The notes under the pieces are model-generated. The model was not told the origin of the DNA. It did not search any database and saw only the letters and a list, made by a program, of their open reading frames with translations. From positions 153,417 to 217,416 of the forward strand of contig NZ_KK069991.1 of NCBI RefSeq assembly GCF_000576425.1: a DNA stretch of 64,000 nt, in the 5' to 3' direction. Shown in pieces: positions 1 to 64,000 of this stretch. This DNA comes from Brachybacterium phenoliresistens. Its GTDB lineage: Bacteria > Actinomycetota > Actinomycetes > Actinomycetales > Dermabacteraceae. How positions within the stretch are numbered: the stretch's first letter is position 1; each line of letters opens with the position of its first letter. The position numbers were made by a program, and so were the translations under genes.

Positions 1-2
1 CC

Positions 3-179
3 GGCGCCTGGACCTACGACACCCCGAACCGGCGCTTCTACAACGCCGCGCGGCCCCACTTCCAGGCGGTGCGGTCCGGGCGCACGTGCGTGACGCCCGT
101 GACCATCTACGTGCAGCGTCAGGTGACCCTCAGCGGCCAGGCCTACTCCGTGCGCCGCGGTCCCTCGACCCTCTCCTGA
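3..179 (+). CDS. C-terminal end of an unidentified protein (5' end outside window)
   Basis: An open frame runs from the window edge to a TGA at 177-179 and encodes about 58 residues ending RRGPSTLS. The composition (aromatic and polar residues, one Cys in RTCVTP) is protein-like and differs from the Arg/Pro-rich noise of shadow frames. Only the tail is present, so no family can be assigned. It stops 79 bases before the MFS gene on the same strand. Confidence 0.5.
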   Translation, partial: GAWTYDTPNRRFYNAARPHFQAVRSGRTCVTPVTIYVQRQVTLSGQAYSVRRGPSTLS

Positions 180-223
180 GCCCCGCCGCCCCGTCGGGCC
201 TGCGGTCCCGGCATGTCTCGCCG

Positions 224-245
224 AGGCCGGGAGCGCTCCCGGCCT
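224..245. promoter_or_regulatory. 22-bp perfect palindrome at the MFS promoter
   Basis: Perfect inverted repeat with arms AGGCCGGGAGC / GCTCCCGGCCT and no spacer. Its last base is the first base of the -10 box TACTCT (245-250), so it covers the -35 zone of the MFS gene. It is a good operator candidate. It could instead terminate the upstream gene, but no T-run follows. Confidence 0.5.
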
Positions 246-250
246 ACTCT
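245..250 (+). promoter_or_regulatory. -10 box TACTCT, leaderless start of MFS gene
   Basis: TANNNT-type -10 hexamer ending 7 bases before the ATG at 258. No ribosome binding site lies in between, so transcription probably starts at the start codon. Confidence 0.5.
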
Positions 251-257
251 TGGGCAA

Positions 258-1697
258 ATGACTGATGATCCCGCGGCCACCGCCGACTTCCCCGAGAGGA
301 CCGTCCACCGTCGTCGCCTGCTGCTGGTGCTGCTGGTGCCGCTGTTCATGGCCCTCATCGCGGTGTCCGTCATCAACGTCGCTCTCACGGCCATCGGCCA
401 CTCCCTCGACGCGACGTCCGAGGGCCTGCAGTGGGTGATCTCCGGGTACGCCCTCTCCTTCGGCGTGCTGCTGGTGCCCGCCGGCCGCCTCGGCGATGCG
501 ACCGGACGCCGGCGCATCCTCATCGTCGGCGTCTCGATCTTCACCCTCGGCTCGCTGCTGAGCGGCCTCGCCCCGAGCGTCGAGGTCCTCAACGCCGCCC
601 GCGTCCTGCAGGGCATCGGCTCCGGCCTGCTGAACCCGCAGACCGTCGCCCTCATCCAGCAGCACTTCCGCGGGCAGGCGCGCGCCAAGGCCTTCGCACT
701 GCTGGGGACCACCGTCGCCGTCGCCACCGCCATCGGCCCCGTGATCGGCGGCCTGCTGATCCAGGTCCTCGGGGAGGACGTCGGCTGGCGCTGGATGTTC
801 TTCATGAACGTGCCCATCGGCGTGATCGCCGTGGTCGGCGCCCTGCTCTGGATCCCGGACGACAGGGTCCGCGGGCGGCGCGTCGACCTCGACCCCGTCG
901 GCACGGTGCTGCTGACCCTCGCGATCCTCGGGGTGATGCTGCCCTTCCTCGAGCGCGGCGTGAACCCGCTGATCTGGCTGTGCATCCCCGCCGGTCTGCT
1001 GGTCCTGGCGCTGTGGTGGTCCTGGGAGCACCGCTACAAGCGCGCCGGCCGCCCGCCGATGGTCGACCCGGAGATCTTCGCCGGCGCCGCCTTCCGCAAC
1101 GGCATCATCATCGTCTCGGTGTACTTCCTCGGCGCGACCAGCGTGTGGATCATCGTCCCGCTGTTCCTGCAGATGCACCTGCACCACACCGCCTTCGAGG
1201 CCTCGCTGCTGGGCCTGCCGTCCTCGATCGCCGCCGCCTTCTCCTCCCAGATCGCCGGCCGCTACGTGCTCACGCTGGGGCGGCGGCTGGTCATCTATGG
1301 CTTCATGGTCTCCTTCACCGGGCTGCTGGGGGTGGCGCTGCTGGTGGGCTTCGTCGAGTCGGGGGCGGTCCCGTTCTGGGTGCTCGCCGTGCCGCTCACG
1401 CTGATGGGCGTCAGCCAGGGCATGACCATCTCCCCGAACCAGACCCTCACCCTCAACTCCGTGGACCCGCGCTTCGGCGGCGTCGCCGGCGGCGTGCTGC
1501 AGCTGGGGCAGCGCCTGGGCGCGGCGGTGGGCACCGCGCTGATCCCCGGCGTCATCTTCTCGCTCACCGAGTCCGGCACCGCCTGGCAGGAGGCGTTCAT
1601 CATCGCCCTGGTGATCATCATGGCGCTCACCCTCGCCGCGATGCTGGTCAGCGTCCGGGATCGTGCGCGCGAGCGCTCCGCTCCCGGGGCGCGGTAG
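258..1697 (+). CDS. MFS drug-efflux transporter, DHA2 (EmrB/QacA) type
   Basis: Proton-driven multidrug exporter of the 14-helix DHA2 family, in the cytoplasmic membrane. The 479-residue protein has alternating hydrophobic segments from residue ~20 on. Motif A lies in the first half (AGRLGDATGRRR), followed by RVLQGIGSGLLNPQ and a motif-C-like stretch (AIGPVIGGLLIQ) in helix 5. Length is normal for the family. The ATG at 258 is preferred over an in-frame ATG at 213 because a -10 box sits 7 bases upstream and there is no Shine-Dalgarno at either. A 22-bp palindrome overlaps the promoter, but no regulator gene is adjacent. The substrate cannot be read from sequence. Confidence 0.88.
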   Translation: MTDDPAATADFPERTVHRRRLLLVLLVPLFMALIAVSVINVALTAIGHSLDATSEGLQWVISGYALSFGVLLVPAGRLGDATGRRRILIVGVSIFTLGSLLSGLAPSVEVLNAARVLQGIGSGLLNPQTVALIQQHFRGQARAKAFALLGTTVAVATAIGPVIGGLLIQVLGEDVGWRWMFFMNVPIGVIAVVGALLWIPDDRVRGRRVDLDPVGTVLLTLAILGVMLPFLERGVNPLIWLCIPAGLLVLALWWSWEHRYKRAGRPPMVDPEIFAGAAFRNGIIIVSVYFLGATSVWIIVPLFLQMHLHHTAFEASLLGLPSSIAAAFSSQIAGRYVLTLGRRLVIYGFMVSFTGLLGVALLVGFVESGAVPFWVLAVPLTLMGVSQGMTISPNQTLTLNSVDPRFGGVAGGVLQLGQRLGAAVGTALIPGVIFSLTESGTAWQEAFIIALVIIMALTLAAMLVSVRDRARERSAPGAR

Positions 1698-1706
1698 GAG
1701 CGGCCG

Positions 1707-2438
1707 ATGCCCGGGAATGCGCCGAACCGGCCGGCGGGTCCGAGGGGCCCTGCCGATGCCGGCCCGATCGATGCGGGCCCGTCCGGTGCGGGACGGGCCG
1801 GTGCGGCCGAGGTCGATGCGGCCGGGGGCGAGCCCACCGCCCTGATCGTCCTCGCCGGGGGAGGGGCGGTGCGCCTGGGCGGGGTCTCCAAGCCCGATGT
1901 CCGCGTGCACGGCCGTCGCCTGCTGGACATCGTCCTCGAGGCCGGGGCCCGGTGCGCGCCGCGCGTGGTGGTCGCCCCGGAGGCGGTCGCCGTCCCGGAC
2001 GGGGTGCTGCGCACCCTGGAGGACCCGCCCCACGGCGGGCCCGTCGCGGGGATCGCCGCAGGTCTGGCCGCCCTGCGCGGCCGGGCCTCGACCCGCGAGG
2101 TCCCCGACGTTCTCGTCCTCGCCTGCGACCTGCCCGGCGCCGCCGAGCTCGCCGCGCCCCTGCTCGCAGCCCGCGGCGCCCCGCGGCTCCGCGAGCGGAC
2201 GGGCGGGGCGCCCGACGGCGTGATCGCCGCCCGCCCCGACGGGCGGCGGGAGATGCTCGCGATCCTCGTCGCCCGCACGGCGCTCGAGGAGGAGCTGCGC
2301 CGCGGCGGGGACCGGGACCGGTCCGTCCGCTCCGTCCTGGCCGGCCTCGACCTCGCGGAGGTCCCCGTCCCGGCGCGCGCGACCGAGGACGTCGACACCT
2401 GGGAGCAGCACGCCCGCTGGGAGCACGGAGGCCCGTAG
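1707..2438 (+). CDS. MobA-like nucleotidyltransferase
   Basis: Predicted NTP-transferase of the molybdenum-cofactor guanylyltransferase family (243 residues). The N-terminal nucleotide loop reads LAGGGAVRLGGVSKPD (residues ~50-65), followed by DPPHGGPVAGIAAGL and the metal-binding LACDLPG, all in the MobA order. A Pro/Ala/Gly-rich stretch of about 45 residues precedes the fold. Ribosome binding site TAGGAG overlaps the stop of the MFS gene, so translation is likely coupled. No other Moco genes are in the window. It could act on another nucleotide sugar or cofactor, so the MobA reaction itself is inferred. Confidence 0.7.
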   Translation: MPGNAPNRPAGPRGPADAGPIDAGPSGAGRAGAAEVDAAGGEPTALIVLAGGGAVRLGGVSKPDVRVHGRRLLDIVLEAGARCAPRVVVAPEAVAVPDGVLRTLEDPPHGGPVAGIAAGLAALRGRASTREVPDVLVLACDLPGAAELAAPLLAARGAPRLRERTGGAPDGVIAARPDGRREMLAILVARTALEEELRRGGDRDRSVRSVLAGLDLAEVPVPARATEDVDTWEQHARWEHGGP

Positions 2439-2586
2439 CCGCTCCTCCCGCGCGCCCGGCGCCGAGGATCCCCCCGCGAGGTGACCGGACGGTCAGCGGC
2501 CTCCCAGCATGCCCGTGGCCAGGCCGGACGCCGATCCCGAGGGGGCCGGGCGGGGCCGGACGCCCTCCCGCGCGCCCGCGCGCGAC

Positions 2587-2592
2587 TAGGTT
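2587..2592 (+). promoter_or_regulatory. Possible -10 box TAGGTT of BCCT gene
   Basis: TANNNT hexamer 74 bases before the GTG start at 2667, inside the 228-base gap after the MobA-like gene. No clear -35 is visible. Confidence 0.3.
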
Positions 2593-2666
2593 GGGACGCC
2601 GAATCGACACGAGCGTGCTGCCGCTCGAGCCTCCGGCGACGGTGCGCGGCGCCAGGAAAGGTCATT

Positions 2667-4637
2667 GTGACGCGCCTCGACGAACCGCCCCAGCCCCCGG
2701 GCGAGCACCCGCACGGCCCCGGCCCCAAGAAGATCCTCCAGGAGGTCACCCACCCTGCCCTGATCCCCGGCATCGGGGTGGAGGACACGCCGCGCGTCTT
2801 CGGGACCAACTGGGCCGTCTTCGGCATCGCCGGCGGCATGGTCCTCGGCGTCGTGCTGTGGGGCTTCCTGGCCCCGCAGAGCATCAGCGACGCGGGCACC
2901 GCCTCGCTCGCCTGGGTCACCGAGCACTTCGGCTGGCTGTTCTCGCTGCTGGCCGTGCTCGCCATCGTGTTCATGCTGGTGGCCGGCTACGGGCGCACCG
3001 GCGGGATCCGCCTGGGCGCGGACGACGAGTCCCCGGAGTTCTCCACCGTCTCCTGGATCGCCATGCTGTTCTCCGCCGGCATGGGCATCGGCCTGCTGTT
3101 CTGGGGCCCCGCCGAGCCGCTGACCTACTTCAACGACGTCCCGCCGGGGGCCGACGCCGAGGCCGGCACGCGGGACGCGATGCTCGTCTCCCTGGCCCAG
3201 TCCGTCCTCCACTGGGGGCCGATGGCCTGGGCGTTCTATGCCCTGGTCGGCGGCGCCATCGCCTACGCCGCCTACCGCCGCGGCCGCGCCCCGCTGATCT
3301 CGGCGATCTTCCGTCCGATCTTCGGCGAGCGGACCGAGGGCTGGCTGGGCGCGGTGATCGACGTCTTCGCCATTATCGTGACCCTCTTCGGCACCGGCGT
3401 CACCCTGGGCATGGGCGCCCTGCAGATCGCCAGCGGCGTCGAGCACGTCTCCGGCATCGGCCCGCTGGGCAACGGCGCGCTGATCGTCATCATCACGGTC
3501 CTGACCATCGCCTTCGTCGCCTCGGCCGTCTCCGGCATCAAGCGCGGGATCCGGGCGCTGTCCAACATCAACATGGTCATCGCCGCCGTGATCGGCGTGT
3601 TCGTCTTCGTCGCCGGCCCCACCCTGTTCCTGCTGAACATGATCCCGGCCAGCATCTCCGCCTTCCTCGGCGACCTGTGGCTGATGCTCATGCGCAACCC
3701 GTCCCAGGGAGACGAGGCCGCCTCCTTCCTCGCCTCGTGGACCAACTACTACTGGGCGTGGTGGATCTCCTGGACGCCGTTCGTGGGCATGTTCATCGCG
3801 AAGATCTCCCGCGGCCGCACCCTGCGCGAGTTCGTGACCGTCGTGATCATGGTGCCCTCGGCCGTGTGCGTCGTGTGGTTCGGCGTCATGGGCGGCACCA
3901 CCATGCTGTTCGAGTCCCAGGGGCGCGGGATCAGCGACGCCGGCGGGTCCGAGGCGATCCTCTTCGCGGTGTTCTCGAACCTGCCCTTCGGGATCATCTT
4001 CTCCGTCCTGGCGATGATCTCGATCATCCTGTTCTTCGTGACCTCGGCCGATTCCGCCGCGATCGTCATGGGCTCGATGAGCCAGCGCGGCCGCCCGGAG
4101 CCCTCCACCTGGGTCACCATCACGTGGGGCGTGCTGCTGGGCGCCGCCGCCCTCGCCCTGCTGCTGGCCGGCGGGGAGACCGCCCTGTCCGGGCTGCAGT
4201 CGATCATGGTCGTCTCCGCCCTGCCGTTCGCGCTGGTGGTCATCGGCATTATGGTCTCCTGGGCCAAGGAGCTGAACTCGGACCCGTACATGCTGCGCCA
4301 GCGCTACGCCCGGGCCGCCATCGCCCAGGGCGTGCGGCGCGGCATCGCCGAGCACGGGGACGACTTCGTCTTCGAGGCCACCGAGGTCGCGGCCGAGGAG
4401 GGCGCCGGCGCCGGCATCGACAGCGAGGACCCGGCGCTGTCCGACTGGTACGAGACCGCCACCGGGCAGATCCCGGCCCTCACGGCCGAGGACGTCACGC
4501 GCACCCTCGACCCCGGGCACATCCAGCCCAAGGGGCCCGGCGACCCCCACCACACCGCCTCCGGCGACGCCTCCCTCACCGTGGGGGAGGAGCGCCGCGA
4601 GCGCCATCACCGGGACGGCGCCGGCCCCGAGGTCTGA
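2667..4637 (+). CDS. BCCT family osmolyte transporter (betaine/choline/carnitine)
   Basis: Sodium- or proton-coupled importer of quaternary ammonium compounds, in the cytoplasmic membrane. The 656-residue protein starts at GTG 2667 behind AGGAAAGG. The typical 12-helix BCCT core begins at ~50. The family signature is clear: YYWAWWISWTPFVGMFIAK followed by ISRGRTLREF, with GMGIGLLFWGPAEP upstream. About 90 hydrophilic residues follow the last helix, long enough for the regulatory osmosensing tail seen in BetP-like members. A separate transcription unit is likely, given a 228-base upstream gap and a hairpin terminator downstream. The exact substrate is not determined. Confidence 0.93.
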   Translation: MTRLDEPPQPPGEHPHGPGPKKILQEVTHPALIPGIGVEDTPRVFGTNWAVFGIAGGMVLGVVLWGFLAPQSISDAGTASLAWVTEHFGWLFSLLAVLAIVFMLVAGYGRTGGIRLGADDESPEFSTVSWIAMLFSAGMGIGLLFWGPAEPLTYFNDVPPGADAEAGTRDAMLVSLAQSVLHWGPMAWAFYALVGGAIAYAAYRRGRAPLISAIFRPIFGERTEGWLGAVIDVFAIIVTLFGTGVTLGMGALQIASGVEHVSGIGPLGNGALIVIITVLTIAFVASAVSGIKRGIRALSNINMVIAAVIGVFVFVAGPTLFLLNMIPASISAFLGDLWLMLMRNPSQGDEAASFLASWTNYYWAWWISWTPFVGMFIAKISRGRTLREFVTVVIMVPSAVCVVWFGVMGGTTMLFESQGRGISDAGGSEAILFAVFSNLPFGIIFSVLAMISIILFFVTSADSAAIVMGSMSQRGRPEPSTWVTITWGVLLGAAALALLLAGGETALSGLQSIMVVSALPFALVVIGIMVSWAKELNSDPYMLRQRYARAAIAQGVRRGIAEHGDDFVFEATEVAAEEGAGAGIDSEDPALSDWYETATGQIPALTAEDVTRTLDPGHIQPKGPGDPHHTASGDASLTVGEERRERHHRDGAGPEV

Positions 4638-4665
4638 GCCCGCGCCCGACGGTCCGTCCCGTCCC

Positions 4666-4697
4666 GCCGCCGACCGGCCAGCCGTCCGGTCGGCGGC
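4666..4697. terminator. Hairpin between convergent genes
   Basis: Perfect 12-bp stem GCCGCCGACCGG / CCGGTCGGCGGC with an 8-base loop. It sits between the stops of the BCCT gene and the convergent DUF4143 gene and can serve both. No U-tract. Confidence 0.6.
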
Positions 4698-4718
4698 ACC
4701 AGGTCGGGCCCGGGGGCA

Positions 4719-5966
4719 TCAGTGTCCGAGGAGCGCCAGGGGGATGACCGCGACGCCATCGGGCCGGCGATAGGCGGCTTCGCCCGTCGTGAGGACGACC
4801 AGATCGGCGACATCGTCCCTGAGCTGCCGGCGGAGCCAGAGCAGGTGGCGCACGTCGTCATCACGGACCGTCGTCGACAGCTTCACCTCGAACGCGACCA
4901 CGCGGCCGTCCGGCCCTTCCACGACCAGGTCGACCTCGCGGTCCCCGTTGCGGCTGCGCAGGTGACCGACCCTCCCGTCGACGACCTGCGCGGCCGCGCG
5001 CACGCTGAGCGTGGCGAGCGATTCGAACAGCGGTCCGATCATGTGCGCCCCGCGCGCCGACAGCAGCGCGGACGAGGAGAGGCCCAGCGCTCGTGCCGCC
5101 AGCGCGGGATCGACGAGCTGATGCTTGGGGCTCTGCGAGATGCGGCCGAGGGACACCCGGAAGGGCTCCCAGGCCGGGACCTCGTCCAGCACCCACAGCT
5201 GCGCGAGATGATCCCGGTAGGCGATCGCGGTGGTCTTGGCGGGCCGTGACCCGTCCTCGCTCGCTGCCGTCTCCAGGATCTTCGCGTGGCTCGTCGTGGT
5301 CGAGGATGCCGCCGCGTATGCCGCGAGCCACCTCCGGAAGGTCTGCGGTCGCCTCACCGATGCCCCCAGGTCGGGGATCCCGCGGTCGATGATGCGGGCG
5401 AGGTACGAGTCGAGCTGGCGCCCGATGCTGCGCGCGGGCCCCGAGGCGATGCCGGGGAACCCGCTCGCCACGATCGCGTCGACATAGTCCGCGAGGGACC
5501 AGGAGGAGCGACCGGCGATCTCGGCGTCGCCGGCCATCAGATCCGCGAGCCGGACGGTCGTCGCGGCGCCGCGACGCTCGTGCAGGGCCATCGGCCGCAT
5601 GTGCAGCGAGAGGATCCGCCCTGCGCCGCTGTGGGTGCCTCGTGCGGACGCGGGGGACGCGCTCCCGGTGAGGAGGAATCGGCCGGCAGGGGCTCCCTCG
5701 TCCACGCGTCGCCGGACGGAGTCCCAGATGGGCGGGTCCAGCTGCCATTCGTCGAGGAGGAGGGTGCCCTCCGGCGCCGAGATGAACCGCGGGTCCGCCT
5801 GGAGCTGCATCGCCTGGTCCGGGTCGTCGAGGAACCACGCGTGGTCTGCGCGCCGAAGGGCGGTGCCGGACTTCCCGACGCCCTTGGCCCCGTCGAGGGA
5901 GATCGCTGCAGCATCCTCCATGAGCTCGTCCAGCACCCGGTCCACTGCTCGAGGAAGGTATTCCAT
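4719..5966 (-). CDS. DUF4143-type AAA ATPase
   Basis: Predicted cytoplasmic P-loop ATPase of the AAA_14/DUF4143 family, 415 residues. Walker A is GAKGVGKS (26-33) and Walker B is LLLDE (69-73), followed by the sensor-like FLLTGSAS. The C-terminal half carries a restriction-nuclease-like fold signature (DREVDLVVEG, then AFEVKLS), typical for the family. Function is not established; many members behave as stand-alone accessory genes. The start ATG has a -10 box TAGCGT 7 bases upstream, itself the first of three 23-bp tandem repeats, so leaderless and possibly autoregulated expression is likely. GC is slightly lower than in neighbours around its promoter. Confidence 0.85.
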   Translation of the reverse strand: MEYLPRAVDRVLDELMEDAAAISLDGAKGVGKSGTALRRADHAWFLDDPDQAMQLQADPRFISAPEGTLLLDEWQLDPPIWDSVRRRVDEGAPAGRFLLTGSASPASARGTHSGAGRILSLHMRPMALHERRGAATTVRLADLMAGDAEIAGRSSWSLADYVDAIVASGFPGIASGPARSIGRQLDSYLARIIDRGIPDLGASVRRPQTFRRWLAAYAAASSTTTSHAKILETAASEDGSRPAKTTAIAYRDHLAQLWVLDEVPAWEPFRVSLGRISQSPKHQLVDPALAARALGLSSSALLSARGAHMIGPLFESLATLSVRAAAQVVDGRVGHLRSRNGDREVDLVVEGPDGRVVAFEVKLSTTVRDDDVRHLLWLRRQLRDDVADLVVLTTGEAAYRRPDGVAVIPLALLGH

Positions 5967-5973
5967 GGCGGCT

Positions 5974-5979
5974 ACGCTA
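5974..5979 (-). promoter_or_regulatory. -10 box TAGCGT of the DUF4143 gene
   Basis: On the minus strand TAGCGT is followed by AGCCGCC and the ATG, giving a leaderless layout. It lies in the first unit of the tandem repeat. Confidence 0.45.
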
Positions 5980-6044
5980 CCATTCGCAAGCTTCCTGCAC
6001 TACCATTCGCATGCCTTGTGCGCTACCATCCGCATGATTTCCTC
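5976..6044. repeat. Three tandem 23-bp repeats in the DUF4143 promoter
   Basis: Units begin at 5976, 5999 and 6022. Each starts with (G/A)CTACCATTCGCA or CTACCATCCGCA, followed by a less conserved half. The period is exactly 23 bp. On the minus strand each unit presents GCGAATGGTAG next to the -10 zone. They may be tandem operator sites or a triplicated promoter. Confidence 0.7.
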
Positions 6045-6066
6045 GCTGCTCTTCGCACCACGCGAG

Positions 6067-6105
6067 ATCGACCAGAGCTTCCCGCGACGGGAAGCTCTGG
6101 TCGAT
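6067..6105. repeat. Perfect 18-bp inverted repeat (hairpin element)
   Basis: Arms ATCGACCAGAGCTTCCCG / CGGGAAGCTCTGGTCGAT with loop CGA. It lies between two minus-strand genes and downstream of the MFS gene stop (6179), so it may terminate that transcript. Termini (ATCGACC) and core (GCTTCCCG) match the longer hairpin at 50322-50381. Confidence 0.75.
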
Positions 6106-6178
6106 GTGGCGCGCCCCGAGGGGAGCGGGGGTCGATCTCGCGCGAGCGACGAGCTGCGGAGGCCGGCGGTGAGGGAGG

Positions 6179-7705
6179 TCAGCCCTGGTCGGCAGGCCCG
6201 GCGAGCTCCACGTCCTCGGCATGGGCCGCGGGGGAGGCGGGGGCCTCCTCCGGCGCGCGGCGCACGAAGAACGCGATGACCACCGTGATCACGGCCAGCA
6301 CCGCCGAGATGGTGAAGGCGAAGGACGTCCCCGCGGAGATGCCCTCGAGGGCGGTGCCGCCGTCGGAGATCGTCCCCGCGGAGATGCGCGCCATGACGGA
6401 GACCATCAGCGCCGCACCCGCCGCACCGGCGACCTGCTGCACGGTGCCGACGATCGCGGAGCCGTGCGGGTACAGGTGGCGCGGCAGCGAGCCCAGCGCG
6501 GTGGTGAACAGCGGCGTGAACACGAAGGCCAGGCCGACGGACATGATGATGTGTCCGGCCACGATCATCCAGATCTGCTCGGGCACGCGGGAGAGCACGA
6601 GGATGCCGACGGTCACCGCGGCCAGGCCCGGGATCAGCAGCGGGCGCGGGCCGACCTTGTCGAAGAGGCGTCCCACGAACGGGGCGGCGAGGCCCTGCAG
6701 CAGGCCGCCGGGCAGCAGCATGAGGCCCACGGTCAGGGTGTTCAGCTCCTGCACGCGCTGCAGGAAGATCGGCAGCAGCACGATGGTGCCGAACATGGCG
6801 CCCATCATGACGACCATCAGCGCGATCGCGACGGTGAAGTTGCGCGAGGCGAAGGTGCGCAGGTCCAGCAGGGCGCGATCGGCCTGCTGGAGGCTCCGCT
6901 GGCGCAGCACGAACAGGAGCAGCGAGACGACGCCGATCACCAGGGCCACGATCGCCGCGACGGGCGGGCCGCCCGCGGTGGCCGCCTCGGTGGCGCCGTG
7001 CCCGCCGCCGCTGATGCCCGTCAGGCCGTAGACGAGGGGGCCGAAGCCGATCGCCGAGAGCACCACCGACAGCGGGTCGACGCGGGTCGCCGTGGACTCC
7101 TGGACGTTCTCGATGCGGCGCAGGCCCAGCAGCAGCGCGATCAGCGCGATGGGGAGCACCGCGATGAACAGGAAGCGCCAGGGGGCCAGGGAGAGGATCA
7201 GCCCGGAGATCGTCGGGCCGACGGCCGGGGCCACGGCGATGACGATCGAGATGTTGCCCATGGTGCGGCCGCGCTGGGAGGCCGGCACCAGGTTCATCAC
7301 GGTGGTCATGAGCAGCGGCATCATGATCGCGGTGCCGGAGGCCTGCACGATGCGGCCCAGCAGCAGCGGCAGGAACGTCGGGGAGATCGCGCAGATGAGG
7401 GTGCCGACGCTGAACGTCGTCATCGCCAGGGTGAAGACCTGCCGGGTCGAGAAGCGGCCCATGAGGAAGCCGGTGATCGGGATGACCACGGCCATCGTCA
7501 GCATGAACCCGGTCGTGAGCCACTGGGCGGTGGTCTCGGTGATGCCGAGGTCGTCCATGATCGGCGGCAGCGCGACGGACAGCACCGTCTCGTTGAGGAT
7601 CACGACGAAGGCGCTGATCAGCAGCAGGGCGATCACGCTGCGGTCACGGGGGGAGATGGTGTCTGAGGCGAGGGCCTGCGGGGCGGGAGCGGGCGAGGTC
7701 TGCAC
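6179..7705 (-). CDS. MFS multidrug exporter, DHA2 type
   Basis: 508-residue 14-helix drug:proton antiporter-like protein. Helices begin at ~27 (VIALLLISAFVVILNETVLSVALP). Motif A lies near GFLMGRFSTRQVF, motif B at RIVQASGTAIMMPLL and motif C at AVAPAVGPTISGLI. Start is GTG at 7705 with TAGACT exactly 6 bases upstream on the minus strand (7712-7717), hence leaderless. A 278-base divergent gap separates it from the lipoprotein gene. It is not closely similar to the MFS at 258. No regulator gene is next to it. Confidence 0.88.
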   Translation of the reverse strand: MQTSPAPAPQALASDTISPRDRSVIALLLISAFVVILNETVLSVALPPIMDDLGITETTAQWLTTGFMLTMAVVIPITGFLMGRFSTRQVFTLAMTTFSVGTLICAISPTFLPLLLGRIVQASGTAIMMPLLMTTVMNLVPASQRGRTMGNISIVIAVAPAVGPTISGLILSLAPWRFLFIAVLPIALIALLLGLRRIENVQESTATRVDPLSVVLSAIGFGPLVYGLTGISGGGHGATEAATAGGPPVAAIVALVIGVVSLLLFVLRQRSLQQADRALLDLRTFASRNFTVAIALMVVMMGAMFGTIVLLPIFLQRVQELNTLTVGLMLLPGGLLQGLAAPFVGRLFDKVGPRPLLIPGLAAVTVGILVLSRVPEQIWMIVAGHIIMSVGLAFVFTPLFTTALGSLPRHLYPHGSAIVGTVQQVAGAAGAALMVSVMARISAGTISDGGTALEGISAGTSFAFTISAVLAVITVVIAFFVRRAPEEAPASPAAHAEDVELAGPADQG

Positions 7706-7711
7706 GCCCGC

Positions 7712-7717
7712 AGTCTA
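7712..7717 (-). promoter_or_regulatory. -10 box TAGACT, leaderless MFS start
   Basis: Minus-strand TAGACT, then GCGGGC, then GTG at 7705. Same geometry as other leaderless starts in the window. Confidence 0.55.
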
Positions 7718-7930
7718 GGGACGCCGGGGCGGGACCGGCCAGGGATTTCCCCGGTGGTATCCCTCTCCGCACAGGCGGGAATAGAACCGGTCCTCGCCGC
7801 ATTCCCCGCACCGGTCGCCCGCGGCCCGCCGGCGTCCGGCCCGCCGATCCGCCGGCCGATGCCCGTCCGGCGGCGCCGATCGTTGCCCGATGGTGACCCG
7901 TACCGGAGGGTCGCGACGGGGCCGTCTCCC

Positions 7931-7936
7931 TATCCT
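7931..7936 (+). promoter_or_regulatory. -10 box TATCCT of the lipoprotein gene
   Basis: TATCCT lies 47 bases before the ATG at 7984, leaving a short leader with a good ribosome site (GGGAGGA). Confidence 0.45.
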
Positions 7937-7983
7937 GGCTGCACGTCGCGGCTGCGGATGCCGGGGCGCAGGGAGGACCCGCC

Positions 7984-9012
7984 ATGATCAGCTCGTCCCG
8001 TTCCCGACCAGCCCGCCCCCGGTCGCGCGGGGCCCGGGCACGCCGCTCCCGAGCGCGAGGCTCCGCCCCGCGAGGCATCGCCCTGCTCGCGGCGCTCTGC
8101 CTGACGGCCGCGGCCTGCTCCTCCGGGCCCCCGGGCATCATCGCGGCCGAGTCCTCCGACGCGGGCGGGTCCACGTCCTCCCCGGCCGATGCCGAGCCGG
8201 ATGCGACGTCGCCGGGCGCGGACGATCCGGCGTCCTCCCCGGCCGAGAGCCCGGACGGCCCGACCATCCGCGACGCCGACCTGGCCTCCGTCCCGTGGCG
8301 GGAGAGCGTGCACGAGATGGTGCTGACGCCGGCGACCCACGAGGGGCTGCGCACCATCGTCGTCGCCCCGCAGATCGAGTACACGGACGTCGACGGCGAC
8401 GGGCACGAGGACGCTTTCGCCGCTCTCGAGATCACCGACGGCCAGGGGTTCGAGCAGATCTGGTACATCTGGCTGTGGGATCCGGAGGCCGAGGAGCCCG
8501 TCCAGGTGGAGAACCCCATCGCCCGGATGGCCCGCTGCGGCGACAGCATCCATGAGATCTCCTCCGCGGAGGGGGCGTTCGTCGTCACCGAGTCGCTGCG
8601 TCTCCAGGACGGCCTGGAGCAGGATTGCGCCTCCGACGGGCCGGTGCAGGTCACGCGACAGGTCACGGTCGTGGACGGATGGCCGGTGCTGACCGGGGGG
8701 ATGCAGGGGCACGGTGGGATCTGCCCGCAGCGCGACGGCACGGACGCCCAGTTCCCGGTCGAGGACTACGTGCTGCAGGACGCCCCGGCGGAGGGCGGCG
8801 CCGCGCTCACCGATCCTCCGCCGCTGACCTTCGGCGAGGTGGACGTGTGGGGCACGCCGTGGCTGTTCCGTCCGCACTGGATGCTGGTCCACGTGGGCTT
8901 CGACAACCCCGTCGGCGGCCCGGAGGTCATCGAGGGCGGGTACACCCCCTGCGCCTGGGTCCACCTCGAGGACGACACGCGGCCGATCCCGCACGACGTC
9001 CACACCTCCTGA
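7984..9012 (+). CDS. Putative secreted lipoprotein, function unknown
   Basis: 342 residues with an Arg-rich N-region, a hydrophobic segment and a lipobox-like TAAAC (Cys45), so likely exported and lipid-anchored on the outer face of the membrane. A Ser/Asp/Pro-rich linker (~46-95) follows. The mature domain contains DVDGDGHED (135-143), which resembles a calcium-binding FG-GAP or dockerin-type loop. I do not recognise the family. Start chosen from GGGAGGA seven bases upstream of ATG. It stands alone between a divergent MFS gene and metF. Confidence 0.75.
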   Translation: MISSSRSRPARPRSRGARARRSRARGSAPRGIALLAALCLTAAACSSGPPGIIAAESSDAGGSTSSPADAEPDATSPGADDPASSPAESPDGPTIRDADLASVPWRESVHEMVLTPATHEGLRTIVVAPQIEYTDVDGDGHEDAFAALEITDGQGFEQIWYIWLWDPEAEEPVQVENPIARMARCGDSIHEISSAEGAFVVTESLRLQDGLEQDCASDGPVQVTRQVTVVDGWPVLTGGMQGHGGICPQRDGTDAQFPVEDYVLQDAPAEGGAALTDPPPLTFGEVDVWGTPWLFRPHWMLVHVGFDNPVGGPEVIEGGYTPCAWVHLEDDTRPIPHDVHTS

Positions 9013-9121
9013 GAGCAGCCGCCCCCGGGCAGTGGCGACGGGACAGCTGATGCCCGGGCCGGATGACACCGGTCAGGTTCACGGTCCGTCATGATGGGTG
9101 TGCTGCGGCGCGCCTTCCGCA

Positions 9122-9127
9122 TATCGT
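9122..9127 (+). promoter_or_regulatory. -10 box TATCGT, leaderless metF start
   Basis: TATCGT ends 7 bases before ATG 9135. There is no Shine-Dalgarno. Confidence 0.45.
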
Positions 9128-9134
9128 CGCCGAC

Positions 9135-10112
9135 ATGTCCATCGCTCCGCAGGTCCCCCACGACGCCGCCGCCGGCGCCGGGGCCGCCCCGGCCGCATCG
9201 CGCGCCGAGGCCCCCGCCCCCCGGTCGCGCCGTCCTGCGCTCAGCTACGAGCTGTTCCCCGCCCGCGGGGACGCCTCGCTCGAGAAGGTCCGGCGCACCG
9301 TCGCCGCCCTCGAATGCACCCAGCCCGACTACGTGTCGGTCACCTGCGCGTCCGCGCGCACCAACTTCCCGCGGGTGCTCGAGCTGACCGACCACATCCT
9401 CTCCGAGACCGGGCTGCGGCCGCTGGTGCACCTGACCAGCGTCGGCTCGAGCGCCGCGGATCTCTCCGTGTCCATCCGCACCCTGATGCAGCTCGGGGTG
9501 CGCGGGATCCTCGCCCTGCGCGGCGACATCCCCCCGGGCTACGACACCCGGGACGACGAGTTCCCCTTCGCCCGCTACCTGGTGGAGCTGATCCGCCGCA
9601 TCGAGCGGGAGGAGACGGCGACGCTCGCCGCCGGCCGCCTCGCGGTGGGCGTGGCGACCTACGCCCAGCGCCACCCCGAGTCGCCCACCCACCAGCACGA
9701 CATCGAGGTGCTGCTGACCAAGGAGCGCTCCGGCGCGGACTTCGCCATCACGCAGGCGTTCTTCGATCCCGCCGAGTACAGCGACCTGGTGCGCCGCGCC
9801 CGCCGCGCCGGCGTGACCATCCCGATCATCCCCGGCTTCGTGCCGATGACCTCGGTGCGCCGCCTCACCCGCTTCGCCGAGCTCTCCGGTGTCCACGCCC
9901 CGGCCGAGCACCTGCACGCCCTGGAGACGGCCTCCGGCCCCGAGGAGCGGCGGCGGATCGGCATCGCTGCGAGCGTCGACCTGATCCGTGCCGTCCTCGA
10001 CGACGGCGCCCCCGGCGTCCACCTGTTCACCTTCAACGAGCACGTCGACGCCCTGGGCGTGCTCGACCGGCTGGACCTGGGCCGATGGGCCCGCGAGCCC
10101 GTCGGCGTCTGA
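9135..10112 (+). CDS. metF: 5,10-methylenetetrahydrofolate reductase
   Basis: FAD enzyme reducing methylene-THF to methyl-THF, the methyl donor for methionine synthesis. The 325-residue TIM barrel has the family landmarks: SYELFPARG near the start, PDYVSVTC, the folate/FAD loop LALRGDIPPG, ATYAQRHPES (YPEGH-like), and DFAITQAFFD. ATG 9135 is preferred over an upstream in-frame ATG (9063) because a -10 box lies 7 bases before it and the upstream 24 residues are not conserved-looking. About 40 Ala/Pro-rich residues precede the barrel. It is followed by metE on the same strand, so the two supply successive steps. Confidence 0.93.
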   Translation: MSIAPQVPHDAAAGAGAAPAASRAEAPAPRSRRPALSYELFPARGDASLEKVRRTVAALECTQPDYVSVTCASARTNFPRVLELTDHILSETGLRPLVHLTSVGSSAADLSVSIRTLMQLGVRGILALRGDIPPGYDTRDDEFPFARYLVELIRRIEREETATLAAGRLAVGVATYAQRHPESPTHQHDIEVLLTKERSGADFAITQAFFDPAEYSDLVRRARRAGVTIPIIPGFVPMTSVRRLTRFAELSGVHAPAEHLHALETASGPEERRRIGIAASVDLIRAVLDDGAPGVHLFTFNEHVDALGVLDRLDLGRWAREPVGV

Positions 10113-10238
10113 CCCTCCCGGCGGCCCCCGCCGCATCTGCTCCCGTCCCCACCCGCACGGCCGCCCGGTCGTGAGGGCGGGCCGGCACGTCCACCCCCGG
10201 ACCGCGCGTCCGATCGACCCCACCGAAGGAAACCCCCG

Positions 10239-12566
10239 ATGACCAGCACCCCTGCCCTGCCCGCAGCGACCATCCTCGGCTACCCGCGGATCGGCCCGAA
10301 CCGCGAGCTGAAGAAGGCCGAGGAGTCCTACTGGGCCGGCCGCAGCGACCTCGCCGCCCTCGAGGAGACCGGCCGCACCCTGCGCGCCGCCACCCGTGCC
10401 CGCCTGGCCGAGCTGGGACTCGCCGGCGAGGGCGCGATCCCCGAGTCCTTCTCCTGGTACGACCAGGTGCTCGATGCCGCGGTCACCGTCGGCGCCCTCC
10501 CCTCCCGCTTCGCCGACCTCCAGGGAGAGGACGGCAGCATCTCCCTGGCCTCCACCTTCGTCCTCGCCCGCGGCGACGAGCAGCGCCCGCCGCTGGAGAT
10601 GACCAAGTGGTTCGACACGAACTACCACTACCTGGTGCCGGAGATCGGCCCCGACACCGCCTTCGATCTCGCCGGCGACCAGCTGGTGCGCTGGGTGCGC
10701 GAGGCCGCCGCGGCCGGCGACTCCGTGCGCCCCGTGATCGTGGGCCCGCTGACCCTCCTGCTGCTGGCCAAGGCGGCCGATGACGCCCCCGAGGGCTTCG
10801 ACCCGATCACCCGCCTCGCGGACCTCGTGCCCGTGTACGTCGAGCTGCTGGCCGCCCTGCGCGCGGCCGGCGCCGCCTGGGTCCAGATCGACGAGCCCGC
10901 GCTCTCGGCCGATCAGCGTCTGACCCCGGCCGAGCTGTCCGAGCTGGTCGCACAGTCCACCGCGGTCCTCGCGGCCGCCGCGGACCGTCCCGCGATCCTC
11001 GTGACCACCGGCTACGGCCACCCCGAGGGCGTGCTGCCGGCGCTGCTGGCCTCCGGCGTCGAGGCCCTGCACCTCGACCTCGTCAAGGGACAGCTGCCCG
11101 CGGTGGAGGACCTCGCCGGCGCCGGCGCCACCCAGCTCGTCGCGGGCGTGATCAACGGCCGCAACATCTGGCGCGCGGAGCTGGGCACCGCCGCGGCCCG
11201 CGTGGCCGAGCTCGCCTCCCGCCTCGAGCAGGCGGGCGGCACCGGCGGCGTCGTGGTCGGCACCTCCACCAGCCTCCAGCACGTCCCCCACGACGTCACC
11301 CTCGAGACGAAGCTCCCCGCCGAGCTGCGCGAGACCCTCGCCTTCGCCGACCAGAAGGTCACCGAGGTCGTCGAGCTCGCCTCCGGCTCGGTCGCGGCCG
11401 GGTCGGTGGACGGCCCGCTGTCCGTGGCCCGGACCTTCGCGGGCGTGCAGGTCCCGGCCGTGCGCGAGCGCGCCGCCGCCGTCACCGCCGCCGACACCGA
11501 GCGCGCCGCGTTCTCCGTCCGCGCCGCCGCACAGCAGGAGGCCCTCGGCCTGCCGGAGCTGCCGACGACGACCATCGGCTCCTTCCCGCAGGTCGGCGAG
11601 GTCCGCAAGGCCCGCGCCGCCCACCGGAAGGGCCAGATCGACGACGCCGCCTACACGCAGGCGATGAAGGACGAGATCGCCCGCGTCATCGCGCTGCAGG
11701 AGGAGCTGGGCCTGGACGTCCTCGTCCACGGCGAGCCCGAGCGCAACGACATGGTCCAGTACTTCGCCGAGAACCTCGAGGGCTTCGCCACCACCGAGCA
11801 CGGCTGGGTCCAGTCCTACGGCTCGCGCTGCACCCGCCCGTCGATCCTGTTCGGCGACGTGCACCGCGCCGCCCCGATCACGGTGGACTGGGCGACCTAT
11901 GCGCAGTCCCTCACGCAGCGCCCCGTCAAGGGCATGCTCACCGGCCCGGTGACCATCCTCGCCTGGTCCTTCGTGCGCGACGACCAGCCCCTCGGCGACA
12001 CCGCCGCCCAGGTGGGCCTGGCCCTGCGCGACGAGGTGAACGACCTCGAGGCCGCCGGCATCGGCATCGTCCAGGTGGACGAGCCCGCCCTGCGCGAGCT
12101 GCTGCCGCTGCGCACGCGCGACCACGACGCCTACCTGGACTGGTCGGTGGCCTCGTTCCGCCTGGCCACCTCCGGGGTCGCCGAGGCCACGCAGATCCAT
12201 ACCCACCTGTGCTACTCGGAGTTCAACGTCGTCGTCGACGCGATCGACGCCCTGAACGCGGACGTCACCTCGATCGAGTCGGCGCGCTCGCGCGGCGAGA
12301 TCGTCGAGGCGCTGGACCCGGAGGCCTTCCCCCGCGGCATCGGCCCGGGCGTGTGGGACATCCACTCCCCGCGCGTGCCCTCGGTCGAGGAGATCGCCGA
12401 GCAGCTCACCCGCGCCCGCGCGGCCGTGGGCGCCGAGCGCCTGTGGGTCAACCCCGACTGCGGCCTGAAGACCCGCGGCTACGCCGAGACCGAGGCCAGC
12501 CTGAAGAACCTCGTCGAGGCCACCCTCCAGGTCCGCGCGGCCGCCCAGGAGCCGGCGCTCGTCTGA
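10239..12566 (+). CDS. metE: Cobalamin-independent methionine synthase
   Basis: Transfers the methyl group of methyl-tetrahydrofolate polyglutamate to homocysteine. 775 residues, the full two-barrel MetE length. The N-terminal barrel starts LGYPRIGPNRELK. The second holds TTTIGSFPQ and the zinc site His656-x-Cys658 (THLCYSEF) and Cys741 (NPDCGLKTR). The start is fixed by GAAGGAAA 7 bases upstream of ATG. The 126-base gap after metF shows no B12 riboswitch or other folded leader that I can identify, so the two could be cotranscribed. Confidence 0.97.
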   Translation: MTSTPALPAATILGYPRIGPNRELKKAEESYWAGRSDLAALEETGRTLRAATRARLAELGLAGEGAIPESFSWYDQVLDAAVTVGALPSRFADLQGEDGSISLASTFVLARGDEQRPPLEMTKWFDTNYHYLVPEIGPDTAFDLAGDQLVRWVREAAAAGDSVRPVIVGPLTLLLLAKAADDAPEGFDPITRLADLVPVYVELLAALRAAGAAWVQIDEPALSADQRLTPAELSELVAQSTAVLAAAADRPAILVTTGYGHPEGVLPALLASGVEALHLDLVKGQLPAVEDLAGAGATQLVAGVINGRNIWRAELGTAAARVAELASRLEQAGGTGGVVVGTSTSLQHVPHDVTLETKLPAELRETLAFADQKVTEVVELASGSVAAGSVDGPLSVARTFAGVQVPAVRERAAAVTAADTERAAFSVRAAAQQEALGLPELPTTTIGSFPQVGEVRKARAAHRKGQIDDAAYTQAMKDEIARVIALQEELGLDVLVHGEPERNDMVQYFAENLEGFATTEHGWVQSYGSRCTRPSILFGDVHRAAPITVDWATYAQSLTQRPVKGMLTGPVTILAWSFVRDDQPLGDTAAQVGLALRDEVNDLEAAGIGIVQVDEPALRELLPLRTRDHDAYLDWSVASFRLATSGVAEATQIHTHLCYSEFNVVVDAIDALNADVTSIESARSRGEIVEALDPEAFPRGIGPGVWDIHSPRVPSVEEIAEQLTRARAAVGAERLWVNPDCGLKTRGYAETEASLKNLVEATLQVRAAAQEPALV

Positions 12567-12570
12567 CGCA

Positions 12571-12675
12571 GGATCCTTCCGCCGATGGCGGAGGGGGCGT
12601 GAACGACGCCCAAGACGATGCGGCCTGTGCGGCATCGCCCCGGTCACCCGGGGCGTGCCGTGCAGGCCGCATCGT
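12571..12675. terminator. Two hairpins downstream of metE
   Basis: A short stem (CCTTCCGCC / GGCGGAGGG, ~12576-12596) is followed by a long one at 12615-12675 with arms beginning ACGATGCGGCCTG and ending CAGGCCGCATCGT. The outer 13 bp pair perfectly and the inner part carries a few mismatches. They fill the gap after metE and probably stop transcription. Confidence 0.55.
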
Positions 12676-12887
12676 CGCGCGCGCGGCACCCCGCCGCGTC
12701 GTCGCGGACGGGCAGCCATGCTCCCGGCCGTCGCCGATGGGCCGTGCGTTCGCGGTCTGCCTGCAGCGATGCCGCAGGACCCGGCAGGGCCGACCTTCGT
12801 TCACGATCCGGTTGCGTCCCTTGTCGGGCGCGCGGGCAGCGGGCACGATGGCCGGAGGGGAGCGGGGGCGTCCGCGCAGGGGGTGCG

Positions 12888-14225
12888 ATGACAGATCAGG
12901 AGCCGGGCACGGATGCGGACGGGACGAGCGACCGCCCGGGACAGGCTGGTTCCTCGGCCCCGGAGGCCACGCATGCCTACCCGTGGGACCCGGGCACCCC
13001 GATATCCCCGGATCCGATCATCGGATCGGGCGCACCCCACGCGCTGCCGGGGGCTCCCCTCGCCGCCCCGCCCGGCGATCGTCGCCTCGCCCTGCCCGGC
13101 GATCCGCACGGCGACCTGCCCGGCGCTCATCCTCCGGGCTCGGCCCGCGCACCCGAGGGCCGCGCACCGGAGGTCCGCGCCGACCCGTCCGCGACGGAGC
13201 CCCGCGGCCCGCGCCTGCTGCTGCGCGTCGCGGTGCTGGGCATGGCGATCGTGCTGGTCGCCGGCGCCGCCCTCGCGCTCGGCGCGCTCAACCGCGGCCT
13301 GCACAGCCCGCGCGCCCAGGTCGCGGCGTACCTGACCGCTCTGGAGGAGGGCAGGTTCTCGGACGCCGCAGCGCATCTCGCCGGGCCCGACGGGGTCACC
13401 AACGGCCTGCTGCTGACCGATGCGATCGGTGCCTCGACCAGCCACCGCCTGAGCGGCCACGAGATCCTCGAGGTCGATCGCAGCGGCGACGACGCCCAGG
13501 TCACCGCGCGCGTCGAGCAGGACGGGGTGGTCACGATCCACGAGTTCACGCTGCATCGCCTCCGCTCGGCGGTGGCGTTCTTCCCCCGCTGGGTGCTGGA
13601 GCCGCCGGCCCACGACATGCTGAAGGTCTTCATCAGCAGCGAGGTCGACAGCCTCACCGTCAACGGGGTGAGCGTGGGCCTGGCCGGGCTGGTGACGCAG
13701 ACCGACGTCGAGTACCAGCTCGACGTCGCCCTGCTGCCGGTCTTCCCCGGCGACTACGAGATCCTGTACGACATCGAGGACAGCGAGCTGATCACGTCCC
13801 TGCCCACCACGGTCCACGCCACGGGGGAGTGGGCGGGGCTGCCCTACGACACCTGGCCGGAGTGGGAGCTCAGCGAGCAGGGGCAGGATCAGGCGCGCGT
13901 GAAGCTCGCCGAGAAGCTCGACGCCTGCGCGGCATCGACCTCCCCGGCGCCGCTGGGCTGCCCCTTCGCCGCCGATGTCCCAGCGCACGTCACCGAGGGC
14001 AGCTGGACGGTGGACGTGGTCCCGGAGGTGGAGATCGAGAAGAACCTGGACGGCCTGCTCACCGTGCGCTCCCAGCCCGAGGCCGGCAGCGCGACCTTCA
14101 CGTATCTCGACACGACCTCCGGGCTCTACGACCCGCGCATCTCGGTGACGGTTCCATTCACCGTCACCGGGACGATCCAGTGGAGCGACACCGGGGAGAT
14201 GGCCCTGCTGCTGGGCGGGAGCTGA
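12888..14225 (+). CDS. Single-pass membrane protein with extracytoplasmic domain, paralogue of the 17610 gene
   Basis: 445 residues. A Pro/Gly-rich cytoplasmic N-terminus (~1-105) leads to one helix (LLLRVAVLGMAIVLVAGAALALGAL) and an extracytoplasmic domain of about 300 residues. That domain begins RAQVAAYLTALEEGRFSDAA, an NTF2/DUF4878-like opening, and later has SLTVNGVSVGL and a Cys pair (DACAAST...LGCPF) probably forming a disulfide. The same architecture and motifs occur in the C-terminus of the protein at 17610. The role is unknown; TcaA/YvbJ-like envelope proteins look similar in layout. Start ATG 12888 follows GCAGGGGG. Confidence 0.75.
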   Translation: MTDQEPGTDADGTSDRPGQAGSSAPEATHAYPWDPGTPISPDPIIGSGAPHALPGAPLAAPPGDRRLALPGDPHGDLPGAHPPGSARAPEGRAPEVRADPSATEPRGPRLLLRVAVLGMAIVLVAGAALALGALNRGLHSPRAQVAAYLTALEEGRFSDAAAHLAGPDGVTNGLLLTDAIGASTSHRLSGHEILEVDRSGDDAQVTARVEQDGVVTIHEFTLHRLRSAVAFFPRWVLEPPAHDMLKVFISSEVDSLTVNGVSVGLAGLVTQTDVEYQLDVALLPVFPGDYEILYDIEDSELITSLPTTVHATGEWAGLPYDTWPEWELSEQGQDQARVKLAEKLDACAASTSPAPLGCPFAADVPAHVTEGSWTVDVVPEVEIEKNLDGLLTVRSQPEAGSATFTYLDTTSGLYDPRISVTVPFTVTGTIQWSDTGEMALLLGGS

Positions 14226-14336
14226 GCCGGAGGACCTCATGGGTGCGACGGCGGCTCGGAAGAACCCGGGAACCTCTCTGTCCGCACTTCCCCCGATTCG
14301 GTCCGCACTCCGCCCGGTGCGCCTTCGCCGCACGCG

Positions 14337-14528
14337 CTATGTCGCGCGGAGCTTCTGAATGCTGTAGCAGACCTCTGTGGTGGCGATCAGAAAGGTCCCG
14401 CACGCCGTCAGCACCGCTCCGGCGACCTCCGGGCCGGCGAACAGGATGACCAGCCCCAGTGCGAACAGGGGGTAGCTGATGGCTGTGAGCAGAAGAGACC
14501 TTCCGAAGCCCTCGCGCGCCGTGCTCAT
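14337..14528 (-). CDS. Small two-helix membrane protein, possibly the 3' part of a frameshifted gene
   Basis: 63 residues with two convincing helices (LLLTAISYPLFALGLVILF and VAGAVLTACGTFLIATTEVCYSI). Its ATG at 14528 has only a weak ribosome site. The same frame stays open upstream to about 14580, where another frame encodes a natural-looking N-terminus from 14691. It may be an independent small gene or the end of a broken one. Confidence 0.45.
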   Translation of the reverse strand: MSTAREGFGRSLLLTAISYPLFALGLVILFAGPEVAGAVLTACGTFLIATTEVCYSIQKLRAT

Positions 14529-14559
14529 CTCGCAGCCCCCATGATCGCTGTCGCGGCAG

Positions 14560-14691
14560 GTAGGCGCGTCTGTCCGTCACGGGGCTGATCACGCACGCGC
14601 CGACGGCCACGATCGCCAGGATCCCGAGCGCCAGGGTCTTCCGTCTCTCGAGCGTCGCCCGGAAAGAGGCGGACTCGCGCGAGACGCCCAT
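14560..14691 (-). pseudogene. N-terminal part of a possible frameshifted membrane protein
   Basis: From ATG 14691, preceded by GGAAGGGGGCAGG, the frame reads MGVSRESASFRATLERRK and then one helix (TLALGILAIVAVGACVI). After about residue 45 this frame turns into Arg-rich noise, while a +1 frame continues sensibly into the 14337-14528 ORF. One indel would join them into a three-helix protein of about 125 residues. The boundary given is approximate. Confidence 0.35.
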
Positions 14692-14704
14692 CCTGCCCCC
14701 TTCC

Positions 14705-16390
14705 TCAGCGGCCGTTCTCGCTCCCGGCGATGGCGAGGCGCGCCACGATCTCCTCGTCGACGGCCCGTCGTGCCGCCAGGTGTGCGTCGACGTCGTAGGA
14801 GAAGGAGGAGTAGGTGAGCGTGCCGCCCTCGTCGACGAGCCGGGTGGCGACATCGGCCCCGGCGAGGGAGGCGAGCAGGCTCAGCGCGCGGTGATCGGCC
14901 ATGGCCTGGGCGAGGACCCGGTAGCGGATCGAGAGCCAGGGCGTGCCGTCGGGGCCCGGGTACACGGCGAAGGGGTCGCCGCCGGGGAAGGCGCCGCCGG
15001 CGCAGGTGTCCTCGAACGGGTCGATGGCGTGCAGGGAGTGCTGGGCCCACCAGAAGTTGAAGCCCCAGTGCAGGAATCCGGGCGCGCCGTGCACGAACAG
15101 CTGCCGCCCCAGCACGCGGTTGCGCACGGAGGGCAGGGCGATGAAGCGGTTGGAGACGTCCTTCCCCTGCGAGACGCAGTAGTACACCCACGGGCGGCGA
15201 CCGGCGGCGAGGAACGGCTCGACGTGGTTCGTCGCGACGATCGGCGTGTCGACCAGTCCGCGCGAGGCGTACTCGAAGGAGCTCAGCGCGTCGACCACCT
15301 GCGCCCCCTCGAGGAGGTCGGTGACCTGCGCCCGCGCCGCCTCGTAGGGGGCGAGATCCTCCTCGCCAGGCTCGTCGCTGATGTGCCACAGCACCTGCCC
15401 GTCCCATCGGGCGTCCAGGTGGGCGCGCAGCGCGGGCAGGAGCTGCTCGAGCAGCTGCCGGTACGCGGGATCGGTCGCCTCGACGTGCCAGCCGAAGCGC
15501 TCCTGCGGGCCCTGCGGCGTCTGGACGACGATCTTCGGGGTGCATCGGGCGCCCCACTGGGTGAACAGGTGCGCCATCTCCAGCGCCCGGAATCCGGCAT
15601 CGGCGCAGATCTGCAGCCAGCGGTCCAGCTGCGAGAGGTCGAAGGAGTACTGCCCGGGGGCGTCCTCGCGGATCCCCACCAGCTGCACGGTGGGCCGGGT
15701 GTGCCCGACGGCGGTGTCCAGCGGCGGCGTCCACACCGGCGTGAGCACCGAGTTCACGTCCATCGCGCGCGCCGCGGCGAGGTAGGCCTCCAGCAGCCGC
15801 CAGTGCTCCTCGGAGAGCACCTCGACGCCGTAGCGCACCGCGAGGCTGTCCGCGTGCAGCCAGTGGGTGTTGAGGATCGACAGCTCCGGCAGGCGGTGCG
15901 GATGGATCTGGATCCGCGCCCGATGGGACGCGAGCGGCTGCGCGGCCGATGCGTCCGCGGCATGCAGATGCACGGCCAGCTCGTGCTCGCCCGCCGCGGC
16001 CTCGTCCTCGACGCGCACATCGATCCACAGCGCCTCCCAGACGCCGGTGCCCACGCGGACCCGGCCGTCCTCCACCGGCTCCAGCAGGTCGGGGTACTCG
16101 CCGGGCTCGGTGACGAGGTAGTGCTCATCGGCCCGCTCGGGGGCGGGGGCGGGGAAGGAGACCGGCACCCGCCGCACCACGCTGATCTGCGCATGCTCGG
16201 CCAGCGGGCCGTCCAGCTCGAGGCGCAGGGCGCCGTCGGCCGGGTCGCCGTCCTCGAGCTGCAGGGCGATCTGGAAGGACAGGGTCTCCCCGAGGAAGCC
16301 GGAGGCGTGGAAACCGGCGGGGGCGGCGGCGGGGCGCGGGGCGTCCGGACCCAGCACCTTCTCGAGGGAGTCGGCGAGACGGGAGAGCAC
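14705..16390 (-). CDS. DUF4091 (GH123-like) putative glycosidase
   Basis: 561 residues. An N-terminal beta domain (to ~170) precedes a barrel-like catalytic region with the family's signatures: LPELSILNTHWLHAD, LTPVWTPPLD, QVLWHISDEPG and later FLHWGFNFWW. The Asp-Glu pair in SDEPG is the expected catalytic dyad of GH123-like enzymes (known for the family; not shown here). No signal peptide, so likely intracellular glycan degradation. I chose GTG 16390 because AGGAG lies 9 bases upstream; the alternative TTG at 16438 has no ribosome site. Divergent from the PHP gene. Confidence 0.82.
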   Translation of the reverse strand: MLSRLADSLEKVLGPDAPRPAAAPAGFHASGFLGETLSFQIALQLEDGDPADGALRLELDGPLAEHAQISVVRRVPVSFPAPAPERADEHYLVTEPGEYPDLLEPVEDGRVRVGTGVWEALWIDVRVEDEAAAGEHELAVHLHAADASAAQPLASHRARIQIHPHRLPELSILNTHWLHADSLAVRYGVEVLSEEHWRLLEAYLAAARAMDVNSVLTPVWTPPLDTAVGHTRPTVQLVGIREDAPGQYSFDLSQLDRWLQICADAGFRALEMAHLFTQWGARCTPKIVVQTPQGPQERFGWHVEATDPAYRQLLEQLLPALRAHLDARWDGQVLWHISDEPGEEDLAPYEAARAQVTDLLEGAQVVDALSSFEYASRGLVDTPIVATNHVEPFLAAGRRPWVYYCVSQGKDVSNRFIALPSVRNRVLGRQLFVHGAPGFLHWGFNFWWAQHSLHAIDPFEDTCAGGAFPGGDPFAVYPGPDGTPWLSIRYRVLAQAMADHRALSLLASLAGADVATRLVDEGGTLTYSSFSYDVDAHLAARRAVDEEIVARLAIAGSENGR

Positions 16391-16576
16391 GGGGTCGCTC
16401 CTGGAGGGGGGGAAGGGGGCGGGCGGGCAGTCCGACAATCCTGGGCGAAAATGAGCGGAGGATCAAGATCTGCTCACGAACCGGCAGTCACCGCGGTGCG
16501 CGGGCGCTCGGCGAACTTCCGTCCGCGCGCGGGCCCGTGCCCGGGAGCCCGCCCCGCGCTGTGGCACGCTGGGGCG

Positions 16577-17431
16577 ATGACCAGCCTGAGCGCCGACAGC
16601 CACGTCCACAGCGAGTTCTCCTGGGACACCGGCGGTCCCGGCTCCGCCGCCCGCGGGACGATGGAGGCGACGTGCGCCCGCGCCGTGCGCATCGGCCTGC
16701 CCGCCCTGTTCTTCACCGAGCACCTCGACCTCGAGGATGCGTGGATGAGCGACGCGGAGGACTTCGGCGACCACGAGCGCCACCTGCTGGGCGCCGACGG
16801 AATCGTCGCCGTCCCCCGCTTCGACGTCGACGGCTATCTCGAGAGCATCGAGCGCTGCCGCGCCGCGTTCCCGCAGCTGCGCATCGGCACCGGCCTCGAG
16901 TTCGGGCAGCCGCATCTGCGCATCCAGGCCGCCCGGGCGCAGCTGGACCTGGACATGTTCGACCGGATCATCGGCTCCCTGCACACCCTGGAGTTCGACG
17001 GCCTGCGCGCCGAGCCCAACACGCTCTACCGCCGGATGCCGGCCGATGCGGTGATGCGCCGCTACCTCGCCGAGGTCCCCGCCCTCGTCGCCGGGGACGA
17101 GCCCTTCGAGATCGTCACCCACCTCGACTACGCGGTGCGGTACTGGCCCGAGGAGGAGGCCGGCCCCTTCGACCCGCGCCGCTTCGAGGAGGAGTTCCGC
17201 ACGGCCATGCGGGCCATCGCGGCGAGCGGCCGGGCGCTGGAGATGAACACCCGCCGCCTGCAGCCGTGGATGCCGCAGTGGTGGAGCGAGGAGGGCGGCC
17301 GCGCCGTGAGCATCGGCAGCGACTCCCACGAGGCGCGCACCCTGGCCCACGGCTTCCCCGAGGCGATGGCCATGGTCGAGGCCTTCGGCTTCCGGCCCGG
17401 CGCGCAGCCCTGGGACCTCTGGCGGCGCTGA
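16577..17431 (+). CDS. PHP-domain phosphoesterase (HisJ-like)
   Basis: 284 residues with the PHP metal motifs in order: DSHVHSEFSWDT (~8-19), FTEHLD, the late IVTHLDY and SIGSDSHE. This is the histidinol-phosphatase-type layout, which hydrolyses a phosphate ester using several metal ions. No his genes are nearby, so the substrate is uncertain. CACGCT 6 bases before the ATG resembles the leaderless -10 spacing seen elsewhere (16565-16570). Confidence 0.85.
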   Translation: MTSLSADSHVHSEFSWDTGGPGSAARGTMEATCARAVRIGLPALFFTEHLDLEDAWMSDAEDFGDHERHLLGADGIVAVPRFDVDGYLESIERCRAAFPQLRIGTGLEFGQPHLRIQAARAQLDLDMFDRIIGSLHTLEFDGLRAEPNTLYRRMPADAVMRRYLAEVPALVAGDEPFEIVTHLDYAVRYWPEEEAGPFDPRRFEEEFRTAMRAIAASGRALEMNTRRLQPWMPQWWSEEGGRAVSIGSDSHEARTLAHGFPEAMAMVEAFGFRPGAQPWDLWRR

Positions 17432-17609
17432 GCCGGGGCTCTCAGCGCGGCGGGCCGGCGCCCGTCCACATCCGTCGTCGCGACTTCCCTTCGCCGCCGT
17501 TCCTGTGAGGTACTTGGTGACGAGCAGGGAGCGCCCTGCGAACACGCCGACACGGCGAGGCATCCGGGGGAATCGGATGCTCAGGGGACCCTGGTGGGAA
17601 AGGGAGACG

Positions 17610-20420
17610 ATGAACGACGACCACAACATGCCCGAACGCGCCGAGCCTGGTCCAGGAGGCCGCACGGGGCCCGACGATCCGTACGACTGGTCCTCGCCCG
17701 GCAGCGGACAGCCGGACGCCGGCGCATCCGCACCGACGCCGGCTCCGGCACCGGGTCCCGCGCCTGCTGCGATGCCTGGGCCGCCCGGGCCGCCGGGGCC
17801 GACGACGGGCCCGGCCCCCGCTCCCGCGGTCGGAGTCGCCGGCGCCGCGGGGACCCCCGCCTCCGGACCCGGCGTGACGGGAGCGGATGCCAGCAGACAG
17901 GCCGCCGATGCCGCCGCACAGCTGGGTCGCCAGCTGAGCGCGATCGGGCTGGTCAACCCCCTGCCGTCGCTCGCCGTCGCCGGGGTCGGGTATCTGGTGG
18001 CCTTCATCGCCGCCGTGTTCGCTCTCCTCTCCGCGGGGATCGGTGTCGCGATCGTCGGAGGCGGCGAGGCGACCGGCGACCTCGGCCAGGAGGTCCTCGG
18101 CGCGGAGGAGGCGTTCACCGGCATCGGGGCGCTCATCCGCCTCCCGTTCCAGGTCGTCGCGCTGGGGACCTTCGGCTCCTACGGCCTCGACGCCATGATT
18201 CCGTTCGCCGGCGAGGTGTCCATGAGCCTGCGGTTCCTGCCGTTCCTGGTCACCGCGGCGCTCGTCGTCACGTGCCTCCTGGGCGGCAGCTTCGTCCGCA
18301 GGCGCCAGCCGGCCTCGCGCCTGCTGGGGGTCGCAGTGAACTCGGTCCTCGGGGGCCTGGTCCTGGCGCTGGTCGTCCTCGTCGCGGCCCGAATCGCGGC
18401 GCAGCCCATCCCGACCGGGGGGATCGGCGACTTCAGCGTCCATGCCGCCGGCCCGGACGCGTTCTTCGGTGCATGGCTGCTGGGGTCGGCGTCGCTCCTG
18501 CTCGGGCAGCTGCGCGGGGCCCCCAGGCCGGCCTGGTGGCCCGTGGTCGCCGATCTCTCCGCAGGGGCCCGCCTCATGGCCGTGCACGCCCTCGCGCTGA
18601 TGGTCGTCGTCGGGATCTGGATCTGGCTCGCCCACGCCGTGACCTCGATCGCCGACGGAGAGATCGGCGCCGTCTTCGCGCCTCTCTTCGCCGTGCCGCT
18701 CCTGCTCGGCCATCTCCTCGCCTACGCCACCGGGCTCAGCGCGCTCTCCAGCGGTTCGGCCGGAATCTCCGGCAGCGTGGTGGACCTCGTCGGCGGCGGC
18801 GCAGCGACGGAGTGGTTCACCGTCTTCGACCTGGAGTGGTACGTGTGGCTTCCGACGCTGCTGCTGAGCCTGGCCGTGGTCGTCGGCGTCTCCGTCCTCT
18901 GGAACCACGCCCGCAGCATCGTGCCCGGAAGCGTTGCGGCCCTCCTCATCTCGTGGACCGCGCTGCCCGTCGTGTTCTTCGTCGGCGGCATCATCGCGCT
19001 GGTCCTCGCACACGTCGGCATCTCCGTCCAGGCGAGCACCGTCGGGGACGGCCGCGCCGCCCTCTCGCTCGCGCCCTGGACCCCGGTGCTGTTCGGGATC
19101 GCCGGAGCAGTCGTCGAGGTCTCCTCACGATTCCTCGCTCCGATCCTCGCCCCCTTCGTCCCGGCGGCGATGCTGTCCTGGTTCCGCCGTCCCGCCGCGT
19201 CCGCGGCGACGGCCCCGAGCGGTCCCGTGCCCGTCCCGGAGACCGAGCCGCCGGCGCCGGGGCAGTACGGGATCATGCCGGGCGACGCAGGTCCGGCTGC
19301 AGATCCTGCGACCCCTGCGTCTGCGGCACCGCATCAGCGAGCGGCCGTCCCGGTCGCCGCTCCCGTCCCGGCGCCCGCCGCCGTCGCCCGTCCGCTGTCT
19401 GCGAAGGCACGGCGGCGCGTGCTCGCCGGGGGTATCGCGGTGGGGACGCTCGCTGTCCTCGCCGTGGCGGCGACCATCGCGATCGGTGTCGTGAGCTCGA
19501 TGTTCTTCAGCCCGGGCAAGCAGGTCGAGGCCTATCTCGGCGCCGTGCAGGATGGCGACTACGGCCAGGCCGTCTCGATCTCGCCGCCCAACGTGTCCCA
19601 CGGCCAGCGCGTGCTGCTCTCCGATCAGATCGGGGCTGCGACCGAGGGCGGGATCAGCGGGTACACGATCGACAGCGTCGAGACCGAGGGGGAGATCGCC
19701 ACGGTGACCGCGACGCTCGAGCAGGACGGTGTGCGCTCCGAGCAGGTCTTCGTCCTGGAGCGGACCGGGCGCTCGTTCCTGCTCTTCCCGCACTGGGAGC
19801 TCGAGGACGTGCAGCTCGCGGAGGTCTACACCTACCTCCCGATGGACGGGTCGCGCGTCATCGAGGTCAACGGGGTGAGCGTCGATCTCCAGGACGTTCC
19901 GACGGAGATCGACGAGGAGGGCTTCGAGATGGCACGGCTGCCCGTCCTCCCCGGCCGCTACACCGTCACGTACCCGAACGACAGCCCCTACCTCGACCAG
20001 ATGCCCATCGAGTTCTCGATCTCGGCCGGCGGGGATCCGGTCGAGCCCGCCTACGCGTTCCCCAGCTACGAGGTCAACGCGGAGGGCGAGAAGGCGGTCT
20101 CCGCCCAGGTCGTCGCCGATCTCGACGAGTGCGCGCAGCAGGAGGTCACCGAGCCCGACGGGTGCCCGTTCAGCACCTATGTCTACGGCGCGGACTCGGG
20201 GACCTGGAGCATCACCACCTATCCGGAGGTCACGCTCACGAACATGGGCGAGGGGTACTTCTACGCGGAATCCGAGTACGGATCGGGCGAGGCCGTCTTC
20301 ACCTATCAGTACGAGCAGTGGGACGGGACGACGACGGAGGAGACGCGCACGACGTCCTTCTCGATCTCGGCGTCCGTCGTCTTCGCGGCGGACGGGTCCA
20401 TCGCGATCGACTACATGTGA
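17610..20420 (+). CDS. Polytopic membrane protein with TcaA-like extracytoplasmic C-terminal domain
   Basis: 936 residues. A Pro/Ala/Gly-rich N-terminus (~1-90) is followed by about ten hydrophobic helices (to ~540), a second Pro-rich linker, and a further helix (RVLAGGIAVGTLAVLAVAATIAIGV). An extracytoplasmic domain of ~300 residues begins KQVEAYLGAVQDGDYGQAV. The last part shares order and motifs with the 12888 protein: a VNGVSVDLQDV turn and a Cys pair (DECAQQE...DGCPFS). ATG 17610 has AGGGAG upstream. Function is unknown. The long membrane region resembles no transporter I can name. Confidence 0.75.
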   Translation: MNDDHNMPERAEPGPGGRTGPDDPYDWSSPGSGQPDAGASAPTPAPAPGPAPAAMPGPPGPPGPTTGPAPAPAVGVAGAAGTPASGPGVTGADASRQAADAAAQLGRQLSAIGLVNPLPSLAVAGVGYLVAFIAAVFALLSAGIGVAIVGGGEATGDLGQEVLGAEEAFTGIGALIRLPFQVVALGTFGSYGLDAMIPFAGEVSMSLRFLPFLVTAALVVTCLLGGSFVRRRQPASRLLGVAVNSVLGGLVLALVVLVAARIAAQPIPTGGIGDFSVHAAGPDAFFGAWLLGSASLLLGQLRGAPRPAWWPVVADLSAGARLMAVHALALMVVVGIWIWLAHAVTSIADGEIGAVFAPLFAVPLLLGHLLAYATGLSALSSGSAGISGSVVDLVGGGAATEWFTVFDLEWYVWLPTLLLSLAVVVGVSVLWNHARSIVPGSVAALLISWTALPVVFFVGGIIALVLAHVGISVQASTVGDGRAALSLAPWTPVLFGIAGAVVEVSSRFLAPILAPFVPAAMLSWFRRPAASAATAPSGPVPVPETEPPAPGQYGIMPGDAGPAADPATPASAAPHQRAAVPVAAPVPAPAAVARPLSAKARRRVLAGGIAVGTLAVLAVAATIAIGVVSSMFFSPGKQVEAYLGAVQDGDYGQAVSISPPNVSHGQRVLLSDQIGAATEGGISGYTIDSVETEGEIATVTATLEQDGVRSEQVFVLERTGRSFLLFPHWELEDVQLAEVYTYLPMDGSRVIEVNGVSVDLQDVPTEIDEEGFEMARLPVLPGRYTVTYPNDSPYLDQMPIEFSISAGGDPVEPAYAFPSYEVNAEGEKAVSAQVVADLDECAQQEVTEPDGCPFSTYVYGADSGTWSITTYPEVTLTNMGEGYFYAESEYGSGEAVFTYQYEQWDGTTTEETRTTSFSISASVVFAADGSIAIDYM

Positions 20421-20429
20421 TCCGCTCGT

Positions 20430-20480
20430 GCCGTCGGGCCCTGGCGGTCGCCGCGAGGCAGATCGTCAGGGCCCGTCGGC
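20430..20480. terminator. Bidirectional terminator-like hairpin
   Basis: Arms GCCGTCGGGCCCTG and CAGGGCCCGTCGGC pair at 13 of 14 positions, with a 23-base loop, between convergent stops at 20420 and 20516. Confidence 0.6.
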
Positions 20481-20515
20481 CATCGTGGTGAGCCCGTCGG
20501 CGTCCGGCCGAGCGC

Positions 20516-21118
20516 TCAGACCGCGAAGACCTGACCCGTCTCCACGCCCTCCACGGAGCGGACGAAGGCCTGGGCGACCGTGGCGGCGGGCACCGGCACG
20601 AAGCCGGGGAAGCTCGCGTGATAGCCCTCGGCCTCGGCGAGCACGGTCGGGCTGACCGCGTTGATGCGGGCGCCGCCGGGGAGGGTCGTCGCCGCGGCGC
20701 GCACGAAGGCGTCGATCGCCCCGTTGGCGGCGGAGGCCACTGCGCCCGTGGCCACGGGGCTCTGTGCCAGGATTCCGCTGGTCAGCGTGAACGACGCGCC
20801 CGGACGCAGCCGGGGCGCACCGAGGGTGACCAGGGCGATCTGCCCGAGCGCCTTGTCCAGGATCCCGGCCCGGAAGTCCTCCACGCCCAGCTCCGGGAGG
20901 GGCTTGAACGGCACGGAGCCGGTCGCGGCGATCACGGCGTCCACCGGGCCGATGCGCTCGAACAGCGCCTCGATCGAGGCGGGGTCGGTGAGGTCCGCGC
21001 GCTCGCCCGAGGACCGGGACGAGCGCACGACCTCGTGGCCGCGCTGGTCCAGGAGATCGGCGACGGTGGAGCCGATCAGGCCGCTGGCTCCGACGACGAG
21101 GACGCGGGAACGGGACAT
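20516..21118 (-). CDS. Short-chain dehydrogenase-like protein (atypical, no YxxxK)
   Basis: 200 residues with a Rossmann opening VLVVGASGLIGSTVADLL (5-22), an acidic ADLTDP and TLTSGILAQSP. The usual catalytic YxxxK is absent; the position reads AVASAANGAIDAF, as in the short Lin1944-like SDR subgroup. It probably binds NAD(P), but the catalytic role is uncertain. Start set by GGAAGGAA upstream of ATG 21118. The adjacent NAD-binding gene at 21241 runs the same way 122 bases upstream, but its TetR operator lies on the far side. Confidence 0.8.
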   Translation of the reverse strand: MSRSRVLVVGASGLIGSTVADLLDQRGHEVVRSSRSSGERADLTDPASIEALFERIGPVDAVIAATGSVPFKPLPELGVEDFRAGILDKALGQIALVTLGAPRLRPGASFTLTSGILAQSPVATGAVASAANGAIDAFVRAAATTLPGGARINAVSPTVLAEAEGYHASFPGFVPVPAATVAQAFVRSVEGVETGQVFAV

Positions 21119-21240
21119 GGCGGGATTCCTTCCGAGCGGGCTGCGGGGCGGGTCCGAGCGGGACGGGCCCGCCTCCCAGCATGCCGCATCCGGGCACGGG
21201 CCGTGCCGGCAGGCCCCGGCCGGCGTGGGGCCCGCCGGGA

Positions 21241-22215
21241 TCAGCGCGCCGCGGGGACCGGCCCGGCCTCGGCGCCCGCCGGGGCAACGGCGGCGGCGAC
21301 GGTCCGGCGCAGTGCCTCCTCCCAGCTCGTGGGCCGCAGCCCCTCCTGCTCCTGGAGGATCCCGGGCTCGAGGGTGCACGGCGCGTACCAGAGGCCCGAG
21401 ATCCCGGCGAGCTCGCGCGCGAAGGTGCTGACCGGGGCGGCGGCGCGCAGGGCGGTGCGGGGGATCCGCAGGGCCCACCGCGCGGGCGTCCCGAGCTGCG
21501 CGGCGGTCGCCGCGATGAGCTCCGCCTGCGAGCGGGCCGGGGCGGAGGGTGCATGCAGCACCGCGTCGCCCGCGGCGCCGGCCAGGCGCTCGGCATGGCG
21601 CGCGGCGTGCAGCATCGCCACGGCCAGGTCGGGGATGAAGGTCAGCACGTGCGGCGCCGCCGGGTCGCCGAAGACGATCGGCCGCGCCCCGGCGACCATG
21701 CGCTCGATGAGCAGGGTGCACACCACCGCGGCGCCGGTCCCCACCGCCGTGGGGCCGAGGAGGTCCGCGGCGACGATGCTCAGCGTGCGCGCCGGGTGCC
21801 GGCGCCGCTGCTCCATCAGCGCGACCCGCACCTCGCCCTTGGCGTCCTGCGGGCTGTACGCGGCCCCCTCGGACAGCCGCCGCGCCGCGCCCTGGAAGCC
21901 GTACATCGACTCGGGGAAGACGACGGGGATGCCGCGCTCGGCGGCGGCGTCGAGCACGGCGAGCTCGCGCGGCGGCAGGTCGCGCCGCCAGATGCGGGCG
22001 TCGTAGGGGGCGTGGAAGCAGGCGTGGATCGCCTCGACGCCCTCGAGCGCGGCGGACAGCGCCGCCGGGTCCTGCACATCGCCGCGCACCCGGCGCAGCG
22101 GCGGCTCGGGGGCGGCGTCGCGGCGTCGCAGGATGGTGACCTGGTCGCCGTCTGCGAGGGCGTGCTCGATGATCGCGCGGCCGATCTGGCCTTCGCCGAT
22201 GACGAGGTGGTGCAT
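21241..22215 (-). CDS. NAD(P)-dependent epimerase/NmrA-like protein
   Basis: 324 residues beginning MHHLVIGEGQIGRAIIEHAL, an extended-SDR Rossmann motif, then GDVQDPAALSAALEG and MYGFQG near the expected active-site Tyr region. It probably acts on a small carbonyl or nucleotide-sugar substrate. It is divergent from a TetR gene with two identical operator cores in the 110-base gap, so it is very likely the TetR target. Ribosome site TGGAGG lies 7 bases upstream. Confidence 0.82.
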   Translation of the reverse strand: MHHLVIGEGQIGRAIIEHALADGDQVTILRRRDAAPEPPLRRVRGDVQDPAALSAALEGVEAIHACFHAPYDARIWRRDLPPRELAVLDAAAERGIPVVFPESMYGFQGAARRLSEGAAYSPQDAKGEVRVALMEQRRRHPARTLSIVAADLLGPTAVGTGAAVVCTLLIERMVAGARPIVFGDPAAPHVLTFIPDLAVAMLHAARHAERLAGAAGDAVLHAPSAPARSQAELIAATAAQLGTPARWALRIPRTALRAAAPVSTFARELAGISGLWYAPCTLEPGILQEQEGLRPTSWEEALRRTVAAAVAPAGAEAGPVPAAR

Positions 22216-22234
22216 GGGAGCCTCCAGAAACTGT

Positions 22235-22250
22235 GAGCAGTGCTCTCGGT
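22235..22250. promoter_or_regulatory. TetR operator O1
   Basis: GAGCAGTGCTCTCGGT, with a GAGCA-TGCTC dyad, close to the epimerase ribosome site. It matches O2 at 15 of 16 positions. Confidence 0.65.
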
Positions 22251-22291
22251 TGTGACGGGTTCAGTGAACACCGCTCTCGCTGCGGAGTCAA

Positions 22292-22307
22292 GAGCACTGC
22301 TCTCGGT
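22292..22307. promoter_or_regulatory. TetR operator O2
   Basis: GAGCACTGCTCTCGGT, within the odd-length dyad AGAGCA-C-TGCTCT (22291-22303). It lies 57 bp from O1 and just upstream of the TetR -10 (CACGAT, 22314-22319), so binding should repress both genes. Confidence 0.65.
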
Positions 22308-22313
22308 GTGTGG

Positions 22314-22319
22314 CACGAT
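22314..22319 (+). promoter_or_regulatory. -10 box CACGAT of the TetR gene
   Basis: CACGAT, then GGGGCG, then ATG 22326. Leaderless geometry. Confidence 0.4.
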
Positions 22320-22325
22320 GGGGCG

Positions 22326-23264
22326 ATGACCGCTCCCGCCGACCCGCCCGCCGACCCGCCCGAGGGCTCCGCCCCGTCCCGCTCGACCCGGCAGCCCTCC
22401 GGCATGAGCAGGGCGCAGGCCCGCGAGCGCACCATGGCCCGGATCCTCGCGCTGGGCCGCGCGCAGCTCGTCGAGCGCGGCCCGGCGGAGCTCAGCGTCC
22501 GCGAGATCGCCCGCGGCCTGGGCATGGTCTCCTCCGCGATCTACCGCTACGTCGACAGCCGTGACGCGCTGCTGACCCTGCTGATCGCCGATGCCTTCAC
22601 CGAGCTCGCGGACCGCGTGGACGCCGCCCTCGACCAGGCAGACCGCGACCATGGGAGCCTCGACCCGGACGCCCCCGCCCCGGCGGGCCCTGGCCCGGCG
22701 AGCCCCGACCCCCGCACCCGGTTCCTCGCCCTGGCCGGCACGATGACCGCCTGGGCGCTGGCCCATCCCGAGCGCTGGACCCTGCTCTACGGCACGCCGG
22801 TGCGGGGCTACGCGGCGCCCGCGGAGTCCACCACCGCCCCCGGCACCCGGGTGATGGCGCGGCTGCTGGAGATCGCCGCCGACGCCGCCGACGCCGCCGA
22901 CGCCGCCGATGCGGCCGATGCCCGCCTGGACGACGCCGCGACGGGTGCCGACGCCGCGACGGGTGCCGACGCCGCGACGGGTGCCGACGCCGCGACGGGT
23001 GCCGACGCCGCGACGGGTGCCGGCGCCGACGCGCCGCAGCCCCTCCCGGCCGAGGCGGTTCGCCTCCTCGAGGACGCGGCCGCCGAGCTCGGCGTGGACG
23101 TCCCGCCGGAGGTGGCCCTGCGGGCCGTGGCCGCCTGGAGCGCGCTGGTCGGGATCATCAGCGCGCACGTGTTCGGCCAGCTCGGGCCGGATGCCGTGGC
23201 CGTCGGCGAGGAGCTCATCGGCCTGCAGGCGCAGATCGTGGCCGATCTGATCTGCCCGCGCTGA
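22326..23264 (+). CDS. TetR family repressor with an internal coding repeat
   Basis: 312 residues. After ~25 Pro-rich residues comes a TetR helix-turn-helix (ARILALGRAQLVERGPAELSVREIARGLGM, then SAIYRYVDSRDAL). The ligand domain has a WALAHPERWTLLYGTP segment, as in the TetR_C_13-like group. Two DNA repeats interrupt the C-terminal half: a DAA run (22878-22920) and five perfect 18-bp units encoding DAATGA. They make a disordered, length-variable loop, and the protein is longer than usual (about 190-230 residues). It likely controls itself and the divergent epimerase. Confidence 0.9.
   Translation: MTAPADPPADPPEGSAPSRSTRQPSGMSRAQARERTMARILALGRAQLVERGPAELSVREIARGLGMVSSAIYRYVDSRDALLTLLIADAFTELADRVDAALDQADRDHGSLDPDAPAPAGPGPASPDPRTRFLALAGTMTAWALAHPERWTLLYGTPVRGYAAPAESTTAPGTRVMARLLEIAADAADAADAADAADARLDDAATGADAATGADAATGADAATGADAATGAGADAPQPLPAEAVRLLEDAAAELGVDVPPEVALRAVAAWSALVGIISAHVFGQLGPDAVAVGEELIGLQAQIVADLICPR
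22932..23021 (+). repeat. Coding minisatellite, 5 x 18 bp
   Basis: Five identical copies of GACGCCGCGACGGGTGCC, in frame, each adding DAATGA to the TetR protein. Being a multiple of three, copy-number changes would keep the reading frame. Confidence 0.95.
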
Positions 23265-23433
23265 GCCCCTGCCGCAGCGCCCCGATCCGCGCGATCCTGG
23301 ACCCCGAGGCCGGGAGTCGCCGGATTCCTTCGCCGCGGATGTCCGATCCGCGTCCTCCCGTTCGTCGTAGGGGTGACTCGCCGGCGTTCGGCGGCGAGGA
23401 TGACAGAGAACCGGATGCAGGAGAGGGATGACG

Positions 23434-23790
23434 ATGAGGTATCTGATGCTGGTGTGCGAGGACGTGCAGGACTCGGCGACGCCGCCCACGCAGGCCGACC
23501 GGGACGGCGCCCCCGACGTCGAGGCCTGGTGGAACGCCGCGAACGCGTCCGGGAACTACGTGATGGGCGACCGGCTGCGCCCTCCGGGTGAGGCGATGGC
23601 CGTGCGGGTGCGCGGCGGGGAGACCCTGGTCAGCCAGGGCCCCTTCGCCGAGGGCGGCGAGCTGGTGCTCGGCTTCGACGTGCTCGAGTGCGAGAGCGCG
23701 GAGGAGGCCGTCCGCATCGCGACCGGGCACCCGATGGCCCACGAGGGCGTGCTCGAGCTGCGGGCGCTGTGGCCGATGGGCGAGGGCTGA
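23434..23790 (+). CDS. YCII-related (DGPF) protein, ECF42 partner
   Basis: 118 residues, starting MRYLMLVCED and containing GPFAEGGELVLGFDVLE, the signature of YciI/DGPF small proteins. Such proteins are conserved neighbours of ECF42 sigma factors. ATG 23434 fits GGAGAGG seven bases upstream; the ATG at 23428 is too close to it. It overlaps the sigma gene start. The biochemical role in this pairing is unknown. Confidence 0.85.
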   Translation: MRYLMLVCEDVQDSATPPTQADRDGAPDVEAWWNAANASGNYVMGDRLRPPGEAMAVRVRGGETLVSQGPFAEGGELVLGFDVLECESAEEAVRIATGHPMAHEGVLELRALWPMGEG

Positions 23791-25067
23791 TCGGCGCGCC
23801 CCGGGACCCGGCCGCCTCCGCGGCGGAGGCGCTCGCCGGGGCGCTGCGCGAGCAGCGCCCGCGCATCGTCGCGGCGCTGATCCGCGCCACGGGGGAGTGG
23901 GAGCTCGCCGAGGACTGCGCGCAGGACGCCGCCGAGCGGGCCCTGCTCGCCTGGGAGCGCGACGGCGTGCCCGCGAACCCGGCCGCCTGGCTGATGACGG
24001 TGGCCCGCCGCCGCGCGGTCGACGTCCTGCGCCGCGGCGGGCGGGAGGCGGAGATCCTCGCGCGGATCGCGGCGATGCCCGCCCCGGGGCCGCCGGCCGA
24101 GGACGGCGAGCTCGATGATCGGCTGCGCCTGCTGCTGGCCTGCGCCCATCCCGATCTTCCGCTGCAGGACCAGGTGGCGCTGACCCTGAAGGCCGTCGGC
24201 GGGCTGTCCGTCCGGGAGATCGCCGCGCTGCTGCTGGTGCCGGAGGGGACGCTCGGCAAACGCCTGCAGCGCGCCCGGGAGCGGATCCGCCGCGAGGACC
24301 TGCGCCTGCAGGCGCCCCCGCCCGAGCAGATCGCCCCGCGGGCGGCCGCGGTGCTCGGGGTGGTCTTCCTGATCTTCACCCACGGCTACGGCGCGACCGG
24401 CGAGGACGGCCCGCGCGAGCCGCCCGCCCGCGAGGCGATCGAGCTGTCGCGGCTGGTCAGCGCCGTGCTCCCCGATCACGGCGAGGCGCAGGCGCTGCGG
24501 GCCCTGCTGACGCTCACGCACGCCCGCAGCCCCGCCCGGCGCGACGGCGCGGGCGACCTGGTCCCCCTCGAGGAGCAGGACCGCGGCCGATGGGACCGGG
24601 CGCTGATCGCCGAGGGCCTGCAGGCGCTCGCCGCCGCGCGCCGCGCCCCCGACTCCCGTGACGGGGAGGTCGGCCCCTACCGTGCGCAGGCCGAGATCGC
24701 CGCCCGGCACGCGCGCGCCGCCTCCGTGGCGCAGACCGACTGGGACGGCATCGTCACCTGGTACGACGCCCTGTACGCGGCGGGCGGGTCCCCGGCGGTC
24801 GCCGTGAACCGGGCGGTCGCCATCGGCCAGCGGGACGGTCCGCGGGCGGGCCTCGCGGCGCTCGCCGCCGCGCGGGAGGACCCGCGCGCCGGGCAGGTCC
24901 CGGAGGTGACGGCGATCGAGGCGGATCTCCTGCGCCGCGCCGGGGACGTGCCCGCGGCGATCGCCGCCCACCGCCGCGCTCTGCAGGCCACTCCCGGCGC
25001 CGCCGCGCGCCGCCACCTGCAGCGCCGCCTCGCCGAGCTCGAGGAGCAGACGCCCCCGGCGCCCTGA
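23769..25067 (+). CDS. ECF42-type RNA polymerase sigma factor with C-terminal TPR region
   Basis: 432 residues. Region 2 is AEDCAQDAAERALLAWERDGVP and AWLMTVARRRAVD. Region 4 is QVALTLKAVGGLSVREIAALLLVPEGTLGKRLQRARERI. A long C-terminal extension has the ECF42 hallmarks (FTHGY, then LEEQDRGRWDRALIAEG) and helical repeats that act in place of an anti-sigma factor (known for the group). GTG 23769 overlaps the YCII stop by 22 bases, suggesting translational coupling; no ATG suits. No anti-sigma gene is present. Confidence 0.9.
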   Translation: MADGRGLIGAPRDPAASAAEALAGALREQRPRIVAALIRATGEWELAEDCAQDAAERALLAWERDGVPANPAAWLMTVARRRAVDVLRRGGREAEILARIAAMPAPGPPAEDGELDDRLRLLLACAHPDLPLQDQVALTLKAVGGLSVREIAALLLVPEGTLGKRLQRARERIRREDLRLQAPPPEQIAPRAAAVLGVVFLIFTHGYGATGEDGPREPPAREAIELSRLVSAVLPDHGEAQALRALLTLTHARSPARRDGAGDLVPLEEQDRGRWDRALIAEGLQALAAARRAPDSRDGEVGPYRAQAEIAARHARAASVAQTDWDGIVTWYDALYAAGGSPAVAVNRAVAIGQRDGPRAGLAALAAAREDPRAGQVPEVTAIEADLLRRAGDVPAAIAAHRRALQATPGAAARRHLQRRLAELEEQTPPAP

Positions 25068-25074
25068 CCTGCGC

Positions 25075-26442
25075 TCAGCCGCCCAGGCGCATCCAGGCGT
25101 CCCCGCGCACCCGCAGCCCCAGCGTCACCGACCGCGCCACGAGGAAGATCAGCGTGCACGCCACCCACAGCGCCGCCAGGCCCATCGGCCCCTGCCAGGG
25201 CGAGAACCACACGACCGCCGCGCACGGCAGGGTGACCAGGGCGTTGATGATCCCGGCGCGGGCGAGGTACGGGGCATCGCCCGCCCCCATCAGCACCCCG
25301 TCCAGCACGAACACGTACCCCGCGATCGGCTGGGCGATCATCAGCACCCACAGCGCCGCCCGCAGCGACTCCTGCACCGCGGCATCGGGCGTGAAGACCG
25401 CCGGGATCACGTAGCTCGCCGCGAGCAGCAGCACCCCGGTCACCATGCCGCCGCCGACGCCCCACACCATCAGGCGGCGGGTCACCGCATGCACGCTCGC
25501 CGCGTCGCGCGCGCCGAGGAAGCGGCCGGTGAGGGCCTGGCCCGCGATCGCCAGGGCGTCCAGCGCCAGCGAGAGCAGGGTGAACACGGTCATGGCGATC
25601 TGGTGGGCGGCCAGCTGCACATCGCCCAGCCGGGTGGCCACCAGCGTCCCCGCCAGCAGCACCACGCGCAGGGACAGGGTGCGCACCAGCATCGGCAGCG
25701 CATCGCGCCCGGCGGTGGCGACCTGCCCGCCGTGCAGGCGCAGCGGCACCCGATGGGCGCGGGCGCCGCGCACCACCACCGCCAGCAGCACCAGGGCCAT
25801 GCCCCACTGGGCGATCACGGTGCCGATCGCGCTGCCGGCGATCCCGAGGTCCAGCACGAAGATCAGCGTCGCGTTCAGCGGGATGTTCGCGACCGCCCCG
25901 CCGACGGCGACGTACAGCGGCAGGCGGGCGTCCTGCAGGCCGCGCACCAGCCCCGTCGCCGCCTGCACCAGCAGCATCGCCGGCACCCCGAAGGCGCTGA
26001 TGCGCAGGTAGACGGTCGCCTCGGCGAGGACCTCGGGGGAGGGGCCGAACAGCCCCGGCAGCCATCGGCCGCCCACCAGCAGCAGCACCACGCTGCCGGC
26101 GCCGATCAGCAGCGCCAGCCAGCAGGCGTCCACCCCGCGGGCGATCGCCTCGCGCATGCGGCCGGCGCCGACGGCCCGGGCCACGGCTGCCGTCGTGGAG
26201 TACGCCAGGAAGATCGACAGCCCCACCACGGTGGTGAGGATCGCGGAGGCCAGCCCGAGACCGGCGAGCGAGGTGGTGCCCACCCGGGCCACGAAGGCGG
26301 AGTCCGCCAGCAGGAACAGCGGCTCGGCGATCAGCGCCCCGAGGCTCGGCACCGCCAGGCGGAGGATGTCGCGGTCCACCAGGCGGCGCGCGGAGGGGAC
26401 GGGGGAGCCGGATGCGGTCGGCGAGGCAGGGGAGGAGGGCAC
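25075..26442 (-). CDS. MATE family efflux protein (DinF-like)
   Basis: 455 residues, 12 predicted helices in two MatE halves: ILRLAVPSLGALIAEPLFLLADSAFVARVG at the start, and LDALAIAGQALTGRFLGARD near the middle. It is probably a cation-driven exporter of small molecules. GTG 26442 is preceded by CACAAT six bases upstream (minus strand), matching the leaderless layout. The stop is 7 bases from the convergent sigma gene stop, so the two mRNAs may overlap at their ends. Confidence 0.9.
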   Translation of the reverse strand: MPSSPASPTASGSPVPSARRLVDRDILRLAVPSLGALIAEPLFLLADSAFVARVGTTSLAGLGLASAILTTVVGLSIFLAYSTTAAVARAVGAGRMREAIARGVDACWLALLIGAGSVVLLLVGGRWLPGLFGPSPEVLAEATVYLRISAFGVPAMLLVQAATGLVRGLQDARLPLYVAVGGAVANIPLNATLIFVLDLGIAGSAIGTVIAQWGMALVLLAVVVRGARAHRVPLRLHGGQVATAGRDALPMLVRTLSLRVVLLAGTLVATRLGDVQLAAHQIAMTVFTLLSLALDALAIAGQALTGRFLGARDAASVHAVTRRLMVWGVGGGMVTGVLLLAASYVIPAVFTPDAAVQESLRAALWVLMIAQPIAGYVFVLDGVLMGAGDAPYLARAGIINALVTLPCAAVVWFSPWQGPMGLAALWVACTLIFLVARSVTLGLRVRGDAWMRLGG

Positions 26443-26448
26443 CTGCCC

Positions 26449-26454
26449 ATTGTG
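26449..26454 (-). promoter_or_regulatory. -10 box CACAAT, leaderless MATE start
   Basis: Minus-strand CACAAT, GGGCAG, then GTG 26442. Confidence 0.4.
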
Positions 26455-26587
26455 GTCGAGAACCGCCCTCGGGCGCGGTCCGGGTCGCGCCGGCGGGTCC
26501 GCGAGGGACGGTCCGCGACGGCGGGTCCGCGCCGACGCGCCGGGCGGGCTTTGTGGATATCCGGAGGGCGCGTAGAGCGCAAGGCGG

Positions 26588-26593
26588 TAGCGT
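26588..26593 (+). promoter_or_regulatory. -10 box TAGCGT of the M48 gene
   Basis: TAGCGT lies 42 bases before ATG 26636, giving a short leader that carries GAGGAG. Confidence 0.45.
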
Positions 26594-26635
26594 CGGCCCT
26601 GCACAGCTCGAACCGCAGGACCGAGGAGCACCCCC

Positions 26636-28222
26636 ATGACCCATCCGTCGCCGCACCCGGGGCCGGTCGGCCCGCCCTCGGGCCCCGCCGCTCCGCCCGC
26701 CCGCAGGGACGAGGCGCCGAACCTCATCAACGGCGCGACGCGTCACGGGATCCTGGGGCAGAAGCGGATCCGCCACCCGTGGGAGCTGCCGCTGCTGGGC
26801 GTGGGCGTCGCCGTCACCGGGATCGGCTACCTGATCTGGCTGATCTTCGTGATCATGACGATCGTCAACCTGATCCGCGGCACCGGCCCGACGATCTTCA
26901 CGCTGGGCGACACCCTGATCGGCTCCTACCTGGTGCAGCTGTTCGTGATCCTGCTGGTCTTCCCCCTCATCATCTGGATCGCCCGCGCGCTGATGTATGC
27001 GCAGCAGCGGGCCACCGCGCTGCGCATGAGCCCCACCCAGTTCCCCGAGGGATACCGGATCGTGGCCGAGGCCGCCTCGCAGTTCGGGCTGCGGCGCGTG
27101 CCCGATGCCTACGTCGCCTCCGGCAACGGCGTCATCAACGCCTTCGCCTTCGGACACGGCTTCCGCCGCTCGGTGGTGCTGTACTCCGACATGTTCGAGG
27201 TCGGCGGCGCCCCGCGCGACCCGGAGGCGCTGCGCTTCGTGATCGGCCACGAGGTCGGGCACATCGCCGCCGGCCACGTGTCCTACTTCCGTCTGGTGCT
27301 GGCCAACCTCATCTCCTACGTGCCGCTGCTGGGCAGCGCGTTCTCCCGCTCCCAGGAGTACACGGCGGACAACTTCGGCCACTCCTACTGCCCCGGCGGC
27401 TCCCTCGGGGCGATGGGCGTGCTCTCCGGCGGCAAGTACCTCAACGCCGAGGTCAACGTCCACGAGCTCGCCGACCGCGCCGCGACGGAGAAGGGCCTGT
27501 GGGTCCACATCGTCAACTGGCGCTCCTCCCACCCGATCATCACCTGGCGCGCCCACGCGCTGCGCGACCGCAGCCGCCGGGGACACCTGTGGTTCCGCCC
27601 CGGGGACGCGATCTTCGGCCTCTACACCTCGCCCGGCGCCTGGTACCGCGGGCCGCTCCCGGCCGGCAGCACCTTCTCGGGCCCGTACCCGACGCCGGAG
27701 CAGGTCCTGGCCATGCTGGATGCGGCCGATGCGGTCCGGCCCGCCGGCACCCTGGGGCAGTTCGGCCGGTTCAACGGCGCCGACTACTCCGACCGCATGC
27801 CCATGCGCCAGCTGCAGCTGTCCCCGCCGCTGCTGTCCACGCCCGTGGGAGGCCCGCCGCAGGGTCCGTCCGGCCCGGGCGCGTCCCCGTCCGGCCCGGT
27901 CGGCCCGCCGCGCGGTCCCGCCGGTCCGATGGGGCCGAAGAGCTCCGGCGGCTCCGCGGGCCCCGCCCCGCAGGGCGGCTACGGTTCCGCGGGCCCCGCC
28001 CCGCAGAGCGGCTACGGGAGCCCCGCCTCGCAGGGCGGTTACGGCTCCGCCCCGCAGGGCGGCTACAGCGCGTCAGCGCAGTCCGCGGCGGGTCCGAGCC
28101 CGCTGGCACCGCCGGCGCGTCCCTCCGGCGCGGCCGATCCTGCGGGCACCGACCCCTACACGCAGGGCCCGCAGGGCACCGCCTCCGCCGACAACCCCTG
28201 GGGCATGCCGCCGCGCTCCTGA
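26636..28222 (+). CDS. M48 family membrane metalloprotease
   Basis: 528 residues. Two N-terminal helices (LPLLGVGVAVTGIGYLIWLIFVIM and IGSYLVQLFVILLVFPLIIWIARAL) precede a zinc-protease domain with HEVGH (205-209) and the third-ligand motif SQEYTADNFG, as in HtpX-like peptidases. It should cleave membrane or envelope proteins. The C-terminal ~150 residues are a Pro/Gly/Ser-rich tail with repeated GGYGSA-like units, unusual for the family and probably disordered. Ribosome site GAGGAG precedes ATG. Confidence 0.9.
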   Translation: MTHPSPHPGPVGPPSGPAAPPARRDEAPNLINGATRHGILGQKRIRHPWELPLLGVGVAVTGIGYLIWLIFVIMTIVNLIRGTGPTIFTLGDTLIGSYLVQLFVILLVFPLIIWIARALMYAQQRATALRMSPTQFPEGYRIVAEAASQFGLRRVPDAYVASGNGVINAFAFGHGFRRSVVLYSDMFEVGGAPRDPEALRFVIGHEVGHIAAGHVSYFRLVLANLISYVPLLGSAFSRSQEYTADNFGHSYCPGGSLGAMGVLSGGKYLNAEVNVHELADRAATEKGLWVHIVNWRSSHPIITWRAHALRDRSRRGHLWFRPGDAIFGLYTSPGAWYRGPLPAGSTFSGPYPTPEQVLAMLDAADAVRPAGTLGQFGRFNGADYSDRMPMRQLQLSPPLLSTPVGGPPQGPSGPGASPSGPVGPPRGPAGPMGPKSSGGSAGPAPQGGYGSAGPAPQSGYGSPASQGGYGSAPQGGYSASAQSAAGPSPLAPPARPSGAADPAGTDPYTQGPQGTASADNPWGMPPRS

Positions 28223-28249
28223 CCGGCCCGGGGTGCGAACCCCGCCCTC

Positions 28250-28312
28250 CACGAACAGTCACCCTGCCTGCCAGATCGGGACCCCCGATGGCACGCAGGG
28301 TGACTGTTCGTG
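28250..28312. terminator. Long hairpin after the M48 gene
   Basis: Outer arms CACGAACAGTCACCCTGC / GCAGGGTGACTGTTCGTG pair perfectly over 18 bp. The 27-base interior folds again (TGCC..ATCGGG / CCCGAT..GGCA). It is longer and more regular than a common terminator and could also be a mobile or repeated extragenic element. Confidence 0.6.
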
Positions 28313-28463
28313 TGAGGGAGGCCGGCCGGCGGCCGGCAGGCGCCCGGCCGGGCCGTCTCCCGCTGTGCGGCGCGGTCGGCGGGGGCCGGGACGACCGGGT
28401 GAACGGCTCCCGAACGTCGCCCGAATCCCCGCGCAGCCCTCTCCGAGGCGGGGTCCCTCGCCC

Positions 28464-28469
28464 TACGGT
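28464..28469 (+). promoter_or_regulatory. -10 box TACGGT of the EEP gene
   Basis: TACGGT lies 54 bases before ATG 28524. No clear -35. Confidence 0.35.
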
Positions 28470-28523
28470 GGATCGGACATCGGGCTCCCCCGAGCCGTGC
28501 ATCTCCCGAGAGGCGACACCGTC

Positions 28524-29360
28524 ATGCTGCGCAGAACCCTTCTGACCGTTCCCCTCGCCCTGGCATCGTCCACGCTGGCGGTCGCGCCGGCCGGGGCGGC
28601 CGGGCCCGCCCCCGCCCGTCCCGGAGCCCGGGTGCTCACCGTCATGACCTTCAACATCCATCACGGCGAGGGCTCCGACGGCGTGCTGGACCTCGAGCGC
28701 ATCGCCGCCGTGATCCGCGACAGCGGCGCGGACGTCATCGGCCTGCAGGAGGTCGACCGCCACTACTCCGAGCGCAGCGACTGGGCGGATCAGCCCGCCG
28801 AGCTGGCCGATCTGCTGGGCATGCACGTGGTCTTCGGGGCGAACATCGACCGGGACCCGCCCGTCTCCGGCGTTCAGCGGATCCAGTACGGGACCGCGAT
28901 CCTCTCGCGGCACCCGATCCTCGAGTCCGAGAACATCCCCCTGTTCCGGTCCCCGGACCAGGAGCAGCGCGGCCTGCTGCGGGCCTCGCTCGACGTCGCC
29001 GGGACCCCGGTCGACGTCTGCTGCACCCACCTCGCCGCGAGCTCCGCCGTCGACCGCCTCGAGCAGGCGCGGCAGATCATCGAGCGGATCGACACGGACG
29101 GGGCCACGATCCTGATGGGCGACCTCAACGCCCGCCCGGGAACCCCCGAGATCCAGATCATCGACGACGTCCTCGTCGACACCTGGGACGCGGCCGGGCA
29201 CGGCACCGGGGCGACCTATCCGGTCCAGGACCCTGATGCGCGGATCGACGACATCTTCGTCACCGAGAGCTTCCGTCCCGTCCGGGCCATGGTGCTGGCG
29301 GACGTCCCCGAGGCCTCCGACCACCTGCCGGTCCTCAGCCAGCTGGTCCTCGCTCCCTGA
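28524..29360 (+). CDS. Secreted endonuclease/exonuclease/phosphatase family protein
   Basis: 278 residues with a signal peptide (MLRRTLLTVPLALASSTLAV, probable cleavage after APAGA). The EEP catalytic set follows: MTFNIHHGEG, GLQEVDRHY, the LMGDLNARPGTPE metal and catalytic block, and a final SDHLPVL His. It could be an extracellular nuclease or a sugar- or lipid-phosphate hydrolase; sequence alone does not decide. Ribosome site GAGAGG. It stands alone. Confidence 0.88.
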   Translation: MLRRTLLTVPLALASSTLAVAPAGAAGPAPARPGARVLTVMTFNIHHGEGSDGVLDLERIAAVIRDSGADVIGLQEVDRHYSERSDWADQPAELADLLGMHVVFGANIDRDPPVSGVQRIQYGTAILSRHPILESENIPLFRSPDQEQRGLLRASLDVAGTPVDVCCTHLAASSAVDRLEQARQIIERIDTDGATILMGDLNARPGTPEIQIIDDVLVDTWDAAGHGTGATYPVQDPDARIDDIFVTESFRPVRAMVLADVPEASDHLPVLSQLVLAP

Positions 29361-29456
29361 CCCGGCGGGCGGTGCCCGGTCCCCGCAGCGCGGGGCGCCG
29401 GGGCCGTAGCTCTGGACTCCGGTCCCGGGGCGCTCCACGGCGGCCGGCGGATCGGC

Positions 29457-30242
29457 TCAGGCGATGCCCATGCGGGCGAAGGCATTGCGGAAGATGGTCA
29501 GCCCCTCCAGCCCCGGAAGCTTCTGGATCCGGTGGTCGAGGCTGTCGAGGTCCTCGGCGCGGCCCTCGAAGAGGTGGCCCATCACGTGGCGGACCTCGGA
29601 GTCGTCCATCATCCCCGAGCCCACCGGGCGCCACACCCGCGAGAGGATCAGCCGGACGATCGATCGGGCCTTCGCGCTGGCCTCGAGCCGCTCGCGGCCC
29701 TGCGTGGTGTAGAAGGCGACGTGGCGGGTCTCCTGCTGGGCGATCCGCTTCAGCAGCGGGGAGAGCGCCGGGTGCGAGGTCATCTGGGACAGGCGGCGGT
29801 AGGCGGCCACGGCGGAGAGCTCGTTGGCGGCGCCCCACACCATGTGCACGGCCACGAAGTCGGTGCCGGCGAGGCTGGTGAGCACGGACTGCTTCATCGG
29901 CCCGAGCGCGGACTGCCAGCCCAGCTTCACCCGCTTGGCCTTGAGCTCGTCGTAGTCCACGAGGATCCCGTGGCGCGCCAGCACCGCGGCGAGGGCCTCA
30001 CCGTGCCAGAACTCCTCACGGTTCCACATGGTCATGAAGCCGCCGACGTCCTCCTGCCGGTGCGAGGGCGTCACGAGCATGTCCCGCAGGAAGCAGGAGG
30101 TGTGGTACTCGACGTCGCACATGTAGCGCAGGGAGCGCAGGGTCTGCTCGTCCAGCGGCTGGCTGTCGAAGCTGTCGAAGTCGAGGTCCGCCCATGCCAC
30201 GGGCTGCGAGGACTCGGCGAAGCGATCGAGGTCGAAGGCCAA
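29457..30242 (-). CDS. Acyl-ACP-desaturase-like di-iron protein
   Basis: 261 residues with both halves of the type-2 fatty acid desaturase iron site: MWNREEFWHGEAL (EExxHG) and IAQQETRHVAFY (ExxRHxxxY). This places it in the ferritin-like acyl-ACP desaturase superfamily; the substrate is unknown. It has a TTG start with AAGGAGG 5 bases upstream. It is 60 bases downstream of a longer relative (30303-31310) that shares the VWRPVG motif, and the two form an operon. Confidence 0.75.
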   Translation of the reverse strand: MAFDLDRFAESSQPVAWADLDFDSFDSQPLDEQTLRSLRYMCDVEYHTSCFLRDMLVTPSHRQEDVGGFMTMWNREEFWHGEALAAVLARHGILVDYDELKAKRVKLGWQSALGPMKQSVLTSLAGTDFVAVHMVWGAANELSAVAAYRRLSQMTSHPALSPLLKRIAQQETRHVAFYTTQGRERLEASAKARSIVRLILSRVWRPVGSGMMDDSEVRHVMGHLFEGRAEDLDSLDHRIQKLPGLEGLTIFRNAFARMGIA

Positions 30243-30302
30243 CGGTGCCTCCTTCGGGGGCGTGCGGGCGCAGAGCGGGGGACGGGAGGGACGGGAGGGG
30301 TC

Positions 30303-31310
30303 TCAGCGCATCGGGACGCGGGGGCGCGGCCCCGGCAGCAGCCGGGTCACGTCCTCGTGCGCCCGGCGCACCTCGGCGCGGGACTCGGGGGAGGAGAGGA
30401 TGCTGGTCAGGGCGGCGTGCTCGGCCGGATCGGCCACGCCGACGGGACGCCACACCGGCCCGGCCAGGGCGAGCATGGCACGGGCGGTCAGGGCCTCCGC
30501 CCGCGAGCGGGTCAGGCGGGCGTGGGCCTCCAGGCGGAAGAACCGGCGGGCGGGACCGGTGCGCTCGAGCAGCTGCTCCAGGGCCCGGCGCGCCTCGCCG
30601 CGGGTGCGGGGCAGCAGCGCCCGATGGGCGGCGGCGAGGGAGGACTCCAGGATCGCCATCCGCGCCATGTGGCCGGCGGTGACGTTCTCGCCGAGGGTGC
30701 CCGTCCACAGCGGCGCGAGCACCGGCAGCGCCCGGGCCGCGTACAGGGCGCGGGCGCGGGTGCCCAGGCGCCGGGCGGACAGCGCCGCGCCGTCGGAGGC
30801 CGGCACGGCCGGCATCGGCCCGGTCGCCTCCAGCAGCTCGGCCAGCGCCGCGGCCGCCCAGTGCCGCTCGTACAGCCAGGTCGCGAGGAAGGCGGTGATG
30901 CGGGCCTCGTTCCCGGTCCAGGTGCTCAGCATGGAGCGGGCCTCGGCCAGGGCCGAGGACTGCAGCCGATGCAGGAAGGCGAGGTCGCGGCGCAGATCCG
31001 CCTCGTCCAGGCCGCCGGGATCCGCGGCGAGGGCGGCATGGTCCAGCGGCAGACGGCCGGGGGCGGTGCGGGTGTACTCGGCGACGTCGAAGTCCGTCAC
31101 CAGCACGGGCGCGACGGTGCCGTCGGCGTGCAGGTGGGGGCGCAGGTGCGGCGGGAGCTCCGCGGCGGGCCTCCCGCTCCCTGCGGCGGCGCCGGGGCGC
31201 TCGGCTCGCGCGCCGAGGCCGGGGGCGTCGGGGGCGGCGTCGGGGCTCGCGGCGGGGGCGTCGGCCACGAGATCCGACGGCGTGCTCGCGGCACCGGTGG
31301 CCATCGCCAT
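30303..31310 (-). CDS. Degenerate desaturase/ferritin-like paralogue
   Basis: 335 residues, all-helical in appearance after a ~70-residue Pro/Ala-rich N-terminus. It aligns by eye with the downstream protein (ATWLYERHWAAAALAELL against TMWNREEFWHGEALAAVL, and a common VWRPVG). The iron-ligand spacing is altered: LYERH and RLEAH replace ExxH, so di-iron binding is doubtful. ATG 31310 has AGGAGAGG upstream; TAGGAT at 31356-31361 (minus) is a likely -10. It may be a partner subunit of the downstream enzyme. Confidence 0.6.
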   Translation of the reverse strand: MAMATGAASTPSDLVADAPAASPDAAPDAPGLGARAERPGAAAGSGRPAAELPPHLRPHLHADGTVAPVLVTDFDVAEYTRTAPGRLPLDHAALAADPGGLDEADLRRDLAFLHRLQSSALAEARSMLSTWTGNEARITAFLATWLYERHWAAAALAELLEATGPMPAVPASDGAALSARRLGTRARALYAARALPVLAPLWTGTLGENVTAGHMARMAILESSLAAAHRALLPRTRGEARRALEQLLERTGPARRFFRLEAHARLTRSRAEALTARAMLALAGPVWRPVGVADPAEHAALTSILSSPESRAEVRRAHEDVTRLLPGPRPRVPMR

Positions 31311-31443
31311 CCCCTCACCTCTCCTCGCGCGGGCGCCTCTGCTGGCCCCTGCATATCCTACGGTCCTGCGCCTGCGAACGGGCAGGGGGTATGCCGCACC
31401 TCGGCCGCAGGATTCCCCCCGGGGTCCCGCCAGCGCGCCTTGG

Positions 31444-31449
31444 TATCTT
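31444..31449 (+). promoter_or_regulatory. -10 box TATCTT, leaderless start
   Basis: TATCTT, CCCTCC, then ATG 31456. Confidence 0.5.
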
Positions 31450-31455
31450 CCCTCC

Positions 31456-33267
31456 ATGACTGCGCCCCCGCCCGTGCCCGACGAGACCGGGCCCGGTCTC
31501 GCGGACGACCCGGCGCGGATCCCCTCCCTCGCGGAGGTGCGCACGGCGCTGCGCTCCCCGGACATCCCCCTCCCGGCCCCGCGCAGCGTGCCCGAGGCCG
31601 CGCATCGGGTCCGCGACCTGATCCACGCCGAGCGGTTCTTCGAGGCGCGCTACATCGCCGACTCCTTCGCGGAGGTCCCCGCCCCCGCCGCGGAGCGCGC
31701 CTCTCTCCTGCAGGCCCGGATCGCGGCCCTGGCCGCCTCCGGGCTGGTGGACCAGTGGGCCGATGCCGCCGCGGAGCTCGTGGGCCTGCTGCGCCGCAGC
31801 GGGCATCCCGCTCATGCCGCGGCCGCCGCCTCCGTGGTCGCCGAGGCGCTGGCCGCGGCCCCGCACCGCGGTGCGGCCCGTCGCGGCAGGCCGGGCGAGG
31901 GCGGCTCCGGCCCGGCCGCCGCGGCCGATGCCGGCGCGCCGGGACGCTCCCCGGCCCGCGGCGGCCGGCGTCGCGGCGAGGCGCCCGTCGCCTCCGAGGA
32001 TCTGCTGCGCGTGGTGCGCGCCCTGGAGATCGTGCCGCTGGGCGAGCAGGCCGACCCGGCGCGGGAGGCGCGGGACCTGCGCCGCTCCCTCGAATCCCTC
32101 CCTCGGGTGCAGGACCAGCTGCTGGGCGACCCGGTCGTGGTCGAGATGACCCTCCGCATGCGCAGCGCCCAGGCGCTCGAGGGCATGGGCGACCGCGCCG
32201 GGGCCACCCGTCAGGCGCTGGACGTGCTCGAGCTCGCGCAGACGGGCGCCGTCGAGGGCCGCACCCTGCTGGACCCGCAGCGCGCGGAGACCGCCGCCCA
32301 CGCGGTGCTGGCCCGCACCCTCGCCGGCCCGAGCCCGCTCGAGGCGGTGCGCCACGCGCTCGCGGCGCTGCGCTCCCTGCGCCGGGTGGACGATCCGGTG
32401 CTGCGCATCGGCATCATCACCGACCTGCTGCGCGCCCTGATGCGGGCCGAGCTCGCCGATCATGCCGGCTTCGTCTCCGGGCGCCTGGCCGCCCTGCAGC
32501 GCGGGATCCAGCGCGACGCGCACCGCGTGCAGCCGCTGCTGGCGGTCGCCACCCAGCGGATCGTCGCCCAGCGCTTCGAGGCCGCCGCGATCCCCGTGGC
32601 GGAGGTCCGCCGGATCGCCCAGGAGGGGCGCGACCGCCGCGCCGCCATGGAGGCCTCGCGGCTGTCCGCGCGGATCCATCAGCTCACCGGCGACGCCGAG
32701 GGGGCGATGGCGGAGCTGCGCCGGATGGCCGCCGATGCCCGCTGGCTCGCCGACGACCTCGACACCAGCGGCGCCGATCGGGCGCGCCTGATCCAGGAGG
32801 AGATCCAGGCGCAGGCGCTGGTGCTGCGCCACGCCGTGGACCTCGGGGAACGGCGCGTGGCCGATGCCGCCGCGGCCGCCATGGAGCGCCGCACCCGGCC
32901 CGGCGCCGCACCCGAGGAGCTGCCGGCCCCGCTCATGTGGGACTACCGGGTCGATGCCCGGGTGGGCCGGGTGATCGCCGCCGGGGTAGGCCTCGCCCGA
33001 GGCGACGAGGATGTCACCGAGGCGCTGTACGAGGAGCGGCGCCGCGAGGCCATCCGGGTGATCGGCGAGGTCCCGGCGGGCCACGAGGAGCGGGCACGCT
33101 ACTGGGCCGCCTATCTCGACGATCGCCACGCGACCATGCTCGCCTCCCGCGGCGAGGCGGAGCGGGCGCTGCGCGCCGCGCGCCGGGCGCTCGCCGGCTG
33201 GGAGCACCTGGGTCGCACGGACGACGCCGCCCGGCTGCGGGCGCAGATCGCCGCGCTCGAGGCCTGA
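31456..33267 (+). CDS. Large cytoplasmic helical-repeat (TPR-like) protein, function unknown
   Basis: 603 residues, almost all Ala/Arg/Leu/Glu-rich helices with TPR-like pairs (AAHRVRDLIHAERFFEARYIADSF; ASRGEAERALRAARRALAGWEHLG near the end). No signal peptide, membrane helix or catalytic motif. A basic, Gly-rich insertion lies at ~135-175. The start is set by the leaderless -10. It is probably a scaffold or regulator. It is divergent, 145 bases away, from the desaturase-like operon. Confidence 0.75.
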   Translation: MTAPPPVPDETGPGLADDPARIPSLAEVRTALRSPDIPLPAPRSVPEAAHRVRDLIHAERFFEARYIADSFAEVPAPAAERASLLQARIAALAASGLVDQWADAAAELVGLLRRSGHPAHAAAAASVVAEALAAAPHRGAARRGRPGEGGSGPAAAADAGAPGRSPARGGRRRGEAPVASEDLLRVVRALEIVPLGEQADPAREARDLRRSLESLPRVQDQLLGDPVVVEMTLRMRSAQALEGMGDRAGATRQALDVLELAQTGAVEGRTLLDPQRAETAAHAVLARTLAGPSPLEAVRHALAALRSLRRVDDPVLRIGIITDLLRALMRAELADHAGFVSGRLAALQRGIQRDAHRVQPLLAVATQRIVAQRFEAAAIPVAEVRRIAQEGRDRRAAMEASRLSARIHQLTGDAEGAMAELRRMAADARWLADDLDTSGADRARLIQEEIQAQALVLRHAVDLGERRVADAAAAAMERRTRPGAAPEELPAPLMWDYRVDARVGRVIAAGVGLARGDEDVTEALYEERRREAIRVIGEVPAGHEERARYWAAYLDDRHATMLASRGEAERALRAARRALAGWEHLGRTDDAARLRAQIAALEA

Positions 33268-33330
33268 GCGCCCTCCGGGGACCGCCTCTCCCTCCGCAGG
33301 AGGGCGCGCCGCCGCGCCGATCCGAGGCGA

Positions 33331-33344
33331 CGGTGGCGCCACCG
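33331..33344. promoter_or_regulatory. Palindrome CGGTGGCGCCACCG (possible RHH operator)
   Basis: Perfect 14-bp palindrome containing the core TGGCGCCA, which occurs twice more just before the RHH gene. Confidence 0.45.
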
Positions 33345-33444
33345 TGGCATCTCTTCCGACCGGAACCCCGCATCGAACCTGCAGGCAGCAGCCATATCCT
33401 GGGCGGGATCCGCGAAGTGGTGCCAGATCCGCTCCCGAACCCCC

Positions 33445-33476
33445 TTGACGTGGCGCCACGATGGCGCCAGCATGAT
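33445..33476 (+). promoter_or_regulatory. Promoter of the RHH operon with two TGGCGCCA sites 11 bp apart
   Basis: TTGACG (33445-33450) could be the -35. CATGAT (33471-33476) is a weak -10 at a long 20-bp spacing. TGGCGCCA sits at 33451-33458 and 33462-33469, one helical turn apart, inside the spacer. This suits a ribbon-helix-helix repressor binding as stacked dimers. Confidence 0.5.
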
Positions 33477-33479
33477 GCC

Positions 33480-34091
33480 ATGGATCTTCGACATGCATCC
33501 CGCACCGTGCACGAGCAGCTCGCCGCCAGCGCCGCGGTGGGCGACGAGGACGTGCGGCGGGCGGCGGGCCTGCTCGCCGTCACCGTCGAGCCCGCCGTCC
33601 GCCTGGCCATGCAGGACCTCATCGGCGCCCTCGCCGCCGAGATCTCCCGCGAGATCGCCCCGGGGCGCGTGGACATCGGCCTGCGCGGCAGCGAGGTCGA
33701 GGTCCGCGTGGTCCCGCCGGCGCCGCCTTCGGCGGCGGTGCCGCCCGGGGGCTTCGGGGCTGCGCCCGGCGGGTTCGCCCCGCCGCCCGGGGGAGTCCCT
33801 GCGCCGGGCTTCCCGCCTCCGCCTGAGGGCGCCGTCCCGCCGGTGCCCCCCGTCCCGCCCGCACCGCCCGAGGGCGAGGACGACGGTTCCACCACCCGCG
33901 TCTCCTTCCGCCCGCCCCAGCACCTCAAGGCCCGGCTCGAGGACGCCGCGAACCGTGAGGGCCTGAGCCTGAACGCCTACCTGGTCCGTGCTCTGACCGC
34001 GCACCTGGACGGCGCCGCCCAGCAGTCCTACCCCGCCACCGGGTCGCAGGACCCCCGAGGCACCGGCCGCACCAGCGGCTGGTTCATCTGA
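33480..34091 (+). CDS. Ribbon-helix-helix (HicB/CopG-like) DNA-binding protein with Pro/Gly linker
   Basis: 203 residues. The N-terminal ~75 residues are helical (MDLRHASRTVHEQLAASAAV) with a short beta region. A long Pro/Gly stretch (~80-130) follows. The C-terminal RHH reads TTRVSFRPPQHLKARLEDAA, then GLSLNAYLVRALTAHL, the Arc/HicB type. It probably binds DNA as a dimer and represses its own operon through the TGGCGCCA sites. The DUF4097 gene starts 14 bases downstream, in the same operon. Confidence 0.8.
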   Translation: MDLRHASRTVHEQLAASAAVGDEDVRRAAGLLAVTVEPAVRLAMQDLIGALAAEISREIAPGRVDIGLRGSEVEVRVVPPAPPSAAVPPGGFGAAPGGFAPPPGGVPAPGFPPPPEGAVPPVPPVPPAPPEGEDDGSTTRVSFRPPQHLKARLEDAANREGLSLNAYLVRALTAHLDGAAQQSYPATGSQDPRGTGRTSGWFI

Positions 34092-34104
34092 TCAGGAGGA
34101 CCCC

Positions 34105-35046
34105 ATGAACATCCCCGAGAATCCCGGACCCTCGTTCGGACCTGGCCACGGCTCCGCGCCGGGCGGAGCCCCGACCCCGCCCCCGCCCCCGGCCGCATCG
34201 GCCCCGCCGCATCCGGCGGAGGAGCCCGCCCCGGCCCCGCCCCTGGTGCATTCCTTCTCCGCCGACGGCCCCATCGACATGAACGTCCAGCACGTGCGCG
34301 GGAACGTGAGCGTGCGGGCCGAGCACGGCCATGCGGTGCGGGTCGAGCTGCGGCCGCGCGGCGAGGCCGGGCGCGAGCTCGCCGCGCGGATGCGCATCGA
34401 CTTCTCCGGCGGGCACCTGCGCGTGGACGCCCCGGCCGACGAGGCCGGGAACCTCTCGGCGACCGTCGGCGACCTCTTCCGCGGCTCCGGCGGCGACGCG
34501 GAGCCCGGCGGATCGGGCGGCTCCTTCGCCGACCGGCTCGGCGCGGCGCTGCGCACCCTGACGCGCACGGCCGGGGAGATCGGCAGCGGCCTGGACCTCG
34601 ACATCGTCGTGCCCGTGGACAGCCGCGCGGTCGTCTCGGTGGGTGTCGGCGACATCCGCCTCCACGGCAGCTTCGGGCGCGCCGACCTCAAGGGCGCCAC
34701 CGGGGACGTCGAGCTGTCCGACGTCGACGGCACCGCCCAGCTCGTCACCGGGACCGGGAGCGTCACCATCGGCGCCCTGCGCGGCCAGGCCACCGCGACC
34801 ACCGGCACCGGATCGGTGAGGATCAGCCGGGCCGAGCGGGGCACCCTGCGCACCCGCACCGGGGTCGGCGACATCCAGATCCGGGTCCTCGAGGGCACGG
34901 CCACGCGGCTGGACCTCGCCACCGGGCTGGGCGATCGCAGCGTCGACCTCACGCCCACGGACGGCGTGCCCGATGCCGGCCGCACCCTCGAGATCGAGGC
35001 CCGCGCCGGGACCGGGAGCATCCGCGTCGAGCGCGTGCGGGACTGA
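34105..35046 (+). CDS. DUF4097 beta-strand repeat protein
   Basis: 313 residues. A Pro-rich N-terminus (to ~45) precedes a beta-helix-like region of short repeats (VGDIRLHGSFGRADLKGATGDVELSDVDG, TGTGSVTIGALRGQ). This is the YvlB/DUF4097 putative adhesin family of unknown function. No signal peptide, so probably cytoplasmic or membrane-face. AGGAGGA precedes ATG. Cotranscribed with the RHH gene. Confidence 0.85.
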   Translation: MNIPENPGPSFGPGHGSAPGGAPTPPPPPAASAPPHPAEEPAPAPPLVHSFSADGPIDMNVQHVRGNVSVRAEHGHAVRVELRPRGEAGRELAARMRIDFSGGHLRVDAPADEAGNLSATVGDLFRGSGGDAEPGGSGGSFADRLGAALRTLTRTAGEIGSGLDLDIVVPVDSRAVVSVGVGDIRLHGSFGRADLKGATGDVELSDVDGTAQLVTGTGSVTIGALRGQATATTGTGSVRISRAERGTLRTRTGVGDIQIRVLEGTATRLDLATGLGDRSVDLTPTDGVPDAGRTLEIEARAGTGSIRVERVRD

Positions 35047-35119
35047 GCGCCGCGGCGGCCGGATCGGCCCTGCCGCTCGGCCCGCCCGGGTGGGAGAATC
35101 AGGGTCGGAGGTGATCGAG

Positions 35120-35422
35120 ATGAGCGCACAGCGCGCGGTGACCATCGAGGTCCGCGACAATCCGCGGGCTTCGCGCTTCGAGGCGTACGTCGGCGACGAG
35201 CAATGGGGGATCCTCACCTACGAGCGGCGGCGCCGGCGCACCGAGATCATCCATACGGTCACCGACCCCGCCCGGCGCGGGCAGGGCGTCGCCTCCGCCC
35301 TGGCCGGCGCGGCCTTCGCCGACGCCCGGGCGCGCGGCAGCGAGGTGCTGATCATCTGCCCCTTCGTGGAGAGCTGGCTGGACCGCCACCCCGAGCATGC
35401 GGACATCGTCCTGGACGACTGA
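35120..35422 (+). CDS. Small GNAT-fold N-acetyltransferase (YjdJ-like)
   Basis: 100 residues. The acetyl-CoA loop reads PARRGQGVASALAGAAF (~53-69), and the C-terminal CPFVESWLDRHPEHADIV is the hallmark of the short COG2388 group. The target is unknown. GGAGG lies 8 bases before ATG 35120; an in-frame GTG at 35111 is less likely as it overlaps this site. Confidence 0.85.
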   Translation: MSAQRAVTIEVRDNPRASRFEAYVGDEQWGILTYERRRRRTEIIHTVTDPARRGQGVASALAGAAFADARARGSEVLIICPFVESWLDRHPEHADIVLDD

Positions 35423-35479
35423 TCGGCGACGTGCCGGCCCTGCCGCGGCGGGGGCCTGCCGCAGCGGGGACCTGCCGCG

Positions 35480-35485
35480 TAGAGT
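35480..35485 (+). promoter_or_regulatory. -10 box TAGAGT, leaderless DinB start
   Basis: TAGAGT, CGGGGC, then ATG 35492. Confidence 0.5.
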
Positions 35486-35491
35486 CGGGGC

Positions 35492-35995
35492 ATGGATGCC
35501 CTCGATGTCCTGATCGATGCCGCCGCCCGTCCCGTGGAGGCGGCGACCGCCCTGCGCGAGCAGCTCACCCCGGAGGTGCTCGCCGCGCATCCGGGCGGCC
35601 ACGACAACTCCCCGGCCTGGCTGCTGTGGCACACCGCGCGGGAGATCGACGCCCAGCGCGCGGACCTCTCCGGCACCGAGCAGGTGTGGACGGCGCAGGG
35701 GTTCCGCGAGCGGTTCGCGCTGGGGGAGCTGGGCGACGGGATCGGCTACGGCCACACCCCCGAGCAGGCCCGGGCCGTCTCGGTCACGGATGCGGACCTG
35801 CTGCTCGAGCATCTCGCCGCCGTCACCGACGAGCTGATCCGCTACCTGCGCACCCTCGATGCCGACGATCTGGACGCGGTCATCGACACGTCATGGGAGC
35901 CGCCCGTGACCCGTGGCGTGCGCCTGATCAGCATCATCGACGATGCCGCGCAGCACGTGGGACAGGCGGCCTACGCCGTCGGCGCCCGGCGCTGA
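35492..35995 (+). CDS. DinB-like (DUF664) four-helix metal-binding protein
   Basis: 167 residues with the DinB-type histidines in WLLWHTAREID and DAAQHVGQAAY near the end. In actinobacteria this superfamily includes mycothiol-dependent transferases, so a thiol-transfer role is plausible but not shown. Leaderless start. Confidence 0.8.
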   Translation: MDALDVLIDAAARPVEAATALREQLTPEVLAAHPGGHDNSPAWLLWHTAREIDAQRADLSGTEQVWTAQGFRERFALGELGDGIGYGHTPEQARAVSVTDADLLLEHLAAVTDELIRYLRTLDADDLDAVIDTSWEPPVTRGVRLISIIDDAAQHVGQAAYAVGARR

Positions 35996-36026
35996 GCATC
36001 GGCCCGGCGCATCCTGCATCGCCCCC

Positions 36027-36057
36027 TTGAGGTTGACCCGAGGTCAGGGTCCACACT
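36027..36057 (+). promoter_or_regulatory. MerR-type promoter, 19-bp spacer with dyad
   Basis: TTGAGG (36027-36032) and CACACT (36052-36057) are separated by 19 bp. The spacer contains TGACC-CGA-GGTCA (36034-36046). An over-long spacer with a central dyad is the classic MerR activator architecture. It drives the serine hydrolase-MerR pair. Confidence 0.65.
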
Positions 36058-36112
36058 CGCCTCCGCGGCACGGAACCGGCCGCGGCAGGACCTCACGAGG
36101 GAGCAGATCGCC

Positions 36113-37264
36113 ATGACGACCACCGACCACCACCGCACCCCCGCCGCGCCCCGCGCAGCCGACGACGGGCGCGACGCCCTGCAGCAGATCCTCGACGACG
36201 CGGTCGCGGCCGGCATCACCGGCATCACCCTGCGGGTGCGGGACGAGCACGGCGCATGGACCGGAGCCGCCGGCCACGGCGACTGGGAGGGGGCCACGGG
36301 CGCCCCGCCGATCGACGGCCACGTGCGCATCGGCAGCAGCACGAAGACCTTCATCGCGACCCTCGCGCTGAGCCTCGTCGCCGAGGGGCGCATCGCCCTG
36401 GACGACCCGGTGGGCCCGGTGCTGCCGGACCTGGAGCTCGACCCGCGCGTGAGCCTGCGGATGCTGCTCCAGCACACCAGCGGCATCTTCAACCACACGG
36501 GCGAGTACTACCCCGACGGGAGCGTGGTCCCCGGGATCCCCGCCACCACCGCCGGCCGGGAATGGGTCGAGCACCGCTTCGACGACCACGACCCGCGGGA
36601 CCTCGCCCGGCTGGCCCTGTCCCGCCCCGCCCGCTTCGAGCCCGGCACCGACTGGAGCTACTCCAACACCAACTACGTGATCGCCCGCCTCCTCGTCGAG
36701 GCGCTCACCGGCGAGACCGTCGCCGCGGCGATGGAGCGCCGGATCATCTCCCCGCTCGGACTCACCGGGACCCTGCAGCCGACCACCCAGACGGACGTCC
36801 CCGCCCCGCACGCCCGCGCCGGCTTCCGCATCGAGGAGGACGGCGCGCAGCAGATCATCGACGTCACCCGGCAGAACCCCTCGTGGATCTCCAGCGGCGG
36901 CGACATGATCTCCACCGCCCGCGACCTGCAGACCTTCCTGCGCGCCCTGATGGGCGGGCAGCTGCTGCCCCCGGCCCTGCGGGAGGAGATGCTCACGCCG
37001 CGCCCCACCCCGATCCCCGGCTCGGGGTACGGGCTCGGGGTCTTCGTCGAGGATCTCGGCGCCCACGGCACCGTGGTCACCCACCACGGCGGCGCCGCCG
37101 GCCACGGCGCGCTGATGGCCATCACCCCGGACGGGAGCCGGGTGATGACCGGGACGATGAACTACGTCGACGACGCCGGGCTCTCCCTGGCTGTCCCCTT
37201 CCAGCGGCTCTCGCAGTCGCTGGTGCGGGCCGTCTTCGCCGGGGAAGCTCCCGCGCAGGGATGA
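36113..37264 (+). CDS. Class C beta-lactamase-fold serine hydrolase
   Basis: 383 residues, no signal peptide, so cytoplasmic and more likely an esterase than a penicillin-interacting enzyme. The family triad is complete: SSTK (Ser75, Lys78), YSN (183-185) and a late HHGGAAGHG. Ribosome site GAGGGAG. Its promoter looks MerR-controlled and the merR gene follows 7 bases after the stop, so it is the likely target and perhaps processes a compound sensed by the regulator. Confidence 0.88.
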   Translation: MTTTDHHRTPAAPRAADDGRDALQQILDDAVAAGITGITLRVRDEHGAWTGAAGHGDWEGATGAPPIDGHVRIGSSTKTFIATLALSLVAEGRIALDDPVGPVLPDLELDPRVSLRMLLQHTSGIFNHTGEYYPDGSVVPGIPATTAGREWVEHRFDDHDPRDLARLALSRPARFEPGTDWSYSNTNYVIARLLVEALTGETVAAAMERRIISPLGLTGTLQPTTQTDVPAPHARAGFRIEEDGAQQIIDVTRQNPSWISSGGDMISTARDLQTFLRALMGGQLLPPALREEMLTPRPTPIPGSGYGLGVFVEDLGAHGTVVTHHGGAAGHGALMAITPDGSRVMTGTMNYVDDAGLSLAVPFQRLSQSLVRAVFAGEAPAQG

Positions 37265-37271
37265 TGGGCCG

Positions 37272-38057
37272 ATGAGCACCGGGGTGACGATCGGACAGGC
37301 GGCGGCGTTCGCCGGGGTGACCATCAAGACGGTGCGGCACTACCACCGCCTGGGCCTGGTGCCGGAGCCGGAGCGCGACGTCTCCGGCTACCGGCGCTAC
37401 GGCCCGGCGGAGCTGCTGCGACTGGTCCAGGTGCGCGCCCTCGCCGGCGCCGGGGTGCCCCTGGCCGAGGTCGGCCCGCTGCTCGCGGCCGACGATGACG
37501 AGTTCTCCCGCGCGATCGACGGGGTGGAGCGCCAGGTCACCGCACGGATCCGGGAGCTGACGGCGCGACGGTCGGTGCTGCGCCGCCTGCGGGACGGCGA
37601 CCGGACCCTGCTGCCCGATCGGGCGGCGGACCTCCTGGCGCGGATGCCCGGCCTGGGCTTCTCGGAGGCCGAGGTGGCCGTCGCCCGGGAGGGCCTGGTC
37701 CTGGCCCGGGCGATGGTCCCCGAGGCCTTCGAGGCGCACCTGGGGCACGTCGAGAACGCCCTGGCCGACGAGCAGTTCGTCGCGCTGAGCCGTCGCGCCG
37801 CGGAGGCGGCCACCTGGTCGCCGGAGGACCCGCGCCTGCCCGGCCTGGCGGAGGAGGTCGTGGCGCACTACCTGGCCCGGCCCGAGCACCTCGCGATCGT
37901 CACCGGCATGCAGGCCCGCAGCGACACCGCGGCCCGGTACCAGGTGGTCCGGGACGCGGGCGTCGCTCCCGGATCGGCCGGGGAGCGTCTGCAGGCGCTG
38001 GTCGAGGCGGGTCTGCGCCGCGCCGGCGTGCGCGTGCCCGGTCCCCGGGAGGCCTGA
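37272..38057 (+). CDS. MerR family regulator
   Basis: 261 residues. The winged helix TIGQAAAFAGVTIKTVRHYHRLGLVPEPERDVSGYRRY sits at the N-terminus, then a coiled coil, then an all-helical C-terminal domain (TipA-like length) that probably binds an organic ligand. No Cys cluster for metals. It is cotranscribed with the hydrolase and should activate the 36027 promoter. Confidence 0.9.
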   Translation: MSTGVTIGQAAAFAGVTIKTVRHYHRLGLVPEPERDVSGYRRYGPAELLRLVQVRALAGAGVPLAEVGPLLAADDDEFSRAIDGVERQVTARIRELTARRSVLRRLRDGDRTLLPDRAADLLARMPGLGFSEAEVAVAREGLVLARAMVPEAFEAHLGHVENALADEQFVALSRRAAEAATWSPEDPRLPGLAEEVVAHYLARPEHLAIVTGMQARSDTAARYQVVRDAGVAPGSAGERLQALVEAGLRRAGVRVPGPREA

Positions 38058-38059
38058 GC

Positions 38060-39580
38060 TCAGCGCACCCCGCGCATGCCGCGGCCGATGGGGCGGGCGA
38101 TGAGCAGCATGAGCACGCCGATGCCGATGGTCACCGCCCCGAGGGTGCCGAAGTAGGCGCCCTCGTTCTCGGCGGAGTAGAAGCCGGCCAGCGAGCCGGA
38201 CAGCGCGGTGCCCAGGGCCACGGACAGGTTGTACAGCGCCATCATCATCACCGGGAAGGCCGAGGGGGCCAGGCGCGTGGCCAGGGACAGGCCCACGGGG
38301 GAGATGGACAGCTCGCCCATCGTCGCGACCAGCATGATCATCGCGACCCACAGCACCGGCACGGAGGCGAAGGGGACCATCGGCAGGAACAGCACGAAGG
38401 CGGCGCCCATGAGGATGATGCCGAGCCCGAACTTCGCCGGGGTGGTCGGCTGGCGCGGCCCCAGCTTCGTCCACAGCGCGGCGAAGATCGGGGCGAGGAC
38501 GATGATGAAGAAGGGGTTGAAGGACTGCACCCACGAGATCGGCATCTCCCAGCCCAGCACGCTGCGGTTCATGCGGGTGTCGGAGTACAGGGTGATCACC
38601 GTGAACTGCTGCTGGAACAGGGCGAAGAACGCGGCGGTGCCGATGAACATCGGGATGAACGCGATGACGCGGGAGCGCTCGTCGGCGGTGATCTTCGAGG
38701 AGGTCAGCAGCAGGGCGAACAGCACGATCGCGCCGACGGCGGAGATGCCCACGACGATGCCGGCGAGGTTCGCCGGGGTGATGGCGCCGGTGAGGACCAG
38801 TCCGCCGACCAGCAGCACCGCGAACAGGGCGACCGAGATCCACAGCGGGTACTTCCCGGCGGGCAGCGGGTCCGGCACGCGGGAGGCGGTCGCCGGCAGG
38901 TTCCGGCGGGTCAGCGCGTACTGGGTCAGGCCGATGGCCATGCCGACGGCGGCGAGGCCGAAGCCCAGGTGGAAGCCCCATTCCTTCTGCAGCAGGCCGG
39001 TCAGCAGCGGACCGAACAGGCCGCCGATGTTCACGCCCATGTAATAGATCGAGAAGCCGGCGTCGCGGCGGGCGTCGTTGACCTCGTACAGCGATCCGAC
39101 CAGCGTCGCCGCGGTGGCCTTGAGGCCGCCGGAGCCGATGGCCACGCACAGCAGGCCCACGACGAGGCCGGGCACGCCGGGCAGCAGGGCCAGGGCGATG
39201 TGCCCGACCATGATCAGCGCGCCGCTGAAGAAGAGGGTCCGCTCCGGGCCGACGAGGCGGTCCGAGACCAGCGCGCCGAGGATGCAGAACACGTACACCG
39301 CGCCGCCGTACGCGCCGACGATGCCGGTGGCGACGGACTTCGAGATGCCCAGGCCGCCCTCGGCGACCTGGAAGTACATGTAGATCGCGAGGATGCCCTG
39401 CATGCCGTAGAAGCTGAAGCGCTCCCACGTCTCGACGCTGAACAGGTTCGCGAGCGGCCGCGGCTGGCCGAAGAAGGTCTTGCCGGAGGGGTTGTGCGCG
39501 TCCGCCGGGGGAGCGGCGGGCGCCGTCGGGAGGGGGCCTGAGTCGTTCACGGAGAGACATCGTTCGCCGCGGGGCGTCAT
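38060..39580 (-). CDS. POT/PTR2 family di- and tripeptide:proton symporter
   Basis: 506 residues. Proton-coupled peptide importer signatures: SVETWERFSFYGMQG (ExxERFxYY-like, ~48-62) and DAGFSIYYMGVNIGG (PTR2 motif), then 12-14 helices. ATG 39580 is given; a GTG 27 bases downstream (VNDSGPL) is possible and neither has a strong ribosome site. It converges on the merR gene with a 2-base gap between the stops. Confidence 0.92.
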   Translation of the reverse strand: MTPRGERCLSVNDSGPLPTAPAAPPADAHNPSGKTFFGQPRPLANLFSVETWERFSFYGMQGILAIYMYFQVAEGGLGISKSVATGIVGAYGGAVYVFCILGALVSDRLVGPERTLFFSGALIMVGHIALALLPGVPGLVVGLLCVAIGSGGLKATAATLVGSLYEVNDARRDAGFSIYYMGVNIGGLFGPLLTGLLQKEWGFHLGFGLAAVGMAIGLTQYALTRRNLPATASRVPDPLPAGKYPLWISVALFAVLLVGGLVLTGAITPANLAGIVVGISAVGAIVLFALLLTSSKITADERSRVIAFIPMFIGTAAFFALFQQQFTVITLYSDTRMNRSVLGWEMPISWVQSFNPFFIIVLAPIFAALWTKLGPRQPTTPAKFGLGIILMGAAFVLFLPMVPFASVPVLWVAMIMLVATMGELSISPVGLSLATRLAPSAFPVMMMALYNLSVALGTALSGSLAGFYSAENEGAYFGTLGAVTIGIGVLMLLIARPIGRGMRGVR

Positions 39581-39669
39581 CTGTACATCGCTGCGGCCGA
39601 TCCTGTGACGAGTTCCTCGCGCCGTCCGGGGGCGCGATCACGCCCCCGCAGCACGTCGGCGGGGCCGAC

Positions 39670-39717
39670 GACGAGGGCGTCGAGGCAGGTCAGGAGACCT
39701 GCGTCGACGCCCTCGCC
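39670..39717. terminator. Strong hairpin downstream of the DoxX gene
   Basis: 22-bp imperfect stem (arms start GACGAGGGCGTCGA and end TCGACGCCCTCGCC) with a 4-base loop, between the DoxX stop and the POT transporter start, both on the minus strand. Confidence 0.65.
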
Positions 39718-39739
39718 GGGGTGATCGGGCCGTGCGGGG

Positions 39740-40213
39740 TCAGACCTCCGCGGCCGCGGAGCTGCGGGCGCGGCCGCGCGCGGAGCGGCGGCGGCCCAGC
39801 ACGGTGGCATCGGCCGAGTAGCGTCCTGCGCCGACGGCGGCGAGGGCGAGCGCGCCGGCGCCGAGCGCGCCGACCAGCTCCCAGCCGCCCTGGTCGACGA
39901 ACAGGCCCTGGGGGAGGTGGACCAGCAGGGCGGCGACGAGCATGTCGACCGTGAGCACGAGGCCGACGATCGGCGTGAACGCGCCGAGCACGAGCAGCAC
40001 GCCGCCGATGAGCTCGGCGTAGGCGACCACGGGCGCCGCGACCTGGGCGAAGGGCACGCCCATGCCGGAGAAGCTCTCGGCCACGCCGGGCATGCCGAAC
40101 TGGAAGACCTTCTGGTAGCCGTGCGCGGCGAAGATGACGCCGAGCGCGACGCGGGCGAGGAGGAGGCCGAGATCGCTCAGGGCGGATCGGCCGGCGGGGG
40201 TCGAGGGGGCCAT
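39740..40213 (-). CDS. DoxX family membrane protein
   Basis: 157 residues, four helices, opening with LLLARVALGVIFAAHGYQKVFQFG, typical of DoxX. The family's role is poorly defined (redox or thiol-stress links in mycobacteria). CAGGAG precedes ATG; TACCGT (40249-40254, minus) is a likely -10, so it has its own promoter downstream of padR. Confidence 0.85.
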   Translation of the reverse strand: MAPSTPAGRSALSDLGLLLARVALGVIFAAHGYQKVFQFGMPGVAESFSGMGVPFAQVAAPVVAYAELIGGVLLVLGAFTPIVGLVLTVDMLVAALLVHLPQGLFVDQGGWELVGALGAGALALAAVGAGRYSADATVLGRRRSARGRARSSAAAEV

Positions 40214-40305
40214 GGGTGACTCCTGGGTCGAAGGGGATCGTTGCCCTCACGGTAGAGGAAAGTTCAACCAATGCCCAGGGGGTGCTCCGTCGCGGGAGTC
40301 GCGGG

Positions 40306-40719
40306 TCACTCCGGGGCCGGCGGCGCGTCCGGGCTGATCGCGGGGGCCGGGGCGGCGGCGAGGCGGGCGTGGGCCTGCTCGATCCCGGCGAGATAGGCCG
40401 CCCCGATCGAGGTCAGGGTGAAGTCCTGGCGCTTCATGCCGGTGCGGGCCACGTCCACCCGGTGGACGGCGAGCACCTGCGCCTCCGCCAGACGCCGCAG
40501 CGTCCGGTACAGCCCGCGCTCGGTGACGCTCCATCCGGTCGCCTCCTCGAGGCGGGCGGCGACCTCGGCGGCGGGGACCGGGCCGTGCGCCCGGACGATC
40601 CGCAGCAGGGCGAGCGTCGTCGCCGACTTCTTGTACGTCTCGACCCAGCTCGCGGTGAGCTCCCGCGCCCACTCCGCATCGGCCGAGGTCGCCTCGGCCG
40701 ATGCGGGCTCGCGGCTCAT
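40306..40719 (-). CDS. PadR-like transcriptional regulator
   Basis: 137 residues with a winged helix (TLALLRIVRAHGPVPAAEVAARLEEATGWSVTERGLYRTLRRL) and the wing residues that follow, then a short tail. Its ATG overlaps the stop of the upstream membrane-protein gene by ATGA, so the two are translationally coupled. It probably represses the operon through the dyad at 41218-41238. Confidence 0.8.
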   Translation of the reverse strand: MSREPASAEATSADAEWARELTASWVETYKKSATTLALLRIVRAHGPVPAAEVAARLEEATGWSVTERGLYRTLRRLAEAQVLAVHRVDVARTGMKRQDFTLTSIGAAYLAGIEQAHARLAAAPAPAISPDAPPAPE

Positions 40720-41177
40720 GCGCGCCCCGCCTCGAACCCGCGCCCGGCGAGGGAGCCGGCCGCGTGGGCCAGGAACCCCAGGGCCCAGATCCCGGGCATG
40801 GCGAGCATCGGCCCGCCCCAGCTGGGGTCGAGCCCCTCGCCGAGGGCCGAGCGGACGAAGGCATGCAGGGCGAAGGACCCGTTCACGCTCACGTAGAGCA
40901 GGGCATGGGCGATCAGGAGCCCGAAGCGCAGGCGGCCCAGCGCCCGGCCCCGGGTGCCGAGGTAGATCGCGGCGCCGGCTGCGATCACCGCGGTGAGCAG
41001 GGCCGCCAGCAGGGCGATGCGCCCGCCGGTGAGCGCGATCGTGACCTGCAGCGCGAGGCAGGCCAGGACGAGCGCACCGAGATAGGGCAGCAGGCTGTGC
41101 AGGGCGGCGTCGGTCGACCCGGCCGGCGGCCGCGCCGGGCGGGGATCGGAGGGCAGGGGGTGGGAGGTCGAGGTCAT
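40716..41177 (-). CDS. Four-helix membrane protein in padR operon
   Basis: 153 residues, four hydrophobic segments (YLGALVLACLALQVTIAL onward). No family recognised. CGGAGGAG precedes ATG. First gene of the padR operon; regulators of this kind often control an adjacent membrane protein, so it may be a stress or drug-response protein. Confidence 0.7.
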   Translation of the reverse strand: MTSTSHPLPSDPRPARPPAGSTDAALHSLLPYLGALVLACLALQVTIALTGGRIALLAALLTAVIAAGAAIYLGTRGRALGRLRFGLLIAHALLYVSVNGSFALHAFVRSALGEGLDPSWGGPMLAMPGIWALGFLAHAAGSLAGRGFEAGRA

Positions 41178-41217
41178 GGCGGGCTCCTCCGTCGGATCCA
41201 GCGGTCTGTGACATCAG

Positions 41218-41238
41218 TACTGTACCTATGGTGCAGTA
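41218..41238. promoter_or_regulatory. PadR operator in the membrane-protein/padR promoter
   Basis: Dyad TACTGTACC-TAT-GGTGCAGTA, 8 of 9 positions paired. It overlaps the -10 zone (TAGGTA/TACAGT) downstream of a perfect minus-strand -35 TTGACA (41244-41249). This suits autorepression. Confidence 0.6.
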
Positions 41239-41323
41239 CCGGCTGTCAAGAGGGGCGGCGGTCGCGGGGCCGATGGGGAGGAGGAGCGGATGTGGGCCGT
41301 GCCGAGAGGTCTTCCGCGGTCCC

Positions 41324-41329
41324 TACACT
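41324..41329 (+). promoter_or_regulatory. -10 box TACACT, leaderless dnaB start
   Basis: TACACT, GGACCG, then GTG 41336. Confidence 0.55.
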
Positions 41330-41335
41330 GGACCG

Positions 41336-42736
41336 GTGAGCACGCAGAGCGAGACCTTCGAGAACCAGGCGTACGAGTCCGGGCCCGACCGCGGGCTCGA
41401 GCGCACCCCGCCGCAGGACCTCGCCGCGGAGCGCGGAGTGCTCGGCGGCATGATGCTGTCCAAGGACGCGATCGCGGACGTCATCGAGATCGTCAAGAGC
41501 AACGACTTCTACCGCCCCGCGCACGAGATCATCTTCGATGCGATCACGAGCCTGTACTCCCGCGGTGAGCCCGCGGACCTGGTCACCGTCTCCGACGAGC
41601 TGACCAAGAAGGGCGAGCTGCAGCGCGTGGGCGGCGGCGCCTACCTCGCCGACCTCATCGACATGGTCCCCACCGCCGCGAACGCCGGCTACTACGCGGA
41701 GATCGTCGTCGAGCGCGCGACCCTGCGGCGCCTGGTCGAGGCCGGCACCCGCATCGTCCAGCTCGGCTATGCGGCCGACGGCGGCGAGATCGAGGAGGCC
41801 ATCAACGAGGCCCAGGCCCAGGTGTACGCCGTCACCGAGCGCGGCCGCAGCGAGGACTTCCTCCCGCTGGGCGAGGTCATCGACGACACCCTCAACGCCA
41901 TCGAGGCCACCCAGAACCGCGGCGGCCAGGTCACCGGCGTGCCCACGGGCTTCCACGAGTTCGACGAGCTCACCCAGGGCCTGCACCCCGGGCAGATGAT
42001 CATCTTCGCCGGCCGTCCCGCCATGGGCAAGACGACCCTCGGCATGGACGTGCTGCGCTCCGCCTCGATCCACAACGGCATGGCCAGCGTCATCTTCTCC
42101 CTGGAGATGGACAAGACCGAGATCACCATGCGTCTGCTCTCGGCCGAGTCCCAGGTCCCGATGAACCGCATGCGCGACGGCTCCATGGACGACCGCGACT
42201 GGCAGGCCATGGCCCGCGCCATGAGCCGGATCGGCGACGCCCCGCTGTTCATGGACGACTCCGCGAACATGTCGCTGATGGAGATCCGCGCCAAGTGCCG
42301 CCGCCTGAAGCAGAAGCACGACATCAAGCTCGTGGTCATCGACTACCTGCAGCTCATGAGCTCGGGCAAGAAGGTCGAGTCCCGCCAGCAGGAGGTCTCC
42401 GAGTTCTCGCGAGCCCTCAAGCTGCTGGCCAAGGAGATCGAGGTCCCCGTGATCGCCATCTCGCAGCTGAACCGTGGCAGCGAGCAGCGCACCGACAAGA
42501 CCCCGATGATGAGCGACCTGCGCGAGTCCGGCTCGATCGAGCAGGACGCCGACCTCATCATCCTGATCCACCGCGAGGACTACTACGAGAAGGAGTCCCC
42601 CCGCGCCGGCGAGGCGGATCTCATCGTCGCCAAGCACCGCAACGGCGCCACCGCCACCATCCCGGTCGCCTTCGAGGGCCGCTACTCCCGGTTCAAGGAC
42701 ATGCCCGCCGGCGGCGGGGGCGGGTTCTCGGGCTGA
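41336..42736 (+). CDS. dnaB: Replicative DNA helicase DnaB
   Basis: Hexameric 5'-3' helicase of the replication fork, 466 residues. The N-terminal primase-interacting domain (PQDLAAERGVLGGMMLSKDAIADV) and the RecA-like motor follow each other, with Walker A GRPAMGKT (226-233) and Walker B LVVIDYLQLM. The C-terminal arginine-finger and loop region (QLNRGSEQR, SDLRESGSIEQDAD) is intact and there is no intein. The start is GTG 41336 rather than an upstream in-frame ATG (41228), because of the leaderless -10. The usual partner rplI is not upstream here. Confidence 0.97.
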   Translation: MSTQSETFENQAYESGPDRGLERTPPQDLAAERGVLGGMMLSKDAIADVIEIVKSNDFYRPAHEIIFDAITSLYSRGEPADLVTVSDELTKKGELQRVGGGAYLADLIDMVPTAANAGYYAEIVVERATLRRLVEAGTRIVQLGYAADGGEIEEAINEAQAQVYAVTERGRSEDFLPLGEVIDDTLNAIEATQNRGGQVTGVPTGFHEFDELTQGLHPGQMIIFAGRPAMGKTTLGMDVLRSASIHNGMASVIFSLEMDKTEITMRLLSAESQVPMNRMRDGSMDDRDWQAMARAMSRIGDAPLFMDDSANMSLMEIRAKCRRLKQKHDIKLVVIDYLQLMSSGKKVESRQQEVSEFSRALKLLAKEIEVPVIAISQLNRGSEQRTDKTPMMSDLRESGSIEQDADLIILIHREDYYEKESPRAGEADLIVAKHRNGATATIPVAFEGRYSRFKDMPAGGGGGFSG

Positions 42737-42761
42737 GGTGGTTCTACGAGCACTTTCGGGT

Positions 42762-43865
42762 TCACTGAGGTTCTAGGGCGTCTAGCTTCTTCCGTAGTGA
42801 AGCTATGTTCTTCTTATAGCGACGGATGGAGCGGTGATTCCAGGCTCTACAGAGAAGAATGAGTCCAGTGGTGCGGGCGGCGACCGGCCTTTCAAAGCTC
42901 ACAAGAACGTAGAGTATTCCCTGTGCGCCAATGGCAGCAATTCCGACGATCAACGCACCCTTGTCCATTGCATCCTCGGTAAGCGGGAATAGAGAAACTC
43001 CCAGGAGGATCAAGAATGTCGGGGTGAGTGTTGAGACTATCGAAGATAGAACGGCATAGGCCCCCGCCGATCGCTTGGGGACGCTGGCGGGCAATGAAAC
43101 GATCAGGCATGCTCCGACGGACGCAAGCGTGGTCAGTAGGGGAATTGCGATGAGTGTCCCGGTGTCATTGAGGGTCACCCCCAGTCCGAACCCGTAGATC
43201 AATCCAGGAATCGCATTCCAGGCGAGCAGACGCAATGCCAGGCGAGCTTTAGTGACCGAAGGGGCGGGCCTCTCGAGCCATGGCCGGAGGATTTCTCGTT
43301 CTGTGCGTTCGAGGCTCTTAAGTTGCAGGGGAAAATGGATCTCGCCGAATATGTCGCTGGCGCTCAGCGCGGCGTTCGCTGTATAGATCGCGATGGCGCC
43401 GACCGCTGCCGGCACCACTACTTCGGCGGGACGGATGCTGCTCGCTTGGAGTGCGCCGACTGATGCGTCGACGACCAGGAATGCTAACGCGAACTCCGTC
43501 AGGATTACGGCCGTACCGAGAGTGCCTATTGTGCGGTAGTCATCGATGTTGGGTTGCCATCGATGCAGGCCAACCGCCACTGCGAAGGCGACAAGCATGG
43601 GGGCGAGGGTGAGGGTGAGTCCTCGAGAGTCATGGACGAGTGGATAATCGGTGTCCAGGATGTTTGGCACCCCGGGCGGCGCAATCGCCATGTAGATTCT
43701 AATGAATGGCCCCAGTGCCAGCCAAAAAATCGCTCCGAGGGTCAGCGACAAAGTGAGGCCTAGTGATGGGTCCAGTCGTTGCTTCAAACGGCGATGGGTG
43801 TTGCGCTTCTCTGAGTCGCCGGGCGAGAGCTGCGTCTGGTCCCCGTTGTCGTTCACGTCGTTCAT
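42762..43865 (-). CDS. Unknown polytopic membrane protein of atypical (low) GC
   Basis: 367 residues with about eight hydrophobic segments (SLGLTLSLTLGAIFWLALGPFIRI at the start; GTAVILTEFALAFLVVDASVG; AMDKGALIVGIAAIGAQGILYVLVSF) and a basic C-terminal helix (RYKKNIASLRKKLDAL). I do not recognise the family. The coding DNA is visibly poorer in GC than everything around it, with many A- or T-ending codons, so it was probably acquired by transfer. Its start at 43865 has only a short GAGG. It lies tail-to-tail with dnaB. Confidence 0.75.
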   Translation of the reverse strand: MNDVNDNGDQTQLSPGDSEKRNTHRRLKQRLDPSLGLTLSLTLGAIFWLALGPFIRIYMAIAPPGVPNILDTDYPLVHDSRGLTLTLAPMLVAFAVAVGLHRWQPNIDDYRTIGTLGTAVILTEFALAFLVVDASVGALQASSIRPAEVVVPAAVGAIAIYTANAALSASDIFGEIHFPLQLKSLERTEREILRPWLERPAPSVTKARLALRLLAWNAIPGLIYGFGLGVTLNDTGTLIAIPLLTTLASVGACLIVSLPASVPKRSAGAYAVLSSIVSTLTPTFLILLGVSLFPLTEDAMDKGALIVGIAAIGAQGILYVLVSFERPVAARTTGLILLCRAWNHRSIRRYKKNIASLRKKLDALEPQ

Positions 43866-43979
43866 TCCTCAAGTCAACTCGAGCGGCGGGGTCGAGGCAA
43901 CGTCTCCGCTCCGCTCGACGCTGATCTGCTCTGGGTGGAGTCGCCCTATTTGGAGCCCCGGCCGCGGCAGGCTCGGAGC

Positions 43980-44597
43980 ATGAACACCACCACGCAACCT
44001 GGAACCGCCCTCGCGGACCGCACCGGACTGGGCCTGCTGCACCAGCGGGTCCTGATCCTGGACCGCGAGCTCGACATGGACAACGGCGCGCAGCTCAGCG
44101 CCGGGCTCCTCCTGCTCGCCGCCGAGGACCCCTCGGCGGACATCACCCTGCTCATCAACTCTCCCGGCGGGCTGGTCCCGGCGATGCTCGCCATCGGCGA
44201 CCTCATGGACCTGATCCCCTGCGACGTGCGCACCGTGTGCCTCGGCATGGCCTACAGCGCCGGGCAGTACCTGCTCACCCACGGCACCCCGGGCAAGCGG
44301 CTCATCCTCCCGCACGGCCGGGTGCTCATGCACCAGGGCTCCGCGGGCTTCGGGGGCAGCGCCGCCGACATCGAGATCCAGGCCGAGGACCTGCGCAAGA
44401 ACCGCGACCTGCTGATCCGCATCACCGCCGAGCGCACCGGCCAGGACGTCGAGCGCATCGCCGTGGACTCCGAGCGCGACCGCTTCTGGGACGCGCAGGA
44501 CGCGATCGCCTACGGCTTCTGCGATCGCACCGTCGACTCCCTGGCCGACGTCCTGCCGCTGGGTGCGGCCACCGGCCGGGCGGGAGGCCTGCGATGA
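43980..44597 (+). CDS. clpP: ClpP-type serine protease subunit, catalytic
   Basis: 205 residues. Peptidase of the Clp proteolytic chamber with a full triad: Ser93 in GMAYSAGQ, His118 in LMHQ and Asp163 in AVDSERDRF. The GGS-AADIEIQAEDL handle region is normal. It is one of an overlapping pair and not next to tig/clpX, so it is likely an additional set beyond the housekeeping ClpP1/P2, as with clpP3/clpP4 in Streptomyces. The overlap ATGA with the next gene implies coupled synthesis of both subunits. Confidence 0.92.
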   Translation: MNTTTQPGTALADRTGLGLLHQRVLILDRELDMDNGAQLSAGLLLLAAEDPSADITLLINSPGGLVPAMLAIGDLMDLIPCDVRTVCLGMAYSAGQYLLTHGTPGKRLILPHGRVLMHQGSAGFGGSAADIEIQAEDLRKNRDLLIRITAERTGQDVERIAVDSERDRFWDAQDAIAYGFCDRTVDSLADVLPLGAATGRAGGLR

Positions 44598-45193
44598 GCA
44601 GCTACACGATCCCCAGCGTCATCGAGCGCACCTCCACCGGGGCCGAGCGCACGGCCGACGTCTTCTCCCGCCTGCTCAGCGACCGCATCGTCTACCTCGG
44701 CACGCCGGTGGACGACGGCGTCGCCAACACGATCATCGCCCAGGTCCTCCACCTCGAGAACCAGGCCCCCGAGTCGCCCATCCAGCTGTACATCAACTCC
44801 GCGGGCGGGGACGTGCAGTCCGTCCTGGCGATCCACGACGCCCTCGCCTACGTGCGCTGTCCGGTGGCGGTGACGGTGATCGGCCAGGTGGTGGCGGCGC
44901 CCGTGCTGCTGCTGGCCGCCGGCACCCCCGGCATGCGCGCCGTGCTCCCGCATGCGCGGGTCGTGCTGCGGCCCCTCGAGGCGAGCGGGCGCGGGGCGAT
45001 CCCGGACCTGATCCTCGCCGCGGAGGAGGTCGAGCGGATCCGTCGCGAGATCGAGTCCCTGCTGGCCGAGCACTCCGGGCGGGACCTCGCCGCGGTGCGC
45101 CACGACCTCGAGCGGGAGCGGGTCCTCGATGCCCGCGCCGCGATCGCCTACGGCCTCGCCGACACCGTCCTGGAGCGGCGCCGGGCCGGGTGA
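44594..45193 (+). CDS. ClpP paralogue lacking catalytic Ser and His (ClpR-like)
   Basis: 199 residues, clearly ClpP-fold (IVYLGTPVDD, LYINSAGGDVQS, then the handle). The nucleophile position reads GQVVA (Ala101) and the histidine position reads VLRP (Arg126). Only the Asp (Asp171) is kept, so it should be inactive as a protease. It probably joins the upstream ClpP in a mixed ring and contributes structure or chaperone contacts, as ClpR proteins do in cyanobacteria and plastids. The frame is intact and similar in length to active ClpP, arguing against a pseudogene. Confidence 0.88.
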   Translation: MSSYTIPSVIERTSTGAERTADVFSRLLSDRIVYLGTPVDDGVANTIIAQVLHLENQAPESPIQLYINSAGGDVQSVLAIHDALAYVRCPVAVTVIGQVVAAPVLLLAAGTPGMRAVLPHARVVLRPLEASGRGAIPDLILAAEEVERIRREIESLLAEHSGRDLAAVRHDLERERVLDARAAIAYGLADTVLERRRAG

Positions 45194-45284
45194 CGCGAGC
45201 TCGGACCGGGCGGGATCGGGGTGGTCGGGCTCGCGGCCCGGCCGGCCCGAGTCCCGGCCGATGCGGTGGGTCGGGCGGCGCAGG

Positions 45285-45650
45285 TCAGGCGGCGAGGAGC
45301 GAGACGCCTCGCGTGCCGGAAGCGCTGTGGCCTGCGGTGATGCTGCGATGGCGGCGTGCGTCGAGCTCGTCCGGCCCGTCCGCGGTGAGGTCCAGCAGCA
45401 CCGGCCGCGGTGCGAGCAGGGCCGGCAGGTCCCAGGCGGACAGCCCCAGGGCGCCCAGCACGGCGGCGAGCACCTCGCTCGAGGGATCCTTGAGCCCGCG
45501 CTCCACCTCGGAGAGGTGCTGCATGCTCACCCCGCTGCGGGCGGCGACGTCGGCGAGGGTCCGGCCCTGCGCGTGGCGCTCCTCGCGCAGCGCCTGTCCG
45601 ATCAGCTCGCGCAGGAGCGGGGCGAGAGGGGCGGGGCCGGAGCGTTCCAT
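45285..45650 (-). CDS. ClgR/PopR-like XRE regulator ending in Ala-Ala
   Basis: 121 residues. The helix-turn-helix block LREERHAQGRTLADVAARSGVSMQHLSEVERG, then KDPSSEVLAAVLGALGL, matches the ClgR/PopR activators of clp genes. The last residues are SLLAA: PopR and ClgR of Streptomyces end in two alanines that make them ClpP substrates (known), so the same feedback is likely. The start is leaderless (TAGATT then GGC-rich spacer). It lies tail-to-tail with the clpP pair, with a palindrome upstream of its own promoter. Confidence 0.85.
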   Translation of the reverse strand: MERSGPAPLAPLLRELIGQALREERHAQGRTLADVAARSGVSMQHLSEVERGLKDPSSEVLAAVLGALGLSAWDLPALLAPRPVLLDLTADGPDELDARRHRSITAGHSASGTRGVSLLAA

Positions 45651-45656
45651 GGGCCG

Positions 45657-45662
45657 AATCTA
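45657..45662 (-). promoter_or_regulatory. -10 box TAGATT, leaderless clgR-like start
   Basis: Minus-strand TAGATT, CGGCCC, then ATG 45650. Confidence 0.55.
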
Positions 45663-45690
45663 CGACGCCGCCCCGGGCGCCGCGCCGTCC

Positions 45691-45705
45691 TCCGCTGTGA
45701 GCGGA
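45691..45705. promoter_or_regulatory. Possible ClgR-type operator TCCGCTGTGAGCGGA
   Basis: Perfect 6-3-6 inverted repeat centred about 48 bases before the transcription start of the clgR-like gene, where an activator would bind. A single half-site TCCGCT also lies before clpP (43905-43910). Confidence 0.45.
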
Positions 45706-45738
45706 ACCGCAGGGGCGGCCGGGGGCCGGCGCCGGTGC

Positions 45739-45783
45739 TCAGGCCTCGACCATGCCGTTGCTCAGCCCTCGACCATGCCGTTG
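45739..45783. repeat. 23-bp tandem duplication at the 3' end of the solute-binding gene
   Basis: The segment TCAG(G/C)CCTCGACCATGCC plus GTTG occurs at 45739 and again at 45762, differing at one base. Each copy encodes NGMVE(G/A) and a stop on the minus strand, so the duplication produced a second, unused stop codon. Confidence 0.8.
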
Positions 45784-47096
45784 ACTTCGGCGAGGGTCGC
45801 CGCGGCGGCCTCCGCCGGGGTGGCGCTGCCGAAGCGGACGTCGGTGAGCAGGCGCGTGAAGGTGTTCTGCGCATCGGCGGTGCCCATCGGCTGGACTGCG
45901 GGCGCCGCGCCCAGCTCCGGGGTGATGGCGTCGAGGAAGTCGATCACCTCGCGGTCGGTGTCGGTGAGGTCCTCGCCCATCGCCTCGATGGCCTCGGGGT
46001 TCGAGGGGACGCCGCGGTTGAGCAGCTGGATCGCCTGCGCCTCCGGCGCGTTGAGGAGGAAGTCCACGAGGGCGGCGGCGCCGTCGGGGTCCGCGGAGTC
46101 CGCGGCGATCGACCAGTACATGGAGGCCTTCTTGAACATGCCGTTCTCCTGCGCCGAGCCGGCGGCCGAGGGGGCGCGGAGCATGGCGATCTCCGGGTTC
46201 CCGGCGGCGTCGCGCACGGCGGCGAGCTGGTTGGTCCAGGTCCAGCTCATCGCCGAGCGCGCGGTGCTGAAGGCCTGCTGCTCGAGGGTCGCGGAGCCGT
46301 CCTCGACGGCGGCGTCCGCGGCGAGGGTCGCGCCGGAGTCCTGCAGGTCCTTGTACAGCTGGAACCAGGCGGCCAGGGACTCCTCGCGGCAGCCCATGCC
46401 ATCGGCCGCCCAGAGGTCCTCGCCGCGCTGGCGCAGGAAGACGGTGAGGTCCGCGTAGCTGCCGCCGCCGGTGACCCCGGTGGCGACCCCGGACTCGCTG
46501 ATCCGCGTCGCGATCTGCAGGTAGTCGTCCCAGGTCCAGGTCGTGTCGTCGGGGATCTCCACGCCTGCATCGGCGAACAGCTGCGGGTTGACCACGACCA
46601 CCCACGCGTTGGATCCGGTGGAGATGCCGGTCAGGGTGCCGTCCACGCGGCCGGCGTCGAGGTCCGCATCGTCGATGCCGGAGAGGTCCAGGCCCTCGAG
46701 CGCCTCGAGATCGGCGAGCACGCCGCGCCCGGAGTACTCGGCGATGTACTTGCCGTCCATGTTGATGACGTCCGGCGTGGTGCCTCCGGCCACGGAGATG
46801 GCGAGCTTGTCCCAGTAGCCGCCCCACTCCGCGGGCTGCAGGCTGACGGGGACCTCGGGGTGGGCGGCGGTGAACGCGTCGACCATCTTCGTCGTGAACT
46901 GCTGGTAGAAGTCCGGGCCCCAGAAGGTGAAGGAGACGCCGCCGCCCGGCGTGCCGGCGCCGCCGCCGGCGGAGGGGCCGCAGGCGCTGAGCAGCGCCGG
47001 GGCGATCAGGCCGCCGATGCCTCCGGCGAGCAGGGTGCGGCGGGCGACGCCCCCGGAGGACCGAGGGCGTCGGGGGAGGGGACCGGGGGTGGGCAT
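45762..47096 (-). CDS. ABC sugar-binding lipoprotein (extracellular solute-binding family 1)
   Basis: 444 residues. The N-terminus has a twin-arginine-like RRTLLAGGIGG and a lipobox LLSAC, so it is exported and lipid-anchored. The mature part is a family 1 carbohydrate-binding protein (SFTFWGPDFYQQFTTKMVDAF, GGTTPDVINMDGKYIAEYSGRGVLADLEAL). No permease or ATPase gene is adjacent, so it is an orphan or serves a transporter elsewhere. ATG 47096 follows AGCAGGAG. Its promoter overlaps a LacI-type operator. Confidence 0.9.
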   Translation of the reverse strand: MPTPGPLPRRPRSSGGVARRTLLAGGIGGLIAPALLSACGPSAGGGAGTPGGGVSFTFWGPDFYQQFTTKMVDAFTAAHPEVPVSLQPAEWGGYWDKLAISVAGGTTPDVINMDGKYIAEYSGRGVLADLEALEGLDLSGIDDADLDAGRVDGTLTGISTGSNAWVVVVNPQLFADAGVEIPDDTTWTWDDYLQIATRISESGVATGVTGGGSYADLTVFLRQRGEDLWAADGMGCREESLAAWFQLYKDLQDSGATLAADAAVEDGSATLEQQAFSTARSAMSWTWTNQLAAVRDAAGNPEIAMLRAPSAAGSAQENGMFKKASMYWSIAADSADPDGAAALVDFLLNAPEAQAIQLLNRGVPSNPEAIEAMGEDLTDTDREVIDFLDAITPELGAAPAVQPMGTADAQNTFTRLLTDVRFGSATPAEAAAATLAEVNGMVEG

Positions 47097-47175
47097 GGCG
47101 GACTCCTGCTCGTCGTCGAGAGGGCGGCGCGGCGCCTCACCGTCGAGGGGCCGGCGGACCGTCCGGGATGCGGGA

Positions 47176-47210
47176 ACGGTACGACGGCCCCTCGAGGCGG
47201 TCAAGCGCTT
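47176..47210 (-). promoter_or_regulatory. Promoter with LacI-family operator before the solute-binding gene
   Basis: Minus strand: -35 TTGACC (47199-47204), 17-bp spacer, -10 TACCGT (47176-47181). The palindrome AAGCGCTT (47203-47210), the central GCGC type typical of LacI-family sites, overlaps the -35. Confidence 0.65.
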
Positions 47211-47232
47211 TCCGGTGCGTGGTCCCGGCGGC

Positions 47233-48561
47233 TCAGCCGGCCGGGTCCTCAGCCCCCGGGGTCTGCGGCGCATCGGCCGTGAGGGCGGGCAGGCGGGCGA
47301 CGTCGATCTCCGCGACGCGGCGCCGGTCCATGCGGGCGACCTGCAGCTTCACCCCGTCCACGACGATCGAGTCGCCCTCGACGGGCAGGCGGCCCAGGCG
47401 CTCGATGAAGAAGCCCGCGGCGGTGTCGTAGGTGCCGCGCGGCAGGGCGATGCCGGTGGCCTCCTCGAAGTCCTGCAGGTTCAGCCGCCCGTCCACGCGC
47501 CCGCCGGACTCGGCGATCGCCCCGACCGGGGTCTCCTCGTCGTGCTCGTCGAAGATCTCGCCGACGACCTCCTCGATGATGTCCTCGAGGGTGACGATGC
47601 CGTCGGTGCCGCCGTACTCGTCCACGACCACCGCGATGTGGTGGCCCTCGGCGCGCATGTCGGTGAGCGTGGGCAGGACCCGCGCGGTGGCCGGGTAGAA
47701 CGCGATCTCGCGGACGATCTGCGAGATGGGGGCCGTGGGCCGTTCGTGCTCCGCATCGAACAGGTCGCGCACGTGCACGAACCCGAGGAGGTCGTCGATG
47801 GACCGCTCGGTGACCGGGTAGCGGGAGTACGGGAGGTCGCGGACGCGCGCGGCGGCCGCCTGCACCGTCTCCTCGGCATCGAGGCTGACCACCTCGGGGC
47901 GCGGCCGCATGACCTCGCTGATCTCGCGGTCGCGCAGCGAGAGGACGTCGTCGAGCATGCGGCGCTCGTCCTCCGGCAGCCCCTCGTGGGAGGAGACCAT
48001 GTCGCGCAGCTCCTCCTCGCTCATCTGCTCGGAGGCCTTGTCGGGGTCCCCGCCCAGCAGCCGCACCACCGTGTTGGTGGACACCGAGAGCAGCCAGATG
48101 ACCGGTCGCATGAGCGTGGCGAAGCCCGCCAGCACCGGCGCGACGACGTAGGCGAAGGACTCGTTGCGCTGGATCGCCAGCCGCTTCGGGGCGAGCTCGC
48201 CCAGCACCAGCGACAGGTAGGCGATCAGCAGCGTGAGCACGACCGTGGCGAGGGTGCTCGCGAAGGACTCGGAGACTCCCCAGCCGGTCAGGACGGGGAC
48301 GACCGCCGGCGCGATCGAGGAGGCGCCGTAGGCGGCGGAGAAGAACCCGGCCACGGTCACGCCGATCTGCACGGCCGAGAGGAAGGTGTTGGGGTTGCGG
48401 GCGAGGTCGGCGACCTTCCGCCCACGGGCGCCGCGCTGGGCGAGCATGGTGACCTGGCCGTCGCGCAGCGTCACCAGGGCCATCTCGGTCGCCGCGAAGA
48501 CGCCGCCGATGAGCACGAACAGCACGACCAGGACGATGTTGAGCGCGAGCTCACCGATCAT
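47233..48561 (-). CDS. CNNM/CBS-domain transporter-like protein (HlyC/CorC family)
   Basis: 442 residues. Four helices of the DUF21/CNNM membrane domain ([28 protein letters not shown]) come first. A CBS pair follows ([43 protein letters not shown]), then a CorC_HlyC domain. Such proteins are linked to magnesium or cobalt efflux; the old hemolysin label is not meaningful. ATG at 48561. Confidence 0.93.
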
Positions 48562-48720
48562 CGGAGGACCGACCCCCCTTCGGCGCTCTGGCGCGGGAGG
48601 GGGGTCCTGGGACTGTGTCCGGGGCTGTCTTGCTCACCTGTTCTGGGCATGGGAGAAGTGTACGGAATCCTGCCTGCATCCAGCTGATGGAAGCCTCGAC
48701 CCGTGACCCGGACGACGGAG

Positions 48721-48726
48721 CACAGT
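48721..48726 (+). promoter_or_regulatory. -10 box CACAGT, leaderless MFS start
   Basis: CACAGT, GGGATC, then ATG 48733. Confidence 0.4.
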
Positions 48727-48732
48727 GGGATC

Positions 48733-50151
48733 ATGCAGGATTTCGAGGATGGACCGGCTGGGGCGGTCCGTCCCGGTCCGCGCGTGACCCGAGCCCACCT
48801 GATCTGGGCCGTCGGCGTCCTGGCGTATCTCTCCGCGGTCGCCGCGCGCGCCTCCTTCGGCGTCGTCAGCGTCGAGGCGTCGGTCCGCTTCGGCGTCGAG
48901 GGGACGGTGCTGGGACTGTTCGGCGTCGTGCAGCTGGGCACGTACGCCGCCGCCCAGATCCCCGCCGGGCTGCTGCTGGACCGCTGGGGACCGCGCACGA
49001 TGATGGTCCTCGGGGCGCTGACCATGGGATCCGGGCAGCTGCTCATGGCCGTCGCCGACGGCGTCCCCCTCGCACTGCTGGCCCGGCTGCTCACCGGCGC
49101 CGGCGATGCCGCGACCCTCGTGTCGATCCTGCGGCTGACGGCGGTGTGGTTCCCCTCCCGGCAGGTGCCGCTGTTCACGCAGCTGGCCACGATGGTCGGA
49201 CAGCTCGGCCAGGCGGTGGCCGCCGTGCCCTTCCTCGGCATCGTTATCGGCGTCGGCTGGCCGGCGGGCTTCCTCAGCCTCGGGGCGCTGCTGCTGGTCT
49301 CGGGCCTGCTCGCCCTGGCCGTCGTCCGCGACGGTCCGGCCGACGGAGCCGAGGGCGCCGATGCCCGCGGCGCGGCCGAGGAGGACGGGGCCGGCGGCGC
49401 TATCGCCGGCGCGGACCATCCGCCGGGGGAGCGGGGGATCGACGAGGAGCTGGAGGCGCTGCGCGCCGGGCACGACGGCGAGGCGGTCGCCCCGGCGCCG
49501 CGGCCGGCACCGTCGGCGACGGCGATCCTCCGCGAGGTGGTCACCTCCCGCGGGGTGTGGTCCGGCCTGTTCCTGCACTGCCTGACCCTGGCCGGCGTGA
49601 ACAGCTTCCTGTACTTGTGGGGCGTGCCTTTCCTGCAGAACGGGCACGGCCTGGACCACAGCGCCGTCTCCGTCCTCCTGACGGTGAACGTGCTGGTCAT
49701 GGTGGTGGTCGGGCCGTGCATCGGCTTCGTGACCGGGCTCGTGCCGCAGCATCGGCCGCTGCTCGGCCTGATCGCCGGGGGCATCGTCGCGCTGGTGTGG
49801 GCGGGAAGCCTCGCCGTGCCGACGCCCTACGGCATGCTCGGCTTCCTCCCGCTGGTGATCGGCCTGGCGTTCGGCTCGGCGACCTGCTCGGTGGGCTTCG
49901 ACCTCGCCCGCACGTCGGTGCACCGCTCGGCGATCGGCACGGCCTCCGGATTCGTGAACATCGGCGGCTTCGGCGGCGCGCTGCTGTGCGTGCTCATCGT
50001 CGGCGTCGTGCTGGACCTGCGCACCGGCGGCGTCGGCACGCCGAGCCTGGACGACTACCGTGTCGCGCTGGCCGCCCAGGGGATCGTGCTGCTCGCCGCC
50101 GCGACTGGCCTGGTGCTGACCGCACGCCGTCCCCGCCGTCCGCGGCGCTGA
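48733..50151 (+). CDS. MFS transporter (12-helix, unknown substrate)
   Basis: 472 residues. Helices start at LIWAVGVLAYLSAVAARASFGV. Motif A-like GLLLDRWGPRTMM follows helix 2, and ARLLTGAGDAATLVSILRL follows. A long acidic Ala/Gly-rich loop (~205-260) separates the two six-helix halves. ATG 48733 is chosen because CACAGT lies 6 bases upstream; an in-frame GTG at 48703 is the alternative. Substrate unknown. Confidence 0.85.
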   Translation: MQDFEDGPAGAVRPGPRVTRAHLIWAVGVLAYLSAVAARASFGVVSVEASVRFGVEGTVLGLFGVVQLGTYAAAQIPAGLLLDRWGPRTMMVLGALTMGSGQLLMAVADGVPLALLARLLTGAGDAATLVSILRLTAVWFPSRQVPLFTQLATMVGQLGQAVAAVPFLGIVIGVGWPAGFLSLGALLLVSGLLALAVVRDGPADGAEGADARGAAEEDGAGGAIAGADHPPGERGIDEELEALRAGHDGEAVAPAPRPAPSATAILREVVTSRGVWSGLFLHCLTLAGVNSFLYLWGVPFLQNGHGLDHSAVSVLLTVNVLVMVVVGPCIGFVTGLVPQHRPLLGLIAGGIVALVWAGSLAVPTPYGMLGFLPLVIGLAFGSATCSVGFDLARTSVHRSAIGTASGFVNIGGFGGALLCVLIVGVVLDLRTGGVGTPSLDDYRVALAAQGIVLLAAATGLVLTARRPRRPRR

Positions 50152-50205
50152 GGAGTCGTCCGCGACGCCCTGTGGGGTCCTGCGGTACGGCCCGAGCGCG
50201 CCGCG

Positions 50206-50350
50206 ATCGACCGGGGCGACTCCGTTGCCGCGCCATCGACCGGAGTGATTCCGTCGCAGCGCGATCGACCGGAGTGATTCCGTCGCAGCGCGATCGACCG
50301 GAGTGATTCCGTCGCAACGCCATCGACCGGATTGATTCCGTCGCTTCCCG
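50206..50350. repeat. Five tandem 29-bp repeats
   Basis: Units begin with ATCGACCGG at 50206, 50235, 50264, 50293 and 50322. The three middle units share ATCGACCGGAGTGATTCCGT. There are no spacers, so it is not a CRISPR array. The last unit is the left arm of the hairpin at 50322-50381. Confidence 0.9.
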
Positions 50351-50381
50351 ACGGGGAAGCGACAGAATCAATCCGGTCGAT
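50322..50381. repeat. 28-bp inverted repeat (long hairpin)
   Basis: Arms start ATCGACCGGATTGATTC and end GAATCAATCCGGTCGAT, with one mismatch over 28 bp and loop GACG. It could terminate the MFS gene. Shares termini and GCTTCCC core with the 6067-6105 element. Confidence 0.85.
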
Positions 50382-50412
50382 TGGCCGGGCCAGGCAGAAC
50401 GACGCTGGGTAG

Positions 50413-50620
50413 GTGCCGAGCGGGCCGAGCGGGCCGAGCCGGGCCGAGCCGAGTCGAACCGGGCCGGGATGGGCCGGGCCGGGATGGGCCGGGCCGAGTC
50501 GAGCCGGGCCAGGCCAGGCGGGGCCAGACCAGACCAGACCAGACCAGACCAGACCAAGACGGCCCGGTCCGGGCCGCGCCGAAGCGGGGCCGGACCGGGC
50601 CGGGAGGGTGGGGGCGGGAT
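50413..50620. repeat. Low-complexity G/C-rich repeats with (AGACC)6
   Basis: Irregular copies of GGGCCGAGC and GGGCCGGGAT, then six tandem AGACC pentamers (50526-50555) before the GntP stop. No gene is seen in the whole 50152-50619 gap. Confidence 0.8.
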
Positions 50621-52020
50621 CAGATCTGGGAGGCCACCACGTAGACGATGCTCGAGACCGCGAAGGCGACCAGGGCGATCGCGGTGCCGACGACGGACCA
50701 GGTCTTCAGCGTGGTCGTGGTGTCGAAGCCGCAGAACCGGCCGATCAGCCAGAAGCCGGAGTCGTTGACGTGGGAGAAGCCGATGGATCCGGCGCCGATG
50801 GCGACGATGATCGCGGCGATGGCGACGGGGTTGAGGTCCATGGCCATCACCGCCGGGGCCATGATGGAGCCGGCCGTGGTGGCGGCGACCGTCGCCGAGC
50901 CCTGCGCGATGCGGAAGGCGGCGGCGACGAGGAACGCCGCGACGATCACGGGCAGGCCCACCGCATCCAGGCCGCCGGCGACGGTGTCGCCGATGCCCGT
51001 CTCGGTCAGCACGCGGCCGAAGGCGCCGCCGGCACCGGTGATGAGGATGATCGAGCAGACGGGGGCGAGGGCGTCGTCCACCAGGGAGGACAGGGCCGCG
51101 CCGGCCTTCTCGCCCTTGCGGGGCAGGATGTACAGCAGCAGCATCGCCGCCAGGGCGGAGATGAGCAGCGCCATCGAGGTGGTGCCCACCAGGCGGGAGA
51201 GCTGGTAGATCCCGTTGTCGGCATCGACGGTGCCGCCGGCCTCGAGGGTGGACATGACGGTGTTGAAGCAGATCAGCACCAGCGGCAGCAGCAGGGTCAC
51301 GATGACGGTGCCGAAGGCGGGGCGCTGCGCGGCGGGGACATCGGCCGGCTCGCCCAGCAGGGTGGGGACCGGCATGTCCGGGTAGCGCTTGGCGATGATC
51401 AGCGACAGGCGGTAGCCGGCGAGGTAGAACGTCGGGATCGCGATGAGGATTGCGACGATGGTGACCACGCCGATGTCGGCGCCCATGACCGTGGCCGCGG
51501 CGGTCGGGCCGGGGTGGGGCGGGGTGAGGGCGTGCATGGTGAGGAACGCGCCGATCGAGGGCAGCACGTACAGCATGAAGGAGCCGCGCAGGCGCCGGGC
51601 GACCGTGTAGATGATCGGCAGCATGACGATGAAGCCGGCGTCCAGGAAGATCGGGAACGCGTAGAACATCGAGGCGACGCCGAGCGCCAGCGGCGCCTTC
51701 TTCTCGCCGAAGGTGTCCAGCATCTTGTCGGCGAGCACCTGGGCGCCGCCGGACACCTCGACGAGCCGTCCGAGGACGGCGCCGAATCCGACGAGCAGCG
51801 CCACCGTGCCGACGGTCTTGCTGAATCCTTCGATGATGACGTTCACGGTGTCGCCGACGCCGATCCCGGCCGCGAGGGCCGTGGCGACCGAGACGATGGT
51901 GAGGGCGAAGAAGGCATGCATCTTCGCCTTGATGATGAGCAGCAGCAGTGCTGCGATCGCCACGACGGCGATGGTGATCAGCAGCAGCGTCGGGCGCTCT
52001 GCGATGACGATGGGGTCCAT
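50620..52020 (-). CDS. GntP family sugar-acid permease (first copy)
   Basis: 466 residues, 12-14 helices. GntP proteins import gluconate-like sugar acids with protons. Family features: FSKTVGTVALLVGFGAVLGRLVEVSGGAQ, FLTMHALTPPHPGPTAAA and HVNDSGFWLIGRF. It is the last gene of a minus-strand operon with a 3-hydroxyacyl-CoA-dehydrogenase-like enzyme, an SDR and a TIM-barrel protein. The substrate should be an aldonate or other hydroxy acid used by them. A hairpin precedes it (52063-52104). Confidence 0.93.
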   Translation of the reverse strand: MDPIVIAERPTLLLITIAVVAIAALLLLIIKAKMHAFFALTIVSVATALAAGIGVGDTVNVIIEGFSKTVGTVALLVGFGAVLGRLVEVSGGAQVLADKMLDTFGEKKAPLALGVASMFYAFPIFLDAGFIVMLPIIYTVARRLRGSFMLYVLPSIGAFLTMHALTPPHPGPTAAATVMGADIGVVTIVAILIAIPTFYLAGYRLSLIIAKRYPDMPVPTLLGEPADVPAAQRPAFGTVIVTLLLPLVLICFNTVMSTLEAGGTVDADNGIYQLSRLVGTTSMALLISALAAMLLLYILPRKGEKAGAALSSLVDDALAPVCSIILITGAGGAFGRVLTETGIGDTVAGGLDAVGLPVIVAAFLVAAAFRIAQGSATVAATTAGSIMAPAVMAMDLNPVAIAAIIVAIGAGSIGFSHVNDSGFWLIGRFCGFDTTTTLKTWSVVGTAIALVAFAVSSIVYVVASQI

Positions 52021-52062
52021 GGTGGAAACGGCTCCGGTTCCGGGGAGGAGAGGGTCGGGTCT

Positions 52063-52104
52063 GATCGTGCGGCCGCGCGCAGCGGGCCGTGCGGCCGCAC
52101 GATC
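52063..52104. terminator. Hairpin between dehydrogenase and GntP genes
   Basis: Perfect 14-bp arms GATCGTGCGGCCGC / GCGGCCGCACGATC, 14-base loop, inside the presumed operon. It may reduce downstream transcription or protect the upstream mRNA. Confidence 0.55.
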
Positions 52105-52174
52105 GGATCGGGGCGGTGGAGCGGGGCGACGCGCCCGTCAGGCGGGGCGCCGGCGCCGGGCACCGGCCCGGGGA

Positions 52175-53158
52175 TCAGATGGCGGTGCCGCGCGGGGCGG
52201 GGCCCAGCTCGCGCAGCAGCTCGCGCATCTTCGCGTAGGCCTTGTTGCGGTAGGCGATGAGCTCGGCCTTGGTCTCGTCGTCGTAGTCCTCGACGAGGCC
52301 CTTGCCGTTCTTGAGGCCCTTGCGGTCCGCGGCGGCCGCGTCCTGCAGCAGCTTCGGGGTCGACAGGCGCTCGCCGTAGGCGTCCTCGAAGGTCTTGAAG
52401 GAGTTGGCGTACACGTCCAGGCCGGCCTGGTCGGCGATCGCGAAGGGACCGAAGAAGCCCAGGCGGAAGCCGAAGGTGGTGCGGACGATGGTGTCGACGT
52501 CCTCGACGGTCGCCACGCCCTCCTCGACGATCGAGGTGGCCTCCTTCAGCAGCACGTACTGGAGGCGGTTGAGCACCATGCCGGGGGTGTCGGCGACCTG
52601 GGCGCCCTCGCAGTCGGCGCGCTGCAGCAGGTCCTTGATCGCGTCGATGGCGACCTGGTCGGTGGCCTCGCCCGCGACCAGCTCGACGCCGGGGATGAAC
52701 GGCATCGGGTTGGAGAAGTGCACGGTGAGGAAGCGCTCGGGGTTGGTCACGGCCGGGGCCAGCACCTTCACCGGGATGGTGGAGGTGTTGGTGCCGATGA
52801 TCGCCTCGGGGCGGGCGGCGGCGGAGACGCGGCCGAGGACCTCCTGCTTGACCTCGGGCAGCTCGAAGACGGCCTCCTCGATGAAGTCCGCCTCGGCGAC
52901 GGCCTCCTCGATGGTCTTGCCGGCGGAGAGGTTCGCGGCGATCTTCTCCGCGTGGCCGGCGGGGATGAGGCCCTGCTCCTCGGAGGCGCGGGCCTCGGAG
53001 ACGATGCGCTCGAGCGCGGCATCGGCCGCCTCGACGCTGACATCGGCCAGCTGGACGGGAAGGCCGGCGGCGGCCAGGACCTGGGCGATGCCGCCGCCCA
53101 TGTAGCCGGCGCCGACGACGGTGACGGTCTGGATGCTGGAGACGGGGGAGATGCTCAT
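52175..53158 (-). CDS. 3-hydroxyacyl-CoA dehydrogenase family enzyme, probably a sugar-acid 3-dehydrogenase
   Basis: 327 residues. NAD site VVGAGYMGGGIAQVL (~15-29), NTSTIPV, the catalytic His in TVHFSNPMPF, and NRLQYVLLKEATSIVEEG. The fold is that of HBDH and of L-gulonate 3-dehydrogenase (lambda-crystallin), which oxidise a beta-hydroxy acid to a beta-keto acid. Next to a GntP permease, a free hydroxy sugar acid is a better guess than an acyl-CoA. AAAGGA precedes ATG. Operon with SDR and TIM barrel. Confidence 0.85.
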   Translation of the reverse strand: MSISPVSSIQTVTVVGAGYMGGGIAQVLAAAGLPVQLADVSVEAADAALERIVSEARASEEQGLIPAGHAEKIAANLSAGKTIEEAVAEADFIEEAVFELPEVKQEVLGRVSAAARPEAIIGTNTSTIPVKVLAPAVTNPERFLTVHFSNPMPFIPGVELVAGEATDQVAIDAIKDLLQRADCEGAQVADTPGMVLNRLQYVLLKEATSIVEEGVATVEDVDTIVRTTFGFRLGFFGPFAIADQAGLDVYANSFKTFEDAYGERLSTPKLLQDAAAADRKGLKNGKGLVEDYDDETKAELIAYRNKAYAKMRELLRELGPAPRGTAI

Positions 53159-53267
53159 GCGGAGTTCCTTTCGAAGGGTGCGCGCGGGGCGCGGGACGTG
53201 CGGAGGAGCGATGCGGTCCGGCCGGGGCCCGGCCGGGGGCGGCGCGGCCGGAGCCGGCGCGGCCGGA

Positions 53268-54050
53268 TCAGACCATGTGCTTGCCGCCGTCGACGAAGAC
53301 GCTGTCCCCGCTGACGAAGCTGGCATCCTCGCTGACCAGGAAGCTGATGAGGCCGGCAACCTCCTGCGGCTGGCCCACGCGGCGCAGCGGGATGTCGGCG
53401 CTCATGCCGGCCTTGCGCTCGTCGGTGAGCTTTCCGCCCATGATGTCGGTGTCGATGGGGCCGGGGACGATCGAGTTCACGGTGATCCCGTGCTGGCCCA
53501 GCTCGCGGGCGCCGCCGCGGGTCAGGCCCAGCACGGCGGCCTTCGCGGCCGCGTAGCCGATCTTGGAGAAGGTGCCGCCGCCGTCGTAGGCGGTGATCGA
53601 CGAGGTGTTCACGATCCGCCCGCCGAGGCCGTGCTCGATCATGCGCTGCGCGGCGGCCTGCATCATGAACAGGGTGCCCTTGGCGTTGACCGCCATGACG
53701 CGGTCGAAGGTGGCCTCGTCCAGCTCGAATAGGGAGGCGGGGCTCGCGATGCCGGCCAGGTTGACCTCGGCGATCACGGGCGGGAGCGTCTCGTCGATGC
53801 GCGCGAAGGCGGCCTCGACGCTGGCGGGGTCGGCGATGTCGACGCCGATTCCGACGACGGTGCGGCCGCTCTCGGCGGCCAGCTCGGCGGCGAAGGCCTC
53901 GACGGCGTCCCCGTCGATGTCCAGGACGGCGAGGTCCCAGCCGCCGGCGGCGAGCTTGCGGGCCACGTGGCGGCCGATGCCGCGCGGGGCGCCGGCCCCG
54001 GTGACGACGGCGGTGCGCTTCTCGGGGAATCCAGAGGGCTGAGAGGTCAT
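53268..54050 (-). CDS. Classical SDR family oxidoreductase
   Basis: 260 residues. TGAGAPRGIGR nucleotide motif (~17-27), NLAGIAS, active-site Ser in NTSSITAYDG, YAAAK, and PGPIDTD. It is an NAD(P)-dependent polyol or sugar dehydrogenase by family; here it could oxidise a precursor sugar or reduce a keto intermediate. AAGGAG lies upstream. Same operon as its neighbours. Confidence 0.92.
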   Translation of the reverse strand: MTSQPSGFPEKRTAVVTGAGAPRGIGRHVARKLAAGGWDLAVLDIDGDAVEAFAAELAAESGRTVVGIGVDIADPASVEAAFARIDETLPPVIAEVNLAGIASPASLFELDEATFDRVMAVNAKGTLFMMQAAAQRMIEHGLGGRIVNTSSITAYDGGGTFSKIGYAAAKAAVLGLTRGGARELGQHGITVNSIVPGPIDTDIMGGKLTDERKAGMSADIPLRRVGQPQEVAGLISFLVSEDASFVSGDSVFVDGGKHMV

Positions 54051-54176
54051 GCCAGCTGCTCCTTCGCAGGTCAGGGGTGCGCGGGGTGCGCGATCGGAGG
54101 TGCGCGGGCCGCGGGGCGCGCGGCGGTGCGCGGGGGCGGCGGGGCCGGGGGATGCTCCCCGGCCCCGGCCGGTGGC

Positions 54177-55097
54177 TCAGAGCTCGGCGGAGGCCAGCAC
54201 CTGGCGGATGTACTCGCGGTTCTCGGCGATGACGCCCAGGGAGTCGGAGCCGTAGTGCTCGCAGCAGAACGGCCCGGAGAAGCCCAGCTCGAGGGCGCGC
54301 AGGATCACCTGGCGGTAGTTGATGTACCCGTACTTCAGCGGCATCGGGTCGGAGCTGTAGGCGCCGGTCGCGGTGTCGACGTCGCGCGTGTAGTTCTTGA
54401 TGTGCCAGAAGTTGGCGTAGGGGAGGACCTTCTCGTACATCGCGGTGGGGTGCTCCATCGGCCGATGCAGGCGCACCAGGTTGCCCAGGTCCGGGTTCAG
54501 GCCCACGGCGTCGTGGTCGACGTCGGTGATGAAGGCGACGGCGTCGTCGGGGGTGCCGATGTACGTGTCCTCGTACATCTCCAGGCTCAGCTGGATGCCC
54601 TGGGCCCGGGCGTGGTCGCCGAGCTCGCGCACCCGCTCGATGGCCAGGTCGCGCAGCGCCGGGTCGTCGACGTGGCCGTCCTCGAGCCAGAACCACACGG
54701 CGGCGGCCTGCTTCTCGGTGATGGCCTGCATGAAGCCGGTGTTGACGACGAGGGCGCCGAAGCTCGGGGCGAGGTCGATCAGGCGGTGCGCGTCGGCGAG
54801 GTTGCGCTCGCCGTGCTCGCGGTCGACCACGGAGTTGCGGGTCATGGAGATCGAGGGGATCGAGATGCCCTCGCCGTCCAGCACGGAGCGGAACTCCTCG
54901 ACGCGGGCGTCGGAGAGGGAGGCCAGGGGCACCCAGGCGTCGGTGGGGTCGATCTGGTCGATCCCGAGCGCCTTGACCTGGCGCAGCTGGCTGGCCCAGA
55001 CCGTGGCGGGCGCGTCCTTGATGTGGCCGCCGTCGGGGGCGGTCGCACCGAAGGACAGCATGTTGGCCGCGATCGGCCAGGTCTCAGCTGTGAACAT
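54177..55097 (-). CDS. Xylose-isomerase-like TIM-barrel protein (epimerase or decarboxylase)
   Basis: 306 residues of the AP-endonuclease-2/sugar isomerase fold. Putative metal ligands follow the family order: Glu in SLEMYED, Asp in GLNPDLGN, His in FWHIKNYT and Glu in CCEHYG. The family contains isomerases, epimerases and beta-keto-acid decarboxylases. As first gene of an operon with a beta-hydroxy-acid-type dehydrogenase it may isomerise or decarboxylate the oxidised acid. AAGGAG 9 bases before ATG. The -10 is overlapped by TCCTATAGGA. Confidence 0.8.
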   Translation of the reverse strand: MFTAETWPIAANMLSFGATAPDGGHIKDAPATVWASQLRQVKALGIDQIDPTDAWVPLASLSDARVEEFRSVLDGEGISIPSISMTRNSVVDREHGERNLADAHRLIDLAPSFGALVVNTGFMQAITEKQAAAVWFWLEDGHVDDPALRDLAIERVRELGDHARAQGIQLSLEMYEDTYIGTPDDAVAFITDVDHDAVGLNPDLGNLVRLHRPMEHPTAMYEKVLPYANFWHIKNYTRDVDTATGAYSSDPMPLKYGYINYRQVILRALELGFSGPFCCEHYGSDSLGVIAENREYIRQVLASAEL

Positions 55098-55123
55098 CGT
55101 TGTCTCCTTCGAGAAGGTCAGGT

Positions 55124-55133
55124 TCCTATAGGA
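55124..55133. promoter_or_regulatory. Operator TCCTATAGGA at the minus-strand operon promoter
   Basis: Perfect 10-bp palindrome overlapping the -10 GATCCT (55130-55135), which is 17 bp from a perfect minus-strand -35 TTGACA (55153-55158). A second CCTATAGG lies at the facing promoter. Confidence 0.65.
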
Positions 55134-55595
55134 TCAATCCTCGCTGTGGCGCTGTCAACCCTGTGGCCGCTGCCCGGAGGGCGGCCGGCGCGCGGAACCG
55201 TCGGCCCCGCGCGGGATCCCCGGGGCATCCGCGCCGATCAGCGCGGGATCCGTGCCGCCCGGTGGTCCGACCTATCCGCCCTGCGCGCCGTGGCGAGGCT
55301 CACGGGGGTTCGAAGGGGCGAGCGCGGCGGGGCGGCCGCGGCGCAGGCGTCCCGTGCGGGCCCCGCGCGCGGCTCCGTGCCCGCGACGGCGGAGCATCTG
55401 CCCTGCGTGCTACTCTCTCCCGTCCCGCCGATCCGAGATGGTGCCCCGGCGCCGATGCGGCCCGGGCTCGCGGCGGCGGCGTGAGCGAGGTCTCCTCCGC
55501 GGCGCTGCGGGGTCCCTGAGCTCGGGAGCGGGCTCCCATCCTCCGCGCGGGTCAGGCATGCTGAGAGACGAGACCCTTCCGCGACACCCCTGTTG

Positions 55596-55605
55596 CCTAT
55601 AGGAT
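55596..55605. promoter_or_regulatory. Operator CCTATAGG at the kinase promoter
   Basis: CCTATAGGAT includes the probable -10 TAGGAT (55600-55605) of the plus-strand operon. It matches the 55124 site. Confidence 0.6.
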
Positions 55606-55696
55606 TATCTCGACTCTGGGCGGCCCTGTGCCGCCGACCCCGTACTCGGCCGGTGCGGAAGCGCTGCGCGGCACGTCCCACCACGGAGGATCCACA

Positions 55697-57421
55697 ATGA
55701 CGTATCTCTTCAACTCCCCGTCCGACTTCGCGGCCGATGCCGTCGCCGGCCTCGTGGCGGCGCATCCCCAGCACGTGGCCTCGGTCCACGGCGGCGTGGT
55801 CCGCTCGACCCAGACCCCGCAGGGACAGGTCGCCCTCGTGATCGGCGGCGGCTCCGGGCACTACCCGGCCTTCGCCGGCTGGGTCGGCCCGGGCATGGGC
55901 CACGGCGCCCCCTGCGGCAACGTGTTCGCCTCCCCCTCCTCCTCGCAGGTCTACTCCGTGGCCCGCAACGCCGAGAACGGCGGCGGCGTGATCCTCGGCT
56001 TCGGCAACTACGCCGGCGACGTCCTCCACTTCGGCGTCGCCGCGGAGAAGCTGCGCGCCGAGGGCGTGGACGTGCGCATCATCCGCGTCAGCGACGACAT
56101 CGTCTCCAACACCCCCGAGAACCACCGCGACCGCCGCGGCATCGCCGGCGACCTGCCCGTGTTCAAGATCGCCGGCGCCGCCATCGAGGCGGGGGCGGAC
56201 ATCGACGAGGCCGAGCGGATCGCCTGGAAGGCCAACGACGCCACCCGCTCCTTCGGCGTCGCCTTCGAGGGATGCACCCTGCCCGGCGCCGCCGAGCCGC
56301 TGTTCCACGTCGAGAAGGGCCAGATGGGCGTCGGCCTGGGCATCCACGGCGAGCCCGGCGTGCGCGACGAGCCCCTGGGCACCGCCTCCGAGATCGCGGA
56401 CCTCCTGGTCGACGGCATCCTCGCCGAGCAGCCCGAGCGCGTCGAGGGCGGCTACCAGGGCCGCGCCGCCGTGATCCTCAACGGCCTGGGCACCGTGAAG
56501 TACGAGGAGCTGTTCGTCGTCTACGCCCGCGTGGCCGAGCGCCTCGCCGAGGCCGGCATCACCCCGGTGCGCCCCGAGGTCGGCGAGTTCATCACCAGCC
56601 TGGACATGGCCGGGGCCTCCCTCACCCTCGTCTTCCTCGACGAGGAGCTCGAGCAGCACTGGCTGGCCCCCGCCGACACCCCCGCCTTCCACCGCGGCGC
56701 GACGCCCGAGGTCGAGCGTCCCGCCCGCGAGTCCTTCTGGACCGCGGACGCCGTCGAGATCCCGGCCGCCACCGAGGAGTCCCGCGCGTACGCCGCGAAG
56801 ATCAGCGGCGTCCTGGACCTGTTCGAGCAGGTCTGCGCCCGCGAGGAGGTGGAGCTGGGCCGCCTGGACGCCATCGCCGGCGACGGCGACCACGGCCAGG
56901 GCATGGCCTACGGCTCCCGCGGCGCGGCGGCCGCGGCCCGCGAGGCCCTCGCCGCCGGGGCGGGCGCGCGCACCGTGCTGGTCCACGCGGGCGACGCCTG
57001 GGCCGAGTCCGCCGGCGGCACCTCCGGCGCGCTCTGGGGTGCGGCGCTCACCGCCGCCGGGAGCGTCCACAGCGACGACGCCGCCGGCTCCCCGGCGCAG
57101 ACCCTGCAGTCCCTGCGGTCCGGCATCGACGCCATCCAGCGCCTGGGCGGCGCGAAGGTCGGCCAGAAGACCATGATCGACGCGGCCGTCCCCTTCCTGG
57201 AGGCCCTGGGCAGCGAGGACCCGGCCGATGCCGCCGATACCGCCCGCCGCATCTCCGAGGCCGCCGCCGCCGCGCGCACCGCGGCCGATGCCACCGCGGA
57301 CATCACCGCGGAGAAGGGCCGCTCGCGCGTGCTCGGCGAGAAGAGCCTCGGCACCCCGGACCCGGGCGCGCTGTCCTTCTCGATCCTCATGGCCGAGCTG
57401 GGCGCCCACCTGGCGAAGTGA
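55697..57421 (+). CDS. lerK: DhaK/DhaL fusion kinase, probable L-erythrulose kinase
   Basis: 574 residues. ATP-dependent single-chain kinase of the dihydroxyacetone kinase family. The DhaK part has GGGSGHYPAF, GNYAGDVLHF and the substrate-binding His217 in GLGIHGEP. The DhaL part has AIAGDGDHGQGM and GGTSGALWG for Mg-ATP. Next to RpiB-type and TpiA-type isomerases it fits LerK of the erythrulose routes described for Mycobacterium smegmatis and apionate-degrading bacteria (known), giving L-erythrulose 1-phosphate. A plain glycerone kinase is the alternative. GGAGGA precedes ATG 55697. Confidence 0.82.
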   Translation: MTYLFNSPSDFAADAVAGLVAAHPQHVASVHGGVVRSTQTPQGQVALVIGGGSGHYPAFAGWVGPGMGHGAPCGNVFASPSSSQVYSVARNAENGGGVILGFGNYAGDVLHFGVAAEKLRAEGVDVRIIRVSDDIVSNTPENHRDRRGIAGDLPVFKIAGAAIEAGADIDEAERIAWKANDATRSFGVAFEGCTLPGAAEPLFHVEKGQMGVGLGIHGEPGVRDEPLGTASEIADLLVDGILAEQPERVEGGYQGRAAVILNGLGTVKYEELFVVYARVAERLAEAGITPVRPEVGEFITSLDMAGASLTLVFLDEELEQHWLAPADTPAFHRGATPEVERPARESFWTADAVEIPAATEESRAYAAKISGVLDLFEQVCAREEVELGRLDAIAGDGDHGQGMAYGSRGAAAAAREALAAGAGARTVLVHAGDAWAESAGGTSGALWGAALTAAGSVHSDDAAGSPAQTLQSLRSGIDAIQRLGGAKVGQKTMIDAAVPFLEALGSEDPADAADTARRISEAAAAARTAADATADITAEKGRSRVLGEKSLGTPDPGALSFSILMAELGAHLAK

Positions 57422-57456
57422 CCCCCGCACCACCCCCGCAACCCAAGGAGAGCATC

Positions 57457-57915
57457 ATGACGTGGAAGATCGTCGTCGGAGGAGACAACGCAGGCTACGG
57501 CTACAAGGAGGAGCTCAAGGCCCTCCTGGAGGCCGATGATCGCGTCGAGTCCGTGACCGACGTCGGCGTCACCGGCCGTGACGACGCCGAGCTGTACCCC
57601 AACGTCGCCGTCGCCGCCGCCGAGAAGGTCGCCGCCGGCGAGGCCGACCGCGCCCTGCTGATCTGCGGCACCGGGCTCGGCGTCGCGATCGCGGCGAACA
57701 AGGTCAAGGGCGTGCGCGCCGTGACCGCGCACGACCTGTACTCCGTGCAGCGCTCCGTGCTCTCCAACAATGCGCAGGTGCTGTGCATGGGCGAGCGCGT
57801 GGTGGGCCTCGAGCTCGCCAAGGAGCTGGTGAAGGTCTGGCTGGACCTCGAGTTCGACCCGACCTCGGCCTCCGCCGAGAAGGTCGACGCGATCTGCGCG
57901 TACGAGGGCGAGTGA
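57457..57915 (+). CDS. derI: RpiB-type isomerase, probable D-erythrulose-4-phosphate isomerase
   Basis: 152 residues of the ribose-5-phosphate isomerase B fold. Active-site Cys70 in LLICGTGLGVAIAANK and His92 in TAHDLYSVQRSVLSNNAQV. The usual DHAG motif reads DNAG (residues 10-13), hinting at altered substrate. In the LerK-LerI-DerI trunk this step turns D-erythrulose 4-phosphate into D-erythrose 4-phosphate. AAGGAG precedes ATG, 35 bases after the kinase stop. Confidence 0.8.
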   Translation: MTWKIVVGGDNAGYGYKEELKALLEADDRVESVTDVGVTGRDDAELYPNVAVAAAEKVAAGEADRALLICGTGLGVAIAANKVKGVRAVTAHDLYSVQRSVLSNNAQVLCMGERVVGLELAKELVKVWLDLEFDPTSASAEKVDAICAYEGE

Positions 57916-57974
57916 CCTCACCTGCCTGACCCGTGCCCGGCGGCGGCCTCCCTGCGCCGCTGCCCGGGCGCGAT

Positions 57975-58037
57975 CCACGGGACCAATGCGGGGACATGGC
58001 GCATATTTCGGCCCATGTGCCCGTATTGGTCCCGTGG
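57975..58037. repeat. Long imperfect hairpin
   Basis: 25-bp arms (23 of 25 paired) starting CCACGGGACCAAT and ending ATTGGTCCCGTGG, 13-base loop. It lies between derI-like and tpi-like genes. It could be a terminator or an extragenic element. Confidence 0.75.
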
Positions 58038-58081
58038 GTCGGCGGCTCCCGGCTTGGTCCCGTGGGTCGGCGGCTCCCGGC
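58026..58081. repeat. 28-bp direct repeat, two copies
   Basis: Two adjacent identical units starting TTGGTCCCGTGGGTCGG (58026-58053 and 58054-58081). The first overlaps the right arm of the hairpin. Confidence 0.85.
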
Positions 58082-58143
58082 GGCGACCCCGTGTCGGCCG
58101 CCGCACCTCTCACATCTTCTCCCGCCTCCGAAAGGGCCCTGCC

Positions 58144-58905
58144 ATGACCGACCTGTGGATCGGCACCAGCTGGAAGATGAACAAGACCCTCGACGAGGCC
58201 CGCGCCTGGACGACGGGACTGGTCGACGCGCTCGGCGACTCCGCGCCCGCCGGGATCCAGCCCTTCGTCATCCCGTCCTTCACCGCGACCACGACCGTGC
58301 GCGCGCTGCTGGGCCAGGACTCGCCGGTGCTGCTGGGCGTGCAGAACGCGCACTGGGAGGACGCCGGGGCGTGGACCGGGGAGGTCTCCGTCCCGCAGGC
58401 GAAGGACGCCGGGGCCCAGCTCGTCGAGATCGGCCATTCCGAGCGCCGCGAGCACTTCGGCGAGACCGTGGAGACCACCCGTCTGAAGGTCGCCGCCGCC
58501 CTGCGCCACGGGCTCACCCCGCTGCTGTGCATCGGCGAGGACGCCCAGGTCAAGGCCGAGGGAGGTTCCAGCGCGTTCATCCTCGAGCAGGCCGCCGGAG
58601 CCCTGGACGGCCTCGACGCCGCGGAGCTGTCCCGGGTCGTCATCGCCTACGAGCCCATCTGGGCCATCGGCGAGAAGGGCCGCCCCGCCACCGTCGAGGA
58701 GCTGCGCGAGCCCTTCGCCGCCCTCGCCGAGGCCTACGGCGACCGCGTCGCCGGACTGCTCTACGGCGGCTCCGTCAACCTCGACAACGCGGCCGACCTG
58801 CTCGGCATCGAGCACGTGACCGGCCTGTTCGTCGGCCGCACGGCCTGGAAGCTCGAGGACTACCTCGAGCTGCTGCGCATCGCCGAGGCCCATCGGGCCG
58901 GCTGA
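58144..58905 (+). CDS. lerI: Triosephosphate-isomerase paralogue, probable L-erythrulose-1-phosphate isomerase
   Basis: 253 residues, full TIM fold with the catalytic set Lys11 (TSWKMNK), His98 (EIGHSERR) and Glu170 (AYEPIWAIG), then LYGGSVN and GLFVGRTAW. Glycolytic tpiA normally sits with gap-pgk; here it follows a DhaK-type kinase and RpiB, so it is more likely LerI, converting L-erythrulose 1-phosphate to D-erythrulose 4-phosphate. A second true tpiA elsewhere is expected. Weak ribosome site (AAAGGG). Confidence 0.8.
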   Translation: MTDLWIGTSWKMNKTLDEARAWTTGLVDALGDSAPAGIQPFVIPSFTATTTVRALLGQDSPVLLGVQNAHWEDAGAWTGEVSVPQAKDAGAQLVEIGHSERREHFGETVETTRLKVAAALRHGLTPLLCIGEDAQVKAEGGSSAFILEQAAGALDGLDAAELSRVVIAYEPIWAIGEKGRPATVEELREPFAALAEAYGDRVAGLLYGGSVNLDNAADLLGIEHVTGLFVGRTAWKLEDYLELLRIAEAHRAG

Positions 58906-58920
58906 CCCCGCCGGCCGTCA

Positions 58921-58985
58921 TTCGTCGGCCGCTACCCGCCAGTCATCGGCCGCTACCCGCCAGTCATCGGCCGCTAGCCGTCAGC
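58921..58985. repeat. Short tandem repeats after the tpi-like gene
   Basis: 21-bp unit GTCATCGGCCGCTACCCGCC(A), with one complete copy at 58942, a variant before it and a diverged copy at 58963. Lies between convergent genes. Confidence 0.75.
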
Positions 58986-59048
58986 TGCTAGCCGTCGGCA
59001 CAGGCTGCCGGCGTGGCCTGTGGTCGGCGCGGCCTGCCGTCGGCGGCC

Positions 59049-59855
59049 TCAGGCGCCGTCGACGGGCGTGCGGACCAGGCGCTCCGCGGCGGTGCGCATG
59101 TGCGACTCCATGGCGCTCGCGGCGGCCTGCGGATCCTGGGCGGCGATCGCCTCGCACACCGCCCGATGCTCCCGGATGGCGACGTCGATGTCCGCCGGGT
59201 CCTCCACGCCGCGCTCGAACCACACCCGCAGCAGCGAGCGCGACGTCGACAGCAGCGCGGCAAGGATGGGGTTCCCGGCCATCGCGGCGAGGTGCTGGTG
59301 GAAGGCCATGTCCGCCTCGATGTAGGCGGCGGCGTCCCCACGGGCGGCCTCCTGGGCGGCGACGAGCTCCTCCAGCCGCGCCACCTGGTCGGCCGCCGGC
59401 TCCCGTGCCGCCTCCTGGGCCGCCGAGCGCTCGAGCGCCCCGCGCACCACGGCGAGGTCCTCCGTAGCGTCCTGGTCCACCAGCAGGCTCCAGGAGAGCG
59501 TCTGCGGCAGCAGCTCCGAGGTGGAGGCGCGCAGGTAGGTGCCGGATCCGGCTCGGGTCTCGACCACGCCGAGCACCTCGAGCGCAGAGATCGCCTCCCG
59601 GATCGCCGAACGTCCCACGCCCATCGCCTCGGTCAGCCGACGCTCCGAGGGCAGCCGGTCGCCCGGCCGCATGGAATCGCCCAGCAGCACGTCCAGCAGG
59701 CGGCTCGCCACCGATCCGCTGGGGGAGCGGGAACCCTGCGCGTCGCGGCGCAGCAGATCCAGCGGGTCCACCGGCTCGGAGGGCGTGCGCGGATCGGAGG
59801 CCGGGGCCGGCGCAGCTGCGGAATCGGATCGGGACGGGCGGGAGGTCTCGGGCAC
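59049..59855 (-). CDS. FadR-type (FCD) GntR repressor
   Basis: 268 residues. Winged helix RLTEAMGVGRSAIREAISALEVLGVVETRAGSGTYL, then an FCD domain with metal ligands in EADMAFHQHL, IREHRAV and ESHMRTA. This subgroup senses sugar acids or organic acids. It probably controls the sugar-acid genes through CAACTGGT-TG-ACCAGTTG (60012-60029), whose TGGT..ACCA form is typical for FadR-type regulators. GTG 59855 is leaderless (TAGTCT six bases upstream). Confidence 0.9.
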   Translation of the reverse strand: MPETSRPSRSDSAAAPAPASDPRTPSEPVDPLDLLRRDAQGSRSPSGSVASRLLDVLLGDSMRPGDRLPSERRLTEAMGVGRSAIREAISALEVLGVVETRAGSGTYLRASTSELLPQTLSWSLLVDQDATEDLAVVRGALERSAAQEAAREPAADQVARLEELVAAQEAARGDAAAYIEADMAFHQHLAAMAGNPILAALLSTSRSLLRVWFERGVEDPADIDVAIREHRAVCEAIAAQDPQAAASAMESHMRTAAERLVRTPVDGA

Positions 59856-59861
59856 CCGACC

Positions 59862-59867
59862 AGACTA
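59862..59867 (-). promoter_or_regulatory. -10 box TAGTCT, leaderless GntR start
   Basis: Minus-strand TAGTCT, GGTCGG, then GTG 59855. Confidence 0.55.
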
Positions 59868-60011
59868 GTGCGCCCCGGCTCCGGCGTTCCGGCCGCACGG
59901 CGATGCCCGCCGCGGCGACCCCGCCCCTTGCATCGGCGTTCCCGCGCCCACCGTCCCGTTCTTCATCGTCCCGCGATCTCGCTGTGCGGCGAGCACCTGC
60001 GCGCGGACGGT

Positions 60012-60029
60012 CAACTGGTTGACCAGTTG
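60012..60029. promoter_or_regulatory. FCD-GntR operator
   Basis: Perfect 8-2-8 inverted repeat CAACTGGT-TG-ACCAGTTG located 13 bases before the -10 TAGCGT (60043-60048), i.e. over the -35, so repressor binding should block the plus-strand operon. Confidence 0.7.
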
Positions 60030-60042
60030 GGGGTGGCGAGGT

Positions 60043-60048
60043 TAGCGT
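60043..60048 (+). promoter_or_regulatory. -10 box TAGCGT of the second catabolic operon
   Basis: TAGCGT, 54 bases before ATG 60103, just after the FCD-type operator. Confidence 0.5.
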
Positions 60049-60102
60049 GAGGCCACGCGCCCGGCACGACCGGCCGGGGCGGACCACGACGAGGTGACGC
60101 GG

Positions 60103-60924
60103 ATGGACATCGGGATCGGCACGTACGCGCTGTTCTGGGAATGGCAGGACGCCAACCCGCGGCCGATGAGCATCGCCGGGATGCTCGACCGGGCGGCGGA
60201 GCTGGACTGCCAGGTCTTCCAGATCTGCGACGACCCGTGCGTGGACGGACTCTCCCGGGCGGAGCTCACGGCTCTGCGCGATCAGGCACGCGACCTGGGG
60301 CTGCGCCTCGAGCTCGGCACCCGCACCATCGGCCCCGACCATCTGCGCCGCTACCTCGACATCGCCGAGGCGCTGGGCGCCCCGGTGCTGCGCTCGATGA
60401 TCCAGCGCCCCGAGATCGCCGGCGGCCGCGATCAGGCCGTCGCCGCGCTGCGGGAGGTCCTTCCGCGGCTCGAGTCGCAGGGCGCGACCCTCGCCCTGGA
60501 GACCTACGAGCAGGTCCCCACCGCCGAGCTGATCGCCGTCGTCGAGGAGGTCGCCTCGCCCCACGTGGGGATCTGCCTGGACCCCGCCAACTGCGTCTCC
60601 GCCCTCGAGCATCCCCGCGACGTCGTCGAGCGGACCGCCGCGCACGTGGTCGACCTGCACGTGAAGGACTTCCGCTTCGACCGCGCCGAGGGCTGGGTGG
60701 GCTTCACCCTCTCCGGCGCACGGATGGGGGAGGGCCTGCTCGACCTCGACCACGAGCTCGACGCGGTCTATCGCGAGGGGCGCACGCCTGCCGCGATCGT
60801 CGAGCACTGGCTGCCCTGGCAGGGCGACCTCGAGACCACGCTGCGCATCGAGCGCGACTGGACCCGCGCCACCCTCGACGCCCTGCGCACCTCAGCGCAG
60901 GCCGCCCCCGCGCCCGCACCCTGA
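60103..60924 (+). CDS. TIM-barrel sugar isomerase-like protein, candidate 3-oxo-isoapionate decarboxylase
   Basis: 273 residues of the xylose-isomerase-like fold, starting MDIGIGTYALFWEW. Probable metal ligands: Glu in LALETYE, Asp in GICLDPANC, His in VDLHVKDF and Glu in IVEHWLP. In published D-apionate pathways a protein of this superfamily (OiaC) decarboxylates 3-oxo-isoapionate to L-erythrulose. Its position directly before an ApnO-like gene and near LerK makes it the best candidate here. The sequence alone cannot exclude an epimerase. GAGGTGA lies 8 bases before ATG 60103. Confidence 0.72.
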   Translation: MDIGIGTYALFWEWQDANPRPMSIAGMLDRAAELDCQVFQICDDPCVDGLSRAELTALRDQARDLGLRLELGTRTIGPDHLRRYLDIAEALGAPVLRSMIQRPEIAGGRDQAVAALREVLPRLESQGATLALETYEQVPTAELIAVVEEVASPHVGICLDPANCVSALEHPRDVVERTAAHVVDLHVKDFRFDRAEGWVGFTLSGARMGEGLLDLDHELDAVYREGRTPAAIVEHWLPWQGDLETTLRIERDWTRATLDALRTSAQAAPAPAP

Positions 60925-60981
60925 CCATCGGCCATCGGCCATCGGCCCATCGGCCCATCGGCCCATCGACCCATCGGCCCA
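60924..60981. repeat. Tandem CCATCGG/CCCATCGG repeats
   Basis: Seven to eight short units CCATCGGC with 7-8 bp period between the TIM-barrel gene and the ApnO-like gene. Confidence 0.85.
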
Positions 60982-61023
60982 GCCCGCACCGCACCCGCCT
61001 TCACCCCGAGCAAGGAGATCACC

Positions 61024-61935
61024 ATGACCACCGATCGCAGCAAGGACCTCAACCCCCTCAAGGGCAAGCAGGTCGACCTCGATGCGAGCCTCACCGTCGC
61101 CGTCGTCGGCGCCGCCGGGAAGATGGGCACGCGCGTGTCCAACAACCTGAACCTCACCGATGCGACCATCCATTACTGCGAGTCCTCCCCGGCGGGCCGC
61201 GAGCGCGTCGAGGCGCTGGGCCGCACCGTGAGCAGCATCGACGACGTCGCCGGCGAGGCCGACGTCGTCATCCTCGCCGTGCCCGACGTGGTCCTCGGGA
61301 CGGTCTCCGAGTCCGTCGTCCCGCAGATGAAGCCCGGGTCCGTGCTGCTGACGCTGGACCCCGCCGCCGCCTACGCGGGACTGCTCGCCACCCGCGAGGA
61401 CGTCTTCCAGGCGTGCGCCCACCCCGCCCACCCCTCCGTGTTCCTCGAGCGCACCACCCCCGAGGAGTGGGCCGACACCTTCGGCGGCATCGCCGCCCCG
61501 CAGGAGGTCGTCGCCGCCTTCGAGGGCGAGGACCAGGACGCGAAGGGTCGCCTCGAGCAGGTCATCCGGGCGATCTATGCCCCCGTCATCGACGTCCACT
61601 GGGTCACGGTGAAGCAGCTCGCCCAGCTCGAGCCGACCCTGGTGGAGACCACCGGATGCATGATCGGCCAGTTCCTCAAGGACTCGATGGACCACGCCAT
61701 CCATGAGAAGGGGATCCCCGAGGACGCCGTGAAGGCGATCTTCTACGGCCACATCTTCATCTCCCTGACCAACGCCCTGCGCGGCTCCAACCCGTTCTCC
61801 GACGCCTGCCTGCTGGCGATGGACTACGGGCGCGAGGCGATCATCAAGGACGACTGGAAGCGCATCTGGGACGACAGCGAGCTCGACTCCGTCATCGCCA
61901 CGATGCTGAAGCTCGACCGCGCCGAGGAGCGCTGA
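61024..61935 (+). CDS. apnO: D-apionate oxidoisomerase-like protein (6PGDH-related)
   Basis: 303 residues. N-terminal Rossmann domain with VAVVGAAGKMGTRVSNNL (19-36), then ADVVILAVPDVVLG and an all-helical C-terminal domain (TGCMIGQFLKDSMDHAI, FYGHIFISLTNALRG, NPFSDACLLAMDYGR) of the phosphogluconate-dehydrogenase C-terminal type. ApnO enzymes have this architecture and convert D-apionate to 3-oxo-isoapionate with NAD (known). Assignment rests on this and on the OiaC/LerK/LerI/DerI neighbours. AAGGAG precedes ATG. Confidence 0.75.
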   Translation: MTTDRSKDLNPLKGKQVDLDASLTVAVVGAAGKMGTRVSNNLNLTDATIHYCESSPAGRERVEALGRTVSSIDDVAGEADVVILAVPDVVLGTVSESVVPQMKPGSVLLTLDPAAAYAGLLATREDVFQACAHPAHPSVFLERTTPEEWADTFGGIAAPQEVVAAFEGEDQDAKGRLEQVIRAIYAPVIDVHWVTVKQLAQLEPTLVETTGCMIGQFLKDSMDHAIHEKGIPEDAVKAIFYGHIFISLTNALRGSNPFSDACLLAMDYGREAIIKDDWKRIWDDSELDSVIATMLKLDRAEER

Positions 61936-61999
61936 GCACCCCCACCCCCACCCCCGATCCCGGGCGGCGCAGCGCTGCGCCGCCCGGGGAGAGGCAGTC

Positions 62000-63505
62000 A
62001 TGAGCACCGCATATCTCATCGGCGTCGCCGTCCTGGCGATCGCCATCCTCCTGTTCACGGTCATGAAGCTGAGATGGCCGGCCTTCATCTCCCTCCTGTT
62101 CGTCTCCGTCCTCACCGCGGTCCTCGCGGGCATCCCGATCCAGGACGTGATCCCCACCGTCATCGAGGGCATGGGAGGCACGCTCGGCAATGTCGCCCTG
62201 CTGGTCGGCCTCGGCGCCATGCTCGGCGGCATCATCGAGAAGACCGGCGGCGCGGAGATCATCGCGCACCGCGCGGCGGAGGTCCTCGGCGAGAAGCGCC
62301 TGGGCCCGGCCCTGCTGATCGCCTCGGGCCTGGTCGCGATCCCGATCTTCTTCGACGTCGCCTTCATCATCCTGGTGCCGATCATCTTCAGCTTCGCGAA
62401 GGCCGCCGGGCATCGCTCGCCGATCGCCCTGGGCGCCCCGGTCGCGGTGCTCATGGTGTTCATCCACAACGCGGTGCCGCCGCACCCGGGGATCGTCGGC
62501 TCCACCACGCTGCTGGGGCCGGAGCAGCTGGGCCTGGTGACCGTGCTGGGCATCCTGCTCGCGATCCCGATGGGCTTCCTGGTCTTCTTCCTGTCCGGAC
62601 GCATCATGCGCAGCACCACCTTCTCGGTCTCGCCCGAGGTCGCGCAGAAGTACGCCGATGCGGGCGCGGCCCGGTTCGTGGCCGCCCGCGCGGGCGCGGT
62701 CACCGTCCCGGCGGGCTCCGGCGGCTCCCGCGACGGCGGGTCCGGGTCCGGGGCGGGCGGTGCTCAGGGAGCATCGGCCGATGCCGACGCGTCGTCCGGC
62801 GCCGACGCCGCCCCCGCGCGCCGCGTCACCGAGCCCTCGGCCGCGACGGTCATCGCGATGATCCTGCTGCCGATCCTGCTCATCGCCTGCGGCACCATCG
62901 GAAAGGTGCTCCTGCCCGAGGGCTCGCCCGCCCTGAACGTGCTCTCCTTCCTCGGCGCCCCCGGCTTCGCCCTGCTCGTGGCGGGTCTGCTGTCGATGTA
63001 CGTGCTCGGCTTCCGCCACGGCTGGGGTCGCCAGGACCTCGCCGACGTCATGGACGGCGCCCTCGGCCCGGCCGCCATCGTCGTGTTCGTGACCGGCGCG
63101 GGCGGCGTGTTCGCGAAGGTGCTGACCGTCTCCGGGATCGGGACGGCCGTCTCGGGCCTGCTGGTCGACGCCGGGGTGCCGGTGCTGCTGCTGGCGTTCC
63201 TGCTCGCGCTGATCTTCAAGGTGGCGCAGGGCTCGGGCACCGTGGCGACGCTGACGGCCGCCGGGCTGGTGCAGTCCACGGTCCTCGCGGGCGACTTCTC
63301 CGCGATCCAGGTCGCGCTGATCATCCTCGCGATCGGCATGGGATCGCTCGCGCTGTCGCACATCAACGACTCCGGCTTCTGGATCATGACCCGCTTCCTG
63401 GGGCTGTCGGTCGCGGGCGGCCTGAAGACGTGGACGCTGATGTGCACCGTGCTCGGCTTCACCGGGATGGCGATCATCTCCCTGGCCTGGCTGATCGTCT
63501 CGTAG
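62000..63505 (+). CDS. GntP family sugar-acid permease (second copy)
   Basis: 501 residues. Same family as the 50620 gene (GNVALLVGLGAMLGGIIEKTGGAEI, FIHNAVPPHPGIVGS, HINDSGFWIMTRFLG). It carries an extra ~55-residue Gly/Ser/Ala-rich cytoplasmic loop (~232-285) absent from the first copy. The protein is likely a proton symporter for the acid (perhaps D-apionate) used by the ApnO-like enzyme just upstream. GAGAGG precedes ATG. Confidence 0.92.
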   Translation: MSTAYLIGVAVLAIAILLFTVMKLRWPAFISLLFVSVLTAVLAGIPIQDVIPTVIEGMGGTLGNVALLVGLGAMLGGIIEKTGGAEIIAHRAAEVLGEKRLGPALLIASGLVAIPIFFDVAFIILVPIIFSFAKAAGHRSPIALGAPVAVLMVFIHNAVPPHPGIVGSTTLLGPEQLGLVTVLGILLAIPMGFLVFFLSGRIMRSTTFSVSPEVAQKYADAGAARFVAARAGAVTVPAGSGGSRDGGSGSGAGGAQGASADADASSGADAAPARRVTEPSAATVIAMILLPILLIACGTIGKVLLPEGSPALNVLSFLGAPGFALLVAGLLSMYVLGFRHGWGRQDLADVMDGALGPAAIVVFVTGAGGVFAKVLTVSGIGTAVSGLLVDAGVPVLLLAFLLALIFKVAQGSGTVATLTAAGLVQSTVLAGDFSAIQVALIILAIGMGSLALSHINDSGFWIMTRFLGLSVAGGLKTWTLMCTVLGFTGMAIISLAWLIVS

Positions 63506-63550
63506 ATCCCCGGCGGATCCCGGAGGCCCCGGGCCGCCGCCGCCATCCGG

Positions 63551-63590
63551 AGGCCCCGGAGACGTTCCCGCGGGAACGCCTCCGGGGCCT
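63551..63590 (+). terminator. Terminator hairpin at the end of the catabolic operon
   Basis: Arms start AGGCCCCGGAGACGTTCCC and end GGGAACGCCTCCGGGGCCT: about 18 of 19 paired, 2-base loop, followed by TCG only. Confidence 0.7.
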
Positions 63591-63794
63591 TCGATCATGG
63601 TCCGCCCGCGCCATGGCGCGGCACAGGTCCCGGCCGTCGGCGGGGGAGCAGGCCGAGCATCCGCTGGTCCTCCCCACCCCGTGCTCGTCCACCGGCGGGT
63701 CCGGCGGCGTCGACCGTCGGTGCCCTCTGGTGGGATGGATCTGCGGCGGCGGCGATGGGGCTGTCGCCGGGGATCGGGGGACAGAGGTGCTCTC

Positions 63795-64000
63795 ATGAGC
63801 GAGACCAAGGGCGCGGACAGGACACGGACCGCCGCCGAGGGACCGGCATCGGCCGAGGGACGGGCAGCAGCTGAGGCACGGGCAGCGGCCGATGCCGCGA
63901 TCGGGCAGGTGACGCCGCTGAACCGGGAGGACGCCGAGCGGCTCGGCACGCGCATCCAGGCGCATGCCGCCCACATCGCCGAGGCGATGTGCGCGTTCCT
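63795..64000 (+). CDS. Start of an unidentified gene (3' end outside window)
   Basis: ATG 63795 follows AGAGGTG and the frame stays open to the window edge. The visible 68 residues begin MSETKGADRTRTAAEG with an Ala-rich stretch, then a helix-like LNREDAERLGTRIQAHAAHIAEAMCAFL. The latter faintly resembles the N-terminus of DUF222/HNH endonucleases common in actinobacteria, but too little is visible to assign it. Confidence 0.55.
   Translation, partial: MSETKGADRTRTAAEGPASAEGRAAAEARAAADAAIGQVTPLNREDAERLGTRIQAHAAHIAEAMCAF

Follow-up and report, generated by a model that had tools for sequence, protein, structure and literature searches.

Two sugar-acid operons, one a candidate D-apionate operon, that may share a C4 kinase/isomerase set in an actinobacterium

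On balance, we think that two separately regulated sugar-acid operons share one C4 hub in the window, the whole stretch of 64,000 nucleotides that was analyzed. Judging from its genes, the host actinobacterium can probably degrade D-apionate, which derives from the plant sugar apiose; a second, neighboring sugar-acid operon appears to use the final three enzymes of this route as well and to be switched on together with them. The apionate route has been described before. Both the shared hub and the TIM2-3HCDH feeder seem to be new, and the available parts of PMC11747546, PMC13001218 and PMC6302742 describe no actinobacterial apionate route. A single-pathway annotation thereby becomes a testable hub-and-spoke model, with two acid-uptake operons, different operator-like sites and one C4 kinase/isomerase set. 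It further points to a candidate D-apiose dehydrogenase of the SDR type and suggests what the 5TNV family may do.

Gene layout of the cluster

We found all seven genes of the sequence-only reading, from the kinase to the first GntP permease, at or very near where it had placed them, and its labels match Pfam and NCBIfam. It had described them as lying in a row; they are indeed adjacent, but they form three transcription units, namely the kinase/isomerase trio (plus strand), the GntR gene (minus strand) and TIM1-ApnO-GntP1 (plus strand). The cluster extends leftward on the minus strand to 50620 and there includes TIM2, an SDR, a 3HCDH and a second GntP (Table 1). This divergent operon was absent from the earlier description. 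Since the next gene rightward is of the DUF222/HNH type, the right edge of the cluster is correct as drawn.

The label of TpiA paralogue was also right, as another TIM is encoded in the genome at C1:476700 (307 against 215 bits); a further RpiB copy lies on contig C10. Both permeases, which are 35% identical to each other, pass the cut-off of TIGR00791, in keeping with the proposed GntP acid permease. For TIM1, a GTG 9 bases upstream of the start in Table 1 is an alternative start.

Table 1. Genes and operator-like motifs of the cluster, with window coordinates
Feature	Position	Strand	Basis
GntP2 permease, divergent operon	50620..52020	-	TIGR00791 341.7 bits, cut-off 292.75
3HCDH-family dehydrogenase, candidate 3-oxo-acid former	52175..53158	-	PF02737, PF00725
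SDR, divergent operon	53268..54050	-	PF13561 200.5 bits
TIM2, AP_endonuc_2 barrel	54177..55097	-	close to M. smegmatis 5TNV
Operator-like motif CCTATAGGAT upstream of TIM2	55125..55134	.	motif scan
Motif CCTATAGGAT again, upstream of DhaKL kinase	55596..55605	.	motif scan
DhaK/DhaL fusion kinase, candidate L-erythrulose kinase (LerK)	55697..57421	+	NF011049 724 bits, PF02733, PF02734
RpiB-type isomerase	57457..57915	+	TIGR02133 208.6 bits, cut-off 168.2
TpiA-type isomerase	58144..58905	+	PF00121
FCD-GntR regulator adjoining ApnO operon	59049..59855	-	PF07729, PF00392
Operator-like inverted repeat CAACTGGT-TG-ACCAGTTG upstream of TIM1	60012..60029	.	motif scan
TIM1, AP_endonuc_2 barrel, candidate 3-oxo-isoapionate decarboxylase (OiaC-type)	60103..60924	+	PF01261 77.6 bits
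ApnO, D-apionate oxidoisomerase by sequence/fold	61024..61935	+	PF16896 180.3 bits
GntP1 permease, candidate D-apionate uptake	62000..63505	+	TIGR00791 300.2 bits, cut-off 292.75

ApnO and its TIM-barrel partner

The protein encoded at 61024 is very probably ApnO, and the sequence, the fold and the gene context all bear out this earlier assignment. It has a Rossmann domain followed by PGDH_C (PF16896, Pfam cut-off 25 bits), and in a PDB fold search its model matched 5T57 best (E 9e-27, TM 0.84/0.92 with 0.92 on the target, 36% identity); 3C24 ranked second, followed by ketol-acid reductoisomerases and BurG. 5T57 is a C. necator N-1 protein whose gene adjoins OiaK (769 bits against a cut-off of 700) and a RuBisCO-like gene; 5T57 itself is reported to have been assayed as ApnO. 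The nearest named ApnO matches are from Agrococcus (79-80%). Nor did the protein fall in a subgroup other than ApnO, which the sequence-only reading had set as a refutation: all 12 inspected plasmid loci without DhaKL, 10 of them independent since two supplied reference genes, carry other genes of apiose-pathway families (OiaK-like, RuBisCO-like or Gfo/Idh/MocA). For TIM1 and ApnO, no NCBIfam family scored meaningfully, and we saw no ApnO or OiaC model there; this silence is uninformative since the 5T57 protein itself matches no ApnO model.

To compare gene neighborhoods, we used 42 actinobacterial ApnO loci in stretches of 12-21 kb, comprising 40 of 45 matched places and two Agrococcus loci (G132, G211, G159, G172 and G319 were left out, G319 being the only weak match at 34%). 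We found TIM1 in the same stretch as ApnO at 42/42 loci, and less than 200 bases away at 38. Hence, the gene grouping is not due to chance. The other partners are a GntR homologue (40 loci), TpiA (27), DhaKL (24) and RpiB (23). TIM1 also occurs with DhaKL, TpiA and RpiB on Erwinia and Pantoea plasmids, and neither TIM1 nor DhaKL was found in the 12 inspected non-DhaKL plasmid stretches.

A RuBisCO-like gene is present at only 1 of the 42 loci, and searches of the window's own genome gave 0 RuBisCO_large and 0 OiaK matches. Since the genome lacks a RuBisCO-like protein and OiaK, we favor a route in which a decarboxylase yields L-erythrulose. Locus L068 has RuBisCO-like genes and TIM1 together, a point against the overall model. 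The proposal of a TIM-barrel decarboxylase is backed by the ApnO linkage and by the absent RuBisCO-like/OiaK genes, while we infer the catalytic role itself.

TIM1 is a xylose-isomerase-like barrel (predicted structure with a pLDDT of 92.6), and its E133, D160, H186 and E234, which we take to be metal ligands by analogy with the fold family, are invariant in 28 alignment rows. Against the model, the 50 nearest folds listed for TIM1 are epimerases, isomerases, a hydratase and a dehydratase, with no decarboxylase among them. In Rhizobium CC-CFT758, a TIM1-like protein (32%) is encoded with no annotated gene of the ApnO type in its vicinity; therefore, distant TIM1 relatives may lie outside the apionate pathway.

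We consider it very improbable that TIM2 is the apionate decarboxylase and TIM1 something else, such as an epimerase or isomerase. TIM2 does lie less than 9 kb from ApnO at 15 of the 42 loci, G044, from a different genus, has a 46% relative some 9.4 kb away from ApnO and a little beyond the stretch, and the TIM2 relative 5TNV was solved with magnesium. However, those 15 loci all come from one genus, TIM1 accompanies ApnO throughout, and all 35 other TIM2 loci are without ApnO and TIM1, most carrying a 3HCDH gene instead. We also doubt that the ApnO-like enzyme has shifted, with unchanged chemistry, from D-apionate to a different sugar acid, branched or linear, as might be read from its only 35-41% identity to ApnO proteins in OiaK, RuBisCO-like and Gfo/Idh/MocA contexts and from the absence, within the stretch, of an ApnL homologue at all 15 ApnO loci that bear GntP. 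Against this, an ApnL homologue is found at 19/42 ApnO loci, and the genome itself encodes one with a matching SDR.

D-apiose may feed into the route through this SDR and ApnL homologue, which both lie on contig C20. The homologue is distant and scores 175 bits against the NF049900 cut-off of 750, which makes it a homologue and not a model-certified member. ApnL homologues and GntP1 (15/42 loci) never occur at the same locus, an exclusion confounded by descent since 12 of the 15 GntP loci belong to the window's genus. Five of the 16 ApnO genomes in the window's family are without an ApnL homologue (E 1e-20), and three genomes have ApnL without ApnO.

The divergent TIM2 operon and the kinase/isomerase trio

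We found that TIM2 matches 5TNV, a xylose isomerase-like barrel of M. smegmatis, over residues 1-304 (574 bits), and that it shares 25% identity with TIM1 across 170 columns. The title of the 5TNV entry states no function, and a full-text literature search on the entry code found no paper. Among 297 genomes sampled across the order, 77 have TIM2. At the 35 TIM2 loci outside ApnO loci, the 3HCDH gene is present in 29 and DhaKL in 26, with TIM1 or ApnO in none. None of 22 NCBIfam matches of the 3HCDH protein reached its cut-off, nor did any of the 25 models listed (of 228) for the SDR, polyol dehydrogenases included. We rejected a polyol pathway, as no listed polyol dehydrogenase model passes its cut-off. 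The SDR differs from that of contig C20 since the two are only 35% identical.

The trio has family names that may mislead. The kinase joins DhaK and DhaL in one protein, the fusion expected of a LerK. The TpiA copy is named triose-phosphate isomerase by NCBIfam (367.7 against a cut-off of 293); relative to one glycolytic TPI, the Asn of its NWK is Ser and its AIGTG loop reads AIGEKGRPA, an active site that is not that of glycolytic TPI. Ser replaces Asn in 43/43 ungapped alignment rows of TpiA copies. These copies fall into two types, and, as a point against the model, the window's copy resembles the other type (32-41%) no more closely than it does glycolytic TPI (35%).

The RpiB copy is named ribose-5-phosphate isomerase, above cut-off, and passes the actinobacterial RpiB model TIGR02133; it misses the rhizobial-type DerI model NF051858 (153.4 bits against 240). 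Its closest solved chains are 3QD5 and 3SDW (177 bits), with 5IFZ, linked to D-erythrulose 4-phosphate isomerase in the available part of PMC6324003, at 108 bits. The copy may act like DerI without belonging to the rhizobial subgroup. Hence, labels such as dihydroxyacetone kinase, triose-phosphate isomerase and ribose-5-phosphate isomerase B may mislead in such clusters.

To see which operon the trio follows, we counted genes in 47 genomes of the window's family, which are related, so that Fisher values exaggerate their independence, and found the TpiA paralogue and TIM2 together in 31, the paralogue alone in 1, TIM2 alone in 0 and neither in 15. ApnO is present in 16 genomes, all inside the paralogue/TIM2 set; the paralogue is present in all 16 and in 16 more without ApnO. 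Four genomes have the DhaKL set at both the ApnO and TIM2 loci. The closest ApnO relatives (L040-L042, 84-85%) have ApnO, TIM1, TpiA and TIM2, yet no DhaKL was found in their 20 kb stretches, and RpiB is missing as well in two of the three. Pfam gave no kinase for 5 of their other genes; over L040, L041 and L132 together, 8 additional genes yielded no replacement kinase.

Corroborating these counts, the palindrome TCCTATAGGA lies upstream of TIM2 at 19/19 and of DhaKL at 14/15 loci of the window's genus, and never upstream of TIM1, ApnO or their GntP in that genus; it would be the operator of both transcripts. A window scan with CCTATAGGAT (up to 1 mismatch) gave 3 matches at 2 sites, with 0.42 expected. 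Outside the genus, the motif is found at only 14/31 TIM2 loci, variant included. The ApnO operon has a different repeat, with one site that matches on both strands (0.01 expected). Partial counterparts of CAACTGGT-N2-ACCAGTTG lie upstream of TIM1 in L040, L042 and L043, and L059 has a similar palindrome upstream of DhaKL; since 13 of the 17 loci scanned have nothing of the kind, we call this repeat only operator-like. The classic FCD-GntR half-site TNGTNNNACNA is at chance level in the window (2 matches, 2.61 expected).

Since both the presence/absence of the TpiA copy and the operator-like motif of the kinase tie the trio to the divergent TIM2-SDR-3HCDH-GntP2 operon, the claim of one cluster for one pathway finds no support in that form; in the window's family, ApnO is an optional partner. 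That the trio nevertheless belongs to ApnO in one dedicated D-apionate pathway, with the minus-strand operon an unrelated neighbor, we regard as unlikely. This reading draws on the 24 ApnO loci with DhaKL in the same stretch, on 11 window-genus loci (L043-L053) where the kinase follows GntP1 on the same strand, on the Erwinia and Pantoea plasmids, which hold the set without TIM2, and on G154 and G180, outside the window's family where the hub partner varies, where it is found with ApnO and is missing from the TIM2 locus. It is opposed by the paralogue, which coincides with TIM2 and occurs without ApnO, and by the kinase, which bears the TIM2 motif even behind GntP1. Less likely still is ordinary dihydroxyacetone catabolism, with dihydroxyacetone as kinase substrate and the TpiA copy as a second triose-phosphate isomerase. 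The family names agree with it, a C4 acid oxidized at C3 and then decarboxylated would yield dihydroxyacetone, and tetronate-type genes (PF07005/PF17042 kinase, PF14833 dehydrogenase, PdxA) lie beside some TIM2 loci. However, another Dak1 gene (C4:37263, 439 against 374 bits) and another TPI are encoded in the genome, all the TpiA copies are without the active-site Asn and the AIGTG loop, and the conserved RpiB would be left without a role.

Proposed routes and related systems

In the shared-hub model, whose substrates and regulator effectors are predictions from sequence and gene context, feeder A (60103-63505) would import D-apionate by GntP1, ApnO would oxidize it and shift its hydroxymethyl group to give 3-oxo-isoapionate, and TIM1 would decarboxylate this to L-erythrulose. 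The C20 front end may make D-apionate from D-apiose. Feeder B (55097-50620, minus strand) would use GntP2 to import a different sugar acid. A 3-oxo acid would then be formed by the 3HCDH-type enzyme, and TIM2 would probably decarboxylate or isomerize it toward a C4 ketose. In the hub (55697-58905), the LerK-type kinase would phosphorylate L-erythrulose, TpiA-type LerI would convert L-erythrulose-1-phosphate to D-erythrulose-4-phosphate, and RpiB-type DerI would pass this as D-erythrose-4-phosphate into the pentose phosphate pathway. The hub would be part of the feeder B regulon through TCCTATAGGA.

We tentatively suggest that feeder B (GntP2, 3HCDH-type enzyme, SDR, TIM2) is an undescribed, widespread second sugar-acid route to L-erythrulose, maybe from C3-oxidized L-pentonate, that carries TCCTATAGGA, that has 5TNV as its decarboxylase and whose hub the apionate branch has co-opted in the window's family.

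Carter et al. are said to have described, in 2018, D-apionate degradation through ApnO, OiaC, LerK, LerI and DerI. The window has the same enzyme families, chemistry and D-erythrose-4-phosphate end point as that route; it differs in its kinase/isomerase set, which is apparently common to a second operon and bears its motif, in its GntP permease and in its apiose front end, which lies on a separate contig with an SDR. In the OiaK/OiaX (RuBisCO-like) route of Paracoccus and Cupriavidus plasmids, the ApnO-type protein is 37-40% identical to that of the window, and 4/12 loci have a NanR-annotated regulator, NanR being the best model, below cut-off, for the window's GntR; in contrast to that route, no RuBisCO-like protein or OiaK was detected in the window's genome. 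EltD, LerK, LerI and DerI of tetritol catabolism originate in Mycobacterium smegmatis. These hub reactions are those proposed for the window, where entry would be from acids, and the available part of PMC10733421 reports that they work together in E. coli.

Proposed sharing and regulation of the kinase-isomerase hub

The seven genes named in the sequence-only reading are present as named, according to gene calls and family profile searches. Beside them, on the minus strand, runs a divergent second operon, feeder B, which begins with TIM2 (table). The next gene to the right of position 63505 is a DUF222/HNH gene, and an adjacent pair of ClpP-like reading frames, seen by eye in the translation, lies at 43935-45193.

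Features of the second operon and the operator-like site of the ApnO operon
Feature	Position	Strand	Remark
TIM2	54177-55097	minus	first gene of second operon, 600 bases from kinase
SDR	53268-54050	minus	second operon
3HCDH-type dehydrogenase	52175-53158	minus	second operon
GntP2	50620-52020	minus	second operon
CAACTGGT-N2-ACCAGTTG			operator-like site, ApnO operon

The new point with the better support is that the hub (the DhaKL kinase, RpiB-type and TpiA-type genes) is probably shared with the TIM2 operon and separately regulated. Among the 47 family genomes compared, the cluster-type TPI paralogue was found in 32 and TIM2 in 31, with both in 31 and neither in 15; the paralogue count takes in second matches of 100-221 bits plus an incomplete match in G031 at 52 bits, whereas the weak matches in G012, G020, G028 and G040 (41-61 bits) and a 22-bit fragment in G027 do not enter it. 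ApnO occurs in 16 family genomes, every one inside this TPI-paralogue/TIM2 set.

We found TIM2 at 80 places, 8 of them inside ApnO loci already fetched, and 35 of the other 72 were fetched across ranks and genera. DhaKL is present at 26 of these 35 loci and 3HCDH at 29, and TIM1 and ApnO were found in none of the 35 stretches, an absence that holds per locus: 18 of the 35 come from genomes with ApnO elsewhere. Both the ApnO and the TIM2 locus were fetched for 17 of those genomes, and DhaKL is at both loci in four (G069, G126, G305, G082), at the TIM2 locus only in six (G158, G171, G210, G184, G197, G301), at the ApnO locus only in two (G154, G180) and at neither fetched locus in five (G075, G090, G144, G157, G232). 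In the stretches of the window's three closest ApnO relatives (L040-L042), DhaKL was not found, nor was RpiB in L041 and L042; together with L132, these are the genus loci that have TIM2 and TpiA with DhaKL not found in the stretch. Five further loci (L137, L138, L165, L166, L167) have TIM2 and 3HCDH, and the kinase/isomerase set was not found in the 20 kb fetched.

Neighbouring TIM2 are the four-carbon-acid sugar kinase family PF07005/PF17042 (L133, L134, L140), a 3-hydroxyisobutyrate-type dehydrogenase family (the same three loci and L149) and PdxA (L145). These neighbours hint that feeder B belongs among linear sugar-acid pathways.

The motif CCTATAGGAT is found at just two sites of the window, one ahead of TIM2 and the other ahead of the kinase, against an expectation of 0.42 when one mismatch is allowed. 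Within the genus, the core of this motif lies at most 350 bases upstream of TIM2 in 19/19 loci and of DhaKL in 14/15 (11/11 where the kinase is behind GntP1); over the same distance it was found upstream of TIM1 in 0/15, ApnO in 0/15 and GntP1 in 0/14, and also upstream of RpiB in 2/14 and of the GntR regulator in 3/15. Outside the genus, TCCTATAGGA-type palindromes precede TIM2 or DhaKL in 8/31 TIM2 loci and the variant TTCTATAGAA was found in 6/31, and a scan of the longest perfect palindromes found neither in 17/31. The core is present in 1 of 25 non-genus ApnO loci (L059), about 340 bases before its ApnL homologue.

Enzymes of the putative D-apionate branch

The 61024 protein (very probably ApnO) has a PGDH_C domain (Pfam), and its AlphaFold model has a mean pLDDT of 85.6. 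Among the 50 fold matches listed, the top one is 5T57, followed by 3C24 and then by ketol-acid reductoisomerases and BurG, an outcome that fits a reaction of oxidation plus group shift. 5T57 is a protein of Cupriavidus necator N-1; its neighbours are OiaK, which scores 769 bits where the model requires 700, and a RuBisCO-like protein, which scores 446 against 700 with the OiaX model. The D-apionate branch that the sequence-only reading placed in the window is probably real, and if so would add one more instance of a pathway already described. As described in PMC10733421, LerI, DerI and LerK are erythrulose-phosphate enzymes that function jointly in E. coli, and PMC11747546 gives the D-apiose set of a Rhodobacteraceae strain as apionolactonase, apiose dehydrogenase, apionate oxidoisomerase and 3-oxoisoapionate kinase and decarboxylase.

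TIM1 shares the fetched stretch with ApnO in 42/42 actinobacterial loci (40 of 45 matched places plus two Agrococcus loci), at less than 200 bases in 38 and at a greater distance in L058, L062, L072 and L073. The TIM1 model (pLDDT 92.6) is similar to epimerases and isomerases in a fold search. Residues E133, D160, H186 and E234, which from this fold we take to be metal ligands, do not vary in 28 aligned rows of the 44 available. Searches of the window's own genome gave no RuBisCO_large and no OiaK matches. Hence, from the linkage to ApnO, the chemistry and this elimination, we infer that TIM1 is a decarboxylase acting between ApnO and the kinase. Of the 42 ApnO loci, L068 alone carries genes of the RuBisCO-like and the OiaK-like kind in addition to TIM1, TpiA and RpiB.

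The TpiA copies have Ser for the NWK Asn in 43/43 ungapped rows of an alignment in which the window is present twice and three more rows are gapped at NWK, and the AIGTG loop is retained in 0/46; the own genome's glycolytic TPI, the one canonical TPI compared, retains both. The copies fall into two types, the window's (at least 53% identical to the window copy) and another (32-42%). Since they keep the GHSERR/GHAERR and YEP motifs, isomerase chemistry is plausible from sequence. A second Dak1 gene in the same genome (contig C4, 37263-38195; 394 aa open frame) is likelier to be the true dihydroxyacetone kinase subunit.

Probable D-apiose front end and plasmid loci

In the window's own genome, an ApnL homologue and an SDR are adjacent, with an MFS gene beside them, near the end of contig C20 (L081, 8351-12087); this set is probably a D-apiose front end split off from the ApnO locus. 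ApnL homologues occur in 19/42 ApnO loci, and an SDR 58-77% identical to that of C20 in 14/42, every time with ApnL; in three close relatives, ApnL is about 2 kb or less from ApnO. Across the family (n = 47), 11 genomes have ApnO and ApnL, 5 ApnO only, 3 ApnL only and 28 neither (Fisher 6e-5, for genomes that are related), and the ApnL matches are mostly distant (36-43%), with four besides the own one at 56-63%. The Gfo/Idh/MocA gene of proteobacterial clusters gave only weak matches in the ApnO loci (best 30%), and the SDR is a candidate replacement for it; in L076, a Gfo/Idh/MocA gene of a different kind directly adjoins ApnO.

ApnO-like proteins are encoded on 251 plasmid records, of which we examined 14, all among the best 40. 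Twelve loci each have at least one of an OiaK-like (8), a RuBisCO-like (5) and an ApsD-like Gfo/Idh/MocA gene (8); two of the 12 gave the reference genes and so match by construction. TIM1 and DhaKL were not found at E 1e-10 in these 12 stretches (12.7 to 18.7 kb). The other two of the 14, on plasmids of Erwinia E602 and Pantoea At-9b, have an MFS transporter, DhaKL, TpiA, TIM1, ApnO and a divergent RpiB.
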